From: a virus
Direction: 5' to 3' (one strand)
IMG/VR virus record: IMGVR_UViG_3300031539_000042
Coordinates: 1-54,138 of that record
Length of the DNA stretch: 54,138 nucleotides
Every line of letters begins with the position of its first letter. The stretch's first letter is position 1. Below, one piece after another: positions 1 through 54,138 of the stretch. Below the pieces are notes generated by a model that did no database searches, was not told the origin of the DNA, and saw only the letters and a list, made by a program, of their open reading frames with translations. Made by a program: the position numbers and the translations under genes.

Positions 1-127
1 TTCAATATCCACTCTTTTTTAGTCCAAAAATCACCATTGCAAAAATCCCGTAATATTATTTCAGCTTGATTACGATACAGATTTTGGTCTGTTTCATTTT
101 TTATATATTTACCATAAAACTTTACAG
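1..127. repeat. Terminal direct repeat, copy 1 (circular closure)
   Basis: These 127 bases are identical to the last 127 bases of the window (54012-54138). I compared the two copies base by base. The unique circle is therefore 54,011 bp. The repeat cuts through one gene, as expected for an assembler overlap on a circular or circularly permuted molecule rather than a biological terminal repeat. Confidence 0.95.
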
Positions 128-191
128 GTCTTTCACCGTGATAAGTGTTGTCAAACAAGTTTAACTGATTTAGATTTATTTGTTTTTGCAT
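1..191 (-). CDS. Hypothetical protein, N-terminal part (continues across the circular join)
   Basis: The ATG is at 191, read leftwards. The frame is open to base 1 and continues at 54011 down to a TAA at 53885, giving 318 nt and 105 residues. The protein begins MQKQINLNQLNLFDNTYHGE. Its second half (FWTKKEWILNTGFTDADRI, HIANGKYAGYKRE) looks like a small helical, possibly winged-helix, protein, but I do not recognise the family. Its neighbour on the upstream side starts at 430 and overlaps it slightly. The join inside this frame is the best internal evidence that the window is circular. Confidence 0.7.
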   Translation of the reverse strand, partial: MQKQINLNQLNLFDNTYHGERPVKFYGKYIKNETDQNLYRNQAEIILRDFCNGDFWTKKEWIL

Positions 192-430
192 TTTAAAAGC
201 TCCATACTTTTAGATATGAAATTATCTACTAAATTCTTTATTTTTAATTTATTTAATTCTAACAAAGATAAAATAATATGTTCCGCTAATTTTAAACAAA
301 TTAATGTTTCACTAATACCTGCTTTTGTTAATTTAATTTCAAGTATATTTCCATCAGGCAATATTTTTCTTAAATGAAATTCAGGTCTATCTTTTTGTTT
401 TATTTTTATCATTTGTTTATCCGCCCCCAT
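176..430 (-). CDS. Hypothetical 84-residue early protein
   Basis: Begins MGADKQMIKIKQKDRPEF and lies directly downstream of recT (7-bp gap) in the same minus-strand operon, overlapping the next gene by 16 bp. It is rich in Lys, Leu and Ile with no Cys pairs or membrane segment, and is probably a small soluble alpha/beta protein. Family not recognised. Position beside the recombination genes suggests an early role in DNA metabolism, which is only inference. Confidence 0.6.
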   Translation of the reverse strand: MGADKQMIKIKQKDRPEFHLRKILPDGNILEIKLTKAGISETLICLKLAEHIILSLLELNKLKIKNLVDNFISKSMELLKCKNK

Positions 431-437
431 TTTTAAA

Positions 438-1301
438 TTAATCGTCAGTTAATGGATTTTTAATTTCATCAGCTTCGGTTATTTTTTCCTCATCTTTTTC
501 TTTCCAATCAGTTGTGTCAGGTAAATCTAAAGCATTATTAATTCCCTGCCTATAATGCCGGCTAGTTTCGTCAACACTAATAGCACGCTGTATTTCTACA
601 CTCAACGGCAATAGTTTAGATAACTGTATTAAAACAGTCTTTTTGCACATTGCATCAGGCTCTTTCACCCAAGGGGAAAATGTAGAAAACTCATTACTTT
701 TTTTATTATATGTTTTACTGTGTGTTTTGCCGTGTTTCATACACTCATCTTTTGACATATATTTAAAAACACTAGCCCCGCCTCTCATTTTAGCAACAGC
801 ATAGTATCCAATTACTTCGCCACGCTCTTTCATTGTAGGTTTGTGTTTTAAAAAGCTATCAGTGCCATATTCGTAATTAAAATCGTCATTGGCATATACT
901 GCTTGAGTGTCAATACTTAACGCTGCATCATTGCGATAAAACAACTCTATGAGACCCTTATAACCTATAATAGCCTGCACTTCTTTTATTGTTTTCCATT
1001 CATTGCCTATTTTTCTTTTGTTGTTAAAAGGCAATAGATAAGCCCGACCGGCAATCGGCTCTATGCCTATCTGTGCCAAAACAAAAAGACTTCCTAAAAA
1101 ACTTTCAGGAGTACAATTTGAAAGTTCTGGATTTAAACGAATAGAGGTTAAAGCAATCCGTACTATTCTATCTGCATTTAAATGGCTAGGCAAAGCTCGC
1201 TCTAATTCTTTTGCCGATTGTTGTATCATTGCTTTCAAACCTATTGGCTTGTCATTTACTGCTAAACTTTTTTCTATTTTTTTTGTTTGTGTTTCGGTCA
1301 T
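438..1301 (-). CDS. recT: RecT-family single-strand annealing protein
   Basis: A 287-residue protein of the RecT family, which binds single-stranded DNA and anneals complementary strands in phage recombination. Length is typical. RecT-like features include LNADRIVRIALTSIRLNPEL near residues 40-60, the segment SFLGSLFVLAQIGIEP near 66-82, GRAYLLPF near 85-92, and IIGYKGLIELFYR near 112-124. The C-terminus is acidic. It sits two genes downstream of a YqaJ exonuclease in the same operon, the classic exonuclease plus annealing-protein pair (as in RecE/RecT). The intervening gene (1316-1993) is typical of such cassettes. Confident family call; recombination activity is inferred. Confidence 0.93.
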   Translation of the reverse strand: MTETQTKKIEKSLAVNDKPIGLKAMIQQSAKELERALPSHLNADRIVRIALTSIRLNPELSNCTPESFLGSLFVLAQIGIEPIAGRAYLLPFNNKRKIGNEWKTIKEVQAIIGYKGLIELFYRNDAALSIDTQAVYANDDFNYEYGTDSFLKHKPTMKERGEVIGYYAVAKMRGGASVFKYMSKDECMKHGKTHSKTYNKKSNEFSTFSPWVKEPDAMCKKTVLIQLSKLLPLSVEIQRAISVDETSRHYRQGINNALDLPDTTDWKEKDEEKITEADEIKNPLTDD

Positions 1302-1315
1302 TTTATTCCTCCCAA

Positions 1316-1993
1316 TTATCTACTTACTATTGTAGATTTTTCGTATATTTTTACACCTTTTATAAAACGAACTCCACTTTTTACTGCATTTTTAATTTTT
1401 TCGTGTGAAGGCTCGCAAAATTCAATAGGAACTAAAGCAGAATTTTCAATTTCATACATCCAACTTTTTTTAATTGATGTAGTAGATTTATCACTTTTAA
1501 CAGTAACATTTATTTTAGGTTGCTCTACTTCTTTTTGCTTTATTTCTGCCTCTTTTTGAACCGCCTTTTGTAAAGTTTCTTCCGATTTGTTTTTTTCTGC
1601 CTCTTCTTCTAATTTCTTTTGCTCTTCTCTTGCTTTTGCTATAGCTTCTTGCCTTTCTTTTTCTGCTTCTTCTCTAGCTTTTCGTTCCTGCTCCATTTGA
1701 TATGGCAATATCTTTTCTTGCTCTAATGTTCTTTTTAAAGTTTCCGCAAATTCCTTATGCGGTTTATATTCCGCCCTTATTTTTTTAATAGTGTCATTCA
1801 ATGGTTTTGTATATTCTAATTCACGCTCTTTGATTTTTTTTATACCATTTTTTATCTGTTTCAATAAATCAGCTGCCACAATTAAACTTGCGTTATCTGT
1901 AACTATCAATGAATTTATTTTTTCTTTTAAAGTATCATTGAAAGTTCCTATTTCTTTTGTGTTTTTTTCTACTAATTCCAGTTCTGTTGTCAT
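1316..1993 (-). CDS. Coiled-coil phage protein between YqaJ and RecT
   Basis: 225 residues. The middle (about 85-160) is a long Glu/Lys/Arg/Gln-rich coiled coil (EQERKAREEAEKERQEA and similar) between an N-terminal helical part and a C-terminal segment. The arrangement resembles the DUF1351-type proteins often found between phage exonuclease and annealing-protein genes, although I assign this by architecture and context only. The start overlaps the end of the YqaJ gene by 4 bp (ATGA), so the two are translationally coupled. Likely an accessory of the recombination cassette; biochemical role unknown. Confidence 0.75.
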   Translation of the reverse strand: MTTELELVEKNTKEIGTFNDTLKEKINSLIVTDNASLIVAADLLKQIKNGIKKIKERELEYTKPLNDTIKKIRAEYKPHKEFAETLKRTLEQEKILPYQMEQERKAREEAEKERQEAIAKAREEQKKLEEEAEKNKSEETLQKAVQKEAEIKQKEVEQPKINVTVKSDKSTTSIKKSWMYEIENSALVPIEFCEPSHEKIKNAVKSGVRFIKGVKIYEKSTIVSR

Positions 1994-2907
1994 TTTTTTA
2001 TTACCTCCGTTTTTTCTTTAATTTCCTTTATTCTCAAAACCCTGCTTTCTATTGTTTTTAAAAAATTATCGCATATATCAGGGCGTTCATCTTTTATTCT
2101 TTTTGTATCAATTCTTTTAGATACTTGTTTTTTCCAAGTTGCTACCCAATTACCAACTTTGCCTATTTCTTTATCTTTTAAAAGTGATTTTATTTCATTG
2201 TCTGTTTTTTCAAGCAAACCAACTATATGGTTTTTATCTTGCAACAAAGCCTGCCTTGTCTCAAACAATTGAGCCGAAGTATCATCTAACTCTATTTCAC
2301 TTTCAGGTTCTGCGTTTGGAAACAGATTATACAATGTGTCAGCATCATTTTTAGTTATCTGCATAGGCATTTCGTTTTTCAAAACAAAATTATTCCAAAA
2401 TGATACTTCTTTTTTTATGATGTCTGATATTATTTTCTCGTCTCTTTGTACTTCTTTGTATACAAAGTCTTGATTTCCAATTAAAACTGCAATATAAGCA
2501 GTTCTAGCTCCAGTTACCGCTAAATAATGTAATACTTGCAATATATATTCTTGCGGGATTTCCTCGCCTTCCCATTCTTTCGCTTTCCAAGCCGAACAAG
2601 TTTTGCATTCCAAAATAGTATTTTCGCCAACTAAACGCCTGTCAATATTAGCCCCTAAAAAATTATATTTTGAGTGAAAAATTGTCTCATTAACTCTTCT
2701 AACTTTTTTACCTGTTTTTTCGCAAAACATTTCGGCTACAATATCCTCTAACCTATTGCCAAGTTTTACGCAAATTTTATCAGAAATATCTTTTGGTTTA
2801 ATTTGTCCTGTTTTTTCAGCCCAAATTTTCAACGGAGTAGTCCAACGACTTAATCCTAAAACTCCAGCACAATCAGAACCGCCTAGATATTTAGTTCTAT
2901 CTTCCAT
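1990..2907 (-). CDS. YqaJ-family phage exonuclease
   Basis: A 305-residue lambda-exonuclease-like (PD-(D/E)XK) nuclease of the YqaJ family, expected to resect double-stranded DNA ends and feed strand annealing by RecT. The family start GGSDCAGVLGLS is at residues 9-20. Catalytic candidates are Glu54/Asp55 (NRLEDIVAEMF), Asp89 (GANIDRRL) and the ECK triad member at 100-102 (TILECKT), followed by the helix with Gln124 (EYILQVLHYLAVTG). The C-terminus is charged. It is coupled to the downstream coiled-coil gene by a 4-bp overlap. High confidence in family. Confidence 0.92.
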   Translation of the reverse strand: MEDRTKYLGGSDCAGVLGLSRWTTPLKIWAEKTGQIKPKDISDKICVKLGNRLEDIVAEMFCEKTGKKVRRVNETIFHSKYNFLGANIDRRLVGENTILECKTCSAWKAKEWEGEEIPQEYILQVLHYLAVTGARTAYIAVLIGNQDFVYKEVQRDEKIISDIIKKEVSFWNNFVLKNEMPMQITKNDADTLYNLFPNAEPESEIELDDTSAQLFETRQALLQDKNHIVGLLEKTDNEIKSLLKDKEIGKVGNWVATWKKQVSKRIDTKRIKDERPDICDNFLKTIESRVLRIKEIKEKTEVIKK

Positions 2908-2910
2908 TAT

Positions 2911-3078
2911 TTACCTCCACCACTTTTTTATGCCTTTTTGCAAAATTCTTTCCCTATGTGCTTTGATTTTAGGTTTAGCACCCTTTAGCCATAATCTGTA
3001 AGTTGGGGGACTGGTATACAAATCGTTTGATGCCTCCCACAATGTGTCAAAGCTCTTACAATGTTGTTTTATTGTCAT
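2911..3078 (-). CDS. Hypothetical 55-residue basic protein
   Basis: A short ORF between the YqaJ gene and a zinc-ribbon ORF. It begins MTIKQHCKSFDTLWEASND and ends in a strongly basic stretch with GIKKWWR. Its ATG overlaps the end of the gene upstream (3056-3265) and its stop lies 4 bp before the YqaJ start, so it fits the tight operon. Family not recognised. The basic C-terminus might bind nucleic acid, which is speculation. Confidence 0.55.
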   Translation of the reverse strand: MTIKQHCKSFDTLWEASNDLYTSPPTYRLWLKGAKPKIKAHRERILQKGIKKWWR

Positions 3079-3265
3079 TATTTTGCTCCCTTAAAACTTC
3101 GTTACATTTTTTCTTATCAAGTTCTGTTTTACCACTATATCTGAAACACCTGCATTCGTGTTCCCAATTTCCAATGCTAAATGCTCCAAATAAAATCTTA
3201 AATCCGCCTGTTGTTCTATATCCTTTACATTTTTTACAATACTTTCTCTTATGCCATTTTTTCAT
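3056..3265 (-). CDS. Small zinc-ribbon-like protein
   Basis: 69 residues with an N-terminal CKKC pair (residues 10-13) and a later pair around CRC, consistent with a small metal-binding fold. The protein is very basic at the start (MKKWHKRKYCKKCKG). It overlaps the next gene by 23 bp. Function unknown; one of many small Cys-containing proteins in this phage's early region. Confidence 0.55.
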   Translation of the reverse strand: MKKWHKRKYCKKCKGYRTTGGFKILFGAFSIGNWEHECRCFRYSGKTELDKKKCNEVLREQNNDNKTTL

Positions 3266-3276
3266 CTGATTACCTC

Positions 3277-3429
3277 TTAATTTTTTTTATTGCAATTAGC
3301 ACATCTTTGTTTATACTGTTTCAAAACTTTGCCATCGTGTCCTATCTGCCTTACTGTGAAATAACCGTCATTGCAAAATGCACTACATTGTTTTTTTTGT
3401 TCTGTTTTTTCGTTTATTTTTTCTTCCAT
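3277..3429 (-). CDS. Small zinc-ribbon-like protein (50 residues)
   Basis: Starts at the ATG at 3429, preceded by a GGAGG-type site. It carries two Cys pairs spaced like a treble-clef or ribbon: CSAFC near residues 15-19 and CANC near 43-46, with a predicted beta-hairpin (GYFTVRQIGHDGKVLKQYK) between. Function unknown. Its end lies 12 bp before the start of the 3056-3265 gene. Confidence 0.5.
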   Translation of the reverse strand: MEEKINEKTEQKKQCSAFCNDGYFTVRQIGHDGKVLKQYKQRCANCNKKN

Positions 3430-3441
3430 AATATTCCTCCG

Positions 3442-3639
3442 TTATTTCAGCAAATCTTCATACAATCTTATTATAAATTTAATATTGTCTATTTCGTGCT
3501 GTTTTTTATCAATTATATTAATAGAAACATCTATTTTTTTTTCACTAGTAACATCCAATTTAACTAATTCTTTCAATTCTTCTTTTGCTTTAACCAATTG
3601 GTCTCTTGCTACTGCTAGTTTTTTTTCAAGGTTTTTCAT
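3442..3639 (-). CDS. Small coiled-coil protein
   Basis: 65 residues, almost entirely helical with heptad-like Leu/Ile spacing (MKNLEKKLAVARDQLVKAKE, then a second helix from about residue 35). No recognisable family. The start overlaps the previous gene by 4 bp (3636-3639), which supports translational coupling and expression. Confidence 0.6.
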   Translation of the reverse strand: MKNLEKKLAVARDQLVKAKEELKELVKLDVTSEKKIDVSINIIDKKQHEIDNIKFIIRLYEDLLK

Positions 3640-3830
3640 TTTGCTATCCTCCTAAAATCACTTGTTTTTAAACCGAAAATATTTATTGCTATTTGTTGTA
3701 AGTGGTTAATTGACTTGTTGCACTGTTTGCGTGTTTCACTTGGCAAATTACTATTAAACTGCTCTACTCCGTACTCATTTGCCTGCCTGCTAATTTCCTT
3801 TGCTACTTCCTGTCTAACTATTTCTTTCAT
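3636..3830 (-). CDS. Hypothetical 64-residue early protein
   Basis: Begins MKEIVRQEVAKEISRQANEY, a helical, charged start, and ends with a basic segment. Its ATG lies a few bases after a long conserved-looking hairpin (3836-3905), so expression may be affected by that structure. Coupled to the downstream coiled-coil gene by a 4-bp overlap. Family unknown. Confidence 0.55.
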   Translation of the reverse strand: MKEIVRQEVAKEISRQANEYGVEQFNSNLPSETRKQCNKSINHLQQIAINIFGLKTSDFRRIAK

Positions 3831-3835
3831 ACTAC

Positions 3836-3941
3836 CCCCTCACTTTTAGTTTTCAGTAGAGCACAATTTGTGCTTACCTGAATTTCTACCACTCAAGGTG
3901 AGGGGCATACATTTTTTAATTCCGTCGAAATCTACGGAATT
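3836..3941 (-). ncRNA. Structured intergenic element: long hairpin plus second hairpin
   Basis: Between two small genes. CCCCTCAC (3836-3843) pairs with GTGAGGGG (3898-3905), TTCAG (3852-3856) with CTGAA (3878-3882), and AGCACAA (3860-3866) sits against TTGTGCT (3868-3874), making one nested rod-like hairpin. A second hairpin pairs AATTCCGT (3918-3925) with ACGGAATT (3934-3941). The fold is possible on either strand. The minus-strand RNA would place it directly before the start at 3830. It could be a leader, an RNase III site, or a DNA-level element; no family recognised. Confidence 0.45.
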
Positions 3942-3976
3942 AACTTTGGGGAATGACCTGTTTTAAAGAGCCTGTT

Positions 3977-4159
3977 TTATTTTCTAGTAAGTAATTTTAA
4001 AATTTTCTTACTATCTTTTTCCATTTCTTGTGTACAAAAATCTGATGTTGAAATGAATTGTCCGCACTTGTTGCGATTATTATAAACTTCCGTAAAAGCG
4101 TCTACTCTGCCACATAGATATGCTTTCTTTGAAATCCAACTTAATATTTTTCTAAACAT
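3977..4159 (-). CDS. Hypothetical 60-residue protein
   Basis: Begins MFRKILSWISKKAYLCGRVD and has an AGGAGG site just before the ATG. It contains three Cys residues without clear pairing and ends with a lysine-rich tail. Directly downstream of the tRNA-like element. Family unknown. Confidence 0.5.
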   Translation of the reverse strand: MFRKILSWISKKAYLCGRVDAFTEVYNNRNKCGQFISTSDFCTQEMEKDSKKILKLLTRK

Positions 4160-4179
4160 TAAATCCTCCTGTTGAAATT

Positions 4180-4326
4180 TGGGGCAGGGGCAGGGATTTG
4201 CACCCTACATAGTTATATATCCTTGGGTTACCACAACGCACCTAAAAAGGCGTCATACCGAAATTAAGCGTCAGACAGTCAATAACCTTACCAATGATAA
4301 GCGTCTACCTATTCCGCCACCCTGCC
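4180..4326 (-). tRNA. tRNA-Leu-like gene, abnormally long (candidate intron-containing or degenerate)
   Basis: Read on the minus strand, the 5' end GGCAGGG, then TG, a GCG...CGC D-arm with GAATAGGTAGA loop, matches bacterial tRNA-Leu openings. The 3' end has a T-arm (TAGGG, loop TGCAAAT, CCCTG) followed by CCCCTGCC and an encoded CCA at 4182-4180. The acceptor pairs over six or seven bases depending on register. The total is about 146 nt instead of about 88, and I cannot find a clean anticodon arm. The extra central part includes a direct repeat of GACGCTTA. It may be interrupted, decayed, or a tRNA mimic. Confidence 0.45.
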
Positions 4327-4353
4327 AAATTTTTAAAAGAACTTTTATTTTAT

Positions 4354-4419
4354 CCCCCACCCTTACGGCTCCCGAAAGAGCGGGGGTTTCTGAAACCGCC
4401 AGAGAATTAGGCGGGTTTT
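4354..4419. terminator. GC-rich double hairpin, terminator-like
   Basis: In a strongly A+T-rich genome this gap has two GC hairpins. In the first, CCCCC (4354-4358) pairs with GGGGG (4382-4386) around GCTC (4368-4371)/GAGC (4378-4381). In the second, CCGCC (4396-4400) pairs with GGCGG (4410-4414) and is followed by TTTT on the plus strand. On the minus strand the T-run is weak. It lies between the 63-residue gene and the tRNA-like element, so it may shape or end transcripts there. Confidence 0.4.
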
Positions 4420-4421
4420 AA

Positions 4422-4613
4422 TTAGTTTACATAAACATCTTTTTTTAAATTTGTTTTTGAAATATCGGATACAAAACATAATTGACATTTTTCCAAAGAG
4501 AACCTAACCCTTGCCATCCGTCTGTTTGGCTGTATATATGTAATTCTTCCAATTTTATTGTCAACCATAACCATACATCCTATTGTTAACTCTTTTTCGT
4601 TTTGATTTTCCAT
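4422..4613 (-). CDS. Hypothetical 63-residue early protein, first gene after promoter pair
   Basis: Begins MENQNEKELTIGCMVMVDNK and has a mostly beta pattern (GRITYIQPNRRMARVRFSLE) with two Cys residues. It resembles small SH3-like or KOW-like barrels by pattern only. It is the first gene after two strong promoters (4665-4693 and 4743-4772), with a GGAGAGAG ribosome site, so it should be well expressed early. Function unknown. Confidence 0.6.
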   Translation of the reverse strand: MENQNEKELTIGCMVMVDNKIGRITYIQPNRRMARVRFSLEKCQLCFVSDISKTNLKKDVYVN

Positions 4614-4664
4614 TTTCTCTCTCCTTTGGTTTCAGTTTTTTTACTTCTTTTCTACTACACTATT

Positions 4665-4693
4665 ATTATAACAACTTTTTTATTTCTTGTCAA
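4665..4693 (-). promoter_or_regulatory. Consensus sigma70-type promoter
   Basis: On the minus strand the -35 is TTGACA (4693-4688), the spacer is 17 bp, and the -10 is TATAAT (4670-4665): a perfect consensus match. It points at the gene starting at 4613. The region from here to the ATG resembles the promoter-leader before the gene at 11187, including the shared ACTGAAACCAAA and GGAGA block. Confidence 0.85.
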
Positions 4694-4742
4694 GTACTTT
4701 TTTATTACTTGCTATTTTCCCTCTTAAAACTACTACATAAAA

Positions 4743-4772
4743 ATTGTAGCATTAATTTAAAAAAATTGTCAA
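4743..4772 (-). promoter_or_regulatory. Second upstream sigma70-type promoter
   Basis: On the minus strand, -35 TTGACA (4772-4767), an 18-bp spacer, and -10 TACAAT (4748-4743). It is in tandem with the consensus promoter about 80 bp downstream. The 293-bp gap 4614-4906 contains no credible gene and appears to be dedicated to these promoters. Confidence 0.65.
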
Positions 4773-4906
4773 GGGGTTATTTTTCATAAAATAAAGCTAA
4801 TAACTTTAACCCAAAAAGTCAGGCAAAAAGTTAAGGCTAATATCCAAAATAAAAGTATGTCTAGTTTTATTGTTTTCATAAATCAAATTTTCCTTGTGCT
4901 AATTTT

Positions 4907-5251
4907 TTATAATTGCGATTGTATATTTTTTATATTTTCAAAAAGATATAAAATATTTCTAATTAGTTTTTTATTTGGCGAACGCATTTTTTTTGAAAGT
5001 TTTGAAAAAATATTATTTATGTCATCAATATGTATACAGTAGTTTAATATAGAAACACTTATTGCTATCTGATTTTTATGTTTTATATTATCAAAAGTTA
5101 TAATAAAATTAGTGTATTTTTTGTTATTATAAAATGAAAATACTTTATCATAACTTTTAAATGCAGAATTTTTTTTAAGATTTTGCTCCAAATCAAAACA
5201 TCTGCTATAACCAAATTCGCTAAAAACTTTTTGTAAAAATTCTATAGTCAT
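4907..5251 (-). CDS. Hypothetical 114-residue protein downstream of methyltransferase
   Basis: Begins MTIEFLQKVFSEFGYSRCFD. Alternating beta and helix pattern, Lys/Asn/Ile-rich, no membrane segment. Its ATG overlaps the methyltransferase stop by 4 bp (5248-5251), so it is coupled to that gene. It might be a partner of the methyltransferase, but that rests on position only. Family unknown. Confidence 0.6.
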   Translation of the reverse strand: MTIEFLQKVFSEFGYSRCFDLEQNLKKNSAFKSYDKVFSFYNNKKYTNFIITFDNIKHKNQIAISVSILNYCIHIDDINNIFSKLSKKMRSPNKKLIRNILYLFENIKNIQSQL

Positions 5252-7776
5252 AAATCAAATTTTCCTTGTACCTGTTCTTTGGCAATGCGAGCCTCTGCTA
5301 TACGGCAATACTTTTGTTCCTTTTCAATGCCTATAAAATCAAATCCTAAACTTTTGCAAGCTACCAAAGTGCTACCAGAACCTGAAAAAATATCAAGTAC
5401 AATTCCGTTAGGTGGTGTAATAAGTTTAATAAGATATTGCATTAGTTTTTTTGGTTTAACACAGGGATGAAAATTTTGTCTTAATTTTGGTTTAGAATTA
5501 TTTTCTATCCATTCTCCATTTTTAAATGAACGACCTCCACTAACCTTATAATTCGCCCTCTGTTTTTTATCTTCCAAATTTTCACAACCTTTATTCCTTT
5601 CTGCCCGTGAACTTTTAGCACAATAAAAAAAGCGGGATGCTGTGCCTATGTCAAAATAAGTATCCATTCTTTTACCACCCATACCTTTTTGATAAATTCC
5701 ATTAATAGCACCAATTCCACTTCCACTTTCCCCAATTCTTCCGCTACTAGGTCTTAACCCACTCTGCTTATCCAAAATACCAATAGGGCAATCAGGGTGG
5801 CATTCGTAATGAGATACTATTTCTTTGCCGTTTTTAGCATAATTAAATGGTTTATGTCCTTGTTTATATTTTCCCATAAAATTATTACCAGTTTTATTTG
5901 TTCCACCACTTATACCATTAACCTCTTTAACCCCAATTTCCACACATTCATTGTGATGTGATAATATTACATTTGAGGGAAAGCGTCCTTGTTTTGATAT
6001 AGTTTTACATAAACCTATTGGAAAATTAGTAACTTCATTTCCAGTTATTCTACTTTTTTTATTTAAATATTTAGTTCCTCTTCTTTTTATATTTTGCTCC
6101 AAATCTTCATTTGAAACATTTATACGACAAGCATCTATATTTATTCCCCCAGTGCCATATTTTAAAACATTATCCGCAATTGTTTTTTCTGATAGTGGTT
6201 TTCGTGCCATACATATTGGCTCGTGTGCTGGTTTAAGAGCTGAACCCCAACCGTCCCATTGTTTGGCTTCGGGGGTTGATGGTTTACTATCATATCTCAT
6301 TCCCTTACCAGCATTTATATTATTAGTATTAACAATATAACTTGAATTATTTTTTACAGTTGTGGGATTAGATATACCCCAACAATCACTATCAGGATAT
6401 GAAACTGATTTTTTAAAAACTTCCCTCTTCGCTCCAAACTTTTTATCTATCGCTTTTGATATATTTAAACTTTTAGGGAAGCCACTGTTTCCTGTAATAA
6501 ATATTTTTCCCTTACGCCTAGCAACAAATGCGCCACTTTCAGTTTCAATGCACCACATTTTACCTTTATAATTTATTTGTTTAACTTCCGCATTTGTCCT
6601 TCGTATATTTTGTGTGCTTTGTTTGTTGGAAATAGCATTAGATTGTTTATTTTGTTGTTGCTCGGATTGTGGTCTATATGATGCACAACTTCCGTTCTTT
6701 TTAAAATTTTTTTCAAATGCTGTGCCATTATTAATCTGTGTTGCATAACATATCCGTCTTTGCGTGCCATACTTAAATATTTCTGTGGACACCTGACATA
6801 AACTACGCCAGTATAATTGCCTTTTTTTTTGAAATAAGTTACTCCACCTTTCCAAGCTGGATTTTTTGAGCCAGTCATTTTCTTTTTGCAACTTTCCTCT
6901 GCTTCTTTGCTCCAAGCAAATCTGCCCTTGTGTGCGTGTTTTTTCCACTCCTGTCCTCTTATCATACCGTTGCATTTGTAAGAACAATATTTTGATATTT
7001 TGTCTCGTCTTGCTAAAAATGATGTTCCACATATTAAACATATTTTTTCTACTAAATATTTTATTTTTCTTTTTGGTCTTATTTTTGATACAAGTTTTCC
7101 TGCACAATTCTTTGAGCAAGTCTTGTTTCTTAATGCTTGTTCCTTTGTGTAACAAAGGTATGGTTTCAGGCAATTCCTGCAAACTTTCCAAAAAGGGTAC
7201 GCTCTCTTTGCATTGAAGTGCATCGGCTTTTTTAAATACTTTTTTTCCGTTTCGTTCAATAATACAGTTATGTCCTGTAGAGACAATTTGGTTTGTAAAA
7301 TCTGATTTAATATGGTATGCGGGATATTTGTTTTCATAATAAAATTTTCTTTTTGGTATTTCAAATTTAAAACTATTATCTTTTATACTATAGCATAATA
7401 CGGGATTTTTATCAATGTCTTTATAGTAATGCTTCCAACCATTAATGGTTAATATTTCAGTATCCTCACTTATACATCCATACAACCATTGTATTTGGTC
7501 TCTTATTTCAAAGCCCGCATCTTCTATAGCACAAGCCATTCTATGATATGTTCTACTTCCCCCAAAAGCAAGTAAATGACCGCCTGATTTAAGTACACGC
7601 AAGCATTCACGCCATAAATCTACATTATAAGAAATGCCTGTGCTATCCCATTTTTTATTCATAAATCCTAATTCGTAAGGTGGGTCGGTTACAATACAAT
7701 CAACACTATTATCAGGCAACTTTTTTAACAGCTCCAAACAATCGCAATTATGCACTTTATTTAGGTATTCTTTCAT
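5248..7776 (-). CDS. Beta-class DNA methyltransferase precursor containing an intein
   Basis: An 842-residue precursor. Residues 1-100 and 431-842 form a site-specific DNA methyltransferase (512 residues after splicing) that would transfer a methyl group from S-adenosylmethionine to adenine N6 or cytosine N4. Motif IV DPPY is at residues 31-34 and the AdoMet-binding motif DIFSGSGST is near 795-803, the motif order of the beta class. Residues 101-430 are an intein inserted in a conserved loop (WLYG then SGFPKS). The gene overlaps its neighbours by 4 bp on both sides. Likely role: protecting phage DNA from restriction or marking it. No partner restriction enzyme is seen. Confidence 0.9.
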   Translation of the reverse strand: MKEYLNKVHNCDCLELLKKLPDNSVDCIVTDPPYELGFMNKKWDSTGISYNVDLWRECLRVLKSGGHLLAFGGSRTYHRMACAIEDAGFEIRDQIQWLYGCISEDTEILTINGWKHYYKDIDKNPVLCYSIKDNSFKFEIPKRKFYYENKYPAYHIKSDFTNQIVSTGHNCIIERNGKKVFKKADALQCKESVPFLESLQELPETIPLLHKGTSIKKQDLLKELCRKTCIKNKTKKKNKIFSRKNMFNMWNIIFSKTRQNIKILFLQMQRYDKRTGVEKTRTQGQICLEQRSRGKLQKENDWLKKSSLERWSNLFQKKRQLYWRSLCQVSTEIFKYGTQRRICYATQINNGTAFEKNFKKNGSCASYRPQSEQQQNKQSNAISNKQSTQNIRRTNAEVKQINYKGKMWCIETESGAFVARRKGKIFITGNSGFPKSLNISKAIDKKFGAKREVFKKSVSYPDSDCWGISNPTTVKNNSSYIVNTNNINAGKGMRYDSKPSTPEAKQWDGWGSALKPAHEPICMARKPLSEKTIADNVLKYGTGGINIDACRINVSNEDLEQNIKRRGTKYLNKKSRITGNEVTNFPIGLCKTISKQGRFPSNVILSHHNECVEIGVKEVNGISGGTNKTGNNFMGKYKQGHKPFNYAKNGKEIVSHYECHPDCPIGILDKQSGLRPSSGRIGESGSGIGAINGIYQKGMGGKRMDTYFDIGTASRFFYCAKSSRAERNKGCENLEDKKQRANYKVSGGRSFKNGEWIENNSKPKLRQNFHPCVKPKKLMQYLIKLITPPNGIVLDIFSGSGSTLVACKSLGFDFIGIEKEQKYCRIAEARIAKEQVQGKFDL
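6487..7476 (-). other. Intein (330 residues) inside the methyltransferase
   Basis: The intein starts at Cys101 of the precursor (CISEDTEILT, splicing block A; codon 7476-7474) and has block B STGHNCII with its His. It ends IFITGN with the terminal Asn430 codon at 6489-6487, followed by Ser431 of the host protein. Removing it joins WLYG to SGFPKS. In the splicing frame the middle (about residues 225-395) is a Lys/Gln/Asn-rich, low-complexity stretch without endonuclease motifs. The endonuclease is instead encoded there in the +1 frame. The penultimate residue is Gly rather than the common His. Confidence 0.88.
6573..7337 (-). CDS. HNH homing endonuclease encoded out of frame inside the intein
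   Basis: About 254 residues from the ATG at 7337; a TTG at 7364 in the same frame is an alternative start, and I see no strong ribosome site. Two zinc-knuckle-like pairs come first (CRNC with CSKNC, then CLIC with CSYKC). Next is a KNPAWKGG segment common in phage HNH proteins and a C-terminal HNH domain with EVVHHIDHNPSNNKINNL. The frame is +1 relative to the intein. The stop falls just before the intein's C-terminal splicing segment. So it occupies the usual position of an in-frame intein endonuclease but in another frame. Expected role: cutting intein-less methyltransferase alleles to spread the intein. Confidence 0.85.
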   Translation of the reverse strand: MKTNIPHTILNQILQTKLSLQDITVLLNETEKKYLKKPMHFNAKRAYPFWKVCRNCLKPYLCYTKEQALRNKTCSKNCAGKLVSKIRPKRKIKYLVEKICLICGTSFLARRDKISKYCSYKCNGMIRGQEWKKHAHKGRFAWSKEAEESCKKKMTGSKNPAWKGGVTYFKKKGNYTGVVYVRCPQKYLSMARKDGYVMQHRLIMAQHLKKILKRTEVVHHIDHNPSNNKINNLMLFPTNKAHKIYEGQMRKLNK

Positions 7777-8492
7777 AGTTTTTTTAACCTAAAATCATTT
7801 CCGTCTAATTTGATAATTTTACACATTTCATATAACCTGCTAGAAATTCTATTTTTTCCAAGTTCAAAGTTACTGGTTATAATTAAACCGCCATTTCCTA
7901 ACTCATATCTTTTATCAATAATTTCATATAAAGTCTGTTTAGTATATTCTGTGGTTTTTTCAACACCGAAATCGTCTATCATTAAAGGAATTTCACTTAA
8001 GTTTTTAATTAGTTTTTCTTCTGATAGTGCAGGATTAGCACTACTTTGGGTTTTTCTTAATTCCCGGCAAATTTGTATACTACTAAAGCGATTAAAATTT
8101 TCGCACTTTCTTATTAATGCTGTTCCTAAATGAGTTTTACCCGTTCCAACTGCCCCAGTTATATATATATTTATGTTTGGATATCCTAAACAATCTTTTA
8201 AAATATTTTTATCATTAAAATTATTAACAGTATACTTCTCATATGCTCTTAAACCGCCCAAACTTGCTATTGTAGCGTTTTTTTTGTCATTAGCCATAAC
8301 TTGTACCTCTTTTTCAATTTCAACGCATTTTTGACATATATCGCCTGTTTTTGAAAATCCACATTTTTCACACCATACTGGTTCTTTTATTTTTTTTTGT
8401 TCAATTTTATTAATATTGTTTTTTTTCTTTTCTAATTCAGCTTGAACCATTTTATTAACAGCAATTTCAATATGGGAGTTTTCCAAAGTCAT
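7773..8492 (-). CDS. DnaC/IstB-like AAA+ helicase loader
   Basis: 239 residues from the ATG at 8492, chosen because an AAGGAG site precedes it (an upstream ATG at 8522 lacks one). An N-terminal zinc ribbon has Cys41, 44, 53 and 56. The AAA+ core follows, with Walker A GAVGTGKT (113-120) and Walker B LMIDDFG (170-176), then an IITSN sensor segment and a C-terminal SSRLYEMC arginine region. It would load the host DnaB helicase at the phage origin. It follows the initiator-like gene with a 26-bp overlap and is coupled to the methyltransferase by 4 bp. Confidence 0.88.
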   Translation of the reverse strand: MTLENSHIEIAVNKMVQAELEKKKNNINKIEQKKIKEPVWCEKCGFSKTGDICQKCVEIEKEVQVMANDKKNATIASLGGLRAYEKYTVNNFNDKNILKDCLGYPNINIYITGAVGTGKTHLGTALIRKCENFNRFSSIQICRELRKTQSSANPALSEEKLIKNLSEIPLMIDDFGVEKTTEYTKQTLYEIIDKRYELGNGGLIITSNFELGKNRISSRLYEMCKIIKLDGNDFRLKKL

Positions 8493-9198
8493 TTCCGTTT
8501 TCTCCTTTTTGTTTGTTTTCATTTTTTAGCTCAAAAAGTCCCGCCCAATTATTAGCCATAGATTGATTAATTATCTTATCAGCAATATCTGCATTATTGC
8601 CCGAAAGTTCTAAAATCTTGTTATAAAGTGCTTTTAAACTATGTTCGTTCTTGTATGTTTGATTTTTAGATTTTTTATAATCAAGCCATTTTTTAATAGT
8701 AGGTAAAAATTTATCGTCAACAAAAGATAAGTTGTTACTTTTAGCTTTAACATTTATATTAACATTATCTTTATCTTTTATCTTATCCTTATCCTTTTCT
8801 TTATCCTTAACCATATCCATAACAGTTGGGGAACTGTTGCCTAACCCTTGCTTAACCCTTGAATTTTCATCTAATAAGTTAAACTCATTTAAGCGTTTAA
8901 TTACACTACTTTTTATATTATTGTTTCCCTCTGAAAAGTCTTTATATTGATAGTTAGGAAATTTTACTATAAAAAAGTAGTTATCTCTCAAGTGTATTAA
9001 ACACTTGCCTAACTCTTGCCTAACTCTTGCTGAACCCTTGATTTCTGTTTCAAAATCTATAAGTTTTGCGTTAAAATCAATTATTCCTGCGTGGTCGCAG
9101 TTTGTTATTAAATAGATATATAATAGTTTTGCATCTTTTGAAAGGTTAGAAAACCAACTGTCTTTAAATAGTTTTGTGTCAATAAATCTTTTTGCCAT
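8467..9198 (-). CDS. Replication initiator-like protein (phage replisome organiser)
   Basis: 243 residues. The N-terminal part (MAKRFIDTKLFKDSWFSNLS through about 100) has the look of the winged-helix domain of phage replication organisers. It is followed by a Lys/Asp repeat linker (KDKEKDKDKIKDKD) and a C-terminal DnaD-like helical part. The gene lies directly upstream of a DnaC-like loader, the normal order for initiator and loader. DNA iterons lie inside this gene (8839-8861 and 8997-9040), as in lambda O and its origin. Role inferred: bind the origin and recruit the loader-helicase complex. Confidence 0.75.
   Translation of the reverse strand: MAKRFIDTKLFKDSWFSNLSKDAKLLYIYLITNCDHAGIIDFNAKLIDFETEIKGSARVRQELGKCLIHLRDNYFFIVKFPNYQYKDFSEGNNNIKSSVIKRLNEFNLLDENSRVKQGLGNSSPTVMDMVKDKEKDKDKIKDKDNVNINVKAKSNNLSFVDDKFLPTIKKWLDYKKSKNQTYKNEHSLKALYNKILELSGNNADIADKIINQSMANNWAGLFELKNENKQKGENGNDFGKLPY
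8821..8838. repeat. Perfect inverted repeat next to iterons
   Basis: AACAGTT (8821-8827), GGGG, AACTGTT (8832-8838): a perfect 7-bp palindrome immediately beside the first iteron pair, inside the initiator-like gene. It could be a protein-binding site or a short cruciform at the origin. Confidence 0.5.
8839..8861. repeat. Iteron-like repeats, cluster 1 (two copies)
   Basis: Two adjacent 11-bp units, CCTAACCCTTG (8840-8850) and CTTAACCCTTG (8851-8861). They share the consensus of the four-copy cluster at 8997-9040. The 11-bp period is not a multiple of three, so the repetition is not a protein repeat. The two clusters flank about 135 bp of A+T-rich DNA. Confidence 0.65.
8997..9040. repeat. 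Iteron-like repeats, cluster 2 (four copies)
   Basis: Four head-to-tail 11-bp units: TTAAACACTTG, CCTAACTCTTG, CCTAACTCTTG, CTGAACCCTTG. Together with cluster 1 they give six copies of roughly CYTAACYCTTG inside the initiator-like gene. This is the layout expected of a replication origin bound by the product of the gene that contains it. Confidence 0.7.
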
Positions 9199-9355
9199 TT
9201 TCCTTTACCTCTTTTAAAATATCTTCTTTCAGGTAATGGAATTCGGATTTAACTTTATCAGCAATTACAGTATGCAAAGGCATAACTTCCTTGATAGCAT
9301 CAAGTAGTTTAGCTATGTGTCTATTTGTTAGTTGGTTATATCTGTCGGTTTGCAT
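9179..9355 (-). CDS. Hypothetical 58-residue protein, first gene of the replication operon
   Basis: The ATG is at 9355, just after a promoter at 9392-9420; the stop overlaps the initiator-like gene by 20 bp. Begins MQTDRYNQLTNRHIAKLLDA and is helical and charged throughout. Family unknown. Placement suggests a leader gene coupled to the initiator. Confidence 0.55.
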   Translation of the reverse strand: MQTDRYNQLTNRHIAKLLDAIKEVMPLHTVIADKVKSEFHYLKEDILKEVKENGKKIY

Positions 9356-9391
9356 TACTTGTTATCCTCGTTCCAAATTTACTACCCCACA

Positions 9392-9420
9392 ATTCTAACT
9401 TAATTAAAATTGCTTGTCAA
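9392..9420 (-). promoter_or_regulatory. Sigma70-type promoter for the replication operon
   Basis: On the minus strand, -35 TTGACA (9420-9415), a 17-bp spacer, and -10 TAGAAT (9397-9392). It faces the gene starting at 9355 and the initiator and loader genes behind it. Confidence 0.75.
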
Positions 9421-9450
9421 ATGTTATTTATTTTAATATCGGTAATTTTA

Positions 9451-9801
9451 TTATTCTAAAGCCTTACTTAAATCAGCCGTATAAATATTATCATTTAAAT
9501 ATTCTACCTTAAATCTTTTTTCACACAGAGGTATGTCTATTTGATTTAAAATATTGTTAGCAGATATGAAATAATTCAGACTACTTTTATTAATTTTATA
9601 GCTATTTGTATTTTCCTTTTTACTAAATTTTAGTTTAAGAATGTTTCCATTGATAAAAATATCTACATAGTTTTCATATGAAATCAATCTTGAAAAATTA
9701 GCATTAAAAGTTAAATACTTGCTAGTTCTATTTTTACAATAAAATGCTATTGACGGTATCGAACTTAAAATCTTACCTTTTATTATTTGTTTTTCTGTCA
9801 T
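9451..9801 (-). CDS. Hypothetical 116-residue protein
   Basis: Begins MTEKQIIKGKILSSIPSIAF, with a beta-rich pattern and no membrane segment. Its ATG overlaps the stop of the zinc-ribbon membrane gene by 4 bp (9798-9801), so both are expressed together. Family unknown. Confidence 0.6.
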   Translation of the reverse strand: MTEKQIIKGKILSSIPSIAFYCKNRTSKYLTFNANFSRLISYENYVDIFINGNILKLKFSKKENTNSYKINKSSLNYFISANNILNQIDIPLCEKRFKVEYLNDNIYTADLSKALE

Positions 9802-10109
9802 TTTTCAGTCTCCTTTTTTTCAGTAAGATTAATTATAGTTGCTACTATAACCCATACTATGCCTATAAGTAAAAACAAAATACCTAAAGGGAAAAATAAT
9901 ATTAAAAATATTATTCCTATAAATAAAAAACTACCACCATAAGCAAGTCTTTTATTTTGTTTTCTTAAAACATCAACATTTAAGCCTTTATCAAAAGCCA
10001 TTCTATCTATGGCATCAAATTTTCTACCACAATGTATACAAGCTTTTGAATTTTTAGAAACCATTTTATTACAGTCTGGACAATTTACAAGTTTTGTTTT
10101 TTCTTTCAT
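9798..10109 (-). CDS. Zinc-ribbon membrane protein
   Basis: 103 residues. An N-terminal zinc ribbon (CPDC near residues 10-13 and CIHC near 24-27) is followed by a short linker and two hydrophobic segments at roughly 58-75 and 76-95, with a charged Glu/Lys tail. This is the common zinc-ribbon plus two-helix architecture of small inner-membrane proteins. It lies in the same early block as an outer-membrane protein and another small membrane protein, suggesting changes to the host envelope. That role is inference. Confidence 0.65.
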   Translation of the reverse strand: MKEKTKLVNCPDCNKMVSKNSKACIHCGRKFDAIDRMAFDKGLNVDVLRKQNKRLAYGGSFLFIGIIFLILFFPLGILFLLIGIVWVIVATIINLTEKKETEK

Positions 10110-10143
10110 TTTTTTAAACCTCTCTTAATTTAGTATAATATAA

Positions 10144-10171
10144 CTGCCCGCCCGTTTGTGCGAGCGGACAG
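10144..10171. terminator. GC-rich hairpin between two membrane-protein genes
   Basis: CTGCCCGCCCG (10144-10154) and CGAGCGGACAG (10161-10171) pair at 9 of 11 positions around a TTTGTG loop. The minus-strand transcript reaches it after the gene ending at 10179. The following tract is TTATATTATA rather than a pure T-run, so it is a weak terminator or an attenuator. Confidence 0.45.
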
Positions 10172-10178
10172 GTTCAGA

Positions 10179-10403
10179 CTACCTTACGATAAGTAATACT
10201 CCAATTATAACAACTGCTATAACTGTTCCTATCATAAGTTTAAACAACAACTGGACACCTCGCAAAAATAATACATTTTCCCACATTTTAACAAGGTCAT
10301 AATCCTCTTGTTCTATGCAGGAATTTATCTCATCGTATATTTCACGATGAGACATTTTTGCGATGTTTTTTGTTTTATAGTCTTTTTTTTTCGTTTCACT
10401 CAT
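10179..10403 (-). CDS. Small tail-anchored membrane protein
   Basis: 74 residues from the ATG at 10403, preferred because GGAG precedes it; a longer frame to 10442 lacks a site. The first 45 residues are charged and soluble. The last about 25 (LMIGTVIAVVIIGVLLIV) form one membrane helix ending in Arg, giving an N-in tail-anchored topology. Located between the outer-membrane protein gene and the zinc-ribbon membrane gene. Function unknown. Confidence 0.55.
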   Translation of the reverse strand: MSETKKKDYKTKNIAKMSHREIYDEINSCIEQEDYDLVKMWENVLFLRGVQLLFKLMIGTVIAVVIIGVLLIVR

Positions 10404-10477
10404 TGAGTTACTCCTTTTTTTTACTTTCTTCCGATGCCTCACTTCATCAGATGCCCCAGTGGAAGATTGTAAAATTG

Positions 10478-11005
10478 TTAAAAAATATAAGATATTTTAG
10501 CAGTCGGTATAATATTATTCTTTATACCACCGCTTTGAAATATATGTTGGTATCTTAAATCAAAACCTATGTATATATTCTCTAACCATTGATACATATA
10601 CCCTATTCCAAAAATGCCAGTAAAATATCGTTTAGTCATATCATCTATGTCGGGTATAGTAGTATCATCGTCCATATTTATAAAACTAATTCCAAAACCA
10701 AAATATGAATATATTAAATGCCTGTTAATAGACAAATTATATTCTACATAAGGAATTAAATTTAATATTTTAATTTCTCTTTTTAGATTATTTTCATACT
10801 GTCTATGGTTAAAGTTATAAGATAAATCAAACCCTAAATTAAAATACTTTGAGATACTATAACCTTGCGAAAAACCTGCATAAAAAGCACTTCCGTAATC
10901 CCAACTTACAGGGATTGCACCACCTACATTTAAGCTAATTATATTTTTAGCTTGTGAAAAACAAACACAAAATATAATAGCTATTATTATTGTTATTTTT
11001 TTCAT
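10478..11005 (-). CDS. Phage-encoded outer-membrane beta-barrel protein
   Basis: 175 residues. The signal peptide MKKITIIIAIIFCVCFSQA is followed by about eight amphipathic strands with alternating aromatic and polar residues (for example LGFDLSYNFNH, YSYFGFGISFIN, IYIGFDLRYQHIF). The chain ends in KISYIF with a C-terminal Phe, the signal used by the BAM machinery. This is the pattern of small eight-stranded barrels (OmpA-like or Lom-like). It implies a host with an outer membrane. In other phages such proteins alter receptors, adhesion or superinfection; that role here is inference. The start overlaps the upstream gene by 4 bp. Confidence 0.75.
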   Translation of the reverse strand: MKKITIIIAIIFCVCFSQAKNIISLNVGGAIPVSWDYGSAFYAGFSQGYSISKYFNLGFDLSYNFNHRQYENNLKREIKILNLIPYVEYNLSINRHLIYSYFGFGISFINMDDDTTIPDIDDMTKRYFTGIFGIGYMYQWLENIYIGFDLRYQHIFQSGGIKNNIIPTAKISYIF

Positions 11006-11187
11006 TTTATTTTCACAATATCCCGTATGAATAGCTTTGGTAATTCCAATATTTTTTTTGGTAGTATTTTAAACAGGTTTATTTGAGTTTCATAGATAGT
11101 TTTATACCGACTATTTGTAATAATGCTTTCAAGTTTATAGTAATTCAATTCCAAGTCGCGATATCTATATAAAATTTTTACTTTCAT
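11002..11187 (-). CDS. Hypothetical 61-residue protein, first gene of its operon
   Basis: Begins MKVKILYRYRDLELNYYKLE and is basic. It follows directly after two tandem promoters and a leader like that at 4.6 kb, with an AAGGAG ribosome site, and is coupled to the outer-membrane protein gene by 4 bp. Family unknown. It could be a cytoplasmic leader that sets translation of the barrel protein. Confidence 0.55.
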   Translation of the reverse strand: MKVKILYRYRDLELNYYKLESIITNSRYKTIYETQINLFKILPKKILELPKLFIRDIVKIK

Positions 11188-11240
11188 TTTATTTTCTCCT
11201 TTTGGTTTCAGTTTTTTTATTACTTTCTTACTACACTAAT

Positions 11241-11269
11241 ATTTTAAATGTTTTTTTATTTCTTGTCAA
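11241..11269 (-). promoter_or_regulatory. Sigma70-type promoter for the outer-membrane protein operon
   Basis: On the minus strand, -35 TTGACA (11269-11264), a 17-bp spacer, and -10 TAAAAT (11246-11241). The DNA from -35 to the ATG resembles that at 4693-4613, including CTTGACAAGAAATAAAAAA and the ACTGAAACC leader. Confidence 0.8.
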
Positions 11270-11296
11270 GTGTTATTTTAAAATAACTATACATAT

Positions 11297-11325
11297 ATAC
11301 TACACATATACCTTATATATGTCAA
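11297..11325 (-). promoter_or_regulatory. Upstream tandem promoter
   Basis: On the minus strand, -35 TTGACA (11325-11320), a 17-bp spacer, and -10 TAGTAT (11302-11297). It lies between the other promoter and the left end of the insertion element. The gap 11188-11347 holds only these promoters and a leader. Confidence 0.6.
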
Positions 11326-11360
11326 GTGCTAGTTTTATATAAAACAAGGAAACTATATAC

Positions 11361-11389
11361 TTTACAGACCCAGCTAATTAAGATATAAT
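11361..11389 (+). promoter_or_regulatory. Promoter of the outer-element transposase
   Basis: On the plus strand, -35 TTTACA (11361-11366), a 17-bp spacer, and -10 TATAAT (11384-11389). It lies just inside the proposed left end and faces the transposase. Confidence 0.65.
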
Positions 11390-11420
11390 ATATTTAGTTA
11401 AGAGTAAGGGAGCTATAAAA

Positions 11421-12338
11421 ATGAAAAAATTTAACAGTTTTTTAGAAGTAATAAATACCTTTGATACCGAATTAAAGTGTATAAAATATCTCACTGCAAT
11501 AATATACAAAGATGGTTTTTACTGTCCGTTTTGTAACAGTAAAAAAATCTATCATTTTTCTAATAATAAAACTCATAAATGTGCGGAGTGTAGAAAAAAG
11601 TTTGGTGTTAAAATAGGCACTATATTTGAAGATAGTAAAATTTCATTAAAAAAATGGTTTATGGCAATCTATTTAATGACTTCACATAAAAAGGGTATAT
11701 CCAGTTTACAGCTTTCAAAAGACATTAAAGTAACACAAAAAACAGCGTGGTATATCTTACAAAGGTTAAGATATGCGGTAGATAGTAATTCATTTAAAAA
11801 GCCGTTAAAAGGCATTGTAGAGGTTGACGAAACATATATAGGCGGTAAGGAAACAAACAAGCATAAAAACAAACGCACCAAAGAATATAACACCATATTA
11901 GGCGATAAAAAGCCCATACTGGGTATGGTAGAGAAAAAAGGCAGTATTAAATATCAAAGCATAGAGAAAGCCACTAAAGGCAATGTAAAGCCAATTATTG
12001 AAAGTAATATATCTGATAATGCTATAATACATACAGACGAAAGCCCTATATATAAGTTCTTACCAAAAGATAAAAGAAAAATAGTTAACCATACCTTTAA
12101 AGAGTATGTAGGCAAAGGCGGGATTACTACAAATAATATAGAGGGTTCATTTGCTCATTTTAAAAGAACAATAAATGGAATATATCACTCTGCTAGTAAA
12201 AAGCATATACAAAAATATGCCGATATGTTTTGTTTTCGTTGGAATACAAGGGGTTACAGTATACAGGAACGGATAAATGAGTTTTTTAGTTTAACAAGTG
12301 GTAAGAGATTACAGTATAAGGAGCTTATAAATGGATAA
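11421..12338 (+). CDS. IS1595-family (ISXO2-like) transposase, outer element
   Basis: 305 residues. An N-terminal zinc ribbon has Cys35, Cys38, Cys54 and Cys57. It is followed by a helix-turn-helix-like region (KGISSLQLSKDIKVTQKTAW, 91-110) and an ISXO2-like DDE core with Asp136 (VEVDETYIGGKE), Asp206 (HTDESPIY) and the Glu241 region (NNIEGSFAHFKR). It would catalyse cut and paste of the element. The frame is intact. Its end overlaps the cargo gene start by 8 bp, so the cargo is translated with the transposase. Confidence 0.92.
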   Translation: MKKFNSFLEVINTFDTELKCIKYLTAIIYKDGFYCPFCNSKKIYHFSNNKTHKCAECRKKFGVKIGTIFEDSKISLKKWFMAIYLMTSHKKGISSLQLSKDIKVTQKTAWYILQRLRYAVDSNSFKKPLKGIVEVDETYIGGKETNKHKNKRTKEYNTILGDKKPILGMVEKKGSIKYQSIEKATKGNVKPIIESNISDNAIIHTDESPIYKFLPKDKRKIVNHTFKEYVGKGGITTNNIEGSFAHFKRTINGIYHSASKKHIQKYADMFCFRWNTRGYSIQERINEFFSLTSGKRLQYKELING

Positions 12339-12780
12339 GAAAAAAAAATTTGAAGAATTTTTAAATCGTGTTGCTAGAGTGAAAAAAAGCGAACTGGGCG
12401 CACCCATTGTTTCAGAGGGGAAATTAATTAAAAACACCCGCAAAACACCGAATTTGGGCGCAGGTCAAGACGAGTTTTCTTTTATAGTGGATGTAGAAAA
12501 AGATGTAGATGGTATAATAATGGGAGTATTAGAAAATGGAATACCTTATTTAACAGAGACTGGTCTTGCTAAAATTTGTGGAGTACATAGAAAAACTCTA
12601 TACAGGGTTAATAAAGAATGGGACGGTAGAGATGACAACACTAGAACTATAAAAATTAAACAAATATTGAGAGATACAAATTACAATGGCGAGCATCTTT
12701 TTATATCAGTAACAAAAAAAGGTATTAAATATAAGGGATTTATATACTTAACTAGCCAAAGTTTAAATTTACATTACTAA
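12331..12780 (+). pseudogene. Cargo gene of the outer element, 5' part (split by the inner element)
   Basis: The ATG at 12331 follows AAGGAG. The native frame runs to 12734, where the inner element begins; the last codons to the TAA at 12778-12780 read element DNA. Joining 12331-12734 to 14845-15472 restores one frame of 1032 nt (343 residues) through GIKYNAYPEAVCMALLEYF. The N-part has a motif (VLENGIPYLTETGLAKICGV) like the DNA-binding start of antirepressor-like or P63C-type phage proteins. As it stands it could still make a 149-residue truncated protein, perhaps a DNA-binding fragment. Confidence 0.85.
12727..12734. repeat. Target-site duplication, left copy
   Basis: AAATATAA directly before the inner element, matched by AAATATAA at 14837-14844 directly after it. 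Eight bases is the duplication size typical of the IS1595 family. Confidence 0.9.
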
Positions 12781-12792
12781 ATTGATAAATAT

Positions 12793-13833
12793 CTATTGTC
12801 CCTTTTTATTTATAATCCTACTAAAAACATCCCGTCTATGCTCTTTCTCAAATAAATCTTTCGTTGGTAATAAATTTGTAAAAAACTGGTTAAATAACTC
12901 ATCAAATTCATCTTTGTTATCAGAAACTTTCATAAGATGTGTGAGCATACCAAGATGGCCAAAAAACTTGGCCTCTCCCTTTTCTTGTATAAAAGAATAT
13001 AAAGTTCTTCCGCTTTTACCTCTTTTTTCTTTTAATTGTTTTCTTAATATATCCCTTGTTTTTATTTTTCCATTAGTAACTATAACATCTAGTGGAGTAT
13101 ATATATATTTGTTTATAAATTTTCCAAAAAAGGAAGGATTTTGCCAAGGTTTATCTTTTTTTCTAATAAGACCATATATTTTATACATACCATCAAAGAA
13201 ACCAATATATTCAAATTTCCTTTTTTGGCCTGATGGTAATTCTCTGACAAAATTTTCTCTAAAAAATGCCTCGGCAAATTCTCTTGCCTTTGGGTTAAAT
13301 CCTGTAATTTGTTCTATATGAGTGGTAATGCTTAAATTTAAGAAAGCGTTAACTAATTTTTCCGAATTTTTGGCCTCATAAAAGTAGGTATCTCCCTCTT
13401 TTATTTTTTTAGTTAGGTATGCTTTCCAAAAATCCTTTGCCATTTGTGGTAAAGCCGTAGCATCATATCCCCACTCCATTTTCCCTTTTTTTGTGTAAAA
13501 ATCAATTGGAATACTTAGCTTGTTTCTTAATTCTTCTGATAAAATATTGCACAATGCTTTACTATTTAACAGTCTTTTAAATCTTTGGCCTGATAATTTC
13601 TTGTCATCCTCAACCCCTGTTAATGTTCTAATAAAACCACGGCCACGAACTATATATTTACCATTATCTAATATCCAACATTCTGCTTTAATGATAGGAG
13701 ATATAACACCATCACTAGTTAAAGCTCTTGGATATTTTTTTTCTTCCATTGATTTACCCACATCAACAATAGCTTTTACAACATCTTCAGATGATGCTTT
13801 AATTGGTTCTATAATTTTCTTTTTTTTTGTCAT
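12793..13833 (-). CDS. P63C-domain cargo protein of the inner element
   Basis: 346 residues, overlapping the transposase end by 35 bp and preceded by GGGAGC. The N-part carries WILDNGKYIVRGRGFIRTLTG (about 52-72), a DNA-binding-like or antirepressor-like motif. The middle has WGYDATALPQMAKDFWKAY (about 121-139). The C-part resembles the P63C domain, with FEYIGFFDGMYKIYGL, FGKFINKYIYTPL and FFGHLGMLTHLMK. P63C proteins occur in phages and near transposases; their function is not well defined. It appears to be a distant relative of the outer element's cargo. Possible roles are regulation or phage exclusion, both inference. Confidence 0.75.
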   Translation of the reverse strand: MTKKKKIIEPIKASSEDVVKAIVDVGKSMEEKKYPRALTSDGVISPIIKAECWILDNGKYIVRGRGFIRTLTGVEDDKKLSGQRFKRLLNSKALCNILSEELRNKLSIPIDFYTKKGKMEWGYDATALPQMAKDFWKAYLTKKIKEGDTYFYEAKNSEKLVNAFLNLSITTHIEQITGFNPKAREFAEAFFRENFVRELPSGQKRKFEYIGFFDGMYKIYGLIRKKDKPWQNPSFFGKFINKYIYTPLDVIVTNGKIKTRDILRKQLKEKRGKSGRTLYSFIQEKGEAKFFGHLGMLTHLMKVSDNKDEFDELFNQFFTNLLPTKDLFEKEHRRDVFSRIINKKGQ

Positions 13834-14740
13834 TTATTAGCTCCCTATAGGTTAGTTTCTTACCTATACCCTTATTAAATGTGACTTTTATTTTATCAAT
13901 TCCAGAGGTTTCTATCATATTATGCCTGTTAGAAAACTCATCTATATATCTCTGTAAATGTTTTGAACTCATATGATGATAAATTCCATAATACCCTCTT
14001 TTTAACAAAGCCCAAAAACTTTCTATTCCATTTGTATGATATTGGCCATATACATATTCTTTTACTGAATGTTTTACTCTTTTGTGTATAAAACCCTGAT
14101 TTTTAAGTTGATTATAACTTCTATACTCATCAGTATTAAGTATTGCAGATTTTTTAATATTATTATTAGCAAAGTAATTTATAGTAGTTTCATTTGTATT
14201 ATTTACTATCTTGGCCTTTATTTTTCCTCGTCTTTCTAGTGCTCCAAGTATAGCCATTTTTGTTTTTGTACTTCTACCCTGTGTATTTAATGTTTTCTTG
14301 TTCTGATGTTTATTGCCCTCTTTTCCCCCAATGTATGTTTCGTCAATTTCAATAACTCCATCAAGTTTATCATTTTCTTGCAACCAAGTTTCCCTTATTC
14401 TATGAGCTAAAAACCAAGCTGTTTTTTGAGTAGTTTCTAAATACTCGGCCAACTGAATTGAAGAAATACCCTTTTTAGAATTAGTAAGTATGTATATGGC
14501 CAATAACCATTTTTGAAGTGGTAATTTTGACTCTGATAGTATAGTTCCAACCCTAACACTAAAATGTTTGCGACAATCACGACATCTATATGGCATTGGC
14601 CTTACACATTCTGATATAGACTTGCTTTTACAATAAGGACAAGTAATATCATTTCCCCATCTTAATTTTTCAAAATAAAGTGTGGCATCCTCTTCACTTG
14701 GAAACTTCTTAAAAAATTCAATTAGACTAAATTTAATCAT
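13799..14740 (-). CDS. IS1595-family (ISXO2-like) transposase, inner element
   Basis: 313 residues from the ATG at 14740, chosen because AGGAGG lies nine bases before it (a longer frame opens at 14776 without a site). The zinc ribbon has CPYC and CRDC. The catalytic core has IEIDETYIGGKE, LNTDEYRSYN and NGIESFWALLKRG, the D, D and E positions of ISXO2-like enzymes. It is clearly diverged from the outer-element transposase, so the two elements did not arise by simple duplication. Confidence 0.92.
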   Translation of the reverse strand: MIKFSLIEFFKKFPSEEDATLYFEKLRWGNDITCPYCKSKSISECVRPMPYRCRDCRKHFSVRVGTILSESKLPLQKWLLAIYILTNSKKGISSIQLAEYLETTQKTAWFLAHRIRETWLQENDKLDGVIEIDETYIGGKEGNKHQNKKTLNTQGRSTKTKMAILGALERRGKIKAKIVNNTNETTINYFANNNIKKSAILNTDEYRSYNQLKNQGFIHKRVKHSVKEYVYGQYHTNGIESFWALLKRGYYGIYHHMSSKHLQRYIDEFSNRHNMIETSGIDKIKVTFNKGIGKKLTYRELINDKKKENYRTN

Positions 14741-14766
14741 AATATGTATCCTCCTAATATAAACAT

Positions 14767-14795
14767 ATCGTAACATAAAAATAATGGCTAGTCAA
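14767..14795 (-). promoter_or_regulatory. Promoter of the inner-element transposase
   Basis: On the minus strand, -35 TTGACT (14795-14790), a 17-bp spacer, and -10 TACGAT (14772-14767), just inside the element end and before the AGGAGG site at 14750-14755. Confidence 0.7.
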
Positions 14796-14836
14796 GTGTT
14801 TTTTAGTTTTTTTGGCTAGTTAAGTATATAAATCCC

Positions 14837-14844
14837 AAATATAA
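14837..14844. repeat. Target-site duplication, right copy
   Basis: AAATATAA, identical to 12727-12734; the outer element's cargo reading frame resumes directly after it. Confidence 0.9.
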
Positions 14845-15472
14845 TGCTTATCCTGAAGCAGTATGTATGGCATTGTTAGAATATTTTGCATATGAGGACG
14901 CAGAACCTAGAAAAGAAGAAATACAAAATTACAGAATATTAGCAAGAATATCGTTTAGACAATATATTTACAATAAAGTAGGATATGTATACCAAACTGA
15001 AAAATTAAATCAGTGGAAATATTTTTTAGATAGAGTTGATTTAAATTTTGATAAAGTTCCAAACGGATTTTTTAGTGTTTTTAGGGAAATGAATGGCTTG
15101 ATAGTTACGCTTATAAGGGGAAGTGTAATTGTGAATGACAAAACTATACCAGATTTAAGTGTAGGTATAAATTGGGGTAAATATTGGAAAGAAAAAAAAC
15201 TAAACTCAAAATATGGAGAAAGAACACCATACGAACATAACTATCCAGAATATTATCCTCAATCAGATAGTAACCCACAACCAGCGTGGGCGTATCCTGA
15301 TAAATCATTGCCTGAATTTAGAAATTGGTTTTCATTTGAATATATATATAAAAAATTTCCAAAATATTTGATAGAAAAAGTAAAGAGACAAAAAATATCA
15401 CAAAAGCAACATTTGAATATACTAGAAGCAGTTAAGCCAAAACAAATAGAACACGATAAAAAGGAAAAATAA
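14845..15472 (+). pseudogene. Cargo gene of the outer element, 3' part
   Basis: Continues the frame of 12331-12734 after the inner element. It encodes the last 209 residues or so of the 343-residue cargo protein, with AYPEAVCMALLEYFAYED, VPNGFFSVFREMNGL, a segment around YGERTPYEHNYPEYYP, and FRNWFSFEYIYKKFPKYL. An internal ATG at 14867 could start a 201-residue fragment. The pattern parallels the inner element's P63C-like cargo at three places, suggesting the same superfamily. Without the N-part it has lost its likely DNA-binding segment. Confidence 0.82.
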
Positions 15473-15474
15473 TT

Positions 15475-15633
15475 ATGAATAAGTTTTTGAAAATATACAA
15501 AATTATTAAAGAATGCCTAATTTTTATAGCGTTGCTTATGCTTGTATTGGTTTTAATTAAGTTCTACTTCGGTAATTCTTCTATAAACACCTATGGAAAT
15601 ATGGAAGTTAGTGGATATGTTAATACCTATTAA
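15475..15633 (+). CDS. Small membrane protein, last gene of the outer element
   Basis: 52 residues starting two bases after the cargo stop. MNKFLKIYKIIKECLIFIAL leads into a single membrane helix (about 14-31), followed by a short polar tail (SINTYGNMEVSGYVNTY). It lies inside the proposed right end of the outer element (15665), so it is probably third cargo. Function unknown. Confidence 0.6.
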   Translation: MNKFLKIYKIIKECLIFIALLMLVLVLIKFYFGNSSINTYGNMEVSGYVNTY

Positions 15634-15676
15634 TTTTTTTTGGGTCAAATAACTATATAGTTGCCATTTTTTAAAT

Positions 15677-15707
15677 CCCCGTAGGTTTTTTTTATATTCC
15701 TACGGGG
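15677..15707. terminator. Perfect 9-bp hairpin at the end of the late operon
   Basis: CCCCGTAGG (15677-15685) and CCTACGGGG (15699-15707) pair perfectly around a 13-nt T-rich loop. It separates the plus-strand element from the minus-strand late operon and could stop transcription from both sides. No long T-run follows on the minus strand. Confidence 0.65.
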
Positions 15708-15751
15708 TTAACTCACTTGACTATGCGTAGAAGTGAGAATGCCAGCAACTA

Positions 15752-15979
15752 TTAAAGCCAGCCAAATACTTTTGGAAACTTTATTTTAAGCCAGTTTCGC
15801 AACATATCAAATACTGCTAACGCACCGCCTGCAATTAACGCAAGCAATTGGTCTTCTGTTATATTAGCTGATGTTAAAGAACTTTCAACAATCTTTATTC
15901 CAGCAAAAGCAGTAATATAACCTTTCAAAAAACCTTTAATACCCTTCTCAATTAGTTTTTTTATATCAAAAGTTATCAT
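15752..15979 (-). CDS. Small holin-like membrane protein
   Basis: 75 residues, last gene of the late operon. Two moderately hydrophobic segments (KGFLKGYITAFAGIKIVE and LLALIAGGALAVFDMLRNWL) and an aromatic basic end. Size, position after the other holin candidate and closeness to the M15 peptidase suggest a holin or lysis accessory protein. Family not firmly recognised. Confidence 0.55.
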   Translation of the reverse strand: MITFDIKKLIEKGIKGFLKGYITAFAGIKIVESSLTSANITEDQLLALIAGGALAVFDMLRNWLKIKFPKVFGWL

Positions 15980-15996
15980 TTATTTTACCTCCTTTA

Positions 15997-16377
15997 TTAT
16001 TCTTTCTTTTTTGATTTTTCGTAACTTCTACCTATGCCATACGATGTTAAGAATGCAGTATACAAACCCCACTCTGTAGGGCTTATTTCAAACTGTGGTA
16101 TTTCGGGAAAAAATGCTCTCAAATATGGAGAAATTAATTTTGCATTTACAATTATAAAAACAAAAATTAAAGCGGTTAATGGTCTCCAACTTCTTTGAAA
16201 CCAATTCCCATTTGTTTCGTTTGCCATAATATCTGTTATTTTGAATTGTAATTCCAATAACTTTTCATTTAATACAGCTTTAAATTGTTCTCTTTTATTT
16301 TTGTCAGGTATTAGCTTATCTGCTACTTTTGATACAGCACCAAAAATATCTTTGATTATCGGTAATCCTAAAAACAT
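15997..16377 (-). CDS. Holin candidate of the GTA_holin_3TM type
   Basis: 126 residues. An N-terminal amphipathic part (MFLGLPIIKDIFGAVSKVAD) is followed by the typical NWFQRSWRPLTALIFVFIIV motif (about 59-78), then further hydrophobic segments and a lysine-rich tail. The W-R-P motif before the first membrane helix matches the three-helix holin family of gene transfer agents and phages. It would form the membrane lesion that lets the endolysin reach peptidoglycan. Adjacent to the M15 peptidase gene. Confidence 0.7.
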   Translation of the reverse strand: MFLGLPIIKDIFGAVSKVADKLIPDKNKREQFKAVLNEKLLELQFKITDIMANETNGNWFQRSWRPLTALIFVFIIVNAKLISPYLRAFFPEIPQFEISPTEWGLYTAFLTSYGIGRSYEKSKKKE

Positions 16378-16412
16378 TAATTTATTCTCCTTAATATTAC
16401 ATTAAATAACCT

Positions 16413-16489
16413 AAAAATGCGTTTATCTTGTTGTTTTTTGCATATTTTCCGTAAAAAACAGCTAAATATACGCAAAAAATGCGTTTATC
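16413..16489. repeat. 15-bp direct repeat pair in the gap before the M15 peptidase gene end
   Basis: AAAAATGCGTTTATC occurs at 16413-16427 and again at 16475-16489. The gap between the holin and peptidase genes holds nothing else that I recognise; the second copy touches the peptidase stop. Origin unclear; it may be a slippage remnant or binding-site pair. Confidence 0.5.
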
Positions 16490-16919
16490 ACAATCTAGTA
16501 TACTTCCCATTTTCAAATATCTTTACTTGCATATTTTCTTCCAAAGTTGGAAAACTTAAATGTATAAAATTATCATCGGGATATAAAATCAACTGTCCCC
16601 ACTTAAAGCATTCTTTTAATTGGATATAATCAAATACTTTTTTGCTTTCGGTTTTTCTAACCCTAAAATCAACTGCCTCGCATTTTGGATGTTGGCTACT
16701 ATCCTTACTTTTAATAAATCTGTTTAAATCTAAACACCTAAAGCAACTTGTTATATCAATAGGAACGCCATATCTAGCCCGTATAGGCTCTAAATAGAAA
16801 TAGGAAAGCATACGCATATTTCCTATAAAAGCCTTTCCCTGCTCGTAATTTTGTTGTTTAAATTGAGTGTGGTCTGTATGTACTAATTCTTTATACTTGA
16901 AATGTGGGGTTATAATCAT
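16488..16919 (-). CDS. M15-family peptidase, probable endolysin
   Basis: 143 residues resembling Peptidase_M15_3 (D-Ala-D-Ala or L-Ala-D-Glu type zinc peptidases used as phage endolysins). Zinc and catalytic candidates are Arg61 (SCFRCLD), His77 and Asp84 (SSQHPKCEAVDF) and His120 (DNFIHLSF), with the GQLILY strand before the last His. No signal peptide, so it needs a holin, consistent with the membrane proteins on both sides. Expected action: cleaving peptide cross-links of host peptidoglycan at lysis. Confidence 0.8.
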   Translation of the reverse strand: MIITPHFKYKELVHTDHTQFKQQNYEQGKAFIGNMRMLSYFYLEPIRARYGVPIDITSCFRCLDLNRFIKSKDSSQHPKCEAVDFRVRKTESKKVFDYIQLKECFKWGQLILYPDDNFIHLSFPTLEENMQVKIFENGKYTRL

Positions 16920-16950
16920 ACTGTTTTATTATACTATTTTTTGTAGTTTT

Positions 16951-17388
16951 TCATTTTTTCCATTTATCCGCCAAGTGTTTTTTATACGCATTAAACACTG
17001 GTAAATCTTTATATGGAGTGCAGTTTTCAAATCCATTAAAGCCATTTGATTTAATAAAACAATTTCCTGTAAAAGAAAGTAATGGAATATTAGCTTTGCA
17101 AGCGTGTTTTAGGTTGTATTTACAAAGTTCGTTCATAAATTCTAAAGCCCACATAAAATTATCTAAACTACTTGCTACCCATTTGCAAATAGGGTGTTTT
17201 TCGTGAGTAGGTTTATATCTATCGCCATTTTTCTTATATGGCATAAAACGCTTATCTGCTCCGTTTAAATGCAATGCTGTAGCTAAAATTTGATTGCATT
17301 CTAATATTTGCTTATTTAATCTTAATCTATCTTGTGATAAAAATTTAGCAGATTTTTTAGGACTTTTTGAAGTTATAAATAAATTCAT
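16951..17388 (-). CDS. Conserved phage protein, possibly pyrimidine-dimer glycosylase-like
   Basis: 145 residues. The pattern of an N-terminal MNLFITSKSPKKSAKFLS, then ILECNQILATALH, then YKPTHEKHPICKWVASSLDN with an aromatic W-x-x-E-F helix, resembles a phage family sometimes annotated near the pyrimidine-dimer glycosylase group (Pyr_excise). I place it there with low confidence. It sits in the lysis region without an obvious link to lysis. It may be a moron gene for DNA repair. Confidence 0.5.
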   Translation of the reverse strand: MNLFITSKSPKKSAKFLSQDRLRLNKQILECNQILATALHLNGADKRFMPYKKNGDRYKPTHEKHPICKWVASSLDNFMWALEFMNELCKYNLKHACKANIPLLSFTGNCFIKSNGFNGFENCTPYKDLPVFNAYKKHLADKWKK

Positions 17389-17407
17389 AATTTTATTATA
17401 CTAAATT

Positions 17408-17701
17408 TTATCTTCTCAAAAGGCTCTTAATATCTTTTTGAATTTCTTTTACATCTTCATACATATTAGTTTGTTGAGTTCCAAAATTTTCTTGTTTTAC
17501 TTTAACTTCTTTAAAATCTAGTTTTAAGGTGGAAATTTCAGTTTTATTTTCTCTGCTTCTCTTATTAGCTCCTTGAGCGTTAAATATAAAAAAAGCAATT
17601 GCCATAAAACAACTTACAACAAAACTACTTATTACAATTAAACTAATTATCGCTTTTATATTAAATCCGTTTTTCTTTACATATTCTTTAGCAGCACACA
17701 T
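17408..17701 (-). CDS. Membrane protein with C-terminal coiled coil, lysis-region accessory
   Basis: 97 residues from the ATG at 17701, preferred because AAGGGG precedes it and it starts just after the upstream stop. A single membrane segment (AIISLIVISSFVVSCFMAIA, about 17-42) is followed by a periplasmic or cytoplasmic coiled coil (KTEISTLKLDFKEVKVKQEN) ending LLRR. This layout is like inner-membrane spanins or haemolysin-XhlA-like lysis proteins. A gram-negative-type host makes a spanin plausible, but no lipoprotein partner is evident. Confidence 0.5.
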   Translation of the reverse strand: MCAAKEYVKKNGFNIKAIISLIVISSFVVSCFMAIAFFIFNAQGANKRSRENKTEISTLKLDFKEVKVKQENFGTQQTNMYEDVKEIQKDIKSLLRR

Positions 17702-17703
17702 TT

Positions 17704-18129
17704 TTATAATCCCCTTAACCATTTTATAATTTCTTTATTAGCCCTTATAAAAATATAAATATAAGGTATAAGTTCTGCAATCAAAAGTATTGCAAAAATC
17801 TGTATTTTAAAGTAAGAAAGGATTAAATCCGTATTAGAGAAAATAAAAGAAACAAGCCAAAATTCAAAAGCTAATCTACTTAAATTAACTATTCTTTTTA
17901 AATTAAATAAAAAATCAGAATGTATGTTTTTGACTTTTACATCTATATGTTTATTAAATTGCATACAGCGACTATATAAAGCTTTTAGCAAAAGATAAGA
18001 AGCTAAAGCTAAAAAAAGTATAATGGTATTTCTATTTATTACCAATAAAAACCATTGTATTCTTGCACCATCAAAAAATGTATGCAAACTTTTTAATATA
18101 ATCGCTGTAATATGCAATATTAATATCAT
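17704..18129 (-). CDS. Multi-pass membrane protein
   Basis: 141 residues with about four hydrophobic segments (near 1-14, 27-50, 85-105 and 108-130) and a basic end (IIKWLRGL). It follows a 46-residue gene and precedes the coiled-coil membrane protein, so it belongs to the lysis or late membrane block. Could be a holin or superinfection factor. Family not recognised. Confidence 0.5.
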   Translation of the reverse strand: MILILHITAIILKSLHTFFDGARIQWFLLVINRNTIILFLALASYLLLKALYSRCMQFNKHIDVKVKNIHSDFLFNLKRIVNLSRLAFEFWLVSFIFSNTDLILSYFKIQIFAILLIAELIPYIYIFIRANKEIIKWLRGL

Positions 18130-18133
18130 AATT

Positions 18134-18274
18134 TTAGTTTGGCGGTGGAGGGGGTTCAGGTGGTTCAGAAATCTTTACATCAAACCCCTTTAATTTAAGA
18201 GCTTCAGCAATAGCTTTTATAGCTTTTGTTTGCCATTCTATATGCTCTTTTAATCCTTTTATTTCATCTGCCAT
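18134..18274 (-). CDS. 46-residue protein with polyproline tail
   Basis: The ATG is at 18274, preceded by AAGGAG. It begins MADEIKGLKEHIEWQTKAIK, a short coiled-coil helix, and ends PPEPPPPPN. Similar short late genes sit between fibre and lysis genes in other phages. Function unknown. The 87 bp upstream (18275-18361) show no other feature. Confidence 0.5.
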   Translation of the reverse strand: MADEIKGLKEHIEWQTKAIKAIAEALKLKGFDVKISEPPEPPPPPN

Positions 18275-18361
18275 TTTCTTATCTCCTTCCCTTACTTTCA
18301 GCTCATAACTCAATCAGCAAAAAGCAAGAGTATTTTAATTTTTACTTCTACTGCTAAAAAA

Positions 18362-18781
18362 CTAACTGCCATTCTTATACTCTATTTTTATTTTATAATC
18401 CTTTCCTTTAAAAATATTCCCTATATTATCTATGATTATATGGGTATTATCCCAACCATAATTAAATCCATTTGAAGTAGAAGGAACTAAATTATACTCT
18501 GATTTACAAAATTTAATGCCGTCATCTATAGCACATTCTACACTCAATATATCTGTTTTATTTATGCCGTGAGGTACTAAAGTAGTAGTACTTGTGCCTG
18601 TCATTCCTGTTAAATATTTAGTACAAATTTTATTCCATTGTCCGTTAATATAACATTCCCTACCGCAACTTCTTATAGTGCCGTCTTCTCTAAATCCTAC
18701 TTTTCTATTAAATAGCCAATTTGTTATACTAGAAAACTTTATCGGTTTTCTTAAAACTCCAATAACATTTTCAAAAGTCAT
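18362..18781 (-). CDS. Virion appendage or fibre-tip protein
   Basis: 139 residues, beta-rich, with Cys residues and TLVPHGINKTDILSVECAID, typical of small beta-sandwich proteins at the distal end of tail fibres. It is the last of six small or medium genes after the main fibre gene. Probably a receptor-facing appendage. Family not recognised. Confidence 0.5.
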   Translation of the reverse strand: MTFENVIGVLRKPIKFSSITNWLFNRKVGFREDGTIRSCGRECYINGQWNKICTKYLTGMTGTSTTTLVPHGINKTDILSVECAIDDGIKFCKSEYNLVPSTSNGFNYGWDNTHIIIDNIGNIFKGKDYKIKIEYKNGS

Positions 18782-18791
18782 TTTTTTATCC

Positions 18792-19097
18792 TCACACCCA
18801 ATAGAAATATTTTATAACTTTAGTAGCTCCAAGTCTATTTTTTAACACCACAGAATTAGCACTACCGAAAATACAAAAGTTAGTATCTGTATCTGAATTT
18901 ATTACATTAGCAGAACTTGAAAATAATGTTACTGTTGCATTCTGTGAAAATCTAAAATCTGAATACTCCTCGTCATCACCTACCATTAACCACCCTCTGC
19001 CTATTTTACTAGGGGGTAAAGTAACACTCTCATCGTCTGCCAATGTAATTGTTATAGCACTATTACTATAACTTGAAGTTAATAATCTTTGTAACAT
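18792..19097 (-). CDS. Small beta-rich virion-appendage protein
   Basis: 101 residues, with a beta-strand pattern (TITLADDESVTLPPSKIGRG, then ATVTLFSSSANVI) like fibre-associated heads or decoration domains. It overlaps the preceding gene by one base (19097). Function inferred from its place in the fibre block. Confidence 0.5.
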   Translation of the reverse strand: MLQRLLTSSYSNSAITITLADDESVTLPPSKIGRGWLMVGDDEEYSDFRFSQNATVTLFSSSANVINSDTDTNFCIFGSANSVVLKNRLGATKVIKYFYWV

Positions 19098-20248
19098 TAG
19101 CTAAACTTCCCCATTTTAAATAGAGTATGTTTGATACAAGAATGTAACGGATAAAAACTACCACCATTACTATCGGTTCTTATTACTTCAATTGATAAAA
19201 TATCAAATGGTTTCATATCCGATATATCAAAATCAGTTGCTAAATTATGACATAAATTTATTGTGTTTCCTGCAGTTATATTTATGTTTTCCGTTTGATT
19301 TAAATCAGATGTTTCACCTGCTCCTACGATACTACCTTGTGTTAATTTTTTAATATCAATATTTATATCGGCAGTATTTATAGCAGCATTAGCTATGTAA
19401 CTAAAGTCAATATCTATAGGAGTTGATGTATCTATACCTACAGGTAATTGCCACCTAAATACAACATTATCATTTAAAGCACTTCTCATATTGTAAACTA
19501 ATTGTACTTGCGTAGATGTTATATCAATGCTTACAACAGGCGTACCTGAGGGAGTTCTAATATTATCAGTATTAATATTTTTTTGGTCTTGTAATCTAGC
19601 ATTACCCCAATAAACATCCTGTTGATTATATTCTATTTTAGATAATCCACTACCTCTATACGCAGTATCAATAAGTCTTGGAGTAGTTGTAAGTCCACCG
19701 ACAGGGACTTCTAACGCCCACCAATATCTATTAACGCCATCATTAGTTGCTGGTATTTTATCTAAAATTCCACTTGGTGTATTTGACATCCAGTCAAGTC
19801 TTATTTTTTTATTCATTGTAATGTTATTTGAAACTAAAGCCTCAAATACATTAGTTTTATTTTGATTTAAAAACTCATCCACAACACTCATATATGTAGT
19901 TTCTTTTAAATCAGCTAAACTTGAGCTATAATATTTACCTATATATTGCTCGTTACTTTTAGCTGTTAATAATGAACTATATATTCCCCAACATTGTACT
20001 GGTGAACCGAATAATATTTGGTCTCCAGCATCTCCTAAAGTTTCATACACAGAGTTTAAATCATTTATTCTTGTAAGTTTTGAACCGCTAACAGCAGAAG
20101 CATCTTTAATCCATACTTCTAAATCGTCTTGCACGAACCCATTATTATTAAATCCTGCTGTTGATTTAATATCTTTTGTGCCGATACTAGACCCTACCGA
20201 TGTATCAGTAGAGTTAAATTTACTCATTGTTTTATCATATTGAGACAT
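19097..20248 (-). CDS. Virion appendage protein (fibre block)
   Basis: 383 residues. Begins MSQYDKTMSKFNSTDTSVGS; the rest is beta-rich and Asn/Thr/Ser-rich with no enzyme motifs. Length, composition and location between the tail-fibre gene and lysis genes suggest a structural appendage or fibre subunit. No specific family recognised. Confidence 0.5.
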   Translation of the reverse strand: MSQYDKTMSKFNSTDTSVGSSIGTKDIKSTAGFNNNGFVQDDLEVWIKDASAVSGSKLTRINDLNSVYETLGDAGDQILFGSPVQCWGIYSSLLTAKSNEQYIGKYYSSSLADLKETTYMSVVDEFLNQNKTNVFEALVSNNITMNKKIRLDWMSNTPSGILDKIPATNDGVNRYWWALEVPVGGLTTTPRLIDTAYRGSGLSKIEYNQQDVYWGNARLQDQKNINTDNIRTPSGTPVVSIDITSTQVQLVYNMRSALNDNVVFRWQLPVGIDTSTPIDIDFSYIANAAINTADINIDIKKLTQGSIVGAGETSDLNQTENINITAGNTINLCHNLATDFDISDMKPFDILSIEVIRTDSNGGSFYPLHSCIKHTLFKMGKFS

Positions 20249-20267
20249 TTATTTTTATCTCCTAAAA

Positions 20268-20633
20268 TTAAGAATTTACGCTCCTTGATTGCTCGCACCA
20301 ATTAGATGTAGTATTATTCCAACGAAAAACTATATAATCATTTTCGCCTAAAACAATATCTACTCCACCGTCCATAAATAAATTACTACCGCCTAAATTA
20401 GTTACACTTTGCAATGTAATAGTATTAGTGTTATTACTACCCCTTATAATTACCTGCTGATTATCATAAATTCCATTTGCAATAGTAGGGGTAGATGTCA
20501 TTGTGGTAGGGCTTGAAACTACTAACTCTATATTTACAAGTGTTGGGTCAATAGTATCGGTAGCACCTGATATACTTTGCTGTGAAAATGGTCTATCCCC
20601 ACCACCGCATAATAAACAATTTAATAATGGCAT
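20268..20633 (-). CDS. Small beta-rich protein with N-terminal Cys pair
   Basis: 121 residues. Begins MPLLNCLLCGGGDRPF with CxxC, then a repeating beta pattern (VNIELVVSSPTTMTSTPTIA, NTNTITLQSVTNLGGSN) like beta-helix or beta-sandwich parts of tail fibres. Ends CEQSRSVNS. Likely a fibre-associated subunit. Family not recognised. Confidence 0.5.
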   Translation of the reverse strand: MPLLNCLLCGGGDRPFSQQSISGATDTIDPTLVNIELVVSSPTTMTSTPTIANGIYDNQQVIIRGSNNTNTITLQSVTNLGGSNLFMDGGVDIVLGENDYIVFRWNNTTSNWCEQSRSVNS

Positions 20634-20634
20634 A

Positions 20635-20994
20635 TTACATACCTCTCAAAAACAAAGTAAGTTCTCTTTCTGCTGCTTCTGCACTACTTGAAACAAGTTT
20701 TATTTTTTGTATACCTGCAAAATCAACAGGCTCTATGCCTATACGCCTATCTACACCTGCTGTTATAGTTACTTTTGCACCCAAAGCATTATAATAATCT
20801 ACATAAGAAACCCCGTCATCAGATACTTTTACAGTAAATGAAGTGCCTGTTAAAGCAGACGGAGTTTTAATTCCTACTAAAACACCACCCAGACAATCTA
20901 TTGCTTCACTTTCAGTCTGCCCGCTTAATATTTTAACTCCAGTATATTTAAAAATTCTATCTTGTGTGTAACTACTATCATCTCTTGTTGCCAT
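20635..20994 (-). CDS. Small virion-associated protein
   Basis: 119 residues, beta-rich, with a segment TSFTVKVSDDGVSYVDYYNA and EPVDFAGIQKIKLVSSSAEA typical of phage appendage or head-fibre domains. It starts one base after the next upstream gene region ends (20997) and is adjacent to the fibre genes. Function inferred from context. Confidence 0.5.
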   Translation of the reverse strand: MATRDDSSYTQDRIFKYTGVKILSGQTESEAIDCLGGVLVGIKTPSALTGTSFTVKVSDDGVSYVDYYNALGAKVTITAGVDRRIGIEPVDFAGIQKIKLVSSSAEAAERELTLFLRGM

Positions 20995-20996
20995 AA

Positions 20997-21272
20997 TTAA
21001 TTATCCTCCCTTACCGATTTACGATATTTTTTTAAAGCAGGTATTTCATTTTCTAGTATTTCAAACTGTTTTTCTATATCATAATTTGGTTTTTTAGGTT
21101 TTTCATAATCGCCAGTACCATTTAAAAAATCTTGTAACTCTTTTGATTTTTGGTCTATCTTTTCATAGTTTTTATCAGGCACATATTTACCTTTTTTGTC
21201 ATCAAATATTTTTGGAATGCGTTTTGCAAATCCAGTCATTTTTTTTGTAGTTTTATTTCTAGTTATATACAT
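20997..21272 (-). CDS. Hypothetical basic 91-residue protein in the fibre block
   Basis: Begins MYITRNKTTKKMTGFAKRIP, Lys-rich, with a helical C-terminal half. It lies directly after the fibre gene, where small assembly chaperones often sit, but there is no recognised chaperone motif. Function unknown. Confidence 0.5.
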   Translation of the reverse strand: MYITRNKTTKKMTGFAKRIPKIFDDKKGKYVPDKNYEKIDQKSKELQDFLNGTGDYEKPKKPNYDIEKQFEILENEIPALKKYRKSVREDN

Positions 21273-21291
21273 TATTTTTTGTCTCCTTTTA

Positions 21292-22485
21292 CTATGCTAT
21301 AAATGGGTCATAAAATCCCAATGTTATTATGACAAAGGCATCTGCAGTGGCTTGACTTGCTCTATAATAAATTTGACCGCTAGTATCAGTTAATAATTGC
21401 AATTCGTTATGGTCTCCAGTGGCTAAAGCTTTAATATTTCTAGTTGCAGTTGCTGCTAATGTTCCAATTTCTAAAACTGCAAAATCTTCATAACCGTCGC
21501 TTGAAACCATAATAGTTAAACTTCCACTATCATCTATACCTAAATTTACATTAACCATTAATTTTAAACCAGTAGGCAAAGTTAATGGAAGGGCTGTCCT
21601 AGCTGTTGAAGGGGTAGTTGTTGACAAATCTATATGTCTAACTTTGTAAGTAAACCAATTCCCAAGTTGTGTATATCCAATCCAATTAGAACTGCCATCA
21701 GTTTTTCCGCTCCCAACCCTGCGATATTTAGTATATCCAGTTGCATCGGCTAAAAGATTTGTTGCATTTACAGCAGTATCAAATCCGCAATCGGTAGTGC
21801 CATCAGGTTTTGAAATTACAAACATATGATAAGTAGTATCAGCAGATAATGCAACTCCGCTTGCTCTGCCTCCGTTGCCTGTGCCCGCAACCCATACGCT
21901 ATCAAGTTGTTTAACCATATTTGCAGATAAAACAATATCAAAAGTATCTAATATATCTCTTGCTTTTCCTGCTTTAAATAAAATATCTTTTTGCAAATCA
22001 CCACTATCATTTTCAGTAAAAATACTTAAATGCAAAGTAGGTAAATTTAATTCTTTTAATGGCAATCTAAAGTTAGCTCCGTCATAAACTAAAACAGTAT
22101 CACCTCTTACATTTATATCATCTGCATCGGGGTCATTTGAGCCGTCTGCTTTTTTGATATTTTTAACACCTAAAGAATTTACATTAATAGTACTTGCTCC
22201 CGTATTTGCGTTGGCAGTTCTAAATCTTACTCGCATCCCTGTAAAATAAGTATGAGGTGCAAGTTTACTTCCAACTGGTGAAGCAATATAAGCATCTGCT
22301 ATTCCACTCTCTGTATAATAATCTGCTCCACTCGCATAAGTTGCAGTAGCTCTTGAGAGTTGAAAATTATCTCCACCTAAACTATCTCCTGTTGAAGTTA
22401 CTATATTTTCATTTTCCGTTTGATTAGAGTTCCACTCAACAGCAGATAATTGATTTCCTGTGCTTTTTACTGGTACATTATCCAT
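21292..22485 (-). CDS. Tail-fibre protein
   Basis: 397 residues. The part around ADAYIASPVGSKLAPHTY and VRFRTANANTGASTINVN (about 65-125) is a module common in phage tail fibres. The rest is beta-rich and ends GFYDPFIA. It follows the gp48-like baseplate gene, the normal place for a fibre gene in Mu-like tails. Predicted to attach to the baseplate and contact the host surface. Confidence 0.7.
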   Translation of the reverse strand: MDNVPVKSTGNQLSAVEWNSNQTENENIVTSTGDSLGGDNFQLSRATATYASGADYYTESGIADAYIASPVGSKLAPHTYFTGMRVRFRTANANTGASTINVNSLGVKNIKKADGSNDPDADDINVRGDTVLVYDGANFRLPLKELNLPTLHLSIFTENDSGDLQKDILFKAGKARDILDTFDIVLSANMVKQLDSVWVAGTGNGGRASGVALSADTTYHMFVISKPDGTTDCGFDTAVNATNLLADATGYTKYRRVGSGKTDGSSNWIGYTQLGNWFTYKVRHIDLSTTTPSTARTALPLTLPTGLKLMVNVNLGIDDSGSLTIMVSSDGYEDFAVLEIGTLAATATRNIKALATGDHNELQLLTDTSGQIYYRASQATADAFVIITLGFYDPFIA

Positions 22486-22502
22486 ATTATTATTCTCCTT
22501 AT

Positions 22503-23108
22503 TTATTTATATCTATAAATTATTGAAACATTTGCAGGTTTTAACCTATCAAATAAACATCTAACCGCAGTTGTCGGGTCAGCTGTAAAAGTTATAGGAA
22601 ATGTTAATGGAAAACTATTAGGTAATGGCACTCCTATAAAATCTACTATCATTACAAATCCAGCCTCTTCTAAAGTGCCTATCATAGGTATAGGAAAGGT
22701 TAAGGGAAATGTAATCTCTTCTACTCCAGTTTTAACCTTTACAGTTAAACCTAATACACTTGCTAAATTTTCAAAGTCTTCTTTAGTACCATTCATAGAA
22801 GCTGTTAATTTAAAAATTAAATTACTTCGCCTCTCATCTATGGTATCAGCTAAAGGAAAACAATCATCAGGTATTCCTACTAATGCCTCCCATTCGCTTA
22901 ATAAAGCAACTGTTTCAGTTGGGTTCATTTCTTTGTATATTTCATTTTGCAAGTTTTCCATTCTTACAATTTCAACACATAAACCAGCAAGTAAATTTCT
23001 AAAATTACTACCTGCTTTTTGCTTTGCCTGCCATATTAAGCCATTTGGCATATACTGTGCTTTTACATTTGTTTGTTGGTCGCTATTTCTTACTTTAAAA
23101 AATGCCAT
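22503..23108 (-). CDS. Baseplate protein, Mu gp48-like
   Basis: 201 residues. Helical N-part with IYKEMNPTETVALLSEWEAL and a GIPDDC segment (about 56-82), then a DUF2313-like C-part containing two FPLTFPI blocks and ending FDRLKPANVSIIYRYK. This matches Mu gp48 (gpI-like) proteins that join the baseplate wedge to tail fibres. It follows the gp47/J-like gene by a short gap, keeping Mu gene order. Confidence 0.8.
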   Translation of the reverse strand: MAFFKVRNSDQQTNVKAQYMPNGLIWQAKQKAGSNFRNLLAGLCVEIVRMENLQNEIYKEMNPTETVALLSEWEALVGIPDDCFPLADTIDERRSNLIFKLTASMNGTKEDFENLASVLGLTVKVKTGVEEITFPLTFPIPMIGTLEEAGFVMIVDFIGVPLPNSFPLTFPITFTADPTTAVRCLFDRLKPANVSIIYRYK

Positions 23109-23121
23109 TTAATTTATCCCT

Positions 23122-24435
23122 TTAAAAAGTTACAGTCCCTAAAATACCTAATTGCCCGCCTGTAATACTTATATCTGTTGTAGGGGTAGATAATGTAAAA
23201 CTTGTAACCTTTTCTCCTGTTTCATTATCTATCGTATTTTGTATCGCAGAGCGATATTTATCCTGTGTAATATTTTCACCCACATTAACTTCTTCTCTAA
23301 AAAATTGTTGTAAACTTGTATTAATAGAATTTTGCATACTTGTAGTATTTGGGCTTAAAGCTGTAAAAGTAAAATCAACAGTTACCGCTGTAGGTGCTTG
23401 TACTATCACATAACTATCTGGAGTATGAGCTGGTTTAATTTCTAAAATTTTATTCTTTACTTCGGTAACTTCCGCTCCACTTGGTATTGGGTCTACATCA
23501 TTATATCTAGCAAAATAAATCTCAACTTTACCCGCACTTGGGGTAGCTTCAAATATCCAAACATTTGTAACACCGCTAACTTCTTTTGCTTTTAATGTTA
23601 TACTTGCAGAGTTAAAATGACTTGTTGGATTTTGTATTTTAAATAAAACTCTATCCTGTAAACTAGCATCTGTTTCAATATCAGTTCCACCTCCTACTTC
23701 GCCATATTGCACTACTGCCTCACTAGTCATTCCTACAATTGGGGTAGTTACTGTAACAGTATCGCCATTTAATAAGTTTGCAGACTGCCCGAAGTCATCT
23801 GTTTTTACAGATAAATCAGCAATAGTAAATCCTGCTAAAATAGTTCCTGTTGCTGGACTTGTTGGTGTTGCTGTAATTTCATAAGTAAAAGTATTTAATC
23901 CATTTACTACTATTTCAAAAGTTCCATTATAATCTGTTTCAACCGCACCCGATATTGTTACCGATACGCCTGTTGCCAAAGGGTGGTTACTTGCACTAGT
24001 GGCGGTTACAGTAGTTCCTACTCGTGTTAAACTACTAATAGAAATACTTTGTGCTGTTATCGTAACACTACCTTGAGTTTTTAAAACAATGCCGTCAGTG
24101 CTTTGAAATTCGGTATTATCAGGTATTACAGTACTAGCTATACCTGTGGCTGTAATATTACCCTCTGCCTGCGTTGCCGAGTTTCTAACAATGCCGTAAA
24201 TGTCAGCCCAGCGTTCTATAGTTTCTGTTAAAGTCGCTGTATTTATAAATAAATTTGGAAATAAAAGTTTTTTAATTTGATAATAAATATCGTAAATTCT
24301 ACCTGCAAAACCCTGTATTAAAGCAGCAATCCAACTATTTTTTAAAAATGGATTAGATTGTGGTAAATTATTTTGCACATCAGTTTTAATTCTATCAGAT
24401 ACTTCTTTTCTGTTTTCAGGTACTTGTATCGCCAT
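23122..24435 (-). CDS. Baseplate J-like protein (Mu gp47) with inserted Ig-like module
   Basis: 437 residues, with a baseplate-J N-part (FLKNSWIAALIQGFAGRIYD, about 26-45), TETIERWADIYGIVRNSATQ, and a conserved GGGTDIETDASLQDRVLFK region. A module of about 75 residues (about 128-205, with SGAVETDYNGT and TPTSPATGT) interrupts the usual fold and is shared with two neck or tail proteins. It would form the baseplate wedge between gp46 and gp48. Family call is strong; the module insertion is directly visible. Confidence 0.85.
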   Translation of the reverse strand: MAIQVPENRKEVSDRIKTDVQNNLPQSNPFLKNSWIAALIQGFAGRIYDIYYQIKKLLFPNLFINTATLTETIERWADIYGIVRNSATQAEGNITATGIASTVIPDNTEFQSTDGIVLKTQGSVTITAQSISISSLTRVGTTVTATSASNHPLATGVSVTISGAVETDYNGTFEIVVNGLNTFTYEITATPTSPATGTILAGFTIADLSVKTDDFGQSANLLNGDTVTVTTPIVGMTSEAVVQYGEVGGGTDIETDASLQDRVLFKIQNPTSHFNSASITLKAKEVSGVTNVWIFEATPSAGKVEIYFARYNDVDPIPSGAEVTEVKNKILEIKPAHTPDSYVIVQAPTAVTVDFTFTALSPNTTSMQNSINTSLQQFFREEVNVGENITQDKYRSAIQNTIDNETGEKVTSFTLSTPTTDISITGGQLGILGTVTF

Positions 24436-24446
24436 TAATTATCTCC

Positions 24447-24896
24447 CTATATCAAATCTGTATTTTCCCATAAATCAAAAAATAATGTTTCGCTTTTATT
24501 GTTAAATCTAATCAAAGTTATTTCTAAAGTAATTCCGTTTGTTTTAAATTCTCCTGTTACATTTATGTCTTGCAAAAGTCCGTTATCAATAAACCACTGT
24601 AAACAATCTCTTGCAAAATCTATAGCTTGATTTAAAGTGTTTGTAGTTCTACGCCCATCTAAAGCCCACAGTTTTGAACCTATTTGATAATTTTCATCAT
24701 TATTTAATAAATTACCCCACCAACCCCCACGATATTGGGGAATAGGTTGTTCGCTTTCGTCAAGCCGTTTATTTTGAAATAGAGACATTAAAATAGCAGT
24801 ATCAAATCCCTCTTCTAATTCAAAATCACCATTAGCTTGAAATCCAATATCGTAAGTTCCTTCACTATCTTTTGTTAATTTTAAATCAACGCTCAT
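24447..24896 (-). CDS. Baseplate protein, Mu gp46-like
   Basis: 149 residues beginning MSVDLKLTKDSEGTYDIGFQ, with LMSLFQNKRLDESEQP and YRGGWWGN, the signature of the GP46 family. Together with gp47 and gp48 it forms the wedge. Starts 4 bp inside the end of the upstream small gene (24893), so coupled. Confidence 0.85.
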   Translation of the reverse strand: MSVDLKLTKDSEGTYDIGFQANGDFELEEGFDTAILMSLFQNKRLDESEQPIPQYRGGWWGNLLNNDENYQIGSKLWALDGRRTTNTLNQAIDFARDCLQWFIDNGLLQDINVTGEFKTNGITLEITLIRFNNKSETLFFDLWENTDLI

Positions 24897-25114
24897 TTTT
24901 TATTTTCTTTATCCTTAATATTTTTATCTTTTAATAAAGTTATTTTTGTAGTATTTTGATTTTTTAGAAAAGTATAAATACCATCTGAAATTTCAGAAGG
25001 TGCTTTGCCTACTATTCTTAAAACCTTTATATATATTTCTTTTGGTATTATATAAGCATCTACTACTTGTTCGTTTTGTTTATTAACTTCCTGTTTTTTT
25101 TCTTTGTTAATCAT
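24893..25114 (-). CDS. Hypothetical 73-residue protein in the baseplate cluster
   Basis: Lys/Asn-rich, with VDAYIIPKEIYIKVLRIVGK in the middle and a charged C-terminus. Between the spike-fibre gene and gp46. It may be a minor baseplate or assembly factor; family not recognised. Confidence 0.45.
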   Translation of the reverse strand: MINKEKKQEVNKQNEQVVDAYIIPKEIYIKVLRIVGKAPSEISDGIYTFLKNQNTTKITLLKDKNIKDKENKK

Positions 25115-25129
25115 TTTGTTTGTCTCCTT

Positions 25130-25435
25130 TTATACATCTATTGCGTTTGTAAAATCAGCGTGAGTTTTTAGTAAGGTGTATGAACTCGCTAAACTTGATA
25201 TTGCTTGATTTTCAAATATAAATGACTTCCTTTCTATAGGGTTCTTTTCTGCTATTCTATCTGCTTGAGAATTATAAAAACTAACTCTCATATATGTTTT
25301 TAAAGTCTCTACATACTCACCAATATCTTCGTCTATTATTTCTTTTTTAGCGATAGTATTTGCCTGCTCTATTTTTGCATAAACCGTTTTTGGTTCGCTT
25401 GAAATGTTTAAAACATAATCTAATTGTAATGCCAT
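25130..25435 (-). CDS. Hypothetical 101-residue protein downstream of the spike
   Basis: Begins MALQLDYVLNISSEPKTVYA. Mixed beta and helix, no metal or membrane motifs. It directly follows the spike-fibre gene and could be its chaperone or a minor baseplate protein. Family not recognised. Confidence 0.5.
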   Translation of the reverse strand: MALQLDYVLNISSEPKTVYAKIEQANTIAKKEIIDEDIGEYVETLKTYMRVSFYNSQADRIAEKNPIERKSFIFENQAISSLASSYTLLKTHADFTNAIDV

Positions 25436-25447
25436 ATTTACTCTCCT

Positions 25448-28297
25448 TTAAGGTGCTATATTTAAAACTCCGTCAGGTAATGTAGCGTGTCCACTAGTTA
25501 TCCATAACTCTTTACTTGAAGCTCCAGCTCCTGCTGCCGTTGCTCCTGATTTTAGAGTATGCATAAAAACACCGCCATCATTTTCTATTGTTAGATTATT
25601 TTTTAATATGCTAGTTCCATTTTGTGTAGTAAAGAAAGACATTCTAGCACCATTATTTCCACTACTCCAGTTTTCAGTTGCTTCATATTCTGTTCGTAAT
25701 GCGGTAAATCTGTTTGAACCGTCATAGTATCCTGAAAATGAATGTCTAGAAATTAAATCTCCACTTTGAATTGCAGCTGGGCTAGCCTCTGTTCCCCTGC
25801 CTTTAATAAATAAAAAACCTGCGTTTTGAGTAGCACTATCTGAATATACTTCACCTCGCGCATTAGCTCCGCTTGCTTCGTCTATCCAAGTAAATGCACC
25901 GCCTTGTATTTTTAAACCATTTCCAAAAATAGTAACTGCTTGAGAAGTATCATCTCCAAATAATTGAAATCTTTTAGTATCAACGCCACTGTAATTAACA
26001 TTAAAAATAATATCTTTATCTTGTGTTACATTTTTAATATTAAAGTCATCATTACTATCTACAAAAATCTCTCCATCTTTGCCTGTTCCAAAAATTGCTT
26101 TGTAGTTATCATCTTTTAGTGATATATTTCCATCTACTTGTAATTTTTCATCTGCGTCAAAATTACCCACAGAGATATTGTAATTATTTGTTGAAACTCC
26201 TAATCTCATTACAGGGGTATCATTAACTAATAAGCGACACTGGTTATCTGTCTGTGTTCCAATAAATCCATAAAGTGAACCTGCTGTGAGTGTAAATATA
26301 GTTCCACCTGTTCGTTCCCAGACTGAATTTGCTGTAACTGCATCAGTTATATGCAGTTTTTTAGTAGGATTTGGCTGATTTATTCCTATACTACGGTTAG
26401 CATAATCAAGTGTTAATAATTCTGTATCTAATCCCCCGTCATTACCAAAAAATCTAGTAAATTTATCTAAATTTGAATTTCTAAATATCCAATCACTTGC
26501 AGTTGCATCATCGTGAGTTATATTGCCAACATTATCTATAGGATTTTCTAATAAATTTAAAATTCCGTCATTTCCTATAATCATTCGTTGTGTTGTTGTA
26601 GTAGCCCCATTTGCCACTGTAAAGAAATTTAAATCTGACCCGTGATTTCCCACTGACCAATTTTCTGATGCTCTCCCAATAATTTGAGAACCTGCCCCTA
26701 TTGCAGTTCCGTCGTGTCCGTTAAATCTAAAACTTCCTAGATTGTCTCCACTTTGTACTGCTGTTGGTGATGCTAGTGTTCCCCTTGCCCTATTAAAATT
26801 AAATATACCGTGATTTGTGCCTGTGTTGCTGTGAACTTGAAACCAAATACCACCATTAGCACCTTCTTTGGCTAGATGTAATTGTTGTTGTGGGTCCGAA
26901 GTTCCTATTCCAAAATAACCATTACTACCTGATACCCTCACCGCTTCCGTATCAACGCCACCTAAATTAACATTAAAAACTGTGTCCTTATCCTGTAGTA
27001 AATTCCTAAAAATAGTATCATTTCCATCGTGGTAAATTTCAAAATCTAAACCAGTTCCAAATATTGCTTTATCATTATCTAAAAATTTAATGTCGTTTGA
27101 GTTTGTATCTAAATCACCGCCAAGTTGAGGGGTTGTATCTTCTACTATGTTTTTTAAATATCCTTCAGTAGAATGGTCTCCCCACCCATATGCAGTGTCC
27201 CAGTTTGTTATATCTCCGCTTGTAATTCCAAATGCAGGCGATGCGGTAAATATAGGGTCTGTTTCTACAGATAGTTTATTATTAAAAATATTCCAATCGC
27301 TTGATAGTAAATAGCCGTCTTGACTTGTAGTAGCCTGCTGTGTTGCGATAGTATGTTGTGCGTTTGTTAAATGAAAATATTGTCCTGCTACTCCACCTTG
27401 TTTACCACTTAAATTGTTATGAACTATTTGAGTGTCATCTGTTGTTATTGTATCGCCTGTGCGGGTTAGTCCCGTAGAAAAAGTTAATGCCTTTTCAAAT
27501 CCAGTATGCCCCGCACTTGCAAAATCTAAATTAATTAAAGTACTATGGTCTTGTCCGCTAATATTTGAAAGTTTATTATTGAAAGTAGTCCAGTCAGCAG
27601 AACTCAACGCTCCTCTGTTTACCGCACTAGCAGTCGGTAAATTAAAGGTATGAGTACTTACCGAACTTGAAATATTAAAATCACTTCCTACTATCCCTAC
27701 TGCAAATGATTGAACTTGTGCGGTTAATCCATTTAAATTTAAAATTCCGTTACCGCTACCGCTTGGTGTGCTTGCAACACTTGTAAATCCGTGTTTAACA
27801 CTTTCATTTTCATAATCTGATTTATTAAAAGCAGTTGCAGGGGTTACAGGAACGCCACTAACGCCACCACCTGTTTGAACTCCGCTATGAGTATGAGTAT
27901 CAAATTCGGTTATTAAATCATTTAATTTACCAGTCAAATCTTCTATTTTTATTATACCCTCATAATCACTTCCATTTAATTCAGTAACTCCAGTTTCTCT
28001 ACATAAAACATAATTTTTAGAAACTGGATTTTCAATTCCAACCTCTGTAAGTTCCGCTTTCTTTCTATTATTTGAGCTAATAGGAATACCAACAGTTTTT
28101 TCTTCATTGCCATTAACATTAAATAAAAGAGCCGTTGTTCCAACAGGTGCTCTTGATATAAAACCATAAGGTAATATATTTGTAATTTGTTTAGGATTTT
28201 GCCCTATAGATTTAACTTGAGACCTTGAAAAATTATCCTTATCATTATCGGGCAAAGTAACTTCAGCCCATTTAATTATATTGTCTAATTTACTCAT
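25448..28297 (-). CDS. Baseplate spike (gpV/gp45-like) fused to a long tail-fibre region
   Basis: 949 residues. Residues 1 to about 150 match the Mu gp45/P2 gpV type spike: an OB-like start (YGFISRAPVGTTALLFNVNG), a short stalk, and THTHSG with the HxH motif that binds iron at spike tips. After this the protein does not stop. It continues with about 800 residues of fibre-like beta sequence, including two diverged copies of an AIFGTG...NVN..GVDT module (near 405-450 and 770-810). The spike in Mu is about 200 residues, so this is a fusion. The gene overlaps the gpP-like gene by 4 bp. Confidence 0.8.
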   Translation of the reverse strand: MSKLDNIIKWAEVTLPDNDKDNFSRSQVKSIGQNPKQITNILPYGFISRAPVGTTALLFNVNGNEEKTVGIPISSNNRKKAELTEVGIENPVSKNYVLCRETGVTELNGSDYEGIIKIEDLTGKLNDLITEFDTHTHSGVQTGGGVSGVPVTPATAFNKSDYENESVKHGFTSVASTPSGSGNGILNLNGLTAQVQSFAVGIVGSDFNISSSVSTHTFNLPTASAVNRGALSSADWTTFNNKLSNISGQDHSTLINLDFASAGHTGFEKALTFSTGLTRTGDTITTDDTQIVHNNLSGKQGGVAGQYFHLTNAQHTIATQQATTSQDGYLLSSDWNIFNNKLSVETDPIFTASPAFGITSGDITNWDTAYGWGDHSTEGYLKNIVEDTTPQLGGDLDTNSNDIKFLDNDKAIFGTGLDFEIYHDGNDTIFRNLLQDKDTVFNVNLGGVDTEAVRVSGSNGYFGIGTSDPQQQLHLAKEGANGGIWFQVHSNTGTNHGIFNFNRARGTLASPTAVQSGDNLGSFRFNGHDGTAIGAGSQIIGRASENWSVGNHGSDLNFFTVANGATTTTQRMIIGNDGILNLLENPIDNVGNITHDDATASDWIFRNSNLDKFTRFFGNDGGLDTELLTLDYANRSIGINQPNPTKKLHITDAVTANSVWERTGGTIFTLTAGSLYGFIGTQTDNQCRLLVNDTPVMRLGVSTNNYNISVGNFDADEKLQVDGNISLKDDNYKAIFGTGKDGEIFVDSNDDFNIKNVTQDKDIIFNVNYSGVDTKRFQLFGDDTSQAVTIFGNGLKIQGGAFTWIDEASGANARGEVYSDSATQNAGFLFIKGRGTEASPAAIQSGDLISRHSFSGYYDGSNRFTALRTEYEATENWSSGNNGARMSFFTTQNGTSILKNNLTIENDGGVFMHTLKSGATAAGAGASSKELWITSGHATLPDGVLNIAP

Positions 28298-29382
28298 TGT
28301 GTTAAATCTTTCCCTGTTAAATTTGCCCTAGCCTCAACTTCGTTTAATTGTGCTTCTACTTGATAAGCATCTTTTGGCACTAAAGTTAAAAGTGTCTCAC
28401 TACCAACATCATTTGATAATCTGTAAACACATTCTCTAATAAGCATTTGAGAGTTAATGTTTGCAAATTCGTCTTCTACTTTTACTAATTTATTAGGTTG
28501 CCAAATTTCTGTTTTATCAGGTGCTATCTTAAATCCCTCAACTAAACAAGCATAGCCTGTTCCCCTTGCTCTATTTACATTTACTTGCCAAGTGGCTCTC
28601 TCTTTGTTTGTAAAATCACTACTAGAATGTTCTGAAATTATTGTTTGACTTCTGCTTTTGCGTATTTCAGTATCAAATGCAATACCACTTTTACTTACTA
28701 TGTTTGTATCGTCAAATGCACTAGGATTACCTTGTGATAAAACTGTAACTCTATAAAATCTACCTATCTCATCAAAAAAACTATCGCCATTTTTAATATT
28801 ATTTGTTTGGTTATTTTTTCTATTTATAAGTTTAATAGGTAATAATTCTTTACTTCCCCTTGTTAAAACTATATTTCCATCTCCATTTGTAGTGCATAAA
28901 ACTTGTCTTAATCTACAGTAATTTTCTATAAATTCAAATGCGTTTTTATCAGCACTGCCACTAACTAATTCCGACTTATCAAACTTTTTTATATTACCCA
29001 CATTGTCTATAACACTAATATCAGTTATGCCTAAATCTGCTATTACCTTTTCAATTATTCTTTTTAAAGTAATGCCTGTATTAAATTCAATATTTGAACG
29101 CAAAGAACTGTCTATTATATCAGCAGTTTTATCTCTTCCATTTATTATTAAAATATGACTTTGATTATCATAATTAGGAGTTACCCTGTTTACATATCCT
29201 GTTATGATAGGGATATCATTTATTAAAACTCTTGCAGATGCACTGCGTTTTATTGGAAATTCGGTTGTATTATTACTAGTAGCATTAAAGGTAAAAGCAC
29301 CGCTAACCATTTCCATTGATTTGCGGATTTCTATACTTTTAAAATTTTCGTATCTTTTACCTTCTATTTCCAATATAATCAT
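28294..29382 (-). CDS. Baseplate hub protein, Mu gpP-like
   Basis: 362 residues, beginning MIILEIEGKRYENFKSIEIR, with GYVNRVTPNYDNQSHILIIN (about 58-77) and the GRDKTADIIDSS segment characteristic of Mu P / P2 D type hub proteins. It would form the trimeric hub that carries the spike. It lies between the circularisation protein and the spike gene and overlaps both by 4 bp. Confidence 0.83.
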   Translation of the reverse strand: MIILEIEGKRYENFKSIEIRKSMEMVSGAFTFNATSNNTTEFPIKRSASARVLINDIPIITGYVNRVTPNYDNQSHILIINGRDKTADIIDSSLRSNIEFNTGITLKRIIEKVIADLGITDISVIDNVGNIKKFDKSELVSGSADKNAFEFIENYCRLRQVLCTTNGDGNIVLTRGSKELLPIKLINRKNNQTNNIKNGDSFFDEIGRFYRVTVLSQGNPSAFDDTNIVSKSGIAFDTEIRKSRSQTIISEHSSSDFTNKERATWQVNVNRARGTGYACLVEGFKIAPDKTEIWQPNKLVKVEDEFANINSQMLIRECVYRLSNDVGSETLLTLVPKDAYQVEAQLNEVEARANLTGKDLTQ

Positions 29383-30569
29383 CGTGTTAAAATATTAATT
29401 TCTCCCTGTAAAAATGACGGCTCTACACTATTGTTTAAACTCAAAATTTGTTCCCAATTATCTAAATTTTCATAATAATCATAAGTCAAAACAGTAGCAG
29501 GTATTAAGTTAGTATTTATTTGCGTTACCCTATACGCTATTGCTCTTTGTCTATCAAAAAATATTCTTGCCTCTTTTCTTAATTCTTGTAAGTTATCATA
29601 TGTGGTAGTATCTAAAACATTATCTGCAATAGCATCGTATTGCGTTTCTAAAATACTAGATAATTCATCAATCTCATCTGTATTTGTAAAATCTACATTG
29701 ATAATATTTTGATATGCTAAACTTAAACTATTTACTAAAATATTTTCATTTATTATTTGCTGGTTTTCTTCTCTCTCAATTCTTGCAAAAGTTGAACCTA
29801 CTATCTCTTCATCCTCACTTCCAAAATCAAAGAAATATTTATACATCTCAATCTGCCCTAAAGCATCTTTAGCAAGTACATTTAAAAAATTAAATAAATC
29901 AGTTATTTCACTTGCTAATTCATCAGGTTTATTTATTAACTCAACTAAATTAGCTCTATAATCTATAAGTTTACTATCAAAATCATTTAGTTTTTCTGCA
30001 ACTTGTTCGGCTTTTGTTTTAGCTATTTCAAAATAATCTGCTACATCTGTAAGTTTATTTTTAACAAAATTAAAATTAGTAAAATTATTTGTTTTAAGTT
30101 TTAAATTATTGCTTAAATTTGTCTCCGTATTTGTTACTAATTCATTTGCTTGGTCTACTATTAAGCTGTCATTTTCTACTGTTTCAGTAGGGAATATATT
30201 ACGGCTTGCTTTACTAAATGACATTGTAAAAGTAGCCACACCTAAATTATTTTTACTTTCATTTATTGTATACGGCTCTGCTAATGCAACTGAAACACTA
30301 TCTCCAAAAGGATTAATTAATATTCCTATCCCCGCTGTATCTAAAGCGTTTTTTAATGCTTGCTTTTTACTAAAATAATTTGGCTCTGCAATTATGGCTG
30401 TTATGCTAAAACTATCTTCAAGCAATCCAATATCTTCCACAAACCTAGTATTGCTATTTGGGTATTCGTGAGTAATAGTTTTTCTACCTCCAGTTGTATC
30501 AACTGATTGAACAAAAAACTCTATCCCTCTAAAACTTGCAGGTTTTAAATCTTTTAATATATCTGCCAT
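29379..30569 (-). CDS. DNA circularisation / tail protein, Mu gpN-like
   Basis: 396 residues. The N-part (PASFRGIEFFVQSVDTTGGR, then HEYPNSNTRFVEDIG, 12-50) is the DNA-circularisation N-terminal family seen in Mu N and relatives. The C-part is helical. It follows the tape measure as in Mu and probably forms part of the hub or tail tip. Confidence 0.85.
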   Translation of the reverse strand: MADILKDLKPASFRGIEFFVQSVDTTGGRKTITHEYPNSNTRFVEDIGLLEDSFSITAIIAEPNYFSKKQALKNALDTAGIGILINPFGDSVSVALAEPYTINESKNNLGVATFTMSFSKASRNIFPTETVENDSLIVDQANELVTNTETNLSNNLKLKTNNFTNFNFVKNKLTDVADYFEIAKTKAEQVAEKLNDFDSKLIDYRANLVELINKPDELASEITDLFNFLNVLAKDALGQIEMYKYFFDFGSEDEEIVGSTFARIEREENQQIINENILVNSLSLAYQNIINVDFTNTDEIDELSSILETQYDAIADNVLDTTTYDNLQELRKEARIFFDRQRAIAYRVTQINTNLIPATVLTYDYYENLDNWEQILSLNNSVEPSFLQGEINILTR

Positions 30570-30570
30570 A

Positions 30571-32208
30571 TTATATTTTTGCTCCTGCTAAATTAACTCC
30601 TAAATTTGCAAATTCAGTTCCTGTTGTTTTAGTTTCCACACTACCTACAACGCCTTTTGGTGCGTTAATATTTATGTTTGCATCTAACCCTGCCCGTGTG
30701 GTTATGTCCCCACCTGCGGGAAGTGGTGTAAGTTCTGGTCTCTTAACATCAACTAAACCACCTAATCCCAAAGGTCTTAAAGCAGTTTTCAACAGTCCCT
30801 TGCCAACTCCCCTAAATCTAGTAATCCTTTCAAAAAATCTATCAATGGCATCTACTGTATCATTTATTGCTTTTGATATTTGTTTCCAATAAATAATTAC
30901 AGCTCCCACCGCTCCTAATGCAGCAACAACAGCTAATGCAGGTAATGAAAGGGTAGCCAAAACAGCACCTATGGCAATTAATGTTCCCTTAAATGCAACC
31001 AATATCCCAATAGCACCCAATAATCCTGCAAATGCACCCACTAATCCAGTAATTAATAAAATAAGTTTTTTTGTGTTTGGAGATAAATCAGCAAATGCTC
31101 TTATCAATTTAATCATCTGTAAACCAATAGGTTTTAAAATAGGAAATAATTCTTTACCAAATTCAGCTGATAAATCTTTTACACTACCAACAACAGCTTT
31201 AAATATTTGTGTTAAAGTTTTCACATTTTTAGCATAAGCTTCTGTTAAACCAGTTCCCTCTTTATAATCTTTATTTATACTTGCAATTATATTTCTTAAA
31301 TTACCTACCTCTTTTGTACCTATAGCAGATATTGCAGTTAATGCTCTAATGTTGGGTATCATTAAAGCTAAAGCATCAGGGTTTTTCTTTGCTGCTTTTG
31401 CAAGTTTTAAAAGTACTTCTGTGAAATCTGCATTTTGCAAAGCTGATGCACCAATTGGTATACCAAATTTTTTAATTACTTTTGCAGCATCTCCAGTCGG
31501 CTTTATAAGACCAGCTATTGCACCTCTTAAAGCAGTGGTAGCTTCTTCTGTACTCAATCCCCCTAAAGTTAATTGTGAAGCGGTTGCAAGTAAAGTCTTA
31601 AAGCCAATACCTGCCTGTTTTGCAACGGGGGCAACTCTACCTATACTTGCAGACAATTCCGCAACGGTTGTCTTACCTGCTCTTTGAGCAGAGAAAAAAG
31701 CATTTGCCACTTCTGTAGCATCAGTAGTTTCTTTGCCATAAGCATTAACAATAGAAGTCAATCCATCAACCGCTATTCTTAATTCAGTTTGCCCACCAAT
31801 AGCTAGTTTATTTGCAATATCAAAAGTTTTTAATGCCTGTTTACCTGCACCCAAAGCTGAAACAGTATCAAATAATGCTTTGTTTGCATCTTCAATAGCA
31901 AAGCCCATTCTAACCGCATTCCGTTGAGCCATTTCAAGCTGATTACCAAACTGTTGTATCTGCGGTTTATCAAGCAAAGTAAATACATTCGTAATTCCCT
32001 TTTCAAATTTAGCAGCACTTACCACACTTGCAGTAAAACCTAAAGCAATAGCACCAGCAAAAGCAGTAAAAGCAAATTTAGCTTTTTCCAAATTAGAAGT
32101 AAACTTTTTTATACTCTTTCTGTTTTTTTCTATTTGGTCTGCAAATTTACGATTAACCCTACTAAACTGGTCTACCGCTTTAATTAAAAAACTTTCTTGA
32201 AATGCCAT
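30571..32208 (-). CDS. Tail tape-measure protein
   Basis: 545 residues of the TP901-type tape-measure family: a basic coiled coil, then the conserved core (LDKPQIQQFGNQLEMAQRNA, GLSTEEATTALRGAIAGLIK, about 75-235) and hydrophobic helices (about 370-450, rich in Ala/Gly/Ile). At roughly 1.5 angstrom per residue this length predicts a tail near 80 nm, short for a myophage. The start follows directly after the stop of the frameshifted chaperone. Confidence 0.9.
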   Translation of the reverse strand: MAFQESFLIKAVDQFSRVNRKFADQIEKNRKSIKKFTSNLEKAKFAFTAFAGAIALGFTASVVSAAKFEKGITNVFTLLDKPQIQQFGNQLEMAQRNAVRMGFAIEDANKALFDTVSALGAGKQALKTFDIANKLAIGGQTELRIAVDGLTSIVNAYGKETTDATEVANAFFSAQRAGKTTVAELSASIGRVAPVAKQAGIGFKTLLATASQLTLGGLSTEEATTALRGAIAGLIKPTGDAAKVIKKFGIPIGASALQNADFTEVLLKLAKAAKKNPDALALMIPNIRALTAISAIGTKEVGNLRNIIASINKDYKEGTGLTEAYAKNVKTLTQIFKAVVGSVKDLSAEFGKELFPILKPIGLQMIKLIRAFADLSPNTKKLILLITGLVGAFAGLLGAIGILVAFKGTLIAIGAVLATLSLPALAVVAALGAVGAVIIYWKQISKAINDTVDAIDRFFERITRFRGVGKGLLKTALRPLGLGGLVDVKRPELTPLPAGGDITTRAGLDANININAPKGVVGSVETKTTGTEFANLGVNLAGAKI

Positions 32209-32421
32209 TTATCCTTGCCTTTTAGCTTTCTCGTATGCTTTTTTTTCTTCTGCATTCATTTTGATTGCGATATTATTAAATTCAAATATGCTTAATAAAT
32301 CCATATTTAAAAATTCAGTTAAACTTATACCGCCTTTATAGTAAACTAGCAATCTCGCAATAATCTCATTTAGAAATCCCTCCCCCGAACCGATTAGCTC
32401 TCGGGGGATATTTCTAAAAAA
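32209..32421 (-). CDS. -1 frame extension of the tail-assembly chaperone (Mu gp42-like)
   Basis: There is no start codon of its own. From the slippery site T TTT TTA (32421-32415) the -1 frame is open for 68 codons to a TAA at 32209-32211, encoding a segment with NEIIARLLVYYKGGISLTEF and ending KRQG. This is the typical GT-type extension that recruits the tape-measure protein. The fused product would have about 232 residues. Confidence 0.8.
   Translation of the reverse strand, partial: FFRNIPRELIGSGEGFLNEIIARLLVYYKGGISLTEFLNMDLLSIFEFNNIAIKMNAEEKKAYEKAKRQG
32381..32421 (-). promoter_or_regulatory. Programmed -1 ribosomal frameshift signal
   Basis: On the minus strand: slippery heptamer TTTTTTA (32421-32415) in the correct zero frame (CAT TTT TTA), a 6-nt spacer GAAATA, then a perfect 8-bp GC stem TCCCCCGA (32408-32401) with TCGGGGGA (32388-32381) and a 12-nt loop. 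The zero-frame stop is at 32394-32396, inside the loop. All parts of a textbook signal are present. Confidence 0.88.
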
Positions 32422-32906
32422 TGGTTTATATATTTATCAAAAAGAGATTTATAATCTTTTAAATCCATATTAGATAAAATAACTTCTGTTATAGGCTCTT
32501 TGTCATCAATTAACGCAGATTTTAGTTGACTATTTTGAGATGTCAAAATTCTATCAAATGCTTTATAGCATTTAGCCATATCCGCACCACCCATAGCCAT
32601 CATTTTACCAGCATTATCTAAATCTACACTATTATTAGATTGCTCTTTTGATTTTTTGCCTGCTTTTAAATCAGATATAGTTTGATTTAATTTTTCTATT
32701 TCTTTATCTTTTTCATTATCTGATTTTGGTGGTAAAAGTTTTTGAGCGTTCATCATTGATTTATATAACTCACCTTCTAATATAGATAAATCATTTAAAA
32801 CATACCTTGTAGGAGATTTCATAGTAATGTGTTTAGCAAATACCTTTTCGCCTTTATAAGCATATTCAAACGGTTTTTCTAGATTATGTTTAATCTCTTT
32901 CATCAT
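32394..32906 (-). CDS. Tail-assembly chaperone (Mu gp41-like), zero-frame product
   Basis: 170 residues, helical, with EIKHNLEKPFEYAYKGEK at the start and a coiled part (NEKDKEIEKLNQTISDLKAG, about 63-82). It lies between the tube and tape-measure genes, where Mu gp41 sits. A frameshift near codon 164 yields a longer form. The two forms together are thought, in other phages, to keep the tape-measure protein soluble while the tube polymerises. Confidence 0.82.
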   Translation of the reverse strand: MMKEIKHNLEKPFEYAYKGEKVFAKHITMKSPTRYVLNDLSILEGELYKSMMNAQKLLPPKSDNEKDKEIEKLNQTISDLKAGKKSKEQSNNSVDLDNAGKMMAMGGADMAKCYKAFDRILTSQNSQLKSALIDDKEPITEVILSNMDLKDYKSLFDKYINHFLEISPES

Positions 32907-32926
32907 AAATACAACTCCTTTTTATT

Positions 32927-33310
32927 TTAACTTGCTGGGTCGCTTTCCCATTCTAATGATATTTCTCCATCAGCACTTAATCCAATTTCAGGGTCATTAA
33001 TTAAAACAGCACTTGTAAAAGAGCGGGTAAAATTATTTTCCCCAGTAGCTTGAATTACATTACTTTCAAAGTTATTTTTCCATTCCCTTACCTTGTCTGC
33101 ATTCTCTGCTAATGGTTCTAATGTGAACTTAATCATTGACTTTGCTGTTTCTATATTTCTTGCTGTAACAGTACTTACACTTCCTCCGCCTGCACTTTCA
33201 GTTCGTTTTATAGCCTCACCAAATCCTTCTGTATAGCTAAAAGAATTTGGCTTTATTTTTATATTTTCGTTGTTTATAACTATAGATGGTGTACTAATTA
33301 ATTCTGCCAT
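32927..33310 (-). CDS. Tail tube protein, Mu gpM-like
   Basis: 127 residues beginning MAELISTPSIVINNENIKIK, with KPNSFSYTEGFGEAIKRTES and an all-beta pattern. Placed right after the sheath gene, as in Mu (L then M). It would stack in hexameric rings inside the sheath. Confidence 0.82.
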   Translation of the reverse strand: MAELISTPSIVINNENIKIKPNSFSYTEGFGEAIKRTESAGGGSVSTVTARNIETAKSMIKFTLEPLAENADKVREWKNNFESNVIQATGENNFTRSFTSAVLINDPEIGLSADGEISLEWESDPAS

Positions 33311-33333
33311 ATTTTTATACTCCTTTTATTAAA

Positions 33334-34884
33334 TTAACTTGCTTGAAAAGCAACTTTGAAATTGTAGTCAATTTCTCTTAACTGAATAATACTTATTACT
33401 TTTCCAGTAATGGTAAATTTACCAGTAGAACCGTCAAGCGTTACTGTTAAATTATCATTAAAATACTTTCTACTTGTTTCACCCTTTTCAACTAAAAGCA
33501 AATCACCAAGCTGTTTATAGTAAGTTGTCATTGCAACTCTAACCTTATCTTCATTAGCGATTGCAGCGTTTGCAGTTAAGTCTCCAAATGTAGCTCTGCT
33601 TTGGTCAAAATCAGCTTTTAAATTATTGAAAAAATATTCGTTAATTGCATCCGTAGTAAGTTTTATATTTTCAAATTTAAAAGTAGTATCGGGGTTACTT
33701 TGAGCATCAGTTTTATAAGTGGTAACAACTTCACCTAAAACAACACTTGTATTTGCAGGATTATTTCCTTCCACAGAAATACCAGTTGCGTTTAATTCTG
33801 ATATTTCAGTTTGTGAAAATCCTTTGCCTGTGTCTATCAAAGGTAATTCAGCAAATGGCGTGTTGAAAAATGGATATGAATTTTGGCTAACTCCACCAAC
33901 TCTATCTATTGTCCCGCTTGACCTTGACGAAATTCTGCTTGTTATGTTTGCACCTTCGGTAAGTTTTAATGCTTTCCAACCTGCAAAATAACCAGCTCTA
34001 ACATAATCAAGTTCAAACATCGCAGAACCTTTATAATATGTTTCGTTAATAAGTTCATTTCCAAATATAACTAGGTTTTGAGAATTTTCTGCATTAGCTG
34101 CTGTTTTCAAATTAGCCAGCGTATCAGTTTGTCCGCAATATCCATCCCCAATTAAAAATATATTATCTACACTTAATTTAGGGTCTAAATAATCTGTAAC
34201 AAAATCAAAACCATATTCACTTGGAAACACTATAGTTTGATATCTATTTTCACCTAAAACATCAAATATATTTGTTAATACAGGGTCGGTAGCTCCACTT
34301 GCCATTCCTGTTACTGTAACAGTAATTCCTGCCACACTATTTTGAACTTCCAAACCAATACTATTTCCAATTGTACCTGCGTTTACTGCTGTTAATGCAA
34401 CTGAACCAGTAGTATTTACCGCTGTTACTTTTGATTTAGTATCGGCAGTTATAGCTGCAACTAAAGCATCGCCTATGTCTGTTGGAGTGTCTCCAATAGC
34501 TACCGCTATATCATAACTATGATTTTCTCTTGAGCCTATATTGACTGTATAAGTTCCTGCTACTGTTGCAGAAGTTCCTGTAAATGCAATAGTTCCAGTG
34601 GCATCTACTCCCGCTCCATTGTCGTCAAGTGAAATAGCATCTAATCGTGTTTGTTGATTAATTAATTTAACAGCTCTTATACAACCTGCTATTTGTGAAG
34701 TTTCGCCAAATAAAGCATTCTCCGCTCCACCATTAGCTATATTTTCAACTAAAGCCCCTGATGTAGCACTACCTGCTGCAACCTTTTGCCCTACCACTAA
34801 AATTCTTTGTGGAACGCCTAAAATTGCTCTACTGTCTGATGTGAATACTCCCGTTACTCTTGGTAAACTTACTCTTTGTCCCAT
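33334..34884 (-). CDS. Contractile tail sheath protein, Mu gpL-like
   Basis: 516 residues. Begins MGQRVSLPRVTGVFTSDSRA, has an all-beta insertion domain (about 95-195) and the conserved sheath C-part (TTDAINEYFFNNLKADFDQS onward, ending LREIDYNFKVAFQAS). This defines the phage as contractile. Tail gene order sheath, tube, chaperone, tape measure, N, P, V, 46, 47, 48 follows Mu. Confidence 0.9.
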   Translation of the reverse strand: MGQRVSLPRVTGVFTSDSRAILGVPQRILVVGQKVAAGSATSGALVENIANGGAENALFGETSQIAGCIRAVKLINQQTRLDAISLDDNGAGVDATGTIAFTGTSATVAGTYTVNIGSRENHSYDIAVAIGDTPTDIGDALVAAITADTKSKVTAVNTTGSVALTAVNAGTIGNSIGLEVQNSVAGITVTVTGMASGATDPVLTNIFDVLGENRYQTIVFPSEYGFDFVTDYLDPKLSVDNIFLIGDGYCGQTDTLANLKTAANAENSQNLVIFGNELINETYYKGSAMFELDYVRAGYFAGWKALKLTEGANITSRISSRSSGTIDRVGGVSQNSYPFFNTPFAELPLIDTGKGFSQTEISELNATGISVEGNNPANTSVVLGEVVTTYKTDAQSNPDTTFKFENIKLTTDAINEYFFNNLKADFDQSRATFGDLTANAAIANEDKVRVAMTTYYKQLGDLLLVEKGETSRKYFNDNLTVTLDGSTGKFTITGKVISIIQLREIDYNFKVAFQAS

Positions 34885-34889
34885 AATAA

Positions 34890-35114
34890 TTATTCTCCTT
34901 TTTTAAATTTCTTTTTATTTATTTCAAAAGATGTTTTTTTATTTTCCACCATTTCTACGCAATTATCGTGGATACTGTCTCTTACTCTTTTTCGCCAATA
35001 TATATCTAATGGCATTTTATTTTTTGATTTTAAAGTTATAACTTGTCCTTTTTTACAACCTGCTAAATCAGCATTAATTTTTAACTTTATAAACTCCGTC
35101 TTTTCTTTTTCCAT
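34890..35114 (-). CDS. Small protein before the sheath (DUF2635-like position)
   Basis: 74 residues. Contains LAGCKKGQVITLKSKNKMPL and DIYWRKRVRDSIHDNC, a small beta-barrel pattern like proteins that precede the sheath gene in Mu-like phages (DUF2635). Assigned mainly by position and size. Starts 3 bases after the upstream gene's stop. Confidence 0.55.
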   Translation of the reverse strand: MEKEKTEFIKLKINADLAGCKKGQVITLKSKNKMPLDIYWRKRVRDSIHDNCVEMVENKKTSFEINKKKFKKGE

Positions 35115-35116
35115 CT

Positions 35117-36232
35117 TTAATCTCCTTGTAATTTTCCTTTTATATTTCTTATTTCTAAATCAGTTTCTATGTTTCTTTGTGAAAACTCAAATTCTTTAAA
35201 TGCGGTACTCCATTGTGGTTTAACAATGTCATCTGCTGTTAAATCATAAGAGTATTGGAATTGAAAATTATGTATGTAATAAGCATTTACATCTTGCTGT
35301 AAATTATCAGATACAAACATAGTTTTTAATTTTTCATTCCCACTTGATAAATTATCAAAGTTATCAATTATACTTCGTTCAAATTTTGTACCTAAAATAC
35401 ATTTAAAAAATATAGCTCTCATATCCTCTGCCCTGTCTCTGCGTTCCGAACTTGCATATGTTGTTTTTGCAGGGTCAAAAGTGTATATATTGAAGTTTTG
35501 GTATAAATTAGGTCTATAATCGTCTTGTGAAGTATAAGTTCCAACACCATCATTTCTAACAGAGTTTTGATTTTTACTTGCATTAGTTTCACCTAAAACA
35601 ACAAAAGTCCATAATTTATCTATTGCTTTTTTAGTATAAGCATCTATAATTCTACCCAAACTTGCACTTCCAGTTACCCTAATATCGCTATGTGCTTTTA
35701 TAGTTCCACTTGCATTTGCTAATGGTTCTTTTCTTACAACATAAGTAAAAACTGTATCGCTAATTCTAGTTACTGTATACCAGCCGTTGTAAAGGTTTTC
35801 TATATCCTCATTTAAAACAGGACTTCCAGTTGCTGGACTTGTTGGATTACCACTAACTTGAAAAGTAAATGATGTACTATCAATAACTGATAATAGTTTT
35901 TTAGTTCCGTTATATTCGGTTTGAGTAGCTCCGCTAATTTCTACATATTTATCATTTTTATCAATTCCAATTCTTAAAGTTAAATCAATAGGATTTGTAG
36001 TTACAGCAGTTGCTATGTTATCTGTTTGCGTTAAACTAGTTATGGCATTGGGAACTCTAGCACCTTGAATGTTTACATAATCGCCAGTTTTTAAGCCGTG
36101 AGCTAATGCAGTAGTGGCAGTAATAGTAGTGGTAGATTTGGTTAAACTATTAACAGTAACCACATCACTAAATAATTCAGTGTATATTGGTAATGTAGCC
36201 TGTAATTGTTTAACTATGTCGCTTGCTTTCAT
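35117..36232 (-). CDS. Neck/tail protein with two Ig-like module segments
   Basis: 371 residues. The start (MKASDIVKQLQATLPIYTEL) and C-part (DKLWTFVVLGETNASKNQNS, later FQFQYSYDLTADDIVKPQWS) suggest a tail-terminator or neck protein of the Mu gp37 type. About 150 residues near the N-terminus contain modules with SGATQTEYNGT and NPTSPATGS that are shared with the baseplate J-like protein and the connector protein. Overlaps the upstream gene by one base. Confidence 0.6.
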   Translation of the reverse strand: MKASDIVKQLQATLPIYTELFSDVVTVNSLTKSTTTITATTALAHGLKTGDYVNIQGARVPNAITSLTQTDNIATAVTTNPIDLTLRIGIDKNDKYVEISGATQTEYNGTKKLLSVIDSTSFTFQVSGNPTSPATGSPVLNEDIENLYNGWYTVTRISDTVFTYVVRKEPLANASGTIKAHSDIRVTGSASLGRIIDAYTKKAIDKLWTFVVLGETNASKNQNSVRNDGVGTYTSQDDYRPNLYQNFNIYTFDPAKTTYASSERRDRAEDMRAIFFKCILGTKFERSIIDNFDNLSSGNEKLKTMFVSDNLQQDVNAYYIHNFQFQYSYDLTADDIVKPQWSTAFKEFEFSQRNIETDLEIRNIKGKLQGD

Positions 36233-36672
36233 TATCTGCCCCTTATCGCTCTTCTTATATTATTTCTTAAATTAGAACGGAGTTTATTTATGTTTTTAGT
36301 TATACTTGGTTTTAAAAAAGGTCTAGCTTTCATTTTACTTGTACCTCGTTCTAAAAATGGACTATAATCAACTCCTGCTCCAAATTCTAACTCATCTGCC
36401 CCGTGAACTTGAAAATCTAGACTACGCCTATTTGCACCGCTTCTATTAGCTGGGTAATCACCTGCCGCACCAGCCCTTATTCGTCTACCTTTATATTTAT
36501 AAACTTTGCCTGTCTTTTTTCTCTTAATTTCACTACTTGCTGTTTTAACTAACTCTTTTCCTGTTTCCCAAAAACCTTGCCTTATACCTGTACGAAAGTT
36601 ACCAGTTAAATTATTAACTTGAACTTTGAAAACTTTATTTTCTGAACTCTCAATAACTTTATACTTTGGCAT
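36232..36672 (-). CDS. HK97 gp10-like head-tail protein
   Basis: 146 residues, very basic, with AAGDYPANRSGANRRSLDFQ and FLERGTSKMKARPFLKPSI, the signature of the HK97-gp10/tail-completion family. It would act at the head-tail joint. Followed by the neck/tail gene with a one-base overlap. Confidence 0.8.
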   Translation of the reverse strand: MPKYKVIESSENKVFKVQVNNLTGNFRTGIRQGFWETGKELVKTASSEIKRKKTGKVYKYKGRRIRAGAAGDYPANRSGANRRSLDFQVHGADELEFGAGVDYSPFLERGTSKMKARPFLKPSITKNINKLRSNLRNNIRRAIRGR

Positions 36673-36675
36673 TAT

Positions 36676-37083
36676 TTAAACCTTATTTGCGTTTATATCC
36701 TTATCGCCTTTTTTAATTGCTTTTAAAAGTAAAAACTCATTCCTTTCGTCTAGGTTTTCTACATCAACAATATCGTATTTTTCATTTTTCCATTCTAACC
36801 AGTTTTGAGCATCAATCGTAAAATCGCTAGAATATCTAATGTAAAACTCGTGTGTATAAGCATTGGTTAAACTCACACCATCAAATAACTCCGTTCCTCT
36901 TACTGTTTTTACCATTGCCCACACTTCTTTTTCATCCGCAAAAGTTAAATCAAAGTCAGTTCCACTTTCAGGGGCGTTAAGAGTTCTAACTTGCACCTTA
37001 ATTTTTACATCCAAATCACCTATACAAATTCCCCTTTTAACTCCTCTTATGTTTTTACAGATTGTCATTATAATATTTCCCAA
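36676..37083 (-). CDS. Head-tail joining protein (SPP1 gp16-like)
   Basis: 135 residues. The segment IKVQVRTLNAPESGTDFDLT, then FADEKEVWAMVKTVRG and YTHEFYIRYSSDFTIDAQNW, matches the phage head-tail adaptor (phage_H_T_join) family. It forms the stopper ring between connector and tail. Overlaps the connector gene by 16 bp. Confidence 0.82.
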   Translation of the reverse strand: MGNIIMTICKNIRGVKRGICIGDLDVKIKVQVRTLNAPESGTDFDLTFADEKEVWAMVKTVRGTELFDGVSLTNAYTHEFYIRYSSDFTIDAQNWLEWKNEKYDIVDVENLDERNEFLLLKAIKKGDKDINANKV

Positions 37084-37916
37084 ATACGATACATAGAATA
37101 AGTTTGTTTAGTTTCTGCTGGTAAATTAATGCTAGAACTTATATCGCAAGCCTCTGAATTACCTGCATCACAATCGCCTCTATTTTCAAACACCCTGCTA
37201 ATGTGTTGTAACATTGCTGTCTTCAAATCCTGTGGTATATCATTCGCAAATAATGTTCCTGTTGCGGGGCTTGTGGGTGTTGCGGTAAGTGGATATGTAA
37301 ATGTCTTATCCCCTGTTACAGTAATTGTATGTGTGCCGTTATAATTACTCTCAATCGCACCACTAATAACTATTTTTTGTCCGCTTGTAAAATAGTGGTC
37401 GTTTACTGTGGTTACCGTTACTGTTCCACCTGCCAATATAGCACTATCTATTTTTACCCCAAAACCTGAATAGAATTGTATTTGAACTGCTTGTCGTCTA
37501 TTATCTACACTGCTAGGGAAACTACTACCGTCTGTTAATAGAATATCTGCAAAATCATTTTGTTCGTCAGTTAAATAATAAATTGAGCTATCAACCGTAG
37601 TTAAAACATTATCCAACAAATATTTAATACTTATAATTTCAAACACTTTATTCCTACGAAGTGTTATAGGTTCAAAGAAACAATCAATATAAGTTAAATA
37701 TTTTTTAGTTATAAAATCTCGTTTAGTATATTTTTCTGCAAATAAGGTTACACTAGAAATAAGAGAACTTATATAAGCATCAGAACTTGTGTCATCAACT
37801 TTTAAATGCTCTTTTGCCTCTACTAAACTAATAGGCAATGTAACTGGTTTAAACAAAACCTTATAACTACTTGGTTGATATTTTTCTACATTATTTCGGT
37901 AATAATCATAGCTCAT
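37068..37916 (-). CDS. Head-tail connector (HK97 gp6-like) with inserted Ig-like module
   Basis: 282 residues. LPISLVEAKEHLKVDDTSSD and ISSVTLFAEKYTKRDFITKK (28-70) are typical of gp6-like connectors. The family is usually 100-200 residues; here an extra module (about 160-230, with SGAIESNYNGT and TPTSPATGT) is inserted before the C-terminal helix. That module is also in the baseplate J-like and neck proteins. Confidence 0.82.
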   Translation of the reverse strand: MSYDYYRNNVEKYQPSSYKVLFKPVTLPISLVEAKEHLKVDDTSSDAYISSLISSVTLFAEKYTKRDFITKKYLTYIDCFFEPITLRRNKVFEIISIKYLLDNVLTTVDSSIYYLTDEQNDFADILLTDGSSFPSSVDNRRQAVQIQFYSGFGVKIDSAILAGGTVTVTTVNDHYFTSGQKIVISGAIESNYNGTHTITVTGDKTFTYPLTATPTSPATGTLFANDIPQDLKTAMLQHISRVFENRGDCDAGNSEACDISSSINLPAETKQTYSMYRIWEIL

Positions 37917-37936
37917 TTATTACTAACCCCTTATTT

Positions 37937-37962
37937 CCCCTCTGCCATAATAGACAAAGGGG
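37937..37962 (-). terminator. Hairpin downstream of the decoration-like gene
   Basis: On the minus strand CCCCTTTG (37962-37955) pairs with CAGAGGGG (37944-37937), with one U-G wobble, around a 10-nt loop. It is related in sequence to the hairpin at 38480-38520 on the other side of the same gene. There is no T-run, so it may be an mRNA processing or stability element. Confidence 0.4.
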
Positions 37963-37974
37963 ATTTAATTAAGA

Positions 37975-38448
37975 TTAAGATTGCGTTATTTCTATTATCA
38001 AAACTGCTTTAACTGCATTGGTAGAACCACCATCTGTTATTAATTCCAATGCACCGCCTGCTGCTAATGTGTTTGCAGCTGTTGGTGTAGAACTATCAAC
38101 AATGCCTGCTGCAGAACCGCTATTGGCAATTGTTATGCCTCCACCTGTAACCGCAACACCACCAATTTCAAAAGATAATGCAGCATCGCCAGTAGTTATC
38201 ACTCCATCAATAACTGAATATATTTTGGTTATCGTACCTGCAACTGGACTTACTACCCAGCTTGATGCAGCACTTGAAATATCTGCTATTTCGCCAGTTA
38301 AATAAACCTTATTTCCTGTTTCAGTAACTCCACTTTCTTTTTCTAAAGTAGAGCCAGTTTCCATCAATATTTTACCACCGCTTTTAACAAAAAGTAATTC
38401 TCCGCCTTGTTCTATACCAACTTTGGTATTTTGATTTTCTCCTGCCAT
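37975..38448 (-). CDS. Beta-rich structural protein (candidate head decoration or fibre)
   Basis: 157 residues, rich in Gly, Ala, Ser, Thr and Val (GGGITIANSGSAAGIVDSST), few charged residues: the composition of an abundant virion surface protein. It is bracketed by related hairpins, suggesting separate control of its mRNA. Located between the capsid and connector genes. Family not recognised. Confidence 0.55.
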   Translation of the reverse strand: MAGENQNTKVGIEQGGELLFVKSGGKILMETGSTLEKESGVTETGNKVYLTGEIADISSAASSWVVSPVAGTITKIYSVIDGVITTGDAALSFEIGGVAVTGGGITIANSGSAAGIVDSSTPTAANTLAAGGALELITDGGSTNAVKAVLIIEITQS

Positions 38449-38479
38449 TTAAAATCTCCTATAAAACTAAATTTTTATT

Positions 38480-38520
38480 TTCCCCCTCTGCCGAAAAAAA
38501 CTTAAAAAACAGAGGGGGAA
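38480..38520 (-). terminator. 11-bp perfect hairpin upstream of the decoration-like gene
   Basis: TTCCCCCTCTG (38480-38490) pairs perfectly with CAGAGGGGGAA (38510-38520) around a 19-nt loop. On the minus strand it is followed by AATAAAAATTT rather than T-only. It could reduce read-through or stabilise the downstream mRNA's 5' end. Confidence 0.45.
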
Positions 38521-38524
38521 TTAA

Positions 38525-38848
38525 TTACTTCTTTTGCTTGCCCTTTTTACTAGGTCTGCCTCTTTTCTTTTGCAGTGGAGGTTCTACTGCATTTTTTTGG
38601 ACTTTTTTTTTGGTAACCAAACCTATATCCCGTTTAGGTTCAGTAAAAGTTTCTTTCTTGTCTTCAATTTCTGCCCGTTTGTTTTCTATTATAATTTCTT
38701 TTGGTTTAGCATCAACAGCATAACCCCTTTCAATCATTAATTTACAAAAATCATCTGATATATTTTCGTAAATATGCCCTTCTTTGAAACGAGTTATATT
38801 AATGCCATCAAAAGCGTAATCATAATTTTTATTAAACTTAATTTTCAT
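38525..38848 (-). CDS. Small head protein with AT-hook-like basic tail
   Basis: 107 residues. The N-part (MKIKFNKNYDYAFDGINITR) is a small folded domain found near HK97-type capsid genes. The C-terminus is basic and contains KKRGRPSKKGK, with the GRP core of an AT-hook. It might touch packaged A+T-rich DNA, which is inference. Confidence 0.55.
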   Translation of the reverse strand: MKIKFNKNYDYAFDGINITRFKEGHIYENISDDFCKLMIERGYAVDAKPKEIIIENKRAEIEDKKETFTEPKRDIGLVTKKKVQKNAVEPPLQKKRGRPSKKGKQKK

Positions 38849-38861
38849 TTAAGTATTCCTT

Positions 38862-39296
38862 TTAAGCACTATCGCCTACATCTTTTATTTCAGGGTCTTT
38901 TAATGCCATTGCAGATAAAAAACCACCCGAAGATGTACTCGCAGAAACTATGCTTAATCTGATATATCTTTTAGTACCAATGTAAGCTAGTTTATGTATT
39001 TCGTTATCATCAGTTGCAGCAAAAGCCGCATCAGCTTCCTGTCCGCTTGTTACCCCTTTTCTGTAAAGGTCAGTATCTGCAACAGCTGCTGCATCAGAAA
39101 GTGCTGGGTCATCGCCTTCCTCAACTAATGGCGTATAAGTTCCGTCTGTAAGAGTACCGCTATGTATAGCTAAAGTAGCTCCACCATCATAATTTGCAAG
39201 GTCTAAAATAGCTCCTACAGTTGTAGTATCAGAAGCTATTTCCTGCGGTGCTAATGCTTCAGCTGTAAATATATTGCTTGATATTTCTCTATTCAT
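38862..39296 (-). CDS. Capsid-associated structural protein
   Basis: 144 residues, Ala/Thr/Asp-rich, with ILDLANYDGGATLAIHSGTL and AYIGTKRYIRLSIVSASTSS, similar in look to proteins encoded just after HK97-type capsids. Likely a head decoration or minor head protein. Assigned by composition and position. Confidence 0.6.
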   Translation of the reverse strand: MNREISSNIFTAEALAPQEIASDTTTVGAILDLANYDGGATLAIHSGTLTDGTYTPLVEEGDDPALSDAAAVADTDLYRKGVTSGQEADAAFAATDDNEIHKLAYIGTKRYIRLSIVSASTSSGGFLSAMALKDPEIKDVGDSA

Positions 39297-39320
39297 TTAT
39301 ATTTCTCCTTTAAATTATTT

Positions 39321-40631
39321 TTATGCCTGTACTTTTAGAATTTTTATGCTTTCATAATTGGTTACATCTCCACCAACTCTTTTCGTAGTATAAAATTCTA
39401 TATAAGGCTTGGCAGAATAAGGGTCTCTTAAAACTCTTATTCCTAATCTATCAACAATTGTGTAGCCCATATTGAAATCGCCATATGCAACGGATAATGC
39501 ACTTCCTGCAATAGCTGGCATATCATCTGCAAAAATTACTGGTTTCCCTAACATTCTCATATCAGTACCATCTTTAAGCAAAGTGAAATCAATCAAGTAA
39601 TTACCTTGTCCGTCTTTTAATTTTTTTGCATTAGTCCAAGTTGAGCGTTTCATCATCCACACAGCTCTAGGTTGATATATTTCTTGTAAAGAACCTTGAG
39701 TATCAATATAATCATCAGCTCCCAAAGTTCCACTTGTAGCAGATGTAATTTGCTCTATTTTGCCTCTTTCGTAAGTTCCTTGAACTGCCCAAGCTGGATA
39801 ACTTAAAAATCCTTTAGGTTTACCTACTCCATTCCCACTTATGAAAGCAGTGTTTTCAGTTCTTATAAACTTATCCTCAACTTTTCTCATTAGCCAACCT
39901 TCAATATCAAAACCAGCATCATCAAGTATTTTTTGAGTGGCTCTAGGTTTGGCAAATTGTTCGTGATTAAATATTGTGAGTTTTCCTATTTCAGGTGTGT
40001 CTGTATTAGTTCTTGCCTGCTTTTCTCCAATCCAACCACCACTAGACGCTTCATTATCATCAATGATAAGTTCCACGCTATCGGTAGTTGTTGTTTCTAT
40101 ACTGGCAACTCTTCTTATAGGTGAAGTTTCAAAACTTCTTTCAACCATTTTAGAAAGTCTTTGTGGGCTTACTAAATATCCGCCTTCAGGATTTATAATA
40201 ACAGAAAGTTCCTTTTTTGCCATTGGAATTTCTTCATCACTTATGCTTTTAATATTTTTTCTTATCATATTTTCAAGCATATTATCTATATTTTCTTGTT
40301 TTGGTATAACACCTTTACGCATATATGTTCTAATATCTTTATCATATTCTTTAGACATATTTTTTAATTCTTCTTCAGAACCTACACCAAACCTATATTT
40401 AGCTTTTTCAAGTTCATCAACCTGTTTTTTTAAAGCATCTCTAGCTGCAGATTGTTTTTGAATTTTATCTTCTAATTCAGTAGACTTCTTTCCAATCTGT
40501 TCCAATTCTGCTTTAGTAACAGCATCGGTACTTTTTTCAAGTTTATCTATTCTTTCCTGCGTGGCTTTTACCATATCGCCAAGAGTAGATAAATTTTTAT
40601 CTATATCTTTTTGTATTGTTTGCAATTCCAT
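39321..40631 (-). CDS. Major capsid protein, HK97 fold
   Basis: 436 residues. The first about 95 form a coiled-coil delta-like scaffold domain (MELQTIQKDIDKNLSTLGDM and the following Lys/Glu helices). The HK97 core follows, with FGKVI-type features: LSVIINPEGGYLVSPQRLSK (about 145-164), SSGGWIGEKQARTNTDTPEI, and C-terminal MGYTIVDRLGIRVLRDPYS. The prohead protease next door should remove the N-terminal domain during maturation. Confidence 0.92.
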   Translation of the reverse strand: MELQTIQKDIDKNLSTLGDMVKATQERIDKLEKSTDAVTKAELEQIGKKSTELEDKIQKQSAARDALKKQVDELEKAKYRFGVGSEEELKNMSKEYDKDIRTYMRKGVIPKQENIDNMLENMIRKNIKSISDEEIPMAKKELSVIINPEGGYLVSPQRLSKMVERSFETSPIRRVASIETTTTDSVELIIDDNEASSGGWIGEKQARTNTDTPEIGKLTIFNHEQFAKPRATQKILDDAGFDIEGWLMRKVEDKFIRTENTAFISGNGVGKPKGFLSYPAWAVQGTYERGKIEQITSATSGTLGADDYIDTQGSLQEIYQPRAVWMMKRSTWTNAKKLKDGQGNYLIDFTLLKDGTDMRMLGKPVIFADDMPAIAGSALSVAYGDFNMGYTIVDRLGIRVLRDPYSAKPYIEFYTTKRVGGDVTNYESIKILKVQA

Positions 40632-40643
40632 AATTTTAATCTC

Positions 40644-41411
40644 CTATTTTATTTTTCTTAAACTTTCATTTATCTTTAAGCCAAAAATAACTTCATTTAA
40701 TTTATTATTAATAGCTTTAAGGTCTATTTTACCAGCATCACGCTGGGTATTTTCTTTACAATCACTGTTAGAAAATTGTTTTACTTTTGATATTACTATC
40801 AAAGCCTCTTTATTACTAATTCCTTTCGTTTTTAAATAAGTCTCTAACTCACTTAAAGACTTAATAGTTTCAATTTCTTTTATTTCTACTTCAGATTTTT
40901 TAACTTCCTTTTTTTCGTTTAATTCCTTGTACGCCTTTTCAAAAGCAACTGCTAAACTATTAGGGTCGGCAGGTACAGGAACTAAACTAATTTCATAAAT
41001 TTTTGCTAGTGTTAAATGCTTTGGATTGTCTTCATCTTCATATAGAAATTTACCTGCAATAGATAACGCTTTAGCGTGTCCCTCGCCATAAACAGTTCTA
41101 GCGTGTTTTATAAGTGGTAAATCACTTTGGCTAAATTCACTTTCAAAATATAAACCTTTGTCGTCTTCTTCCAATTTAGTAAAACTACCTGCAATATTTT
41201 CAACTTTATTTTCGTGATTTATTAACATAACAGGATTTTTCTTAAACTGCGTTAATTCGTAAATAAAATCTCTGTTAAAAACAGTAGGAATATCCCCATA
41301 TCTATCAGCCGTGCCTTTAGTGTTTGCGTAACCACGAAGGAATAATTTACCGTTTTCTTTTTTTAATTTTAAATCACTTATTGTAGAAATCTTTACATCC
41401 AATGTTTCCAT
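40644..41411 (-). CDS. HK97-family prohead protease (caudovirus protease)
   Basis: 255 residues. LFLRGYANTKGTADRYGDIP (24-43), MLINHENKVENIAGSFTKLE with His about 67, and the SIAGKF and LAKIYEISLVPVPADPNSLA blocks (about 118-153) define the prohead protease family with His and Ser catalytic residues. The C-part is a charged coil. Releases scaffold peptides before DNA packaging. Confidence 0.9.
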   Translation of the reverse strand: METLDVKISTISDLKLKKENGKLFLRGYANTKGTADRYGDIPTVFNRDFIYELTQFKKNPVMLINHENKVENIAGSFTKLEEDDKGLYFESEFSQSDLPLIKHARTVYGEGHAKALSIAGKFLYEDEDNPKHLTLAKIYEISLVPVPADPNSLAVAFEKAYKELNEKKEVKKSEVEIKEIETIKSLSELETYLKTKGISNKEALIVISKVKQFSNSDCKENTQRDAGKIDLKAINNKLNEVIFGLKINESLRKIK

Positions 41412-41442
41412 ATTATTTATCTCCTAAATTTATTTTCATAAT

Positions 41443-42270
41443 TTATTTCCTTAATCCATAAGTAACAGAACATCTGCAATTTATTGTATTACCCACACTT
41501 CCCCTACTATCACTTGGATATCGTAATGGCTCACCACCAACGAAAAAAGGTTGATTGGTATCTACAGTCTGTCCGTCTGCCCTTGCGTGTGAAGTTCTTG
41601 TTTTGCTATCTAAAACAGTATGCCAAGTTTTTTGCATTAATCCAGCCACCGCAGTTCCTGCCACAACTAATCCACTTACAGAAACCATACTAGCCTCTGT
41701 TTGTTTAGATGTTTCACTAACATTATTTACTTCGGTCATTGCTATAGTATCAGCTCTAGTAGGTATTTGTTTTTTATAATCCAGTTTAACTTTAGTGGCA
41801 ACTTCTGAATTACTTAATTGTTCGCCCTCAATAGATGCATTCACTATAGTTTTTCTTGTAATATCTGTTATTTCATTTTGCGTTGTGCGGTTAATAAATT
41901 GTGCCTGTTCTGTAGAATGTTGATTAATATAATTTGCCATAGCCACACTAACTGCATTTTCTAAATTCTTAACTTCTTCTGTTTTATCTAAATTACCTGT
42001 AATATTATTTTTAAATTGTTTACTGGTTTTACGATAATGATTTTTCAAAATACCTGTTAAGTCATCTTGATAAGGTTGCATACTAGGTACTTGTCCTGTT
42101 ACACCATAAAACACTTCATAATCAGTTATAATAGTATTTAAAAGTCTTCTTATGTCTTTTGCAAAGGCAGGTTCAAGTTTAAGTTTTTTAGCTAAATCAA
42201 TAGCAACCTGTCTATTAGCATCGGCATTTGAGGTAACTAAATCTTTTTTATCTTTGCAAATTTCACACAT
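41443..42270 (-). CDS. Phage head morphogenesis protein (SPP1 gp7 / Mu F-like)
   Basis: 275 residues. The C-part has KTWHTVLDSKTRTSHARADG, QTVDTNQPF, GEPLRYPSDSRG and NTINCRCSV, the MuF-type motif set. The N-part is helical with CEICKDKK at the start, a single Cys pair. Probably one of the few copies inside the head near the portal. Its ATG follows a structured RNA element (42287-42386). Confidence 0.88.
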   Translation of the reverse strand: MCEICKDKKDLVTSNADANRQVAIDLAKKLKLEPAFAKDIRRLLNTIITDYEVFYGVTGQVPSMQPYQDDLTGILKNHYRKTSKQFKNNITGNLDKTEEVKNLENAVSVAMANYINQHSTEQAQFINRTTQNEITDITRKTIVNASIEGEQLSNSEVATKVKLDYKKQIPTRADTIAMTEVNNVSETSKQTEASMVSVSGLVVAGTAVAGLMQKTWHTVLDSKTRTSHARADGQTVDTNQPFFVGGEPLRYPSDSRGSVGNTINCRCSVTYGLRK

Positions 42271-42286
42271 AATTTTTATTTTTTTT

Positions 42287-42386
42287 CACACAAAAAAGGG
42301 GTATATGGATTTTAACCATACACCCCTAAAAGTGTGCAAACTAGTCAGTGTTTAGGCACTGTAAAGCGGTAATGAACCGCACCTAG
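42287..42386 (-). ncRNA. Structured RNA element E1
   Basis: On the minus strand, 5' to 3': an outer CTAG/CTAG pair (42386-42383, 42344-42341) encloses hairpins GCGGT/ACCGC (42366-42380) and CAGTG/CACTG (42346-42361). Then comes a long hairpin with CACAC/GTGTG (42336-42332, 42291-42287) around a T-rich internal loop and a 12-bp stem AGGGGTGTATGG/CCATATACCCCT with one G-U wobble. On the plus strand that pair would be an A-C mismatch. The six T's after the inner stem also make it terminator-like. The same layout occurs at 47121-47250. Confidence 0.55.
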
Positions 42387-42392
42387 AAATTG

Positions 42393-42707
42393 TTACTTAC
42401 TTATATTTTTTCTAACCTCTGTCTGTTTTATTTCTATAGGCTTATAAATTTCTATAGTTTTTCCATTATTATTCATAACAAATAATTGATATTTTGTAAT
42501 TATACATCGCAAGTCATTATTTTTATCCTTGTAACTAATATATCTATAATTCCAATTATCATTTCCACCTGTAATTAAATGATATTGTGGGGGAGAATAT
42601 TTATCTAATATCTCTTTAGGTGTTTCAAATCCACCTTCCACAATAACTTCTTCTGCACCGTCAATGTACTTACTCCCTTTATTTAGGAAGTCTATTTTTA
42701 TTATCAT
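42393..42707 (-). CDS. Hypothetical 104-residue protein between portal and MuF genes
   Basis: Begins MIIKIDFLNKGSKYIDGAEE; beta-rich, with DRYISYK-like strand patterns and LRCIITKYQLFVMNNNGKTI. Its ATG overlaps the stop of the 48-residue gene by 4 bp. Family unknown. Confidence 0.55.
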   Translation of the reverse strand: MIIKIDFLNKGSKYIDGAEEVIVEGGFETPKEILDKYSPPQYHLITGGNDNWNYRYISYKDKNNDLRCIITKYQLFVMNNNGKTIEIYKPIEIKQTEVRKNISK

Positions 42708-42850
42708 TCTTCTACTCCTTCTTCTGTTTTATTTTTGCATATCTGCAAATCTGTTATATCAATTTCTTTTCTACATAACTTACAAAATTTAATTACTTTA
42801 GGGCTAAAAGTAAATTGGTCTATTCCCCAATCGTGTTCGCATTCTGCCAT
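42704..42850 (-). CDS. Small zinc-ribbon-like protein (48 residues)
   Basis: The ATG at 42850 overlaps the portal stop by one base (TAATG), and its TGA overlaps the next ATG by 4 bp. It begins MAECEHDWGIDQFTF and has CKLC, matching the common phage C-x-H-x-W...C-x-x-C zinc pattern. Function unknown. Confidence 0.6.
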   Translation of the reverse strand: MAECEHDWGIDQFTFSPKVIKFCKLCRKEIDITDLQICKNKTEEGVEE

Positions 42851-44280
42851 TACTCTAACCCCTCCTCATCTGCAATCTCTATTATCTCTACATCGGTAAA
42901 CTTTCTATTGCCTTTCTCATCTACCTGCTTTTGCATTAAATCAATAAACTTATTTCGGGTAGTTAATTCTTTTACAGGTTTAGGTTTAGTTAAAGCATTT
43001 GTTTTGTTTATATCCGTTGCCACAGGGACTAAATTCATAGGCTTATAAATAGCATCAGCACCATCTGTTAACTGTTCCATACCCTCTTCCGTTCTTAATT
43101 CATTATCAGTGAAATAACCCGATTTTTGCTTTCTTGCCAATTCCTTATTTCTACGAACTGCTAAATCATCAATGTCATTCTCATCATAAGTAATTATTTT
43201 ATTTTCAAGTTTAAATCGTGATACCAAAAAACTGGTTAATTCTTGAAACATAGTCTTTGCTAATGGCAATATAGCATTATCCCATAGCTTTACCTGTGCC
43301 TCTTCAAAATTATTAAATGTGGATGCCTCTGTGCTTACCAAAGGCAAAGGTATTTTTAGATTATTATAAATCTGCTTTTCTTTATCATTAATTAAATTTC
43401 TAAAATCCATATCTCTCATAGATTTACCTAGTTCGGTAAATTCGTGTTTTTTACCAAAGATAGCAACCTTGTTTGAGTTTTCAGTTCCCTTATGTTTAGA
43501 ATTGAAATCACTTTGCACCTTTTGCATTTGGTCTGCGGATAATTCATCTATTGAAAGTAACCCACCTAAAAAAGCACCATTTTTTAAACTATTAAAATTA
43601 TGTTTATCTCCTTCTTGTATTTGTAAAGCAGGAGATTTATCTGCATTAAATAATGACATACCTTTTAAATTATCACTACTTCTAAACGGATTAAAAGTTT
43701 TTATATGCCAAATTTCCCTACCATCACCACTAAAAAATCTAAATTCTTTTGGAGAGCGTTTAAATATTTCTTTGTGTCCGTAGGATTGTATTGTATACTC
43801 AGATGCAAGCCCGTCTAATTTACTACCTTTTACTTCAACATATTGGCTAGGGATAACATTTAATTCTTTTGGAGGTTGTGTAATATTACCAATACCAACT
43901 ATATATAAATTTCCAGTGGGTATATAATAACTACCCATTTGTTTAAAAAACTCATCTTTTAATGTATCTTTATTAGGTTCTGCTAATAAATCAAATAATG
44001 CTTGCTCGTTTTCTTTTATACCTTCCGAACCATTTTTTATAAATTTCTCTTCTTTCTTATCCCATAAGACAGGTTCTAAAGTTTTAAATTTATCTGTAAT
44101 TAAATTAACCGCCGTATTAATAGCAGTAACCCTAGCGTAAAGAGTTAATGCCTCTTCATCTGTTAAATCCTTACCAAAAGTATCGCCATTACCGCCATAG
44201 GTAATTCTTAAAATATCTTCTATACTATAACTCTTTTTTCCAATTAATGTATTAAATGCTCTTTTAAATTGTAGTTTCAT
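42850..44280 (-). CDS. Portal protein
   Basis: 476 residues. Features of HK97-like portals: LYARVTAINTAVNLITDKFK (about 48-67), NLYIVGIGN, VIPSQYVEVKG, and a C-part PLVSTEASTFNNFEEAQVKL with DNELRTEEGMEQLTDGADAI. Forms the dodecameric ring through which the terminase packages DNA. Lies directly after a small Cys protein and the large terminase. Confidence 0.9.
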   Translation of the reverse strand: MKLQFKRAFNTLIGKKSYSIEDILRITYGGNGDTFGKDLTDEEALTLYARVTAINTAVNLITDKFKTLEPVLWDKKEEKFIKNGSEGIKENEQALFDLLAEPNKDTLKDEFFKQMGSYYIPTGNLYIVGIGNITQPPKELNVIPSQYVEVKGSKLDGLASEYTIQSYGHKEIFKRSPKEFRFFSGDGREIWHIKTFNPFRSSDNLKGMSLFNADKSPALQIQEGDKHNFNSLKNGAFLGGLLSIDELSADQMQKVQSDFNSKHKGTENSNKVAIFGKKHEFTELGKSMRDMDFRNLINDKEKQIYNNLKIPLPLVSTEASTFNNFEEAQVKLWDNAILPLAKTMFQELTSFLVSRFKLENKIITYDENDIDDLAVRRNKELARKQKSGYFTDNELRTEEGMEQLTDGADAIYKPMNLVPVATDINKTNALTKPKPVKELTTRNKFIDLMQKQVDEKGNRKFTDVEIIEIADEEGLE

Positions 44281-44469
44281 TTATCTAAATCCATCCGTAA
44301 AAATTACACTTGAAGTCAACCCATTTTTAATTAAATAACTTTCATAACAATCAGGACAAAGCTTTTTTCCTTGCACTATATAGTAAGGATTTCCATACGC
44401 TATAAGAGCAGTACAATTACCATTTTCACAATCCCCGTCCCTTTTTTCTAATTTATCTCCGTATTCCAT
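44281..44469 (-). CDS. Small Cys-rich (zinc-binding) protein
   Basis: 62 residues between the large terminase and portal. Cys residues in DCENGNC (about 13-19) and CPDC (about 38-41) suggest one zinc site (the pattern resembles a small LIM-like or ribbon domain). Stop abuts the portal start (44280/44281). Function unknown. Confidence 0.6.
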   Translation of the reverse strand: MEYGDKLEKRDGDCENGNCTALIAYGNPYYIVQGKKLCPDCYESYLIKNGLTSSVIFTDGFR

Positions 44470-44478
44470 AATTAAATC

Positions 44479-45906
44479 CTAATTAGCAAATCCGTATACA
44501 AAAGGTTTTTCTCTTGTTAAATATATTAGTCCTTGAGTAGTACTATCAACAATGTCATCGTGTTTAGCGTTTGGAAAATTATTAAACTCTTTTAAAAAAT
44601 CTACTAGCCACTCTGCGTTTTCAGGTAAAAATACCCTACCACTTTCAATTGTACTGCTACATATCCGAACCCGTGCCTGTTTATCTTTATCAGTTTTAAA
44701 GTTAATTATTGGCAAATTAGTACCTCTTTGTAAATCTTGTATTATCTGCTGTCCGCTTGATTTATCTTCAATCAAAATAGTATCTGCTTTATGTTTATTG
44801 TTACAAGCTTGCACCATTCTTTTCAATTCAGGATATTCCCATTTACCCCTTACGCAATCAATCAAATAATATCCTGTGTCAGTCTCCCCAAATAGTATTC
44901 CAACACTATAATCATTTTGAGTTCCAGTTTTTACCGCTGTGTCCCAACTCCATATTTTTCTTTTAGTGTTTGGCAAATTAGTATAATATTTCCACCATTC
45001 TTGCTTTATTATGCCACCACCTTCTGGACTTGGAGATTGTAACATTTGCCCGCTGTATCCATATGAACCTAGATTTGATTTATATTCTTGTAAACTTGAT
45101 AATGGAAATCTTTTAGGAAAAAATAAACCATTCTCATATTTACCTACCAAATATTTAGGCGATATCATTTCAGTATTTTCAACAGGAATACAAATATGCT
45201 TATAATAGCTTGCTCTTTTGCCTAATAGATGTCCTGTTAAATCGTTCTCGTGCAATCTCTGCATAATTACAACTCTTAATCCTATATTTTGATTATTTAA
45301 TCTACTAAATAAAGTCTTGTCATACCACTCTAAACAATTGAGCCTCTCTGCTTCACTATCTGCCATTTGTGGATTTAAAGCATCATCTACACAAATTACA
45401 TCCGCTCCCATTCCTGTTATACCACTACCAACACCAACTGCTTTACGCATTCCACCTTTATCATTTTCAAACCAACTCTTTGTGTTTTGGTCTGTGGTTA
45501 ATTTAAAAATATTACCAAAATGCTCCTGATACCAGTTACTTTCAATTAACCGCCTAGTTGACATACTCAATGAATTAGCAAGTTCCTGTGCAAAACTAGC
45601 TGCAATAAACTTTAAATGTGGATACTTTATCCAAGCCCAAGCATTTAAAAAAATAGTAGTTATACTTGATTTAAGACTTCTCGGAGGTATATTAATTATG
45701 ATGTCTTTATCTTTTGGCTTCTTGTTAGCTATCCGTTCTACTTCTGCTTGCAACTTATCGCATAGATACTTTATATGCCAATTTTGTATTAACTCCGTAG
45801 TGGGTTCTAATACTTCCCACGCTATATTAAAGAACTCGTAATAACTATCTTTACAAATACTTCTAATTAAATCCTGCTTACTAAAATTAATGTCATTTAT
45901 TTTCAT
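44479..45906 (-). CDS. terL: Terminase large subunit
   Basis: 475 residues. ATPase with Walker A-like PPRSLKSS (74-81) and Walker B VICVDD (170-175). The RNase H-like nuclease has Asp322 (WSWDTA), Glu380/Asp381 (LIEDKSSG) and Asp450/Asp451/Asp454 (HDDIVDS). It cuts concatemeric DNA and pumps it through the portal. It overlaps the small terminase gene by 14 bp. Confidence 0.93.
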   Translation of the reverse strand: MKINDINFSKQDLIRSICKDSYYEFFNIAWEVLEPTTELIQNWHIKYLCDKLQAEVERIANKKPKDKDIIINIPPRSLKSSITTIFLNAWAWIKYPHLKFIAASFAQELANSLSMSTRRLIESNWYQEHFGNIFKLTTDQNTKSWFENDKGGMRKAVGVGSGITGMGADVICVDDALNPQMADSEAERLNCLEWYDKTLFSRLNNQNIGLRVVIMQRLHENDLTGHLLGKRASYYKHICIPVENTEMISPKYLVGKYENGLFFPKRFPLSSLQEYKSNLGSYGYSGQMLQSPSPEGGGIIKQEWWKYYTNLPNTKRKIWSWDTAVKTGTQNDYSVGILFGETDTGYYLIDCVRGKWEYPELKRMVQACNNKHKADTILIEDKSSGQQIIQDLQRGTNLPIINFKTDKDKQARVRICSSTIESGRVFLPENAEWLVDFLKEFNNFPNAKHDDIVDSTTQGLIYLTREKPFVYGFAN

Positions 45907-46291
45907 TACTTCTTTTCATAATTTCTAATATTTCTTTTTTGTCTTTTAAAGGTAAATTATCAAGGTCTGTTTTGTTTTCAATAGAACCTTTCACTTCCGT
46001 TTCCGTCTTTAAACTAAATTCGTCTTTTTTCTTTCTTTCCAAATATTTCAAAGCCATTTCAGCATTATCATTTTTTATTGCTTTTAGAACCGTCTGTCTA
46101 GCCAATAATATGGGCTTATCTTTTAACTGCTTAACACGCTCTTTTAGTTTAGGGTCTCTATTAAACCAATTATAAATGGTCTTTGTTTCTATATCACAAT
46201 ATAAAGCTATCTCTGCATTAGTACAACCATATGCAGCTGCCTCGTCTATTTTAAGTCTCATTGCTTTTGTTAATTTATCTGATGTTGACAT
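45893..46291 (-). CDS. terS: Terminase small subunit-like protein
   Basis: 132 residues. An N-terminal helix-turn-helix (AAAYGCTNAEIALYCDIETK, about 18-37, then TIYNWFNRD) is followed by a long helix and a charged C-terminal region, as in small terminases that bind the packaging site. Located directly before terL. Confidence 0.8.
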   Translation of the reverse strand: MSTSDKLTKAMRLKIDEAAAYGCTNAEIALYCDIETKTIYNWFNRDPKLKERVKQLKDKPILLARQTVLKAIKNDNAEMALKYLERKKKDEFSLKTETEVKGSIENKTDLDNLPLKDKKEILEIMKRSNENK

Positions 46292-46351
46292 TTTAATGTA
46301 AACTACCTTTTTTTAAATTGTTAAAACATTACATATTATTTTTTATTTTTA

Positions 46352-46501
46352 TCACTCATACCATTTATCAATATTATCAAAAGTTTTCATAACTTCTGTA
46401 TCATCTATATATTCAAGTAAAAGTTTATCAGCTTGTATATGCGCTTCTGGTTTAAGCCCTTTAACATTTTTAAGTTTTTCTATTAATTCTTGTTTAGTCA
46501 T
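46352..46501 (-). CDS. Hypothetical 49-residue protein
   Basis: Begins MTKQELIEKLKNVKGLKPEA, helical and acidic at the end (DKWYE). Between a small gene and the terminase. The 60 bp before terS (46292-46351) contain only A+T-rich DNA with no clear promoter. Family unknown. Confidence 0.5.
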   Translation of the reverse strand: MTKQELIEKLKNVKGLKPEAHIQADKLLLEYIDDTEVMKTFDNIDKWYE

Positions 46502-46503
46502 AA

Positions 46504-46647
46504 TCACTCACTAAAATTCTCAATTACTTCTTTATCCTGCAATACAATACCCTTTACTTTCATAGCAAATTTAATAGCCTCATCTTCGTTGTAAAACTCC
46601 GCAGTGGTATACTTACCGTCATTATTATATGTTACTTCAAAATTCAT
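46504..46647 (-). CDS. Hypothetical 47-residue protein
   Basis: Begins MNFEVTYNNDGKYTTAEFYN, a beta-beta-alpha pattern of the kind seen in small phage proteins (strands, then NEDEAIKFAMKVKG helix). Separated from the next gene by 2 bp. Family unknown. Confidence 0.5.
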   Translation of the reverse strand: MNFEVTYNNDGKYTTAEFYNEDEAIKFAMKVKGIVLQDKEVIENFSE

Positions 46648-46659
46648 CACTTAAATTCC

Positions 46660-46959
46660 TTATGGTTTTTTCTTAATATTGATTTTTTTATAATCCAAAT
46701 ATCCGTTATTAAAAATATAATTAAATAAATCTATTGGCTCGTGAGTGGAAAGTATTTTGTTTAATTTTTCTCCGCCTTTTAAAAATATGTTATATTCATA
46801 CAAATAAACCCACTCATCTTTAAATACAGTCATAGTTCTTTCGCCAACATTATTTATACAAGAAATTTCGGATAATATTATTTCTACATTATCCCCAAAT
46901 CTAACTGTATTATTGTCTGTTTTTTTAGCAAAAAATCTTTTATAACAATCGCTATTCAT
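46660..46959 (-). CDS. Hypothetical 99-residue protein
   Basis: Begins MNSDCYKRFFAKKTDNNTVR, beta-rich first half and a helical FNYIFNNGYLDYKKINI end. Overlaps the next upstream gene by one base. Family unknown. Confidence 0.5.
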   Translation of the reverse strand: MNSDCYKRFFAKKTDNNTVRFGDNVEIILSEISCINNVGERTMTVFKDEWVYLYEYNIFLKGGEKLNKILSTHEPIDLFNYIFNNGYLDYKKINIKKKP

Positions 46960-47105
46960 TACTTAAGCTCCTTAATCTTTTTTCTATTAAATAAAATTAT
47001 GCTGGGTTTATTTTTATAAGCAAAAGTATAAGCACTTGTTTTATTATTAAAATAAGTGTAATTTTTAAAATTATCTACCAAATGAATTACTTCGTATTTA
47101 TTCAT
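46959..47105 (-). CDS. Hypothetical 48-residue protein downstream of RNA element E2
   Basis: The start at 47105 (MNKYEVIHLVDNFKNYTYFN) is preferred because the upstream part of the longer frame lies in the structured element. Beta-rich with a basic end. Family unknown. Confidence 0.5.
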   Translation of the reverse strand: MNKYEVIHLVDNFKNYTYFNNKTSAYTFAYKNKPSIILFNRKKIKELK

Positions 47106-47120
47106 TTTTTTAATCCTATA

Positions 47121-47250
47121 TACGCAAAAAGGGGCGTTTATACTAACATAAATATATATGCTAATACAAACACCCCTAGAAAGTGCGTATTTTAACAGGT
47201 TCGGTAGGATTTCCAAATGCCGAATAAAGAGCTTGCAAGGCTCAACTGTT
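47121..47250 (-). ncRNA. Structured RNA element E2
   Basis: On the minus strand, outer AACAG/CTGTT (47194-47198 with 47246-47250) encloses hairpins GAGC/GCTC (47229-47243) and TTCGG/CCGAA (47200-47224). A long hairpin follows, with TACGCA/TGCGTA (47121-47126, 47184-47189) around a 21-bp stem (47130-47150 with 47157-47177). The four non-Watson-Crick positions in that stem are all G-U on the minus-strand RNA. Same layout as E1 with different sequence. The T's after the inner stem also allow terminator activity. Confidence 0.55.
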
Positions 47251-47338
47251 ACTTTTAATTGATGTGTGTCAAAGTGTTAACCATTTATAAATAGCTATAG
47301 ATACAAAATAGCACCACAACGCTAACCACACAAATTGT

Positions 47339-47461
47339 TTAAAGAGCTATACCACAATTAGCTGAAATTTTTGCAGTTTTAGTAAAAGCATCTGCAAGTA
47401 ATTTAATTTCCTTATCTGTAAATTGTTTTTTTAAGTTTTTAAATTTATTATATTTTTTCAT
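47339..47461 (-). CDS. Hypothetical 40-residue protein
   Basis: Begins MKKYNKFKNLKKQFTDKEIK, basic then helical. Its ATG overlaps the upstream stop by 4 bp, supporting translation. The 88 bp to element E2 contain no other gene. Family unknown. Confidence 0.45.
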   Translation of the reverse strand: MKKYNKFKNLKKQFTDKEIKLLADAFTKTAKISANCGIAL

Positions 47462-47625
47462 ACTTCCAACTCCAATTTTACATTACATTTTTTACAAATG
47501 CAATGCAATACTACCTTTTCTATACCATATTTCAATTCAGTTGTAAATTTTATATTTTCACTTCCAATGTAAAAATCTTGCTTGCATTTGGGACAATTTA
47601 TTTTAAGTCTTTTTATGTATCTCAT
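47458..47625 (-). CDS. Small zinc-ribbon protein (55 residues)
   Basis: CPKC near residues 11-14 and CICKKC near 42-47, with beta strands between: a typical ribbon. The ATG lies six bases after the T-run of a strong terminator hairpin. Function unknown. Confidence 0.55.
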   Translation of the reverse strand: MRYIKRLKINCPKCKQDFYIGSENIKFTTELKYGIEKVVLHCICKKCNVKLELEV

Positions 47626-47630
47626 AAAAT

Positions 47631-47654
47631 AAAAAAAGCAGGCACTAACCTGCT
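47631..47654 (-). terminator. Intrinsic terminator
   Basis: On the minus strand AGCAGG, loop TTAGTG, CCTGCT, then TTTTTT: a perfect 6-bp hairpin followed by a T-run, the classical intrinsic terminator. It would separate the early small-gene transcript from the genes leading to the terminase. Confidence 0.8.
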
Positions 47655-47731
47655 AAAGTTAAATATGTTTTTTTTAAAAATATTTTTATTATAAAAAATA
47701 TTCATATTAATATTCTAGTAAATTAAAAGGG

Positions 47732-47971
47732 TTATATCAACTCTTTTAGTTTTTCTATCAAACAATGTATGCAATACTGCTGTTCTACGCATCTGTTGCT
47801 TTTGGCATAATTTAATCTTTTGTTTATCCAAGTTCCATTTTCATTTGTAACTGATAAACGAAAAGTATCAGGGTTCTTTATGTTAATATGAGCTTTTGCT
47901 ATTTTAGGCTCTATACTTTCATCGCTTAAAATATCCCCGCAAATATCGCATTTATATATTATAATTTTCAT
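47732..47971 (-). CDS. Small zinc-binding protein (79 residues)
   Basis: Begins MKIIIYKCDICGDILSDESI with CDIC, and CIHC near the C-terminus: two distant Cys pairs of a ribbon with a beta-sheet between. Last gene before the terminator at 47631-47654. Function unknown. Confidence 0.55.
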   Translation of the reverse strand: MKIIIYKCDICGDILSDESIEPKIAKAHINIKNPDTFRLSVTNENGTWINKRLNYAKSNRCVEQQYCIHCLIEKLKELI

Positions 47972-47974
47972 AAT

Positions 47975-48172
47975 TTAATCCTCCGTTTTATAACTTATTT
48001 TATACTTACCGCTTGAAAAATCTAAAGTTCCATCTATGTTATATTTGCAATTAATAACTATAGGATTTATTCTTATAGATAAAAAGATTATATATGTTGC
48101 AAAAAAAGTTACCAATGCTACGAGTAAATTAAGCATAATAATTTCTTTTTTAGTTTGTATAAATATTTTCAT
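47975..48172 (-). CDS. Small membrane protein (65 residues)
   Basis: One membrane helix (LNLLVALVTFFATYIIFLSI, about 14-33) after a short charged start, then a small beta-rich outer part. Function unknown; its start abuts the upstream gene's stop. Confidence 0.5.
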   Translation of the reverse strand: MKIFIQTKKEIIMLNLLVALVTFFATYIIFLSIRINPIVINCKYNIDGTLDFSSGKYKISYKTED

Positions 48173-48173
48173 T

Positions 48174-48383
48174 TCACTCCCCGTATTTATCTATGCAGGC
48201 TTGTGGGCGTTTACTTTTACCATTCTCTGTTTCTAACCAAATTATATTATCTTTAGTACTCAATGCTTTACAAGCCATACCCATTCGCTCCGATGTTTTC
48301 CAAAGCATAAGACAAATGCAATCTGTCGTATCTTCCATTTCACAATACTTCGGGTCTTTTAGCTTAAACTTTATTGTTGGCAT
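48174..48383 (-). CDS. Hypothetical 69-residue protein
   Basis: Begins MPTIKFKLKDPKYCEMEDTT with several Cys residues (CDCICL-type spacing absent; C14, C22, C24 approximately) and GKSKRPQACIDKYGE at the end. Overlaps the upstream gene by 20 bp. Family unknown. Confidence 0.5.
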   Translation of the reverse strand: MPTIKFKLKDPKYCEMEDTTDCICLMLWKTSERMGMACKALSTKDNIIWLETENGKSKRPQACIDKYGE

Positions 48384-48633
48384 CTAACACCTCAATCATC
48401 ATAAGTTCCTTGTGATAAGTTACTTTATTCATTTTCTTATTTGGATTTAATTCTAAAACTTTACGCCAAAATTTAGTGCGTGCTTTTTCTGCATCTATAG
48501 CACACTTCCTTGCCTTTCTAAACCCAAAATATTGCTCCACATAGCTTTCTTTCAAAATATTAAGGGATTCGTATTCGCACCAAATATCGTGTACCTCTTC
48601 GGGAATACTAAACATATTTTCCTTTTTTTTCAT
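48364..48633 (-). CDS. Hypothetical helical protein (89 residues)
   Basis: Begins MKKKENMFSIPEEVHDIWCE and is helical and basic (GFRKARKCAIDAEKARTKFW). Coupled to the upstream gene by a 4-bp overlap. Family unknown. Confidence 0.5.
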   Translation of the reverse strand: MKKKENMFSIPEEVHDIWCEYESLNILKESYVEQYFGFRKARKCAIDAEKARTKFWRKVLELNPNKKMNKVTYHKELMMIEVLDANNKV

Positions 48634-48956
48634 TCCTTACCTCCGTTAACTTTAGTGTGTTTTCTATTTAATGATACAATTCTAGCTTCCTTAAATTTAT
48701 GCGTTTCAAATACAATTTCAAATAGTGTAGGTTTAACTTTAGAAAATCCAATTATAGTTTCAACTTTTGTAAGTTCAGTTTCAACTGTTTTAGTTGGGAT
48801 TTTACCATTGGTAATAGTTGCTTTTGGAAAATTTACATCTTTAGCAATAAAAGTAAAATATGGTTCACTATCATTACTACAATCTTTTTTAAATAAATAT
48901 TCAAAATACTTTTTTATATCTCTAAAAAATTCCTTAAATAATAAAAAATAATTCAT
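48630..48956 (-). CDS. Hypothetical 108-residue protein
   Basis: Begins MNYFLLFKEFFRDIKKYFEY, then a Lys/Thr-rich beta part (GKIPTKTVETELTKVETIIG). Coupled on both sides by 4-bp overlaps. Family unknown. Confidence 0.5.
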   Translation of the reverse strand: MNYFLLFKEFFRDIKKYFEYLFKKDCSNDSEPYFTFIAKDVNFPKATITNGKIPTKTVETELTKVETIIGFSKVKPTLFEIVFETHKFKEARIVSLNRKHTKVNGGKE

Positions 48957-49153
48957 TCCTTACCTCCGTTTTTTAAATTTCCCTGACTATCTAAAAAGAA
49001 AGTAGTTTGACCAGATATTTTTTTGTTGCTTTTGTTTACAAAATCTAGCTGGATATAACTATATGTATGCCTATAATTTTTAATTATTTCAGCTATGTTT
49101 GTTGCTAAATTGTATTCTAGTCCGTTTTTTTTATTGTTGTTTTCGTTTTGCAT
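48953..49153 (-). CDS. Hypothetical 66-residue protein
   Basis: Begins MQNENNNKKNGLEYNLATNI and ends FFLDSQGNLKNGGKE. The same ending (GGKE, from the shared GGAGGTAAGGAATGA overlap sequence) occurs in the next gene, an effect of the ribosome-site overlap. Family unknown. Confidence 0.45.
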   Translation of the reverse strand: MQNENNNKKNGLEYNLATNIAEIIKNYRHTYSYIQLDFVNKSNKKISGQTTFFLDSQGNLKNGGKE

Positions 49154-49271
49154 AAAACCCCTTTCCTTTGCATTTTTCGCAATTATGCTCTATATGTTTT
49201 TTATCAAAATATTTCCCCCGCCCATCGCAAATCTCGCATTTAATAGAGCATATTTTATTTTTTGTTTTCAT
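49131..49271 (-). CDS. DnaJ-type zinc-motif protein (46 residues)
   Basis: Contains CEICDGRG and CEKCKGKG, two CxxCxGxG motifs of the DnaJ central zinc domain, in a protein of only 46 residues (ATG at 49271). Similar mini-proteins are common in phages. Overlaps both neighbours, fitting a tight operon. Possibly binds one zinc ion; function unknown. Confidence 0.6.
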   Translation of the reverse strand: MKTKNKICSIKCEICDGRGKYFDKKHIEHNCEKCKGKGFYAKRKQQ

Positions 49272-49473
49272 TGATTACCTCAAAATTATTTCTTCCGATA
49301 TATTCCATATCGTGAAAAGTAGTTAAAAGTCCACTATTTAATTTAATCAAATATTCGTGTTCGGTTTTAATAACAATACCTATTTTATCCCATTTTTTAA
49401 TTTTATCCCCTACGCAAATAGGGTTATTATTTTTATCTTTATATCCTGTGTCAATCTTTGTTTTCAGTCCCAT
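49255..49473 (-). CDS. Small beta-barrel-like (YopX-like) protein
   Basis: 72 residues: GYKDKNNNPICVGDKIKKWD followed by strands (IGIVIKTEHEYLIKLNSG). The D-x-N-G/N-x-x-I-x-x-GD pattern resembles the core of the YopX-type phage proteins. Overlaps neighbours on both sides. Function unknown. Confidence 0.5.
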   Translation of the reverse strand: MGLKTKIDTGYKDKNNNPICVGDKIKKWDKIGIVIKTEHEYLIKLNSGLLTTFHDMEYIGRNNFEVINENKK

Positions 49474-49612
49474 TTTTAGTCTCCTTTTTAGTTGTTGTGA
49501 TACCTATTTTAATACCACAACAACAAGTGGCAAGAATATCGTATTTTTCGTTATCATTGCTTGACAACATATTGATAGTTTCTGTTATTGATTTTTTACA
49601 ACAAAATTTCAT
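49451..49612 (-). CDS. Cys-rich 53-residue protein
   Basis: The ATG is at 49612. MKFCCKKSITETINMLSSND followed by CCCGIK near residue 34: two Cys clusters that may bind metal. Overlaps the next gene by 23 bp. Function unknown. Confidence 0.45.
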   Translation of the reverse strand: MKFCCKKSITETINMLSSNDNEKYDILATCCCGIKIGITTTKKETKNGTENKD

Positions 49613-49646
49613 CTAACCACCTCCGCCTTATCAGCCATCAGTCCTC

Positions 49647-49823
49647 CTAAACATAAAATGGTTCAGTCATATAACCACAATTGCAACTATAATAACACAT
49701 AGGCTCTTCACAATCTCCTTTTAGCATCATTTCATTTTTGCATTTTGGACAAAATTGTATGTTTTTTTCATAATCTTTTTTTATTTTTATACTTTCTTCA
49801 TTGAAAGCAATTAATTTATCCAT
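49647..49823 (-). CDS. Small zinc-ribbon protein (58 residues)
   Basis: The start at 49823 (MDKLIAFNEESIKIKKDYEK) has GGAGG just upstream; a longer frame to 49838 does not. CPKC and CNCGY pairs give a ribbon. Function unknown. Confidence 0.5.
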   Translation of the reverse strand: MDKLIAFNEESIKIKKDYEKNIQFCPKCKNEMMLKGDCEEPMCYYSCNCGYMTEPFYV

Positions 49824-49855
49824 AAGTCCTCCGTACAATCATACCTAAAAGCAAC

Positions 49856-49924
49856 CCTCGTTTAAAAACTCTTCAAACTTTTTATGACTGTCAATCAAAG
49901 AATGCATATGGTCTTGTGTCATTT
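49856..49924. repeat. Mosaic duplicate of two neighbouring genes' ends
   Basis: Bases 49856-49899 copy the 3' end of the VRR-NUC gene (50142-50185, one mismatch). Bases 49903-49924 copy the start of the 58-residue gene (50886-50907). A few bases further on, TTTTTTCAGTCCCAT resembles the start of the gene at 49473. The gap between 49824 and 49960 thus looks like a recombination scar with at most a 21-codon ORF. Confidence 0.7.
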
Positions 49925-49960
49925 AGTTTTATCATCCCAGTTTTTTTCAGTCCCATTGTT

Positions 49961-50134
49961 TCACTCCTTAATTTTCTTAAATCTTTTTACGACATCAGCA
50001 TAAAATTCTTCCCCATACATACAATTTTTATTTACAGTCATTTTTTTGCCACATAACTTGCAAATTCTTTTCACTTTATTATCTGAAACATTTACAAATG
50101 AACTATAAATCCAAATATGTTTATATTTTTTCAT
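49961..50134 (-). CDS. Small zinc-binding protein (57 residues)
   Basis: The ATG is at 50134. MKKYKHIWIYSSFVNVSDNK, with CKLCGKKM and a lone later Cys, like the C-terminal ribbon of small phage proteins. Overlaps the VRR-NUC end by 4 bp. Function unknown. Confidence 0.5.
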   Translation of the reverse strand: MKKYKHIWIYSSFVNVSDNKVKRICKLCGKKMTVNKNCMYGEEFYADVVKRFKKIKE

Positions 50135-50526
50135 TTTTTCACCTCGCTTAAAAACTCTTCAAACTTTTTATGACTGTCAATCAAAATATATGGCAACCCC
50201 TCTTTCTCTACTTCTGATTGGAAGTGCTTTTGCTCGTTTGATTGTACTCCGCCTGCTTTAGCAATTATTCTCTTACCTGTTTTATCGCTTATTTTGTACT
50301 CTGTGGGGGTTTTTATCTCAACGAAGTACACTTTGCCATTGCTGACTACAACAAGGTCGCTAGCACCAGTCATAAGTCCTTCTCTTTTAAGATATGCCAT
50401 AAGAAAAAATCTTTGTTTATAGGGTATTTTTGAAAGTAAACTTTGGCTATTCGGCACTGCAAAAACAAAGATATTCATTCGTTTTAAAGTATTTACTATA
50501 TTGACTTGAAAATCGTGTTCTGTCAT
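50131..50526 (-). CDS. VRR-NUC domain nuclease
   Basis: 131 residues of the VRR-NUC (PD-(D/E)XK) family: LMTGASDLVVV with Asp57, YFVEIKTP with Glu70 and Lys72, and QSNEQKHF with Gln95/Gln99. Stand-alone small VRR-NUC proteins are common in phages and are thought to act on branched DNA such as Holliday junctions. Coupled to neighbours by 4-bp overlaps. Confidence 0.88.
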   Translation of the reverse strand: MTEHDFQVNIVNTLKRMNIFVFAVPNSQSLLSKIPYKQRFFLMAYLKREGLMTGASDLVVVSNGKVYFVEIKTPTEYKISDKTGKRIIAKAGGVQSNEQKHFQSEVEKEGLPYILIDSHKKFEEFLSEVKK

Positions 50527-50732
50527 TTTAGTTTATCCTTTGCAAGTTTTCTACACTGCGGGCATATTTCACTGTGTTTGCAAATTTTCGGCACAAAAAT
50601 ATAATCCATTGCAAAATCAAGCTCATTATCGCAAACAGAAGTATGTTTTTTAAAATAATGCCAAATACCGTGTAAACCAACAGACCAGCCAGTATGTTTA
50701 TTGTTTCCTTTAAATTTAAGTGTTTTTGTCAT
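50523..50732 (-). CDS. Small zinc-binding protein (69 residues)
   Basis: MTKTLKFKGNNKHTGWSVGL, then His/Cys residues (HYFKKHTSVC) and CKHSEICPQC near the end: a possible zinc site. Coupled to the VRR-NUC gene. Function unknown. Confidence 0.55.
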   Translation of the reverse strand: MTKTLKFKGNNKHTGWSVGLHGIWHYFKKHTSVCDNELDFAMDYIFVPKICKHSEICPQCRKLAKDKLK

Positions 50733-50905
50733 TTTATCTCTATCCCCTTTGCTATTTTTTCAAATTCCTTGCATTTTTCTAAAAGTTCTTTTGCAATTTT
50801 GATATTTTTTAAAATATTAACATAGTTTTTTTTAAAATCTGTAACTAGCATAATTTTAGTTGTGTCTAGCAAATCAATTAAAGACTGCATATGGTCTTGT
50901 GTCAT
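50729..50905 (-). CDS. Hypothetical helical protein (58 residues)
   Basis: Begins MTQDHMQSLIDLLDTTKIML and is helical throughout with a basic end. Start and stop overlap neighbours by 4 bp. A fragment of its 5' end is duplicated at 49903-49924. Function unknown. Confidence 0.5.
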   Translation of the reverse strand: MTQDHMQSLIDLLDTTKIMLVTDFKKNYVNILKNIKIAKELLEKCKEFEKIAKGIEIK

Positions 50906-51039
50906 TTCAATATTTCTCCCTCTACATTGAATTGCATAACAGTATCACATTTTGGACAGTCAACAATTATAAAATTATCTTGGTCTAACTCCGCTTCTAT
51001 ACTTTCTTGGCAGTTTTCGTTTAAGCATTTCAATATCAT
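50902..51039 (-). CDS. Small zinc-ribbon protein (45 residues)
   Basis: CLNENC near residues 5-10 and CPKC near 28-31 with hydrophobic strands: a compact ribbon. Coupled to both neighbours by 4-bp overlaps. Function unknown. Confidence 0.55.
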   Translation of the reverse strand: MILKCLNENCQESIEAELDQDNFIIVDCPKCDTVMQFNVEGEILK

Positions 51040-51386
51040 TTCGTTTTCTCATCAAAGTTTTTGATGTCTAATGATAATTTACTTGCAATATCAATCAATA
51101 TATTAACTAATTCTTTTGGTTTAACTTCGCCACTTCCATTTGCAAGCATTTGTATTTTGCTTAAAAAATCTCTTATTTTAATTTCTCGCACATTCTTAAA
51201 AGGGTCTTCGTCTGTTACGAAAACAGGAATTTGCTCGTAGTCTTTTATATTATAATTATTGTGATTATCAATAATATATTTATTATAACCCAAATGACTT
51301 AGTGTTTTAACCTTAAATTTATTTTTATTCATCACTTTCAAAATCTTTGTGTCAATTTCTCTTATAACCCACATTTTTTTAATCAT
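51036..51386 (-). CDS. Hypothetical 116-residue protein
   Basis: Begins MIKKMWVIREIDTKILKVMN (beta-rich first half with a small-barrel look), then a helical C-part (NILIDIASKLSLDIKNFDEK). Family unknown. Confidence 0.55.
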   Translation of the reverse strand: MIKKMWVIREIDTKILKVMNKNKFKVKTLSHLGYNKYIIDNHNNYNIKDYEQIPVFVTDEDPFKNVREIKIRDFLSKIQMLANGSGEVKPKELVNILIDIASKLSLDIKNFDEKTK

Positions 51387-51530
51387 TTATTCCACCACCT
51401 TAAATAAATTAAATTCCCCACAACAATGTCTATCTGCAAACTGTATAGTTGTTCCATCAGGAAAACGACCACACTCAAATTTATTAAATTTTTGATACCA
51501 GCAACAATTTAAACAGCATTCTTCTTTCAT
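51387..51530 (-). CDS. Cys-rich 47-residue protein
   Basis: The ATG is at 51530, overlapping the YopX-like gene stop by 4 bp. Six Cys: MKEECCLNCCWYQKFNKFEC and HCCGEF. The spacing (CCxxCCWY...C...CC) is reminiscent of small phage proteins that bind metal clusters. Function unknown. Confidence 0.55.
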   Translation of the reverse strand: MKEECCLNCCWYQKFNKFECGRFPDGTTIQFADRHCCGEFNLFKVVE

Positions 51531-51928
51531 TTCACTGCCTCCAAAAGTTCGGGGTTTTCAAAGCGGTTTCCAATTATTTCTAAAATTTCAGGAATTGGAT
51601 ACGAGTATCCAAAATGTATGCTATCTACTAAAAATATTTTATAACAGTCCTTTTTTTCTTTTTCAGTGAGTTGCAAATAAATATGATTTTCCACATCATC
51701 TATATTAAAATATCCCCTTAAAACATCCCCCTCATAAATCTCATTTCCGTTCTTGTCTGTTAAACCTGTAATATTTACCTTGAAATATCTTTTTAAATCA
51801 AGTTCTTTTATTTCTTCATAATGTTTAAAGAATAGTTGCCCAGTATTGTTGCAAAAAATATCTTGCCCAATTCCAGCGTCTACCCATTCTTTTTTTTCAT
51901 TATCCCAAACCTTAAATCTATTTTTCAT
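51527..51928 (-). CDS. YopX-family protein
   Basis: 133 residues from the ATG at 51928, which follows AGGAGG; the longer frame to 51991 overlaps the upstream gene. MKNRFKVWDNEKKEWVDAGI and the GLTDKNGNEIYEGDVLRGYF block are the signature of YopX proteins, common in phages of diverse hosts. Their biochemical role is unknown. Confidence 0.88.
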   Translation of the reverse strand: MKNRFKVWDNEKKEWVDAGIGQDIFCNNTGQLFFKHYEEIKELDLKRYFKVNITGLTDKNGNEIYEGDVLRGYFNIDDVENHIYLQLTEKEKKDCYKIFLVDSIHFGYSYPIPEILEIIGNRFENPELLEAVK

Positions 51929-52109
51929 TTTCAGCCTCCTTTGCCATATCCATTCCATCAGGTTCGTAGCTATCGTGGCAATTGCAATCACAATCTAAAT
52001 CAGGCTCTTCTGCGTAAGTACAATTGCATTTATCGCACTCGTAATCGCTTTCAGGCGGGTTTATCATAACACTTGTGTTGCCGAAATTTCCGTAGTTTAA
52101 GTATGCCAT
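51918..52109 (-). CDS. Cys-rich acidic protein (63 residues)
   Basis: The start at 52109 follows GGAAAGG. YECDKCNCTY and DLDCDCNCHD give clustered Cys and Asp residues that may bind metal. The longer frame to 52259 lies inside the upstream gene and is unlikely. Function unknown. Confidence 0.5.
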   Translation of the reverse strand: MAYLNYGNFGNTSVMINPPESDYECDKCNCTYAEEPDLDCDCNCHDSYEPDGMDMAKEAENEK

Positions 52110-52110
52110 T

Positions 52111-52623
52111 TTATTTGTTACCTTTCCACTTAAATTGTTTAAAAAACTTATTGTTTGGAAAAAAACAAAGATTACAAAAATGAATGCCAATCGTTTTTTG
52201 TATATATATAAATAAAAATCTAAACTCAATATGACAAAGTCTACATTCGCATACATCACTTGGATGTCCGTAACATCTATCTCTAGGACTGCGATTATCT
52301 ATCTGTAAACAAAAAAATCTTTTCCAGATATATATATTAAATTTAGGTATACTTTCAATAATATTTTTTTTTAATTTAGTAAGAAAATATCTTATATATC
52401 CCCCAGCAAAAATATAAATTTCCTCTTTCCCACATACAGCAATTTCGGGAAAATGTTCGTAACCACAATAAACACAATTCTGTTTAATCATTTTTGGCAA
52501 AATGGGAATATTTTTTCCACAATTAATACAAAATAAAGTAACTGCTGGTAATTTTCTAAATTCAAACAAGTATTTTATTTCTTTACCTGTTTTTAAAACA
52601 AAACAAATAAGTCTTTTTATCAT
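52111..52623 (-). CDS. Zinc-ribbon-containing 170-residue protein
   Basis: The start at 52623 (MIKRLICFVLKTGKEIKYLF) overlaps the upstream stop by 4 bp; a 179-residue frame to 52650 is less likely. It has Cys pairs CINCGK, CVYCGY, CECRLC and a later CNLC, so it may hold two zinc sites. Function unknown. Confidence 0.55.
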   Translation of the reverse strand: MIKRLICFVLKTGKEIKYLFEFRKLPAVTLFCINCGKNIPILPKMIKQNCVYCGYEHFPEIAVCGKEEIYIFAGGYIRYFLTKLKKNIIESIPKFNIYIWKRFFCLQIDNRSPRDRCYGHPSDVCECRLCHIEFRFLFIYIQKTIGIHFCNLCFFPNNKFFKQFKWKGNK

Positions 52624-53021
52624 TTTAAATACCCCTCTTTTTTGCACCATAGCAATAGTTGTGATAAGGCTTGTTCGGGGGATTTTTCAGACCAATAAGG
52701 ATTTAAAGCACAATCTACTCTATAAAAATTAGCCGAATATTCTGTGCCATTATCTCCATTTTGATGGGATAGTGAAAAATTATATCTAAAATCACCTTTA
52801 CAAATACTATATGGAATTTTACAAAATATCTCGTTTGTTGTGGGAGCGGGGATTGTTTTACACCTGCTTGCAAATTTTTCGCCACGAATACTTAATTCTT
52901 CAGAATTTTTAAATAACGGGTCAACAATCCACACAAAAGCAGTCTCCCCAAAGTCAATACCTGACTTTTGCAATTCTTTTGCCATTTCCAAATCTACTAC
53001 TATCTTTTCAAGTGCGGTCAT
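52620..53021 (-). CDS. Hypothetical 133-residue protein
   Basis: Begins MTALEKIVVDLEMAKELQKS, then WIVDPLFKNSEEL, FYRVDCALNPYW and a helical end (EQALSQLLLWCKKEGYLK). The first six residues, and the DNA encoding them, match the start of the next gene upstream. Family unknown. Confidence 0.55.
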   Translation of the reverse strand: MTALEKIVVDLEMAKELQKSGIDFGETAFVWIVDPLFKNSEELSIRGEKFASRCKTIPAPTTNEIFCKIPYSICKGDFRYNFSLSHQNGDNGTEYSANFYRVDCALNPYWSEKSPEQALSQLLLWCKKEGYLK

Positions 53022-53209
53022 TAGTTGTTTTCCTCCATAAATTCGTTATCAAATGGGACAAAAGTATTAATTCTAATCGCAGTGTCTGTTAGTTCAGAAT
53101 ATATCCAACCACTCGCAACCCTTGTAACTACAAATTCACTATGTTTATTTTTAAAAAACAAACTTTCGTGTAATTTTAATCCATAAATGTTTTTTTCAAG
53201 TGCGGTCAT
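53021..53209 (-). CDS. Hypothetical 62-residue protein
   Basis: The start at 53209 follows GGAGC and overlaps the upstream stop by 4 bp. MTALEKNIYGLKLHESLFFK, then beta-rich (EFVVTRVASGWIYSELTDTA). Shares its first 17 bases with the next gene, a small local duplication. Family unknown. Confidence 0.55.
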   Translation of the reverse strand: MTALEKNIYGLKLHESLFFKNKHSEFVVTRVASGWIYSELTDTAIRINTFVPFDNEFMEENN

Positions 53210-53358
53210 TTCAATTGCTCCTTTATATAATTGTTTAAACACTTATTACACATATTATCTTTTACTTTAAAACTTTTTCTTATATTGCTAACCTTTCCGC
53301 AAATTTTACATCTATAACCAAAAATGAAATTTATAAATATAGTAAAAATCCTTTTCAT
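53206..53358 (-). CDS. Small zinc-ribbon protein (50 residues)
   Basis: The start at 53358 follows GGAGGGGG. A hydrophobic start (MKRIFTIFINFIFGY), then CKICGK and CNKC, a ribbon. Overlaps neighbours by 4 bp on both sides. Function unknown. Confidence 0.55.
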   Translation of the reverse strand: MKRIFTIFINFIFGYRCKICGKVSNIRKSFKVKDNMCNKCLNNYIKEQLK

Positions 53359-53717
53359 TCCCCCTCCAGTTCTTTGAGTTTTTGCTCGCAAAATGTATTT
53401 ATTTTATCCAACGCATTACTAGCACATTTAGCTTCGTTGGAATACAATTTTCGTTCTTTCCAATAAGGGTCTTGATTTTCAAAAATAGCTTCATCAATTT
53501 TTACAATTTTTTTCAAAATATCCATATAAAGTATTTTTTCCCTCTGCTTTCCATACTCTTCTAGCTTTTCCTTGAGCCAGTTTCTTAAATTTATACCTAC
53601 CTTTTTTGAATGCTTTACTTCGTCTATATCAAACGGCACAGAGGTACAACCATACCCATCATCGTCTTCTATTTCAAAATTTTCCTCTAATTCATTAACA
53701 ATCTCATCTATCGTCAT
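53355..53717 (-). CDS. Hypothetical acidic 120-residue protein
   Basis: Begins MTIDEIVNELEENFEIEDDD; acidic first half, then a helical part with KKIVKIDEAIFENQDPYWKE. One of the longer genes of the early block. Family unknown. Confidence 0.55.
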   Translation of the reverse strand: MTIDEIVNELEENFEIEDDDGYGCTSVPFDIDEVKHSKKVGINLRNWLKEKLEEYGKQREKILYMDILKKIVKIDEAIFENQDPYWKERKLYSNEAKCASNALDKINTFCEQKLKELEGE

Positions 53718-53729
53718 TTTTTATCCTCC

Positions 53730-53864
53730 TTAATAAATTTTAGTCCATATTTCAGGTAGTTTTTCATCTGTTTTTTTTAGTTTTTCCTTTATTTCGTCTA
53801 CTTCCATTTTTGAAAAAACTGCAACGCTGTTCGCTAAAGCTTCCACTAAAAGTTCATTTGTCAT
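53730..53864 (-). CDS. Hypothetical 44-residue protein
   Basis: The ATG is at 53864. MTNELLVEALANSVAVFSKM, a short helical protein with a Lys-rich second half. Lies between the join-spanning gene and the acidic 120-residue gene. Family unknown. Confidence 0.45.
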   Translation of the reverse strand: MTNELLVEALANSVAVFSKMEVDEIKEKLKKTDEKLPEIWTKIY

Positions 53865-53884
53865 TTTTCACACTCCCTTTATTT

Positions 53885-54138
53885 TTAAAGTTTAACTATT
53901 CTATATCTAGCAAAATGTTCGCCTTCTTTTTTTAAAACTTCTCTTTTATAACCTGCATATTTACCATTTGCAATATGCCTTAAAATTCTATCGGCATCCG
54001 TAAAACCAGTATTCAATATCCACTCTTTTTTAGTCCAAAAATCACCATTGCAAAAATCCCGTAATATTATTTCAGCTTGATTACGATACAGATTTTGGTC
54101 TGTTTCATTTTTTATATATTTACCATAAAACTTTACAG
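53885..54138 (-). CDS. Join-spanning hypothetical protein, C-terminal part
   Basis: The same gene as 1-191: the frame enters at 54138 within the repeated 127 bases and ends with TAA at 53885-53887. The last residues read KREVLKKEGEHFARYRIVKL. On the 54,011-bp circle it is one uninterrupted 105-residue gene. Confidence 0.7.
   Translation of the reverse strand, partial: VKFYGKYIKNETDQNLYRNQAEIILRDFCNGDFWTKKEWILNTGFTDADRILRHIANGKYAGYKREVLKKEGEHFARYRIVKL
54012..54138. repeat. Terminal direct repeat, copy 2 (circular closure)
   Basis: Exact duplicate of bases 1-127. It should be trimmed when the molecule is treated as a circle. Confidence 0.95.

Follow-up and report, generated by a model that had tools for sequence, protein, structure and literature searches.

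Two folded RNAs encoded in the window (the whole stretch of viral DNA analysed, 54,138 nucleotides), designated E1 and E2, represent a well-supported family of apparently cis-acting RNAs, about 100-130 nt long, located in phage head operons. The family is conserved and strand-specific, and its members probably form a pseudoknot. The reading we prefer, at a probability of roughly 0.4, is that this pseudoknot competes with an intrinsic-type terminator and would thereby set read-through into the head genes.

Structure and setting of E1 and E2

The E1 RNA is read from the minus strand, which is the strand of the genes, from 42386 to 42287 (5' to 3'). Its minimum free energy is -40.5 kcal/mol, and no shuffled sequence folds equally well (Table 1). 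All the parts attributed to E1 in a preliminary description are present, and E2 repeats them in the same order with other letters. A stem, P1, encloses two hairpins, P2 and P3; a long hairpin, P4, follows, composed of an outer stem (P4a), a U-rich internal loop, and an inner stem (P4b) based on AGGGG/CCCCU, after which comes a U-tract. The stems of E2 are fully paired (P1 5/5, P2 4/4, P3 5/5, P4a 6/6, P4b 21/21). The claim that only AGGGG/CCCCT and its flanking bases are conserved between the two was too narrow, as the UUUA that separates the hairpins, the CUUU preceding AGGGG and the U-tract following CCCCU are also common to both. Ahead of AGGGG, E1 has one base fewer than E2.

Table 1. Features of E1, E2 and the genes next to E1 (window coordinates; paired strands are given 5' strand first).
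Feature	Position	Strand	Remarks
E1, whole	42287..42386	minus	fold z -6.4; top R1 match in window
E1 domain 1	42341..42386	minus	P1 around P2 and P3; P1, P2 and P3 each with both-sided changes across the family
E1 P1	42386-42383 with 42344-42341	minus	CUAG/CUAG
E1 P2	42380-42376/42370-42366	minus	
E1 P3	42361-42357/42350-42346	minus	
E1 P3 loop CCUAAA, pseudoknot 5' strand	42351..42356	minus	complementary to 42330-42325
E1 UUUAGG, pseudoknot 3' strand	42325..42330	minus	AGG doubles as P4b base
E1 P4	42287..42336	minus	
E1 P4a	42336-42332/42291-42287	minus	CACAC/GUGUG
E1 P4 internal loop	42331-42328/42296-42292	minus	UUUU/UUUUU
E1 P4b	42327-42316/42308-42297	minus	AGGGGUGUAUGG/CCAUAUACCCCU
E1 P4b 3' arm and U-tract, terminator-like	42292..42308	minus	terminator scan
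E2, whole	47121..47250	minus	fold z -6.95; second R1 match in window, 16 bits
E2 pseudoknot	47217-47210 (UUUGGAAA) with 47182-47175 (UUUCUAGG)	minus	8 bp; shuffle frequency 0.012
MuF-like head morphogenesis protein gene, after E1	41443..42270	minus	PF04233 E 6e-9; phrog_2468 E 2e-34
Orphan 104-aa gene, between portal and E1	42393..42707	minus	no family match
Portal protein gene, upstream of E1	42850..44280	minus	PF04860 E 2e-40

E1 lies, as had been described, inside the head operon (portal, MuF, protease, capsid) and directly before the MuF-like gene, its end being 16 nt from the ATG of this Phage_Mu_F gene (PF04233). The MuF, protease and capsid genes are downstream of it, and the portal gene and an orphan gene upstream. 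E2 lies upstream of small genes and the terminase genes, and is preceded by a canonical terminator (47654-47637).

A sister phage, 3300031565_000064 (L002, L003), carries near-identical copies of the elements. Its E1 differs from that of the window only within the linker between P1 and P4a. The sister sequence L003 has no counterpart of window positions 42399-42882, which include the orphan gene (from 42393), and retains E1 alongside; a gene has been gained or lost right at the border of the RNA element.

Several further features of the window were recorded. Its ends (1-127 and 54012-54138) are identical over 127 nt, which makes it likely that the record is a complete phage genome assembled as a circle. 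Two IS1595-type (ISXO2-like) transposase genes, one on the plus strand (11421-12338) and one on the minus strand (13799-14776), lie in the region 11421-14776; the second is flanked by 32-nt inverted repeats (12729-12760 and 14811-14842, 94%). A DNA methylase of 842 aa is encoded at 5248-7776; a 221-position profile match is spread over its residues 25-828 and the sister phage methylase has 487 aa (L002 354-1817), which suggests a large insert in the window gene. Three different structural genes contain a 46-nt repeat (23844-23889, 35824-35869, 37256-37301) with 78-83% identity, perhaps marking a shared surface or Ig-like domain. Among the small early genes, duplicated stretches of 34-44 nt, up to 98% identical (49856-50185 and 50874-50907), suggest recent small duplications.

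Homologues in other viral contigs

A portal search returned the sister phage only, and DNA patterns drawn from the element were therefore used. The first of these, with E2 spacing, matched only the sister's E2, because E1 is the shorter before AGGGG. Pattern scans yielded L010, L022, L047, L049 and L167 in addition to the sister, true members being sorted by script and by eye. L152 was reached through capsid-protein relatives of L047 and L049, and L160 and, weakly, L015 through the covariance model R1. Homologues are thus present in nine other viral contigs, comprising the sister and these eight distinct members, of which the weaker L015 is the least certain. The preliminary description had proposed a covariance-model search, and had held that an absence of further homologues would speak against the element; the nine contigs answer that objection. 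Most loci from the pattern scans had no P3 hairpin and were rejected as ordinary terminators or chance matches, as were ten loci from genome contigs, which likewise had no P3 hairpin when assessed by script and by eye. In 292 genomes, a pattern search returned two matches.

R1 was built from six contigs with the window left out. Its top match in the window is nevertheless E1 (42287-42385, minus strand, E 8e-11), at 48.9 bits, while its best score in 398 bacterial genomes is 38.4 bits; the membership of E1 must therefore be viewed as secure. The second match, E2 (E 0.026), is not secure by score alone, and its membership rests instead on its layout, its fully paired stems and its 8-bp pseudoknot. 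For modelling, the P4b apex was cut to a UUCG loop, and because of this shortening the model R2 drew in ordinary terminators: every R2 match from a bacterial genome that was inspected is of this type. The L160 row in R2 is shortened and has one wrong base, with negligible effect.

The element is not found everywhere that related head genes are. A blastn search with the L049 element against named phages gave no match, and R2 detected no element in six named phages with related head genes. In L153, L157, L158, L159 and L161, which have similar capsid genes, no element was found in the homologous gap or by the model, so the element is dispensable or exchangeable. Two recognised copies occur in the window and its sister only, a count to be read with the fact that the whole-record scan missed E2 too, so that weak second copies elsewhere could escape it.

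Searched at the gathering threshold, Rfam 15 has no match at the element in the window, L010, L022, L047, L049, L152, L160, L167, L015 or L003. A permissive Rfam scan of 41900-47400 produced two chance microRNA matches and nothing else. In the open-access subset of the literature, no description of the element was found.

Covariation of the stems

The preliminary description had read the differing but still paired stems of E1 and E2 as covariation, which two sequences could not prove; eleven sequences do show it. In the model alignment of these eleven, 94.2% of the cells at paired positions do pair, and both-sided changes are seen at 20 of the 25 pairs, figures somewhat inflated by the fitting of the alignment to the structure. 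No shuffle reaches them, and slid structures pair at only 40-53%. P4a has both-sided changes in all four counted pairs and is lengthened to nine pairs in L167. Its 3' strand lies past the U-tract, and a stem that closes across this tract exists only in read-through RNA. P4b is a nearly perfect helix of 12-21 bp across members; its four lowest pairs are invariant in the family, and three of these involve bases shared with the pseudoknot described below.

A probable pseudoknot

A feature missed in the preliminary description is the complementarity of the P3 loop, CCUAAAA, to UUUUAGG on the 5' side of the P4 internal loop. Such complementarity is found in every member. In L160 the pair reads CCUAUAA/UUAUAGG, a compensatory double change at a place outside the modelled pairs, and pseudoknots of altered sequence occur in E2 (Table 1) and L015 (UCCUUA/UAAGGG). 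Pair counting alone gives modest support, because the pairing hardly varies: a single compensatory change is counted, and shuffling does equally well in 56 of 500 trials. We regard the pseudoknot as probable.

The AGG at the foot of P4b is also part of the pseudoknot strand in E1, E2 and all other listed members, so that either of two partners is available to these three bases. Stacking contributes about -4 to -5.5 kcal/mol to the pseudoknot, loop costs not counted, against -8.2 for the bottom three P4b pairs. By these energies the completed P4b wins at equilibrium; an effect of the pseudoknot, if any, would be kinetic or would need help.

Genomic context across the family

Every copy of the element lies on the coding strand, with the next start codon usually 4-45 nt downstream, and several members are mid-operon. 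It precedes scaffold-like and capsid genes in L022, L047, L049 and L152, a scaffold-like gene in L010, a capsid gene in L167, the portal gene in L160, and MuF in the window (E1). In L015 it precedes a portal-like gene, assigned by order and size, with no PHROG match. The portal families of the carriers differ (PF04860/phrog_12, phrog_156, phrog_332/1216, phrog_2662), which implies that the retention of the RNA, or its exchange, has not been tied to that of the head genes.

A folded recombination or packaging site was rejected as the main reading, since no copy lies off the coding strand and the spacing from the terminase genes is not constant; the recombination site offered in the preliminary description is accordingly disfavoured. 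Sequestration of the ribosome-binding site was rejected as a general function, as in L022, L152 and L167 the fold does not include the Shine-Dalgarno-like sequence.

Proposed mechanism and alternatives

In the mechanism we propose, the AGG at the base of P4b would pair either with CCU of the P3 loop, forming the pseudoknot, or with CCU of the P4b 3' arm. Intrinsic termination, or a strong pause, would result from the finished P4b and the U-tract. The pseudoknot, if made first, while the 3' half of P4b is still to be transcribed, would delay the last three P4b pairs and let RNA polymerase pass, after which P4a, its 3' strand lying beyond the U-tract, would close the fold. The balance between pseudoknot and P4b, on which a factor from phage or host may act, would set the share of transcripts that reach the head genes. 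Several observations are consistent with this. P4b with its U-tract is a G+C-rich hairpin running straight into a T-run on the coding strand; the terminator scan picks it out in both E1 (AGGGG..CCCCT TTTTT) and E2, the arrangement is kept in the family, and the family models also pick up ordinary terminators. E1 and E2 are the only strong terminator-like coding-strand hairpins found within the late operon. The three invariant P4b pairs shared with the pseudoknot are what a two-partner switch requires. Against it, the U-tract of L047 is broken (UAUUUU), and P4a, forming only after read-through, is unneeded by a simple attenuator.

That covarying P4a should exist in read-through RNA only, next to a long helix and a nearby start codon, would suit a post-transcriptional element, in which the mRNA fold stops exonucleases or guides cleavage (by RNase III, for example) and the head-gene part of the transcript would get its own stability and translation level. 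A processing site alone, however, leaves the AGGG/CCCU invariance, the all-U tract and the pseudoknot without explanation, and we consider this reading rather unlikely. Processive antitermination, with the nascent RNA binding RNA polymerase so that pauses and terminators are ignored through the remaining late operon, has a precedent in HK022 putRNA (PMC9378689) and would account for a compact, strand-specific folded RNA, at or in a long late operon, kept across unrelated head modules. It is improbable here, as the downstream late operon shows no strong coding-strand terminators needing read-through, neither sequence nor layout matches put, and members can be mid-operon.

In most members a U4/U5 internal loop faces the CCUAAAA loop, so that the A-rich P3 loop might dock between the U strands of the P4 loop as an ENE-like intramolecular U.A-U triple helix, serving only as a structural stabiliser. 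Yet the A-run is missing from L160 (CCUAUAA), E2 (whose loop contains GGAAA) and L015 (UCCUUA), all of which keep an all-U 3' strand. That strand must then be conserved for something other than a triplex; this favours a terminator or pause tract, and we hold the triple helix to be very improbable. The simpler alternative raised in the preliminary description, two ordinary intrinsic terminators, here with chance upstream hairpins, is partly borne out: P4b and its U-tract are indistinguishable from a terminator, and termination or pausing is probably involved. As a full account it deserves hardly any credence, since E1 outscores every bacterial match to a model built without the window, P1-P3 and P4a covary, and the pseudoknot complementarity recurs in all members. 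The suggestion of a phage regulatory RNA fared better, in that a folded, covarying element with relatives in nine other contigs probably has a regulatory role.

Relation to known RNAs

The proposed competition of pseudoknot and terminator resembles that in terminator/antiterminator attenuators (leader RNAs, transcriptional riboswitches), where the base of a U-tract hairpin is set against an upstream pairing ahead of genes of the same operon. It differs in that a pseudoknot made by a hairpin loop takes the place of the alternative pairing, a covarying stem, P4a, spans the U-tract, neither a ligand nor a leader peptide is apparent, and the setting is phage head operons. In the Pistol ribozyme, too, a hairpin loop pairs as a pseudoknot with the internal loop of the next hairpin; unlike Pistol, the present family has no Rfam pistol match, its 3' strand is a U-tract without conserved cleavage-site letters, and it has a terminator-like arm. 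ENE elements have a U-rich internal loop between two stems, the partner being a 3' poly(A) tail. The E1/E2 family has such a loop and, in most members, an A-rich partner, but the partner is a hairpin loop and its A-run is absent from the three members named above. The HK022 putRNA is a phage RNA that acts on polymerase by itself; put is about 73 nt long, with two stem-loops and a triplex in the first stem, and belongs to the early operons of lambdoid phages (PMC9378689). Both are compact phage RNAs placed where read-through matters, and the present one could likewise act in cis on its own polymerase; unlike put, it combines three hairpins with a pseudoknot and a terminator-like arm, and it occurs in head operons.

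Significance

E1, E2 and their relatives form a structured RNA family absent from Rfam 15. In kind it would belong with cis-acting terminator/antiterminator RNAs; what is new is a pseudoknot formed by a loop, a stem bridging the U-tract, and the place in head operons. A bolder reading, which we hold to be doubtful, is that these RNAs make up a new class of phage switch RNA, kept by or exchanged between unrelated head modules and gating head-gene transcription alone or on a phage or host signal. Phages need capsid protein far above the terminase and portal proteins from adjoining genes, and control of this ratio is known in few phage models. A compact candidate for such ratio control is the present RNA, which is conserved and strand-specific and occupies this boundary in phages whose head genes are unrelated.
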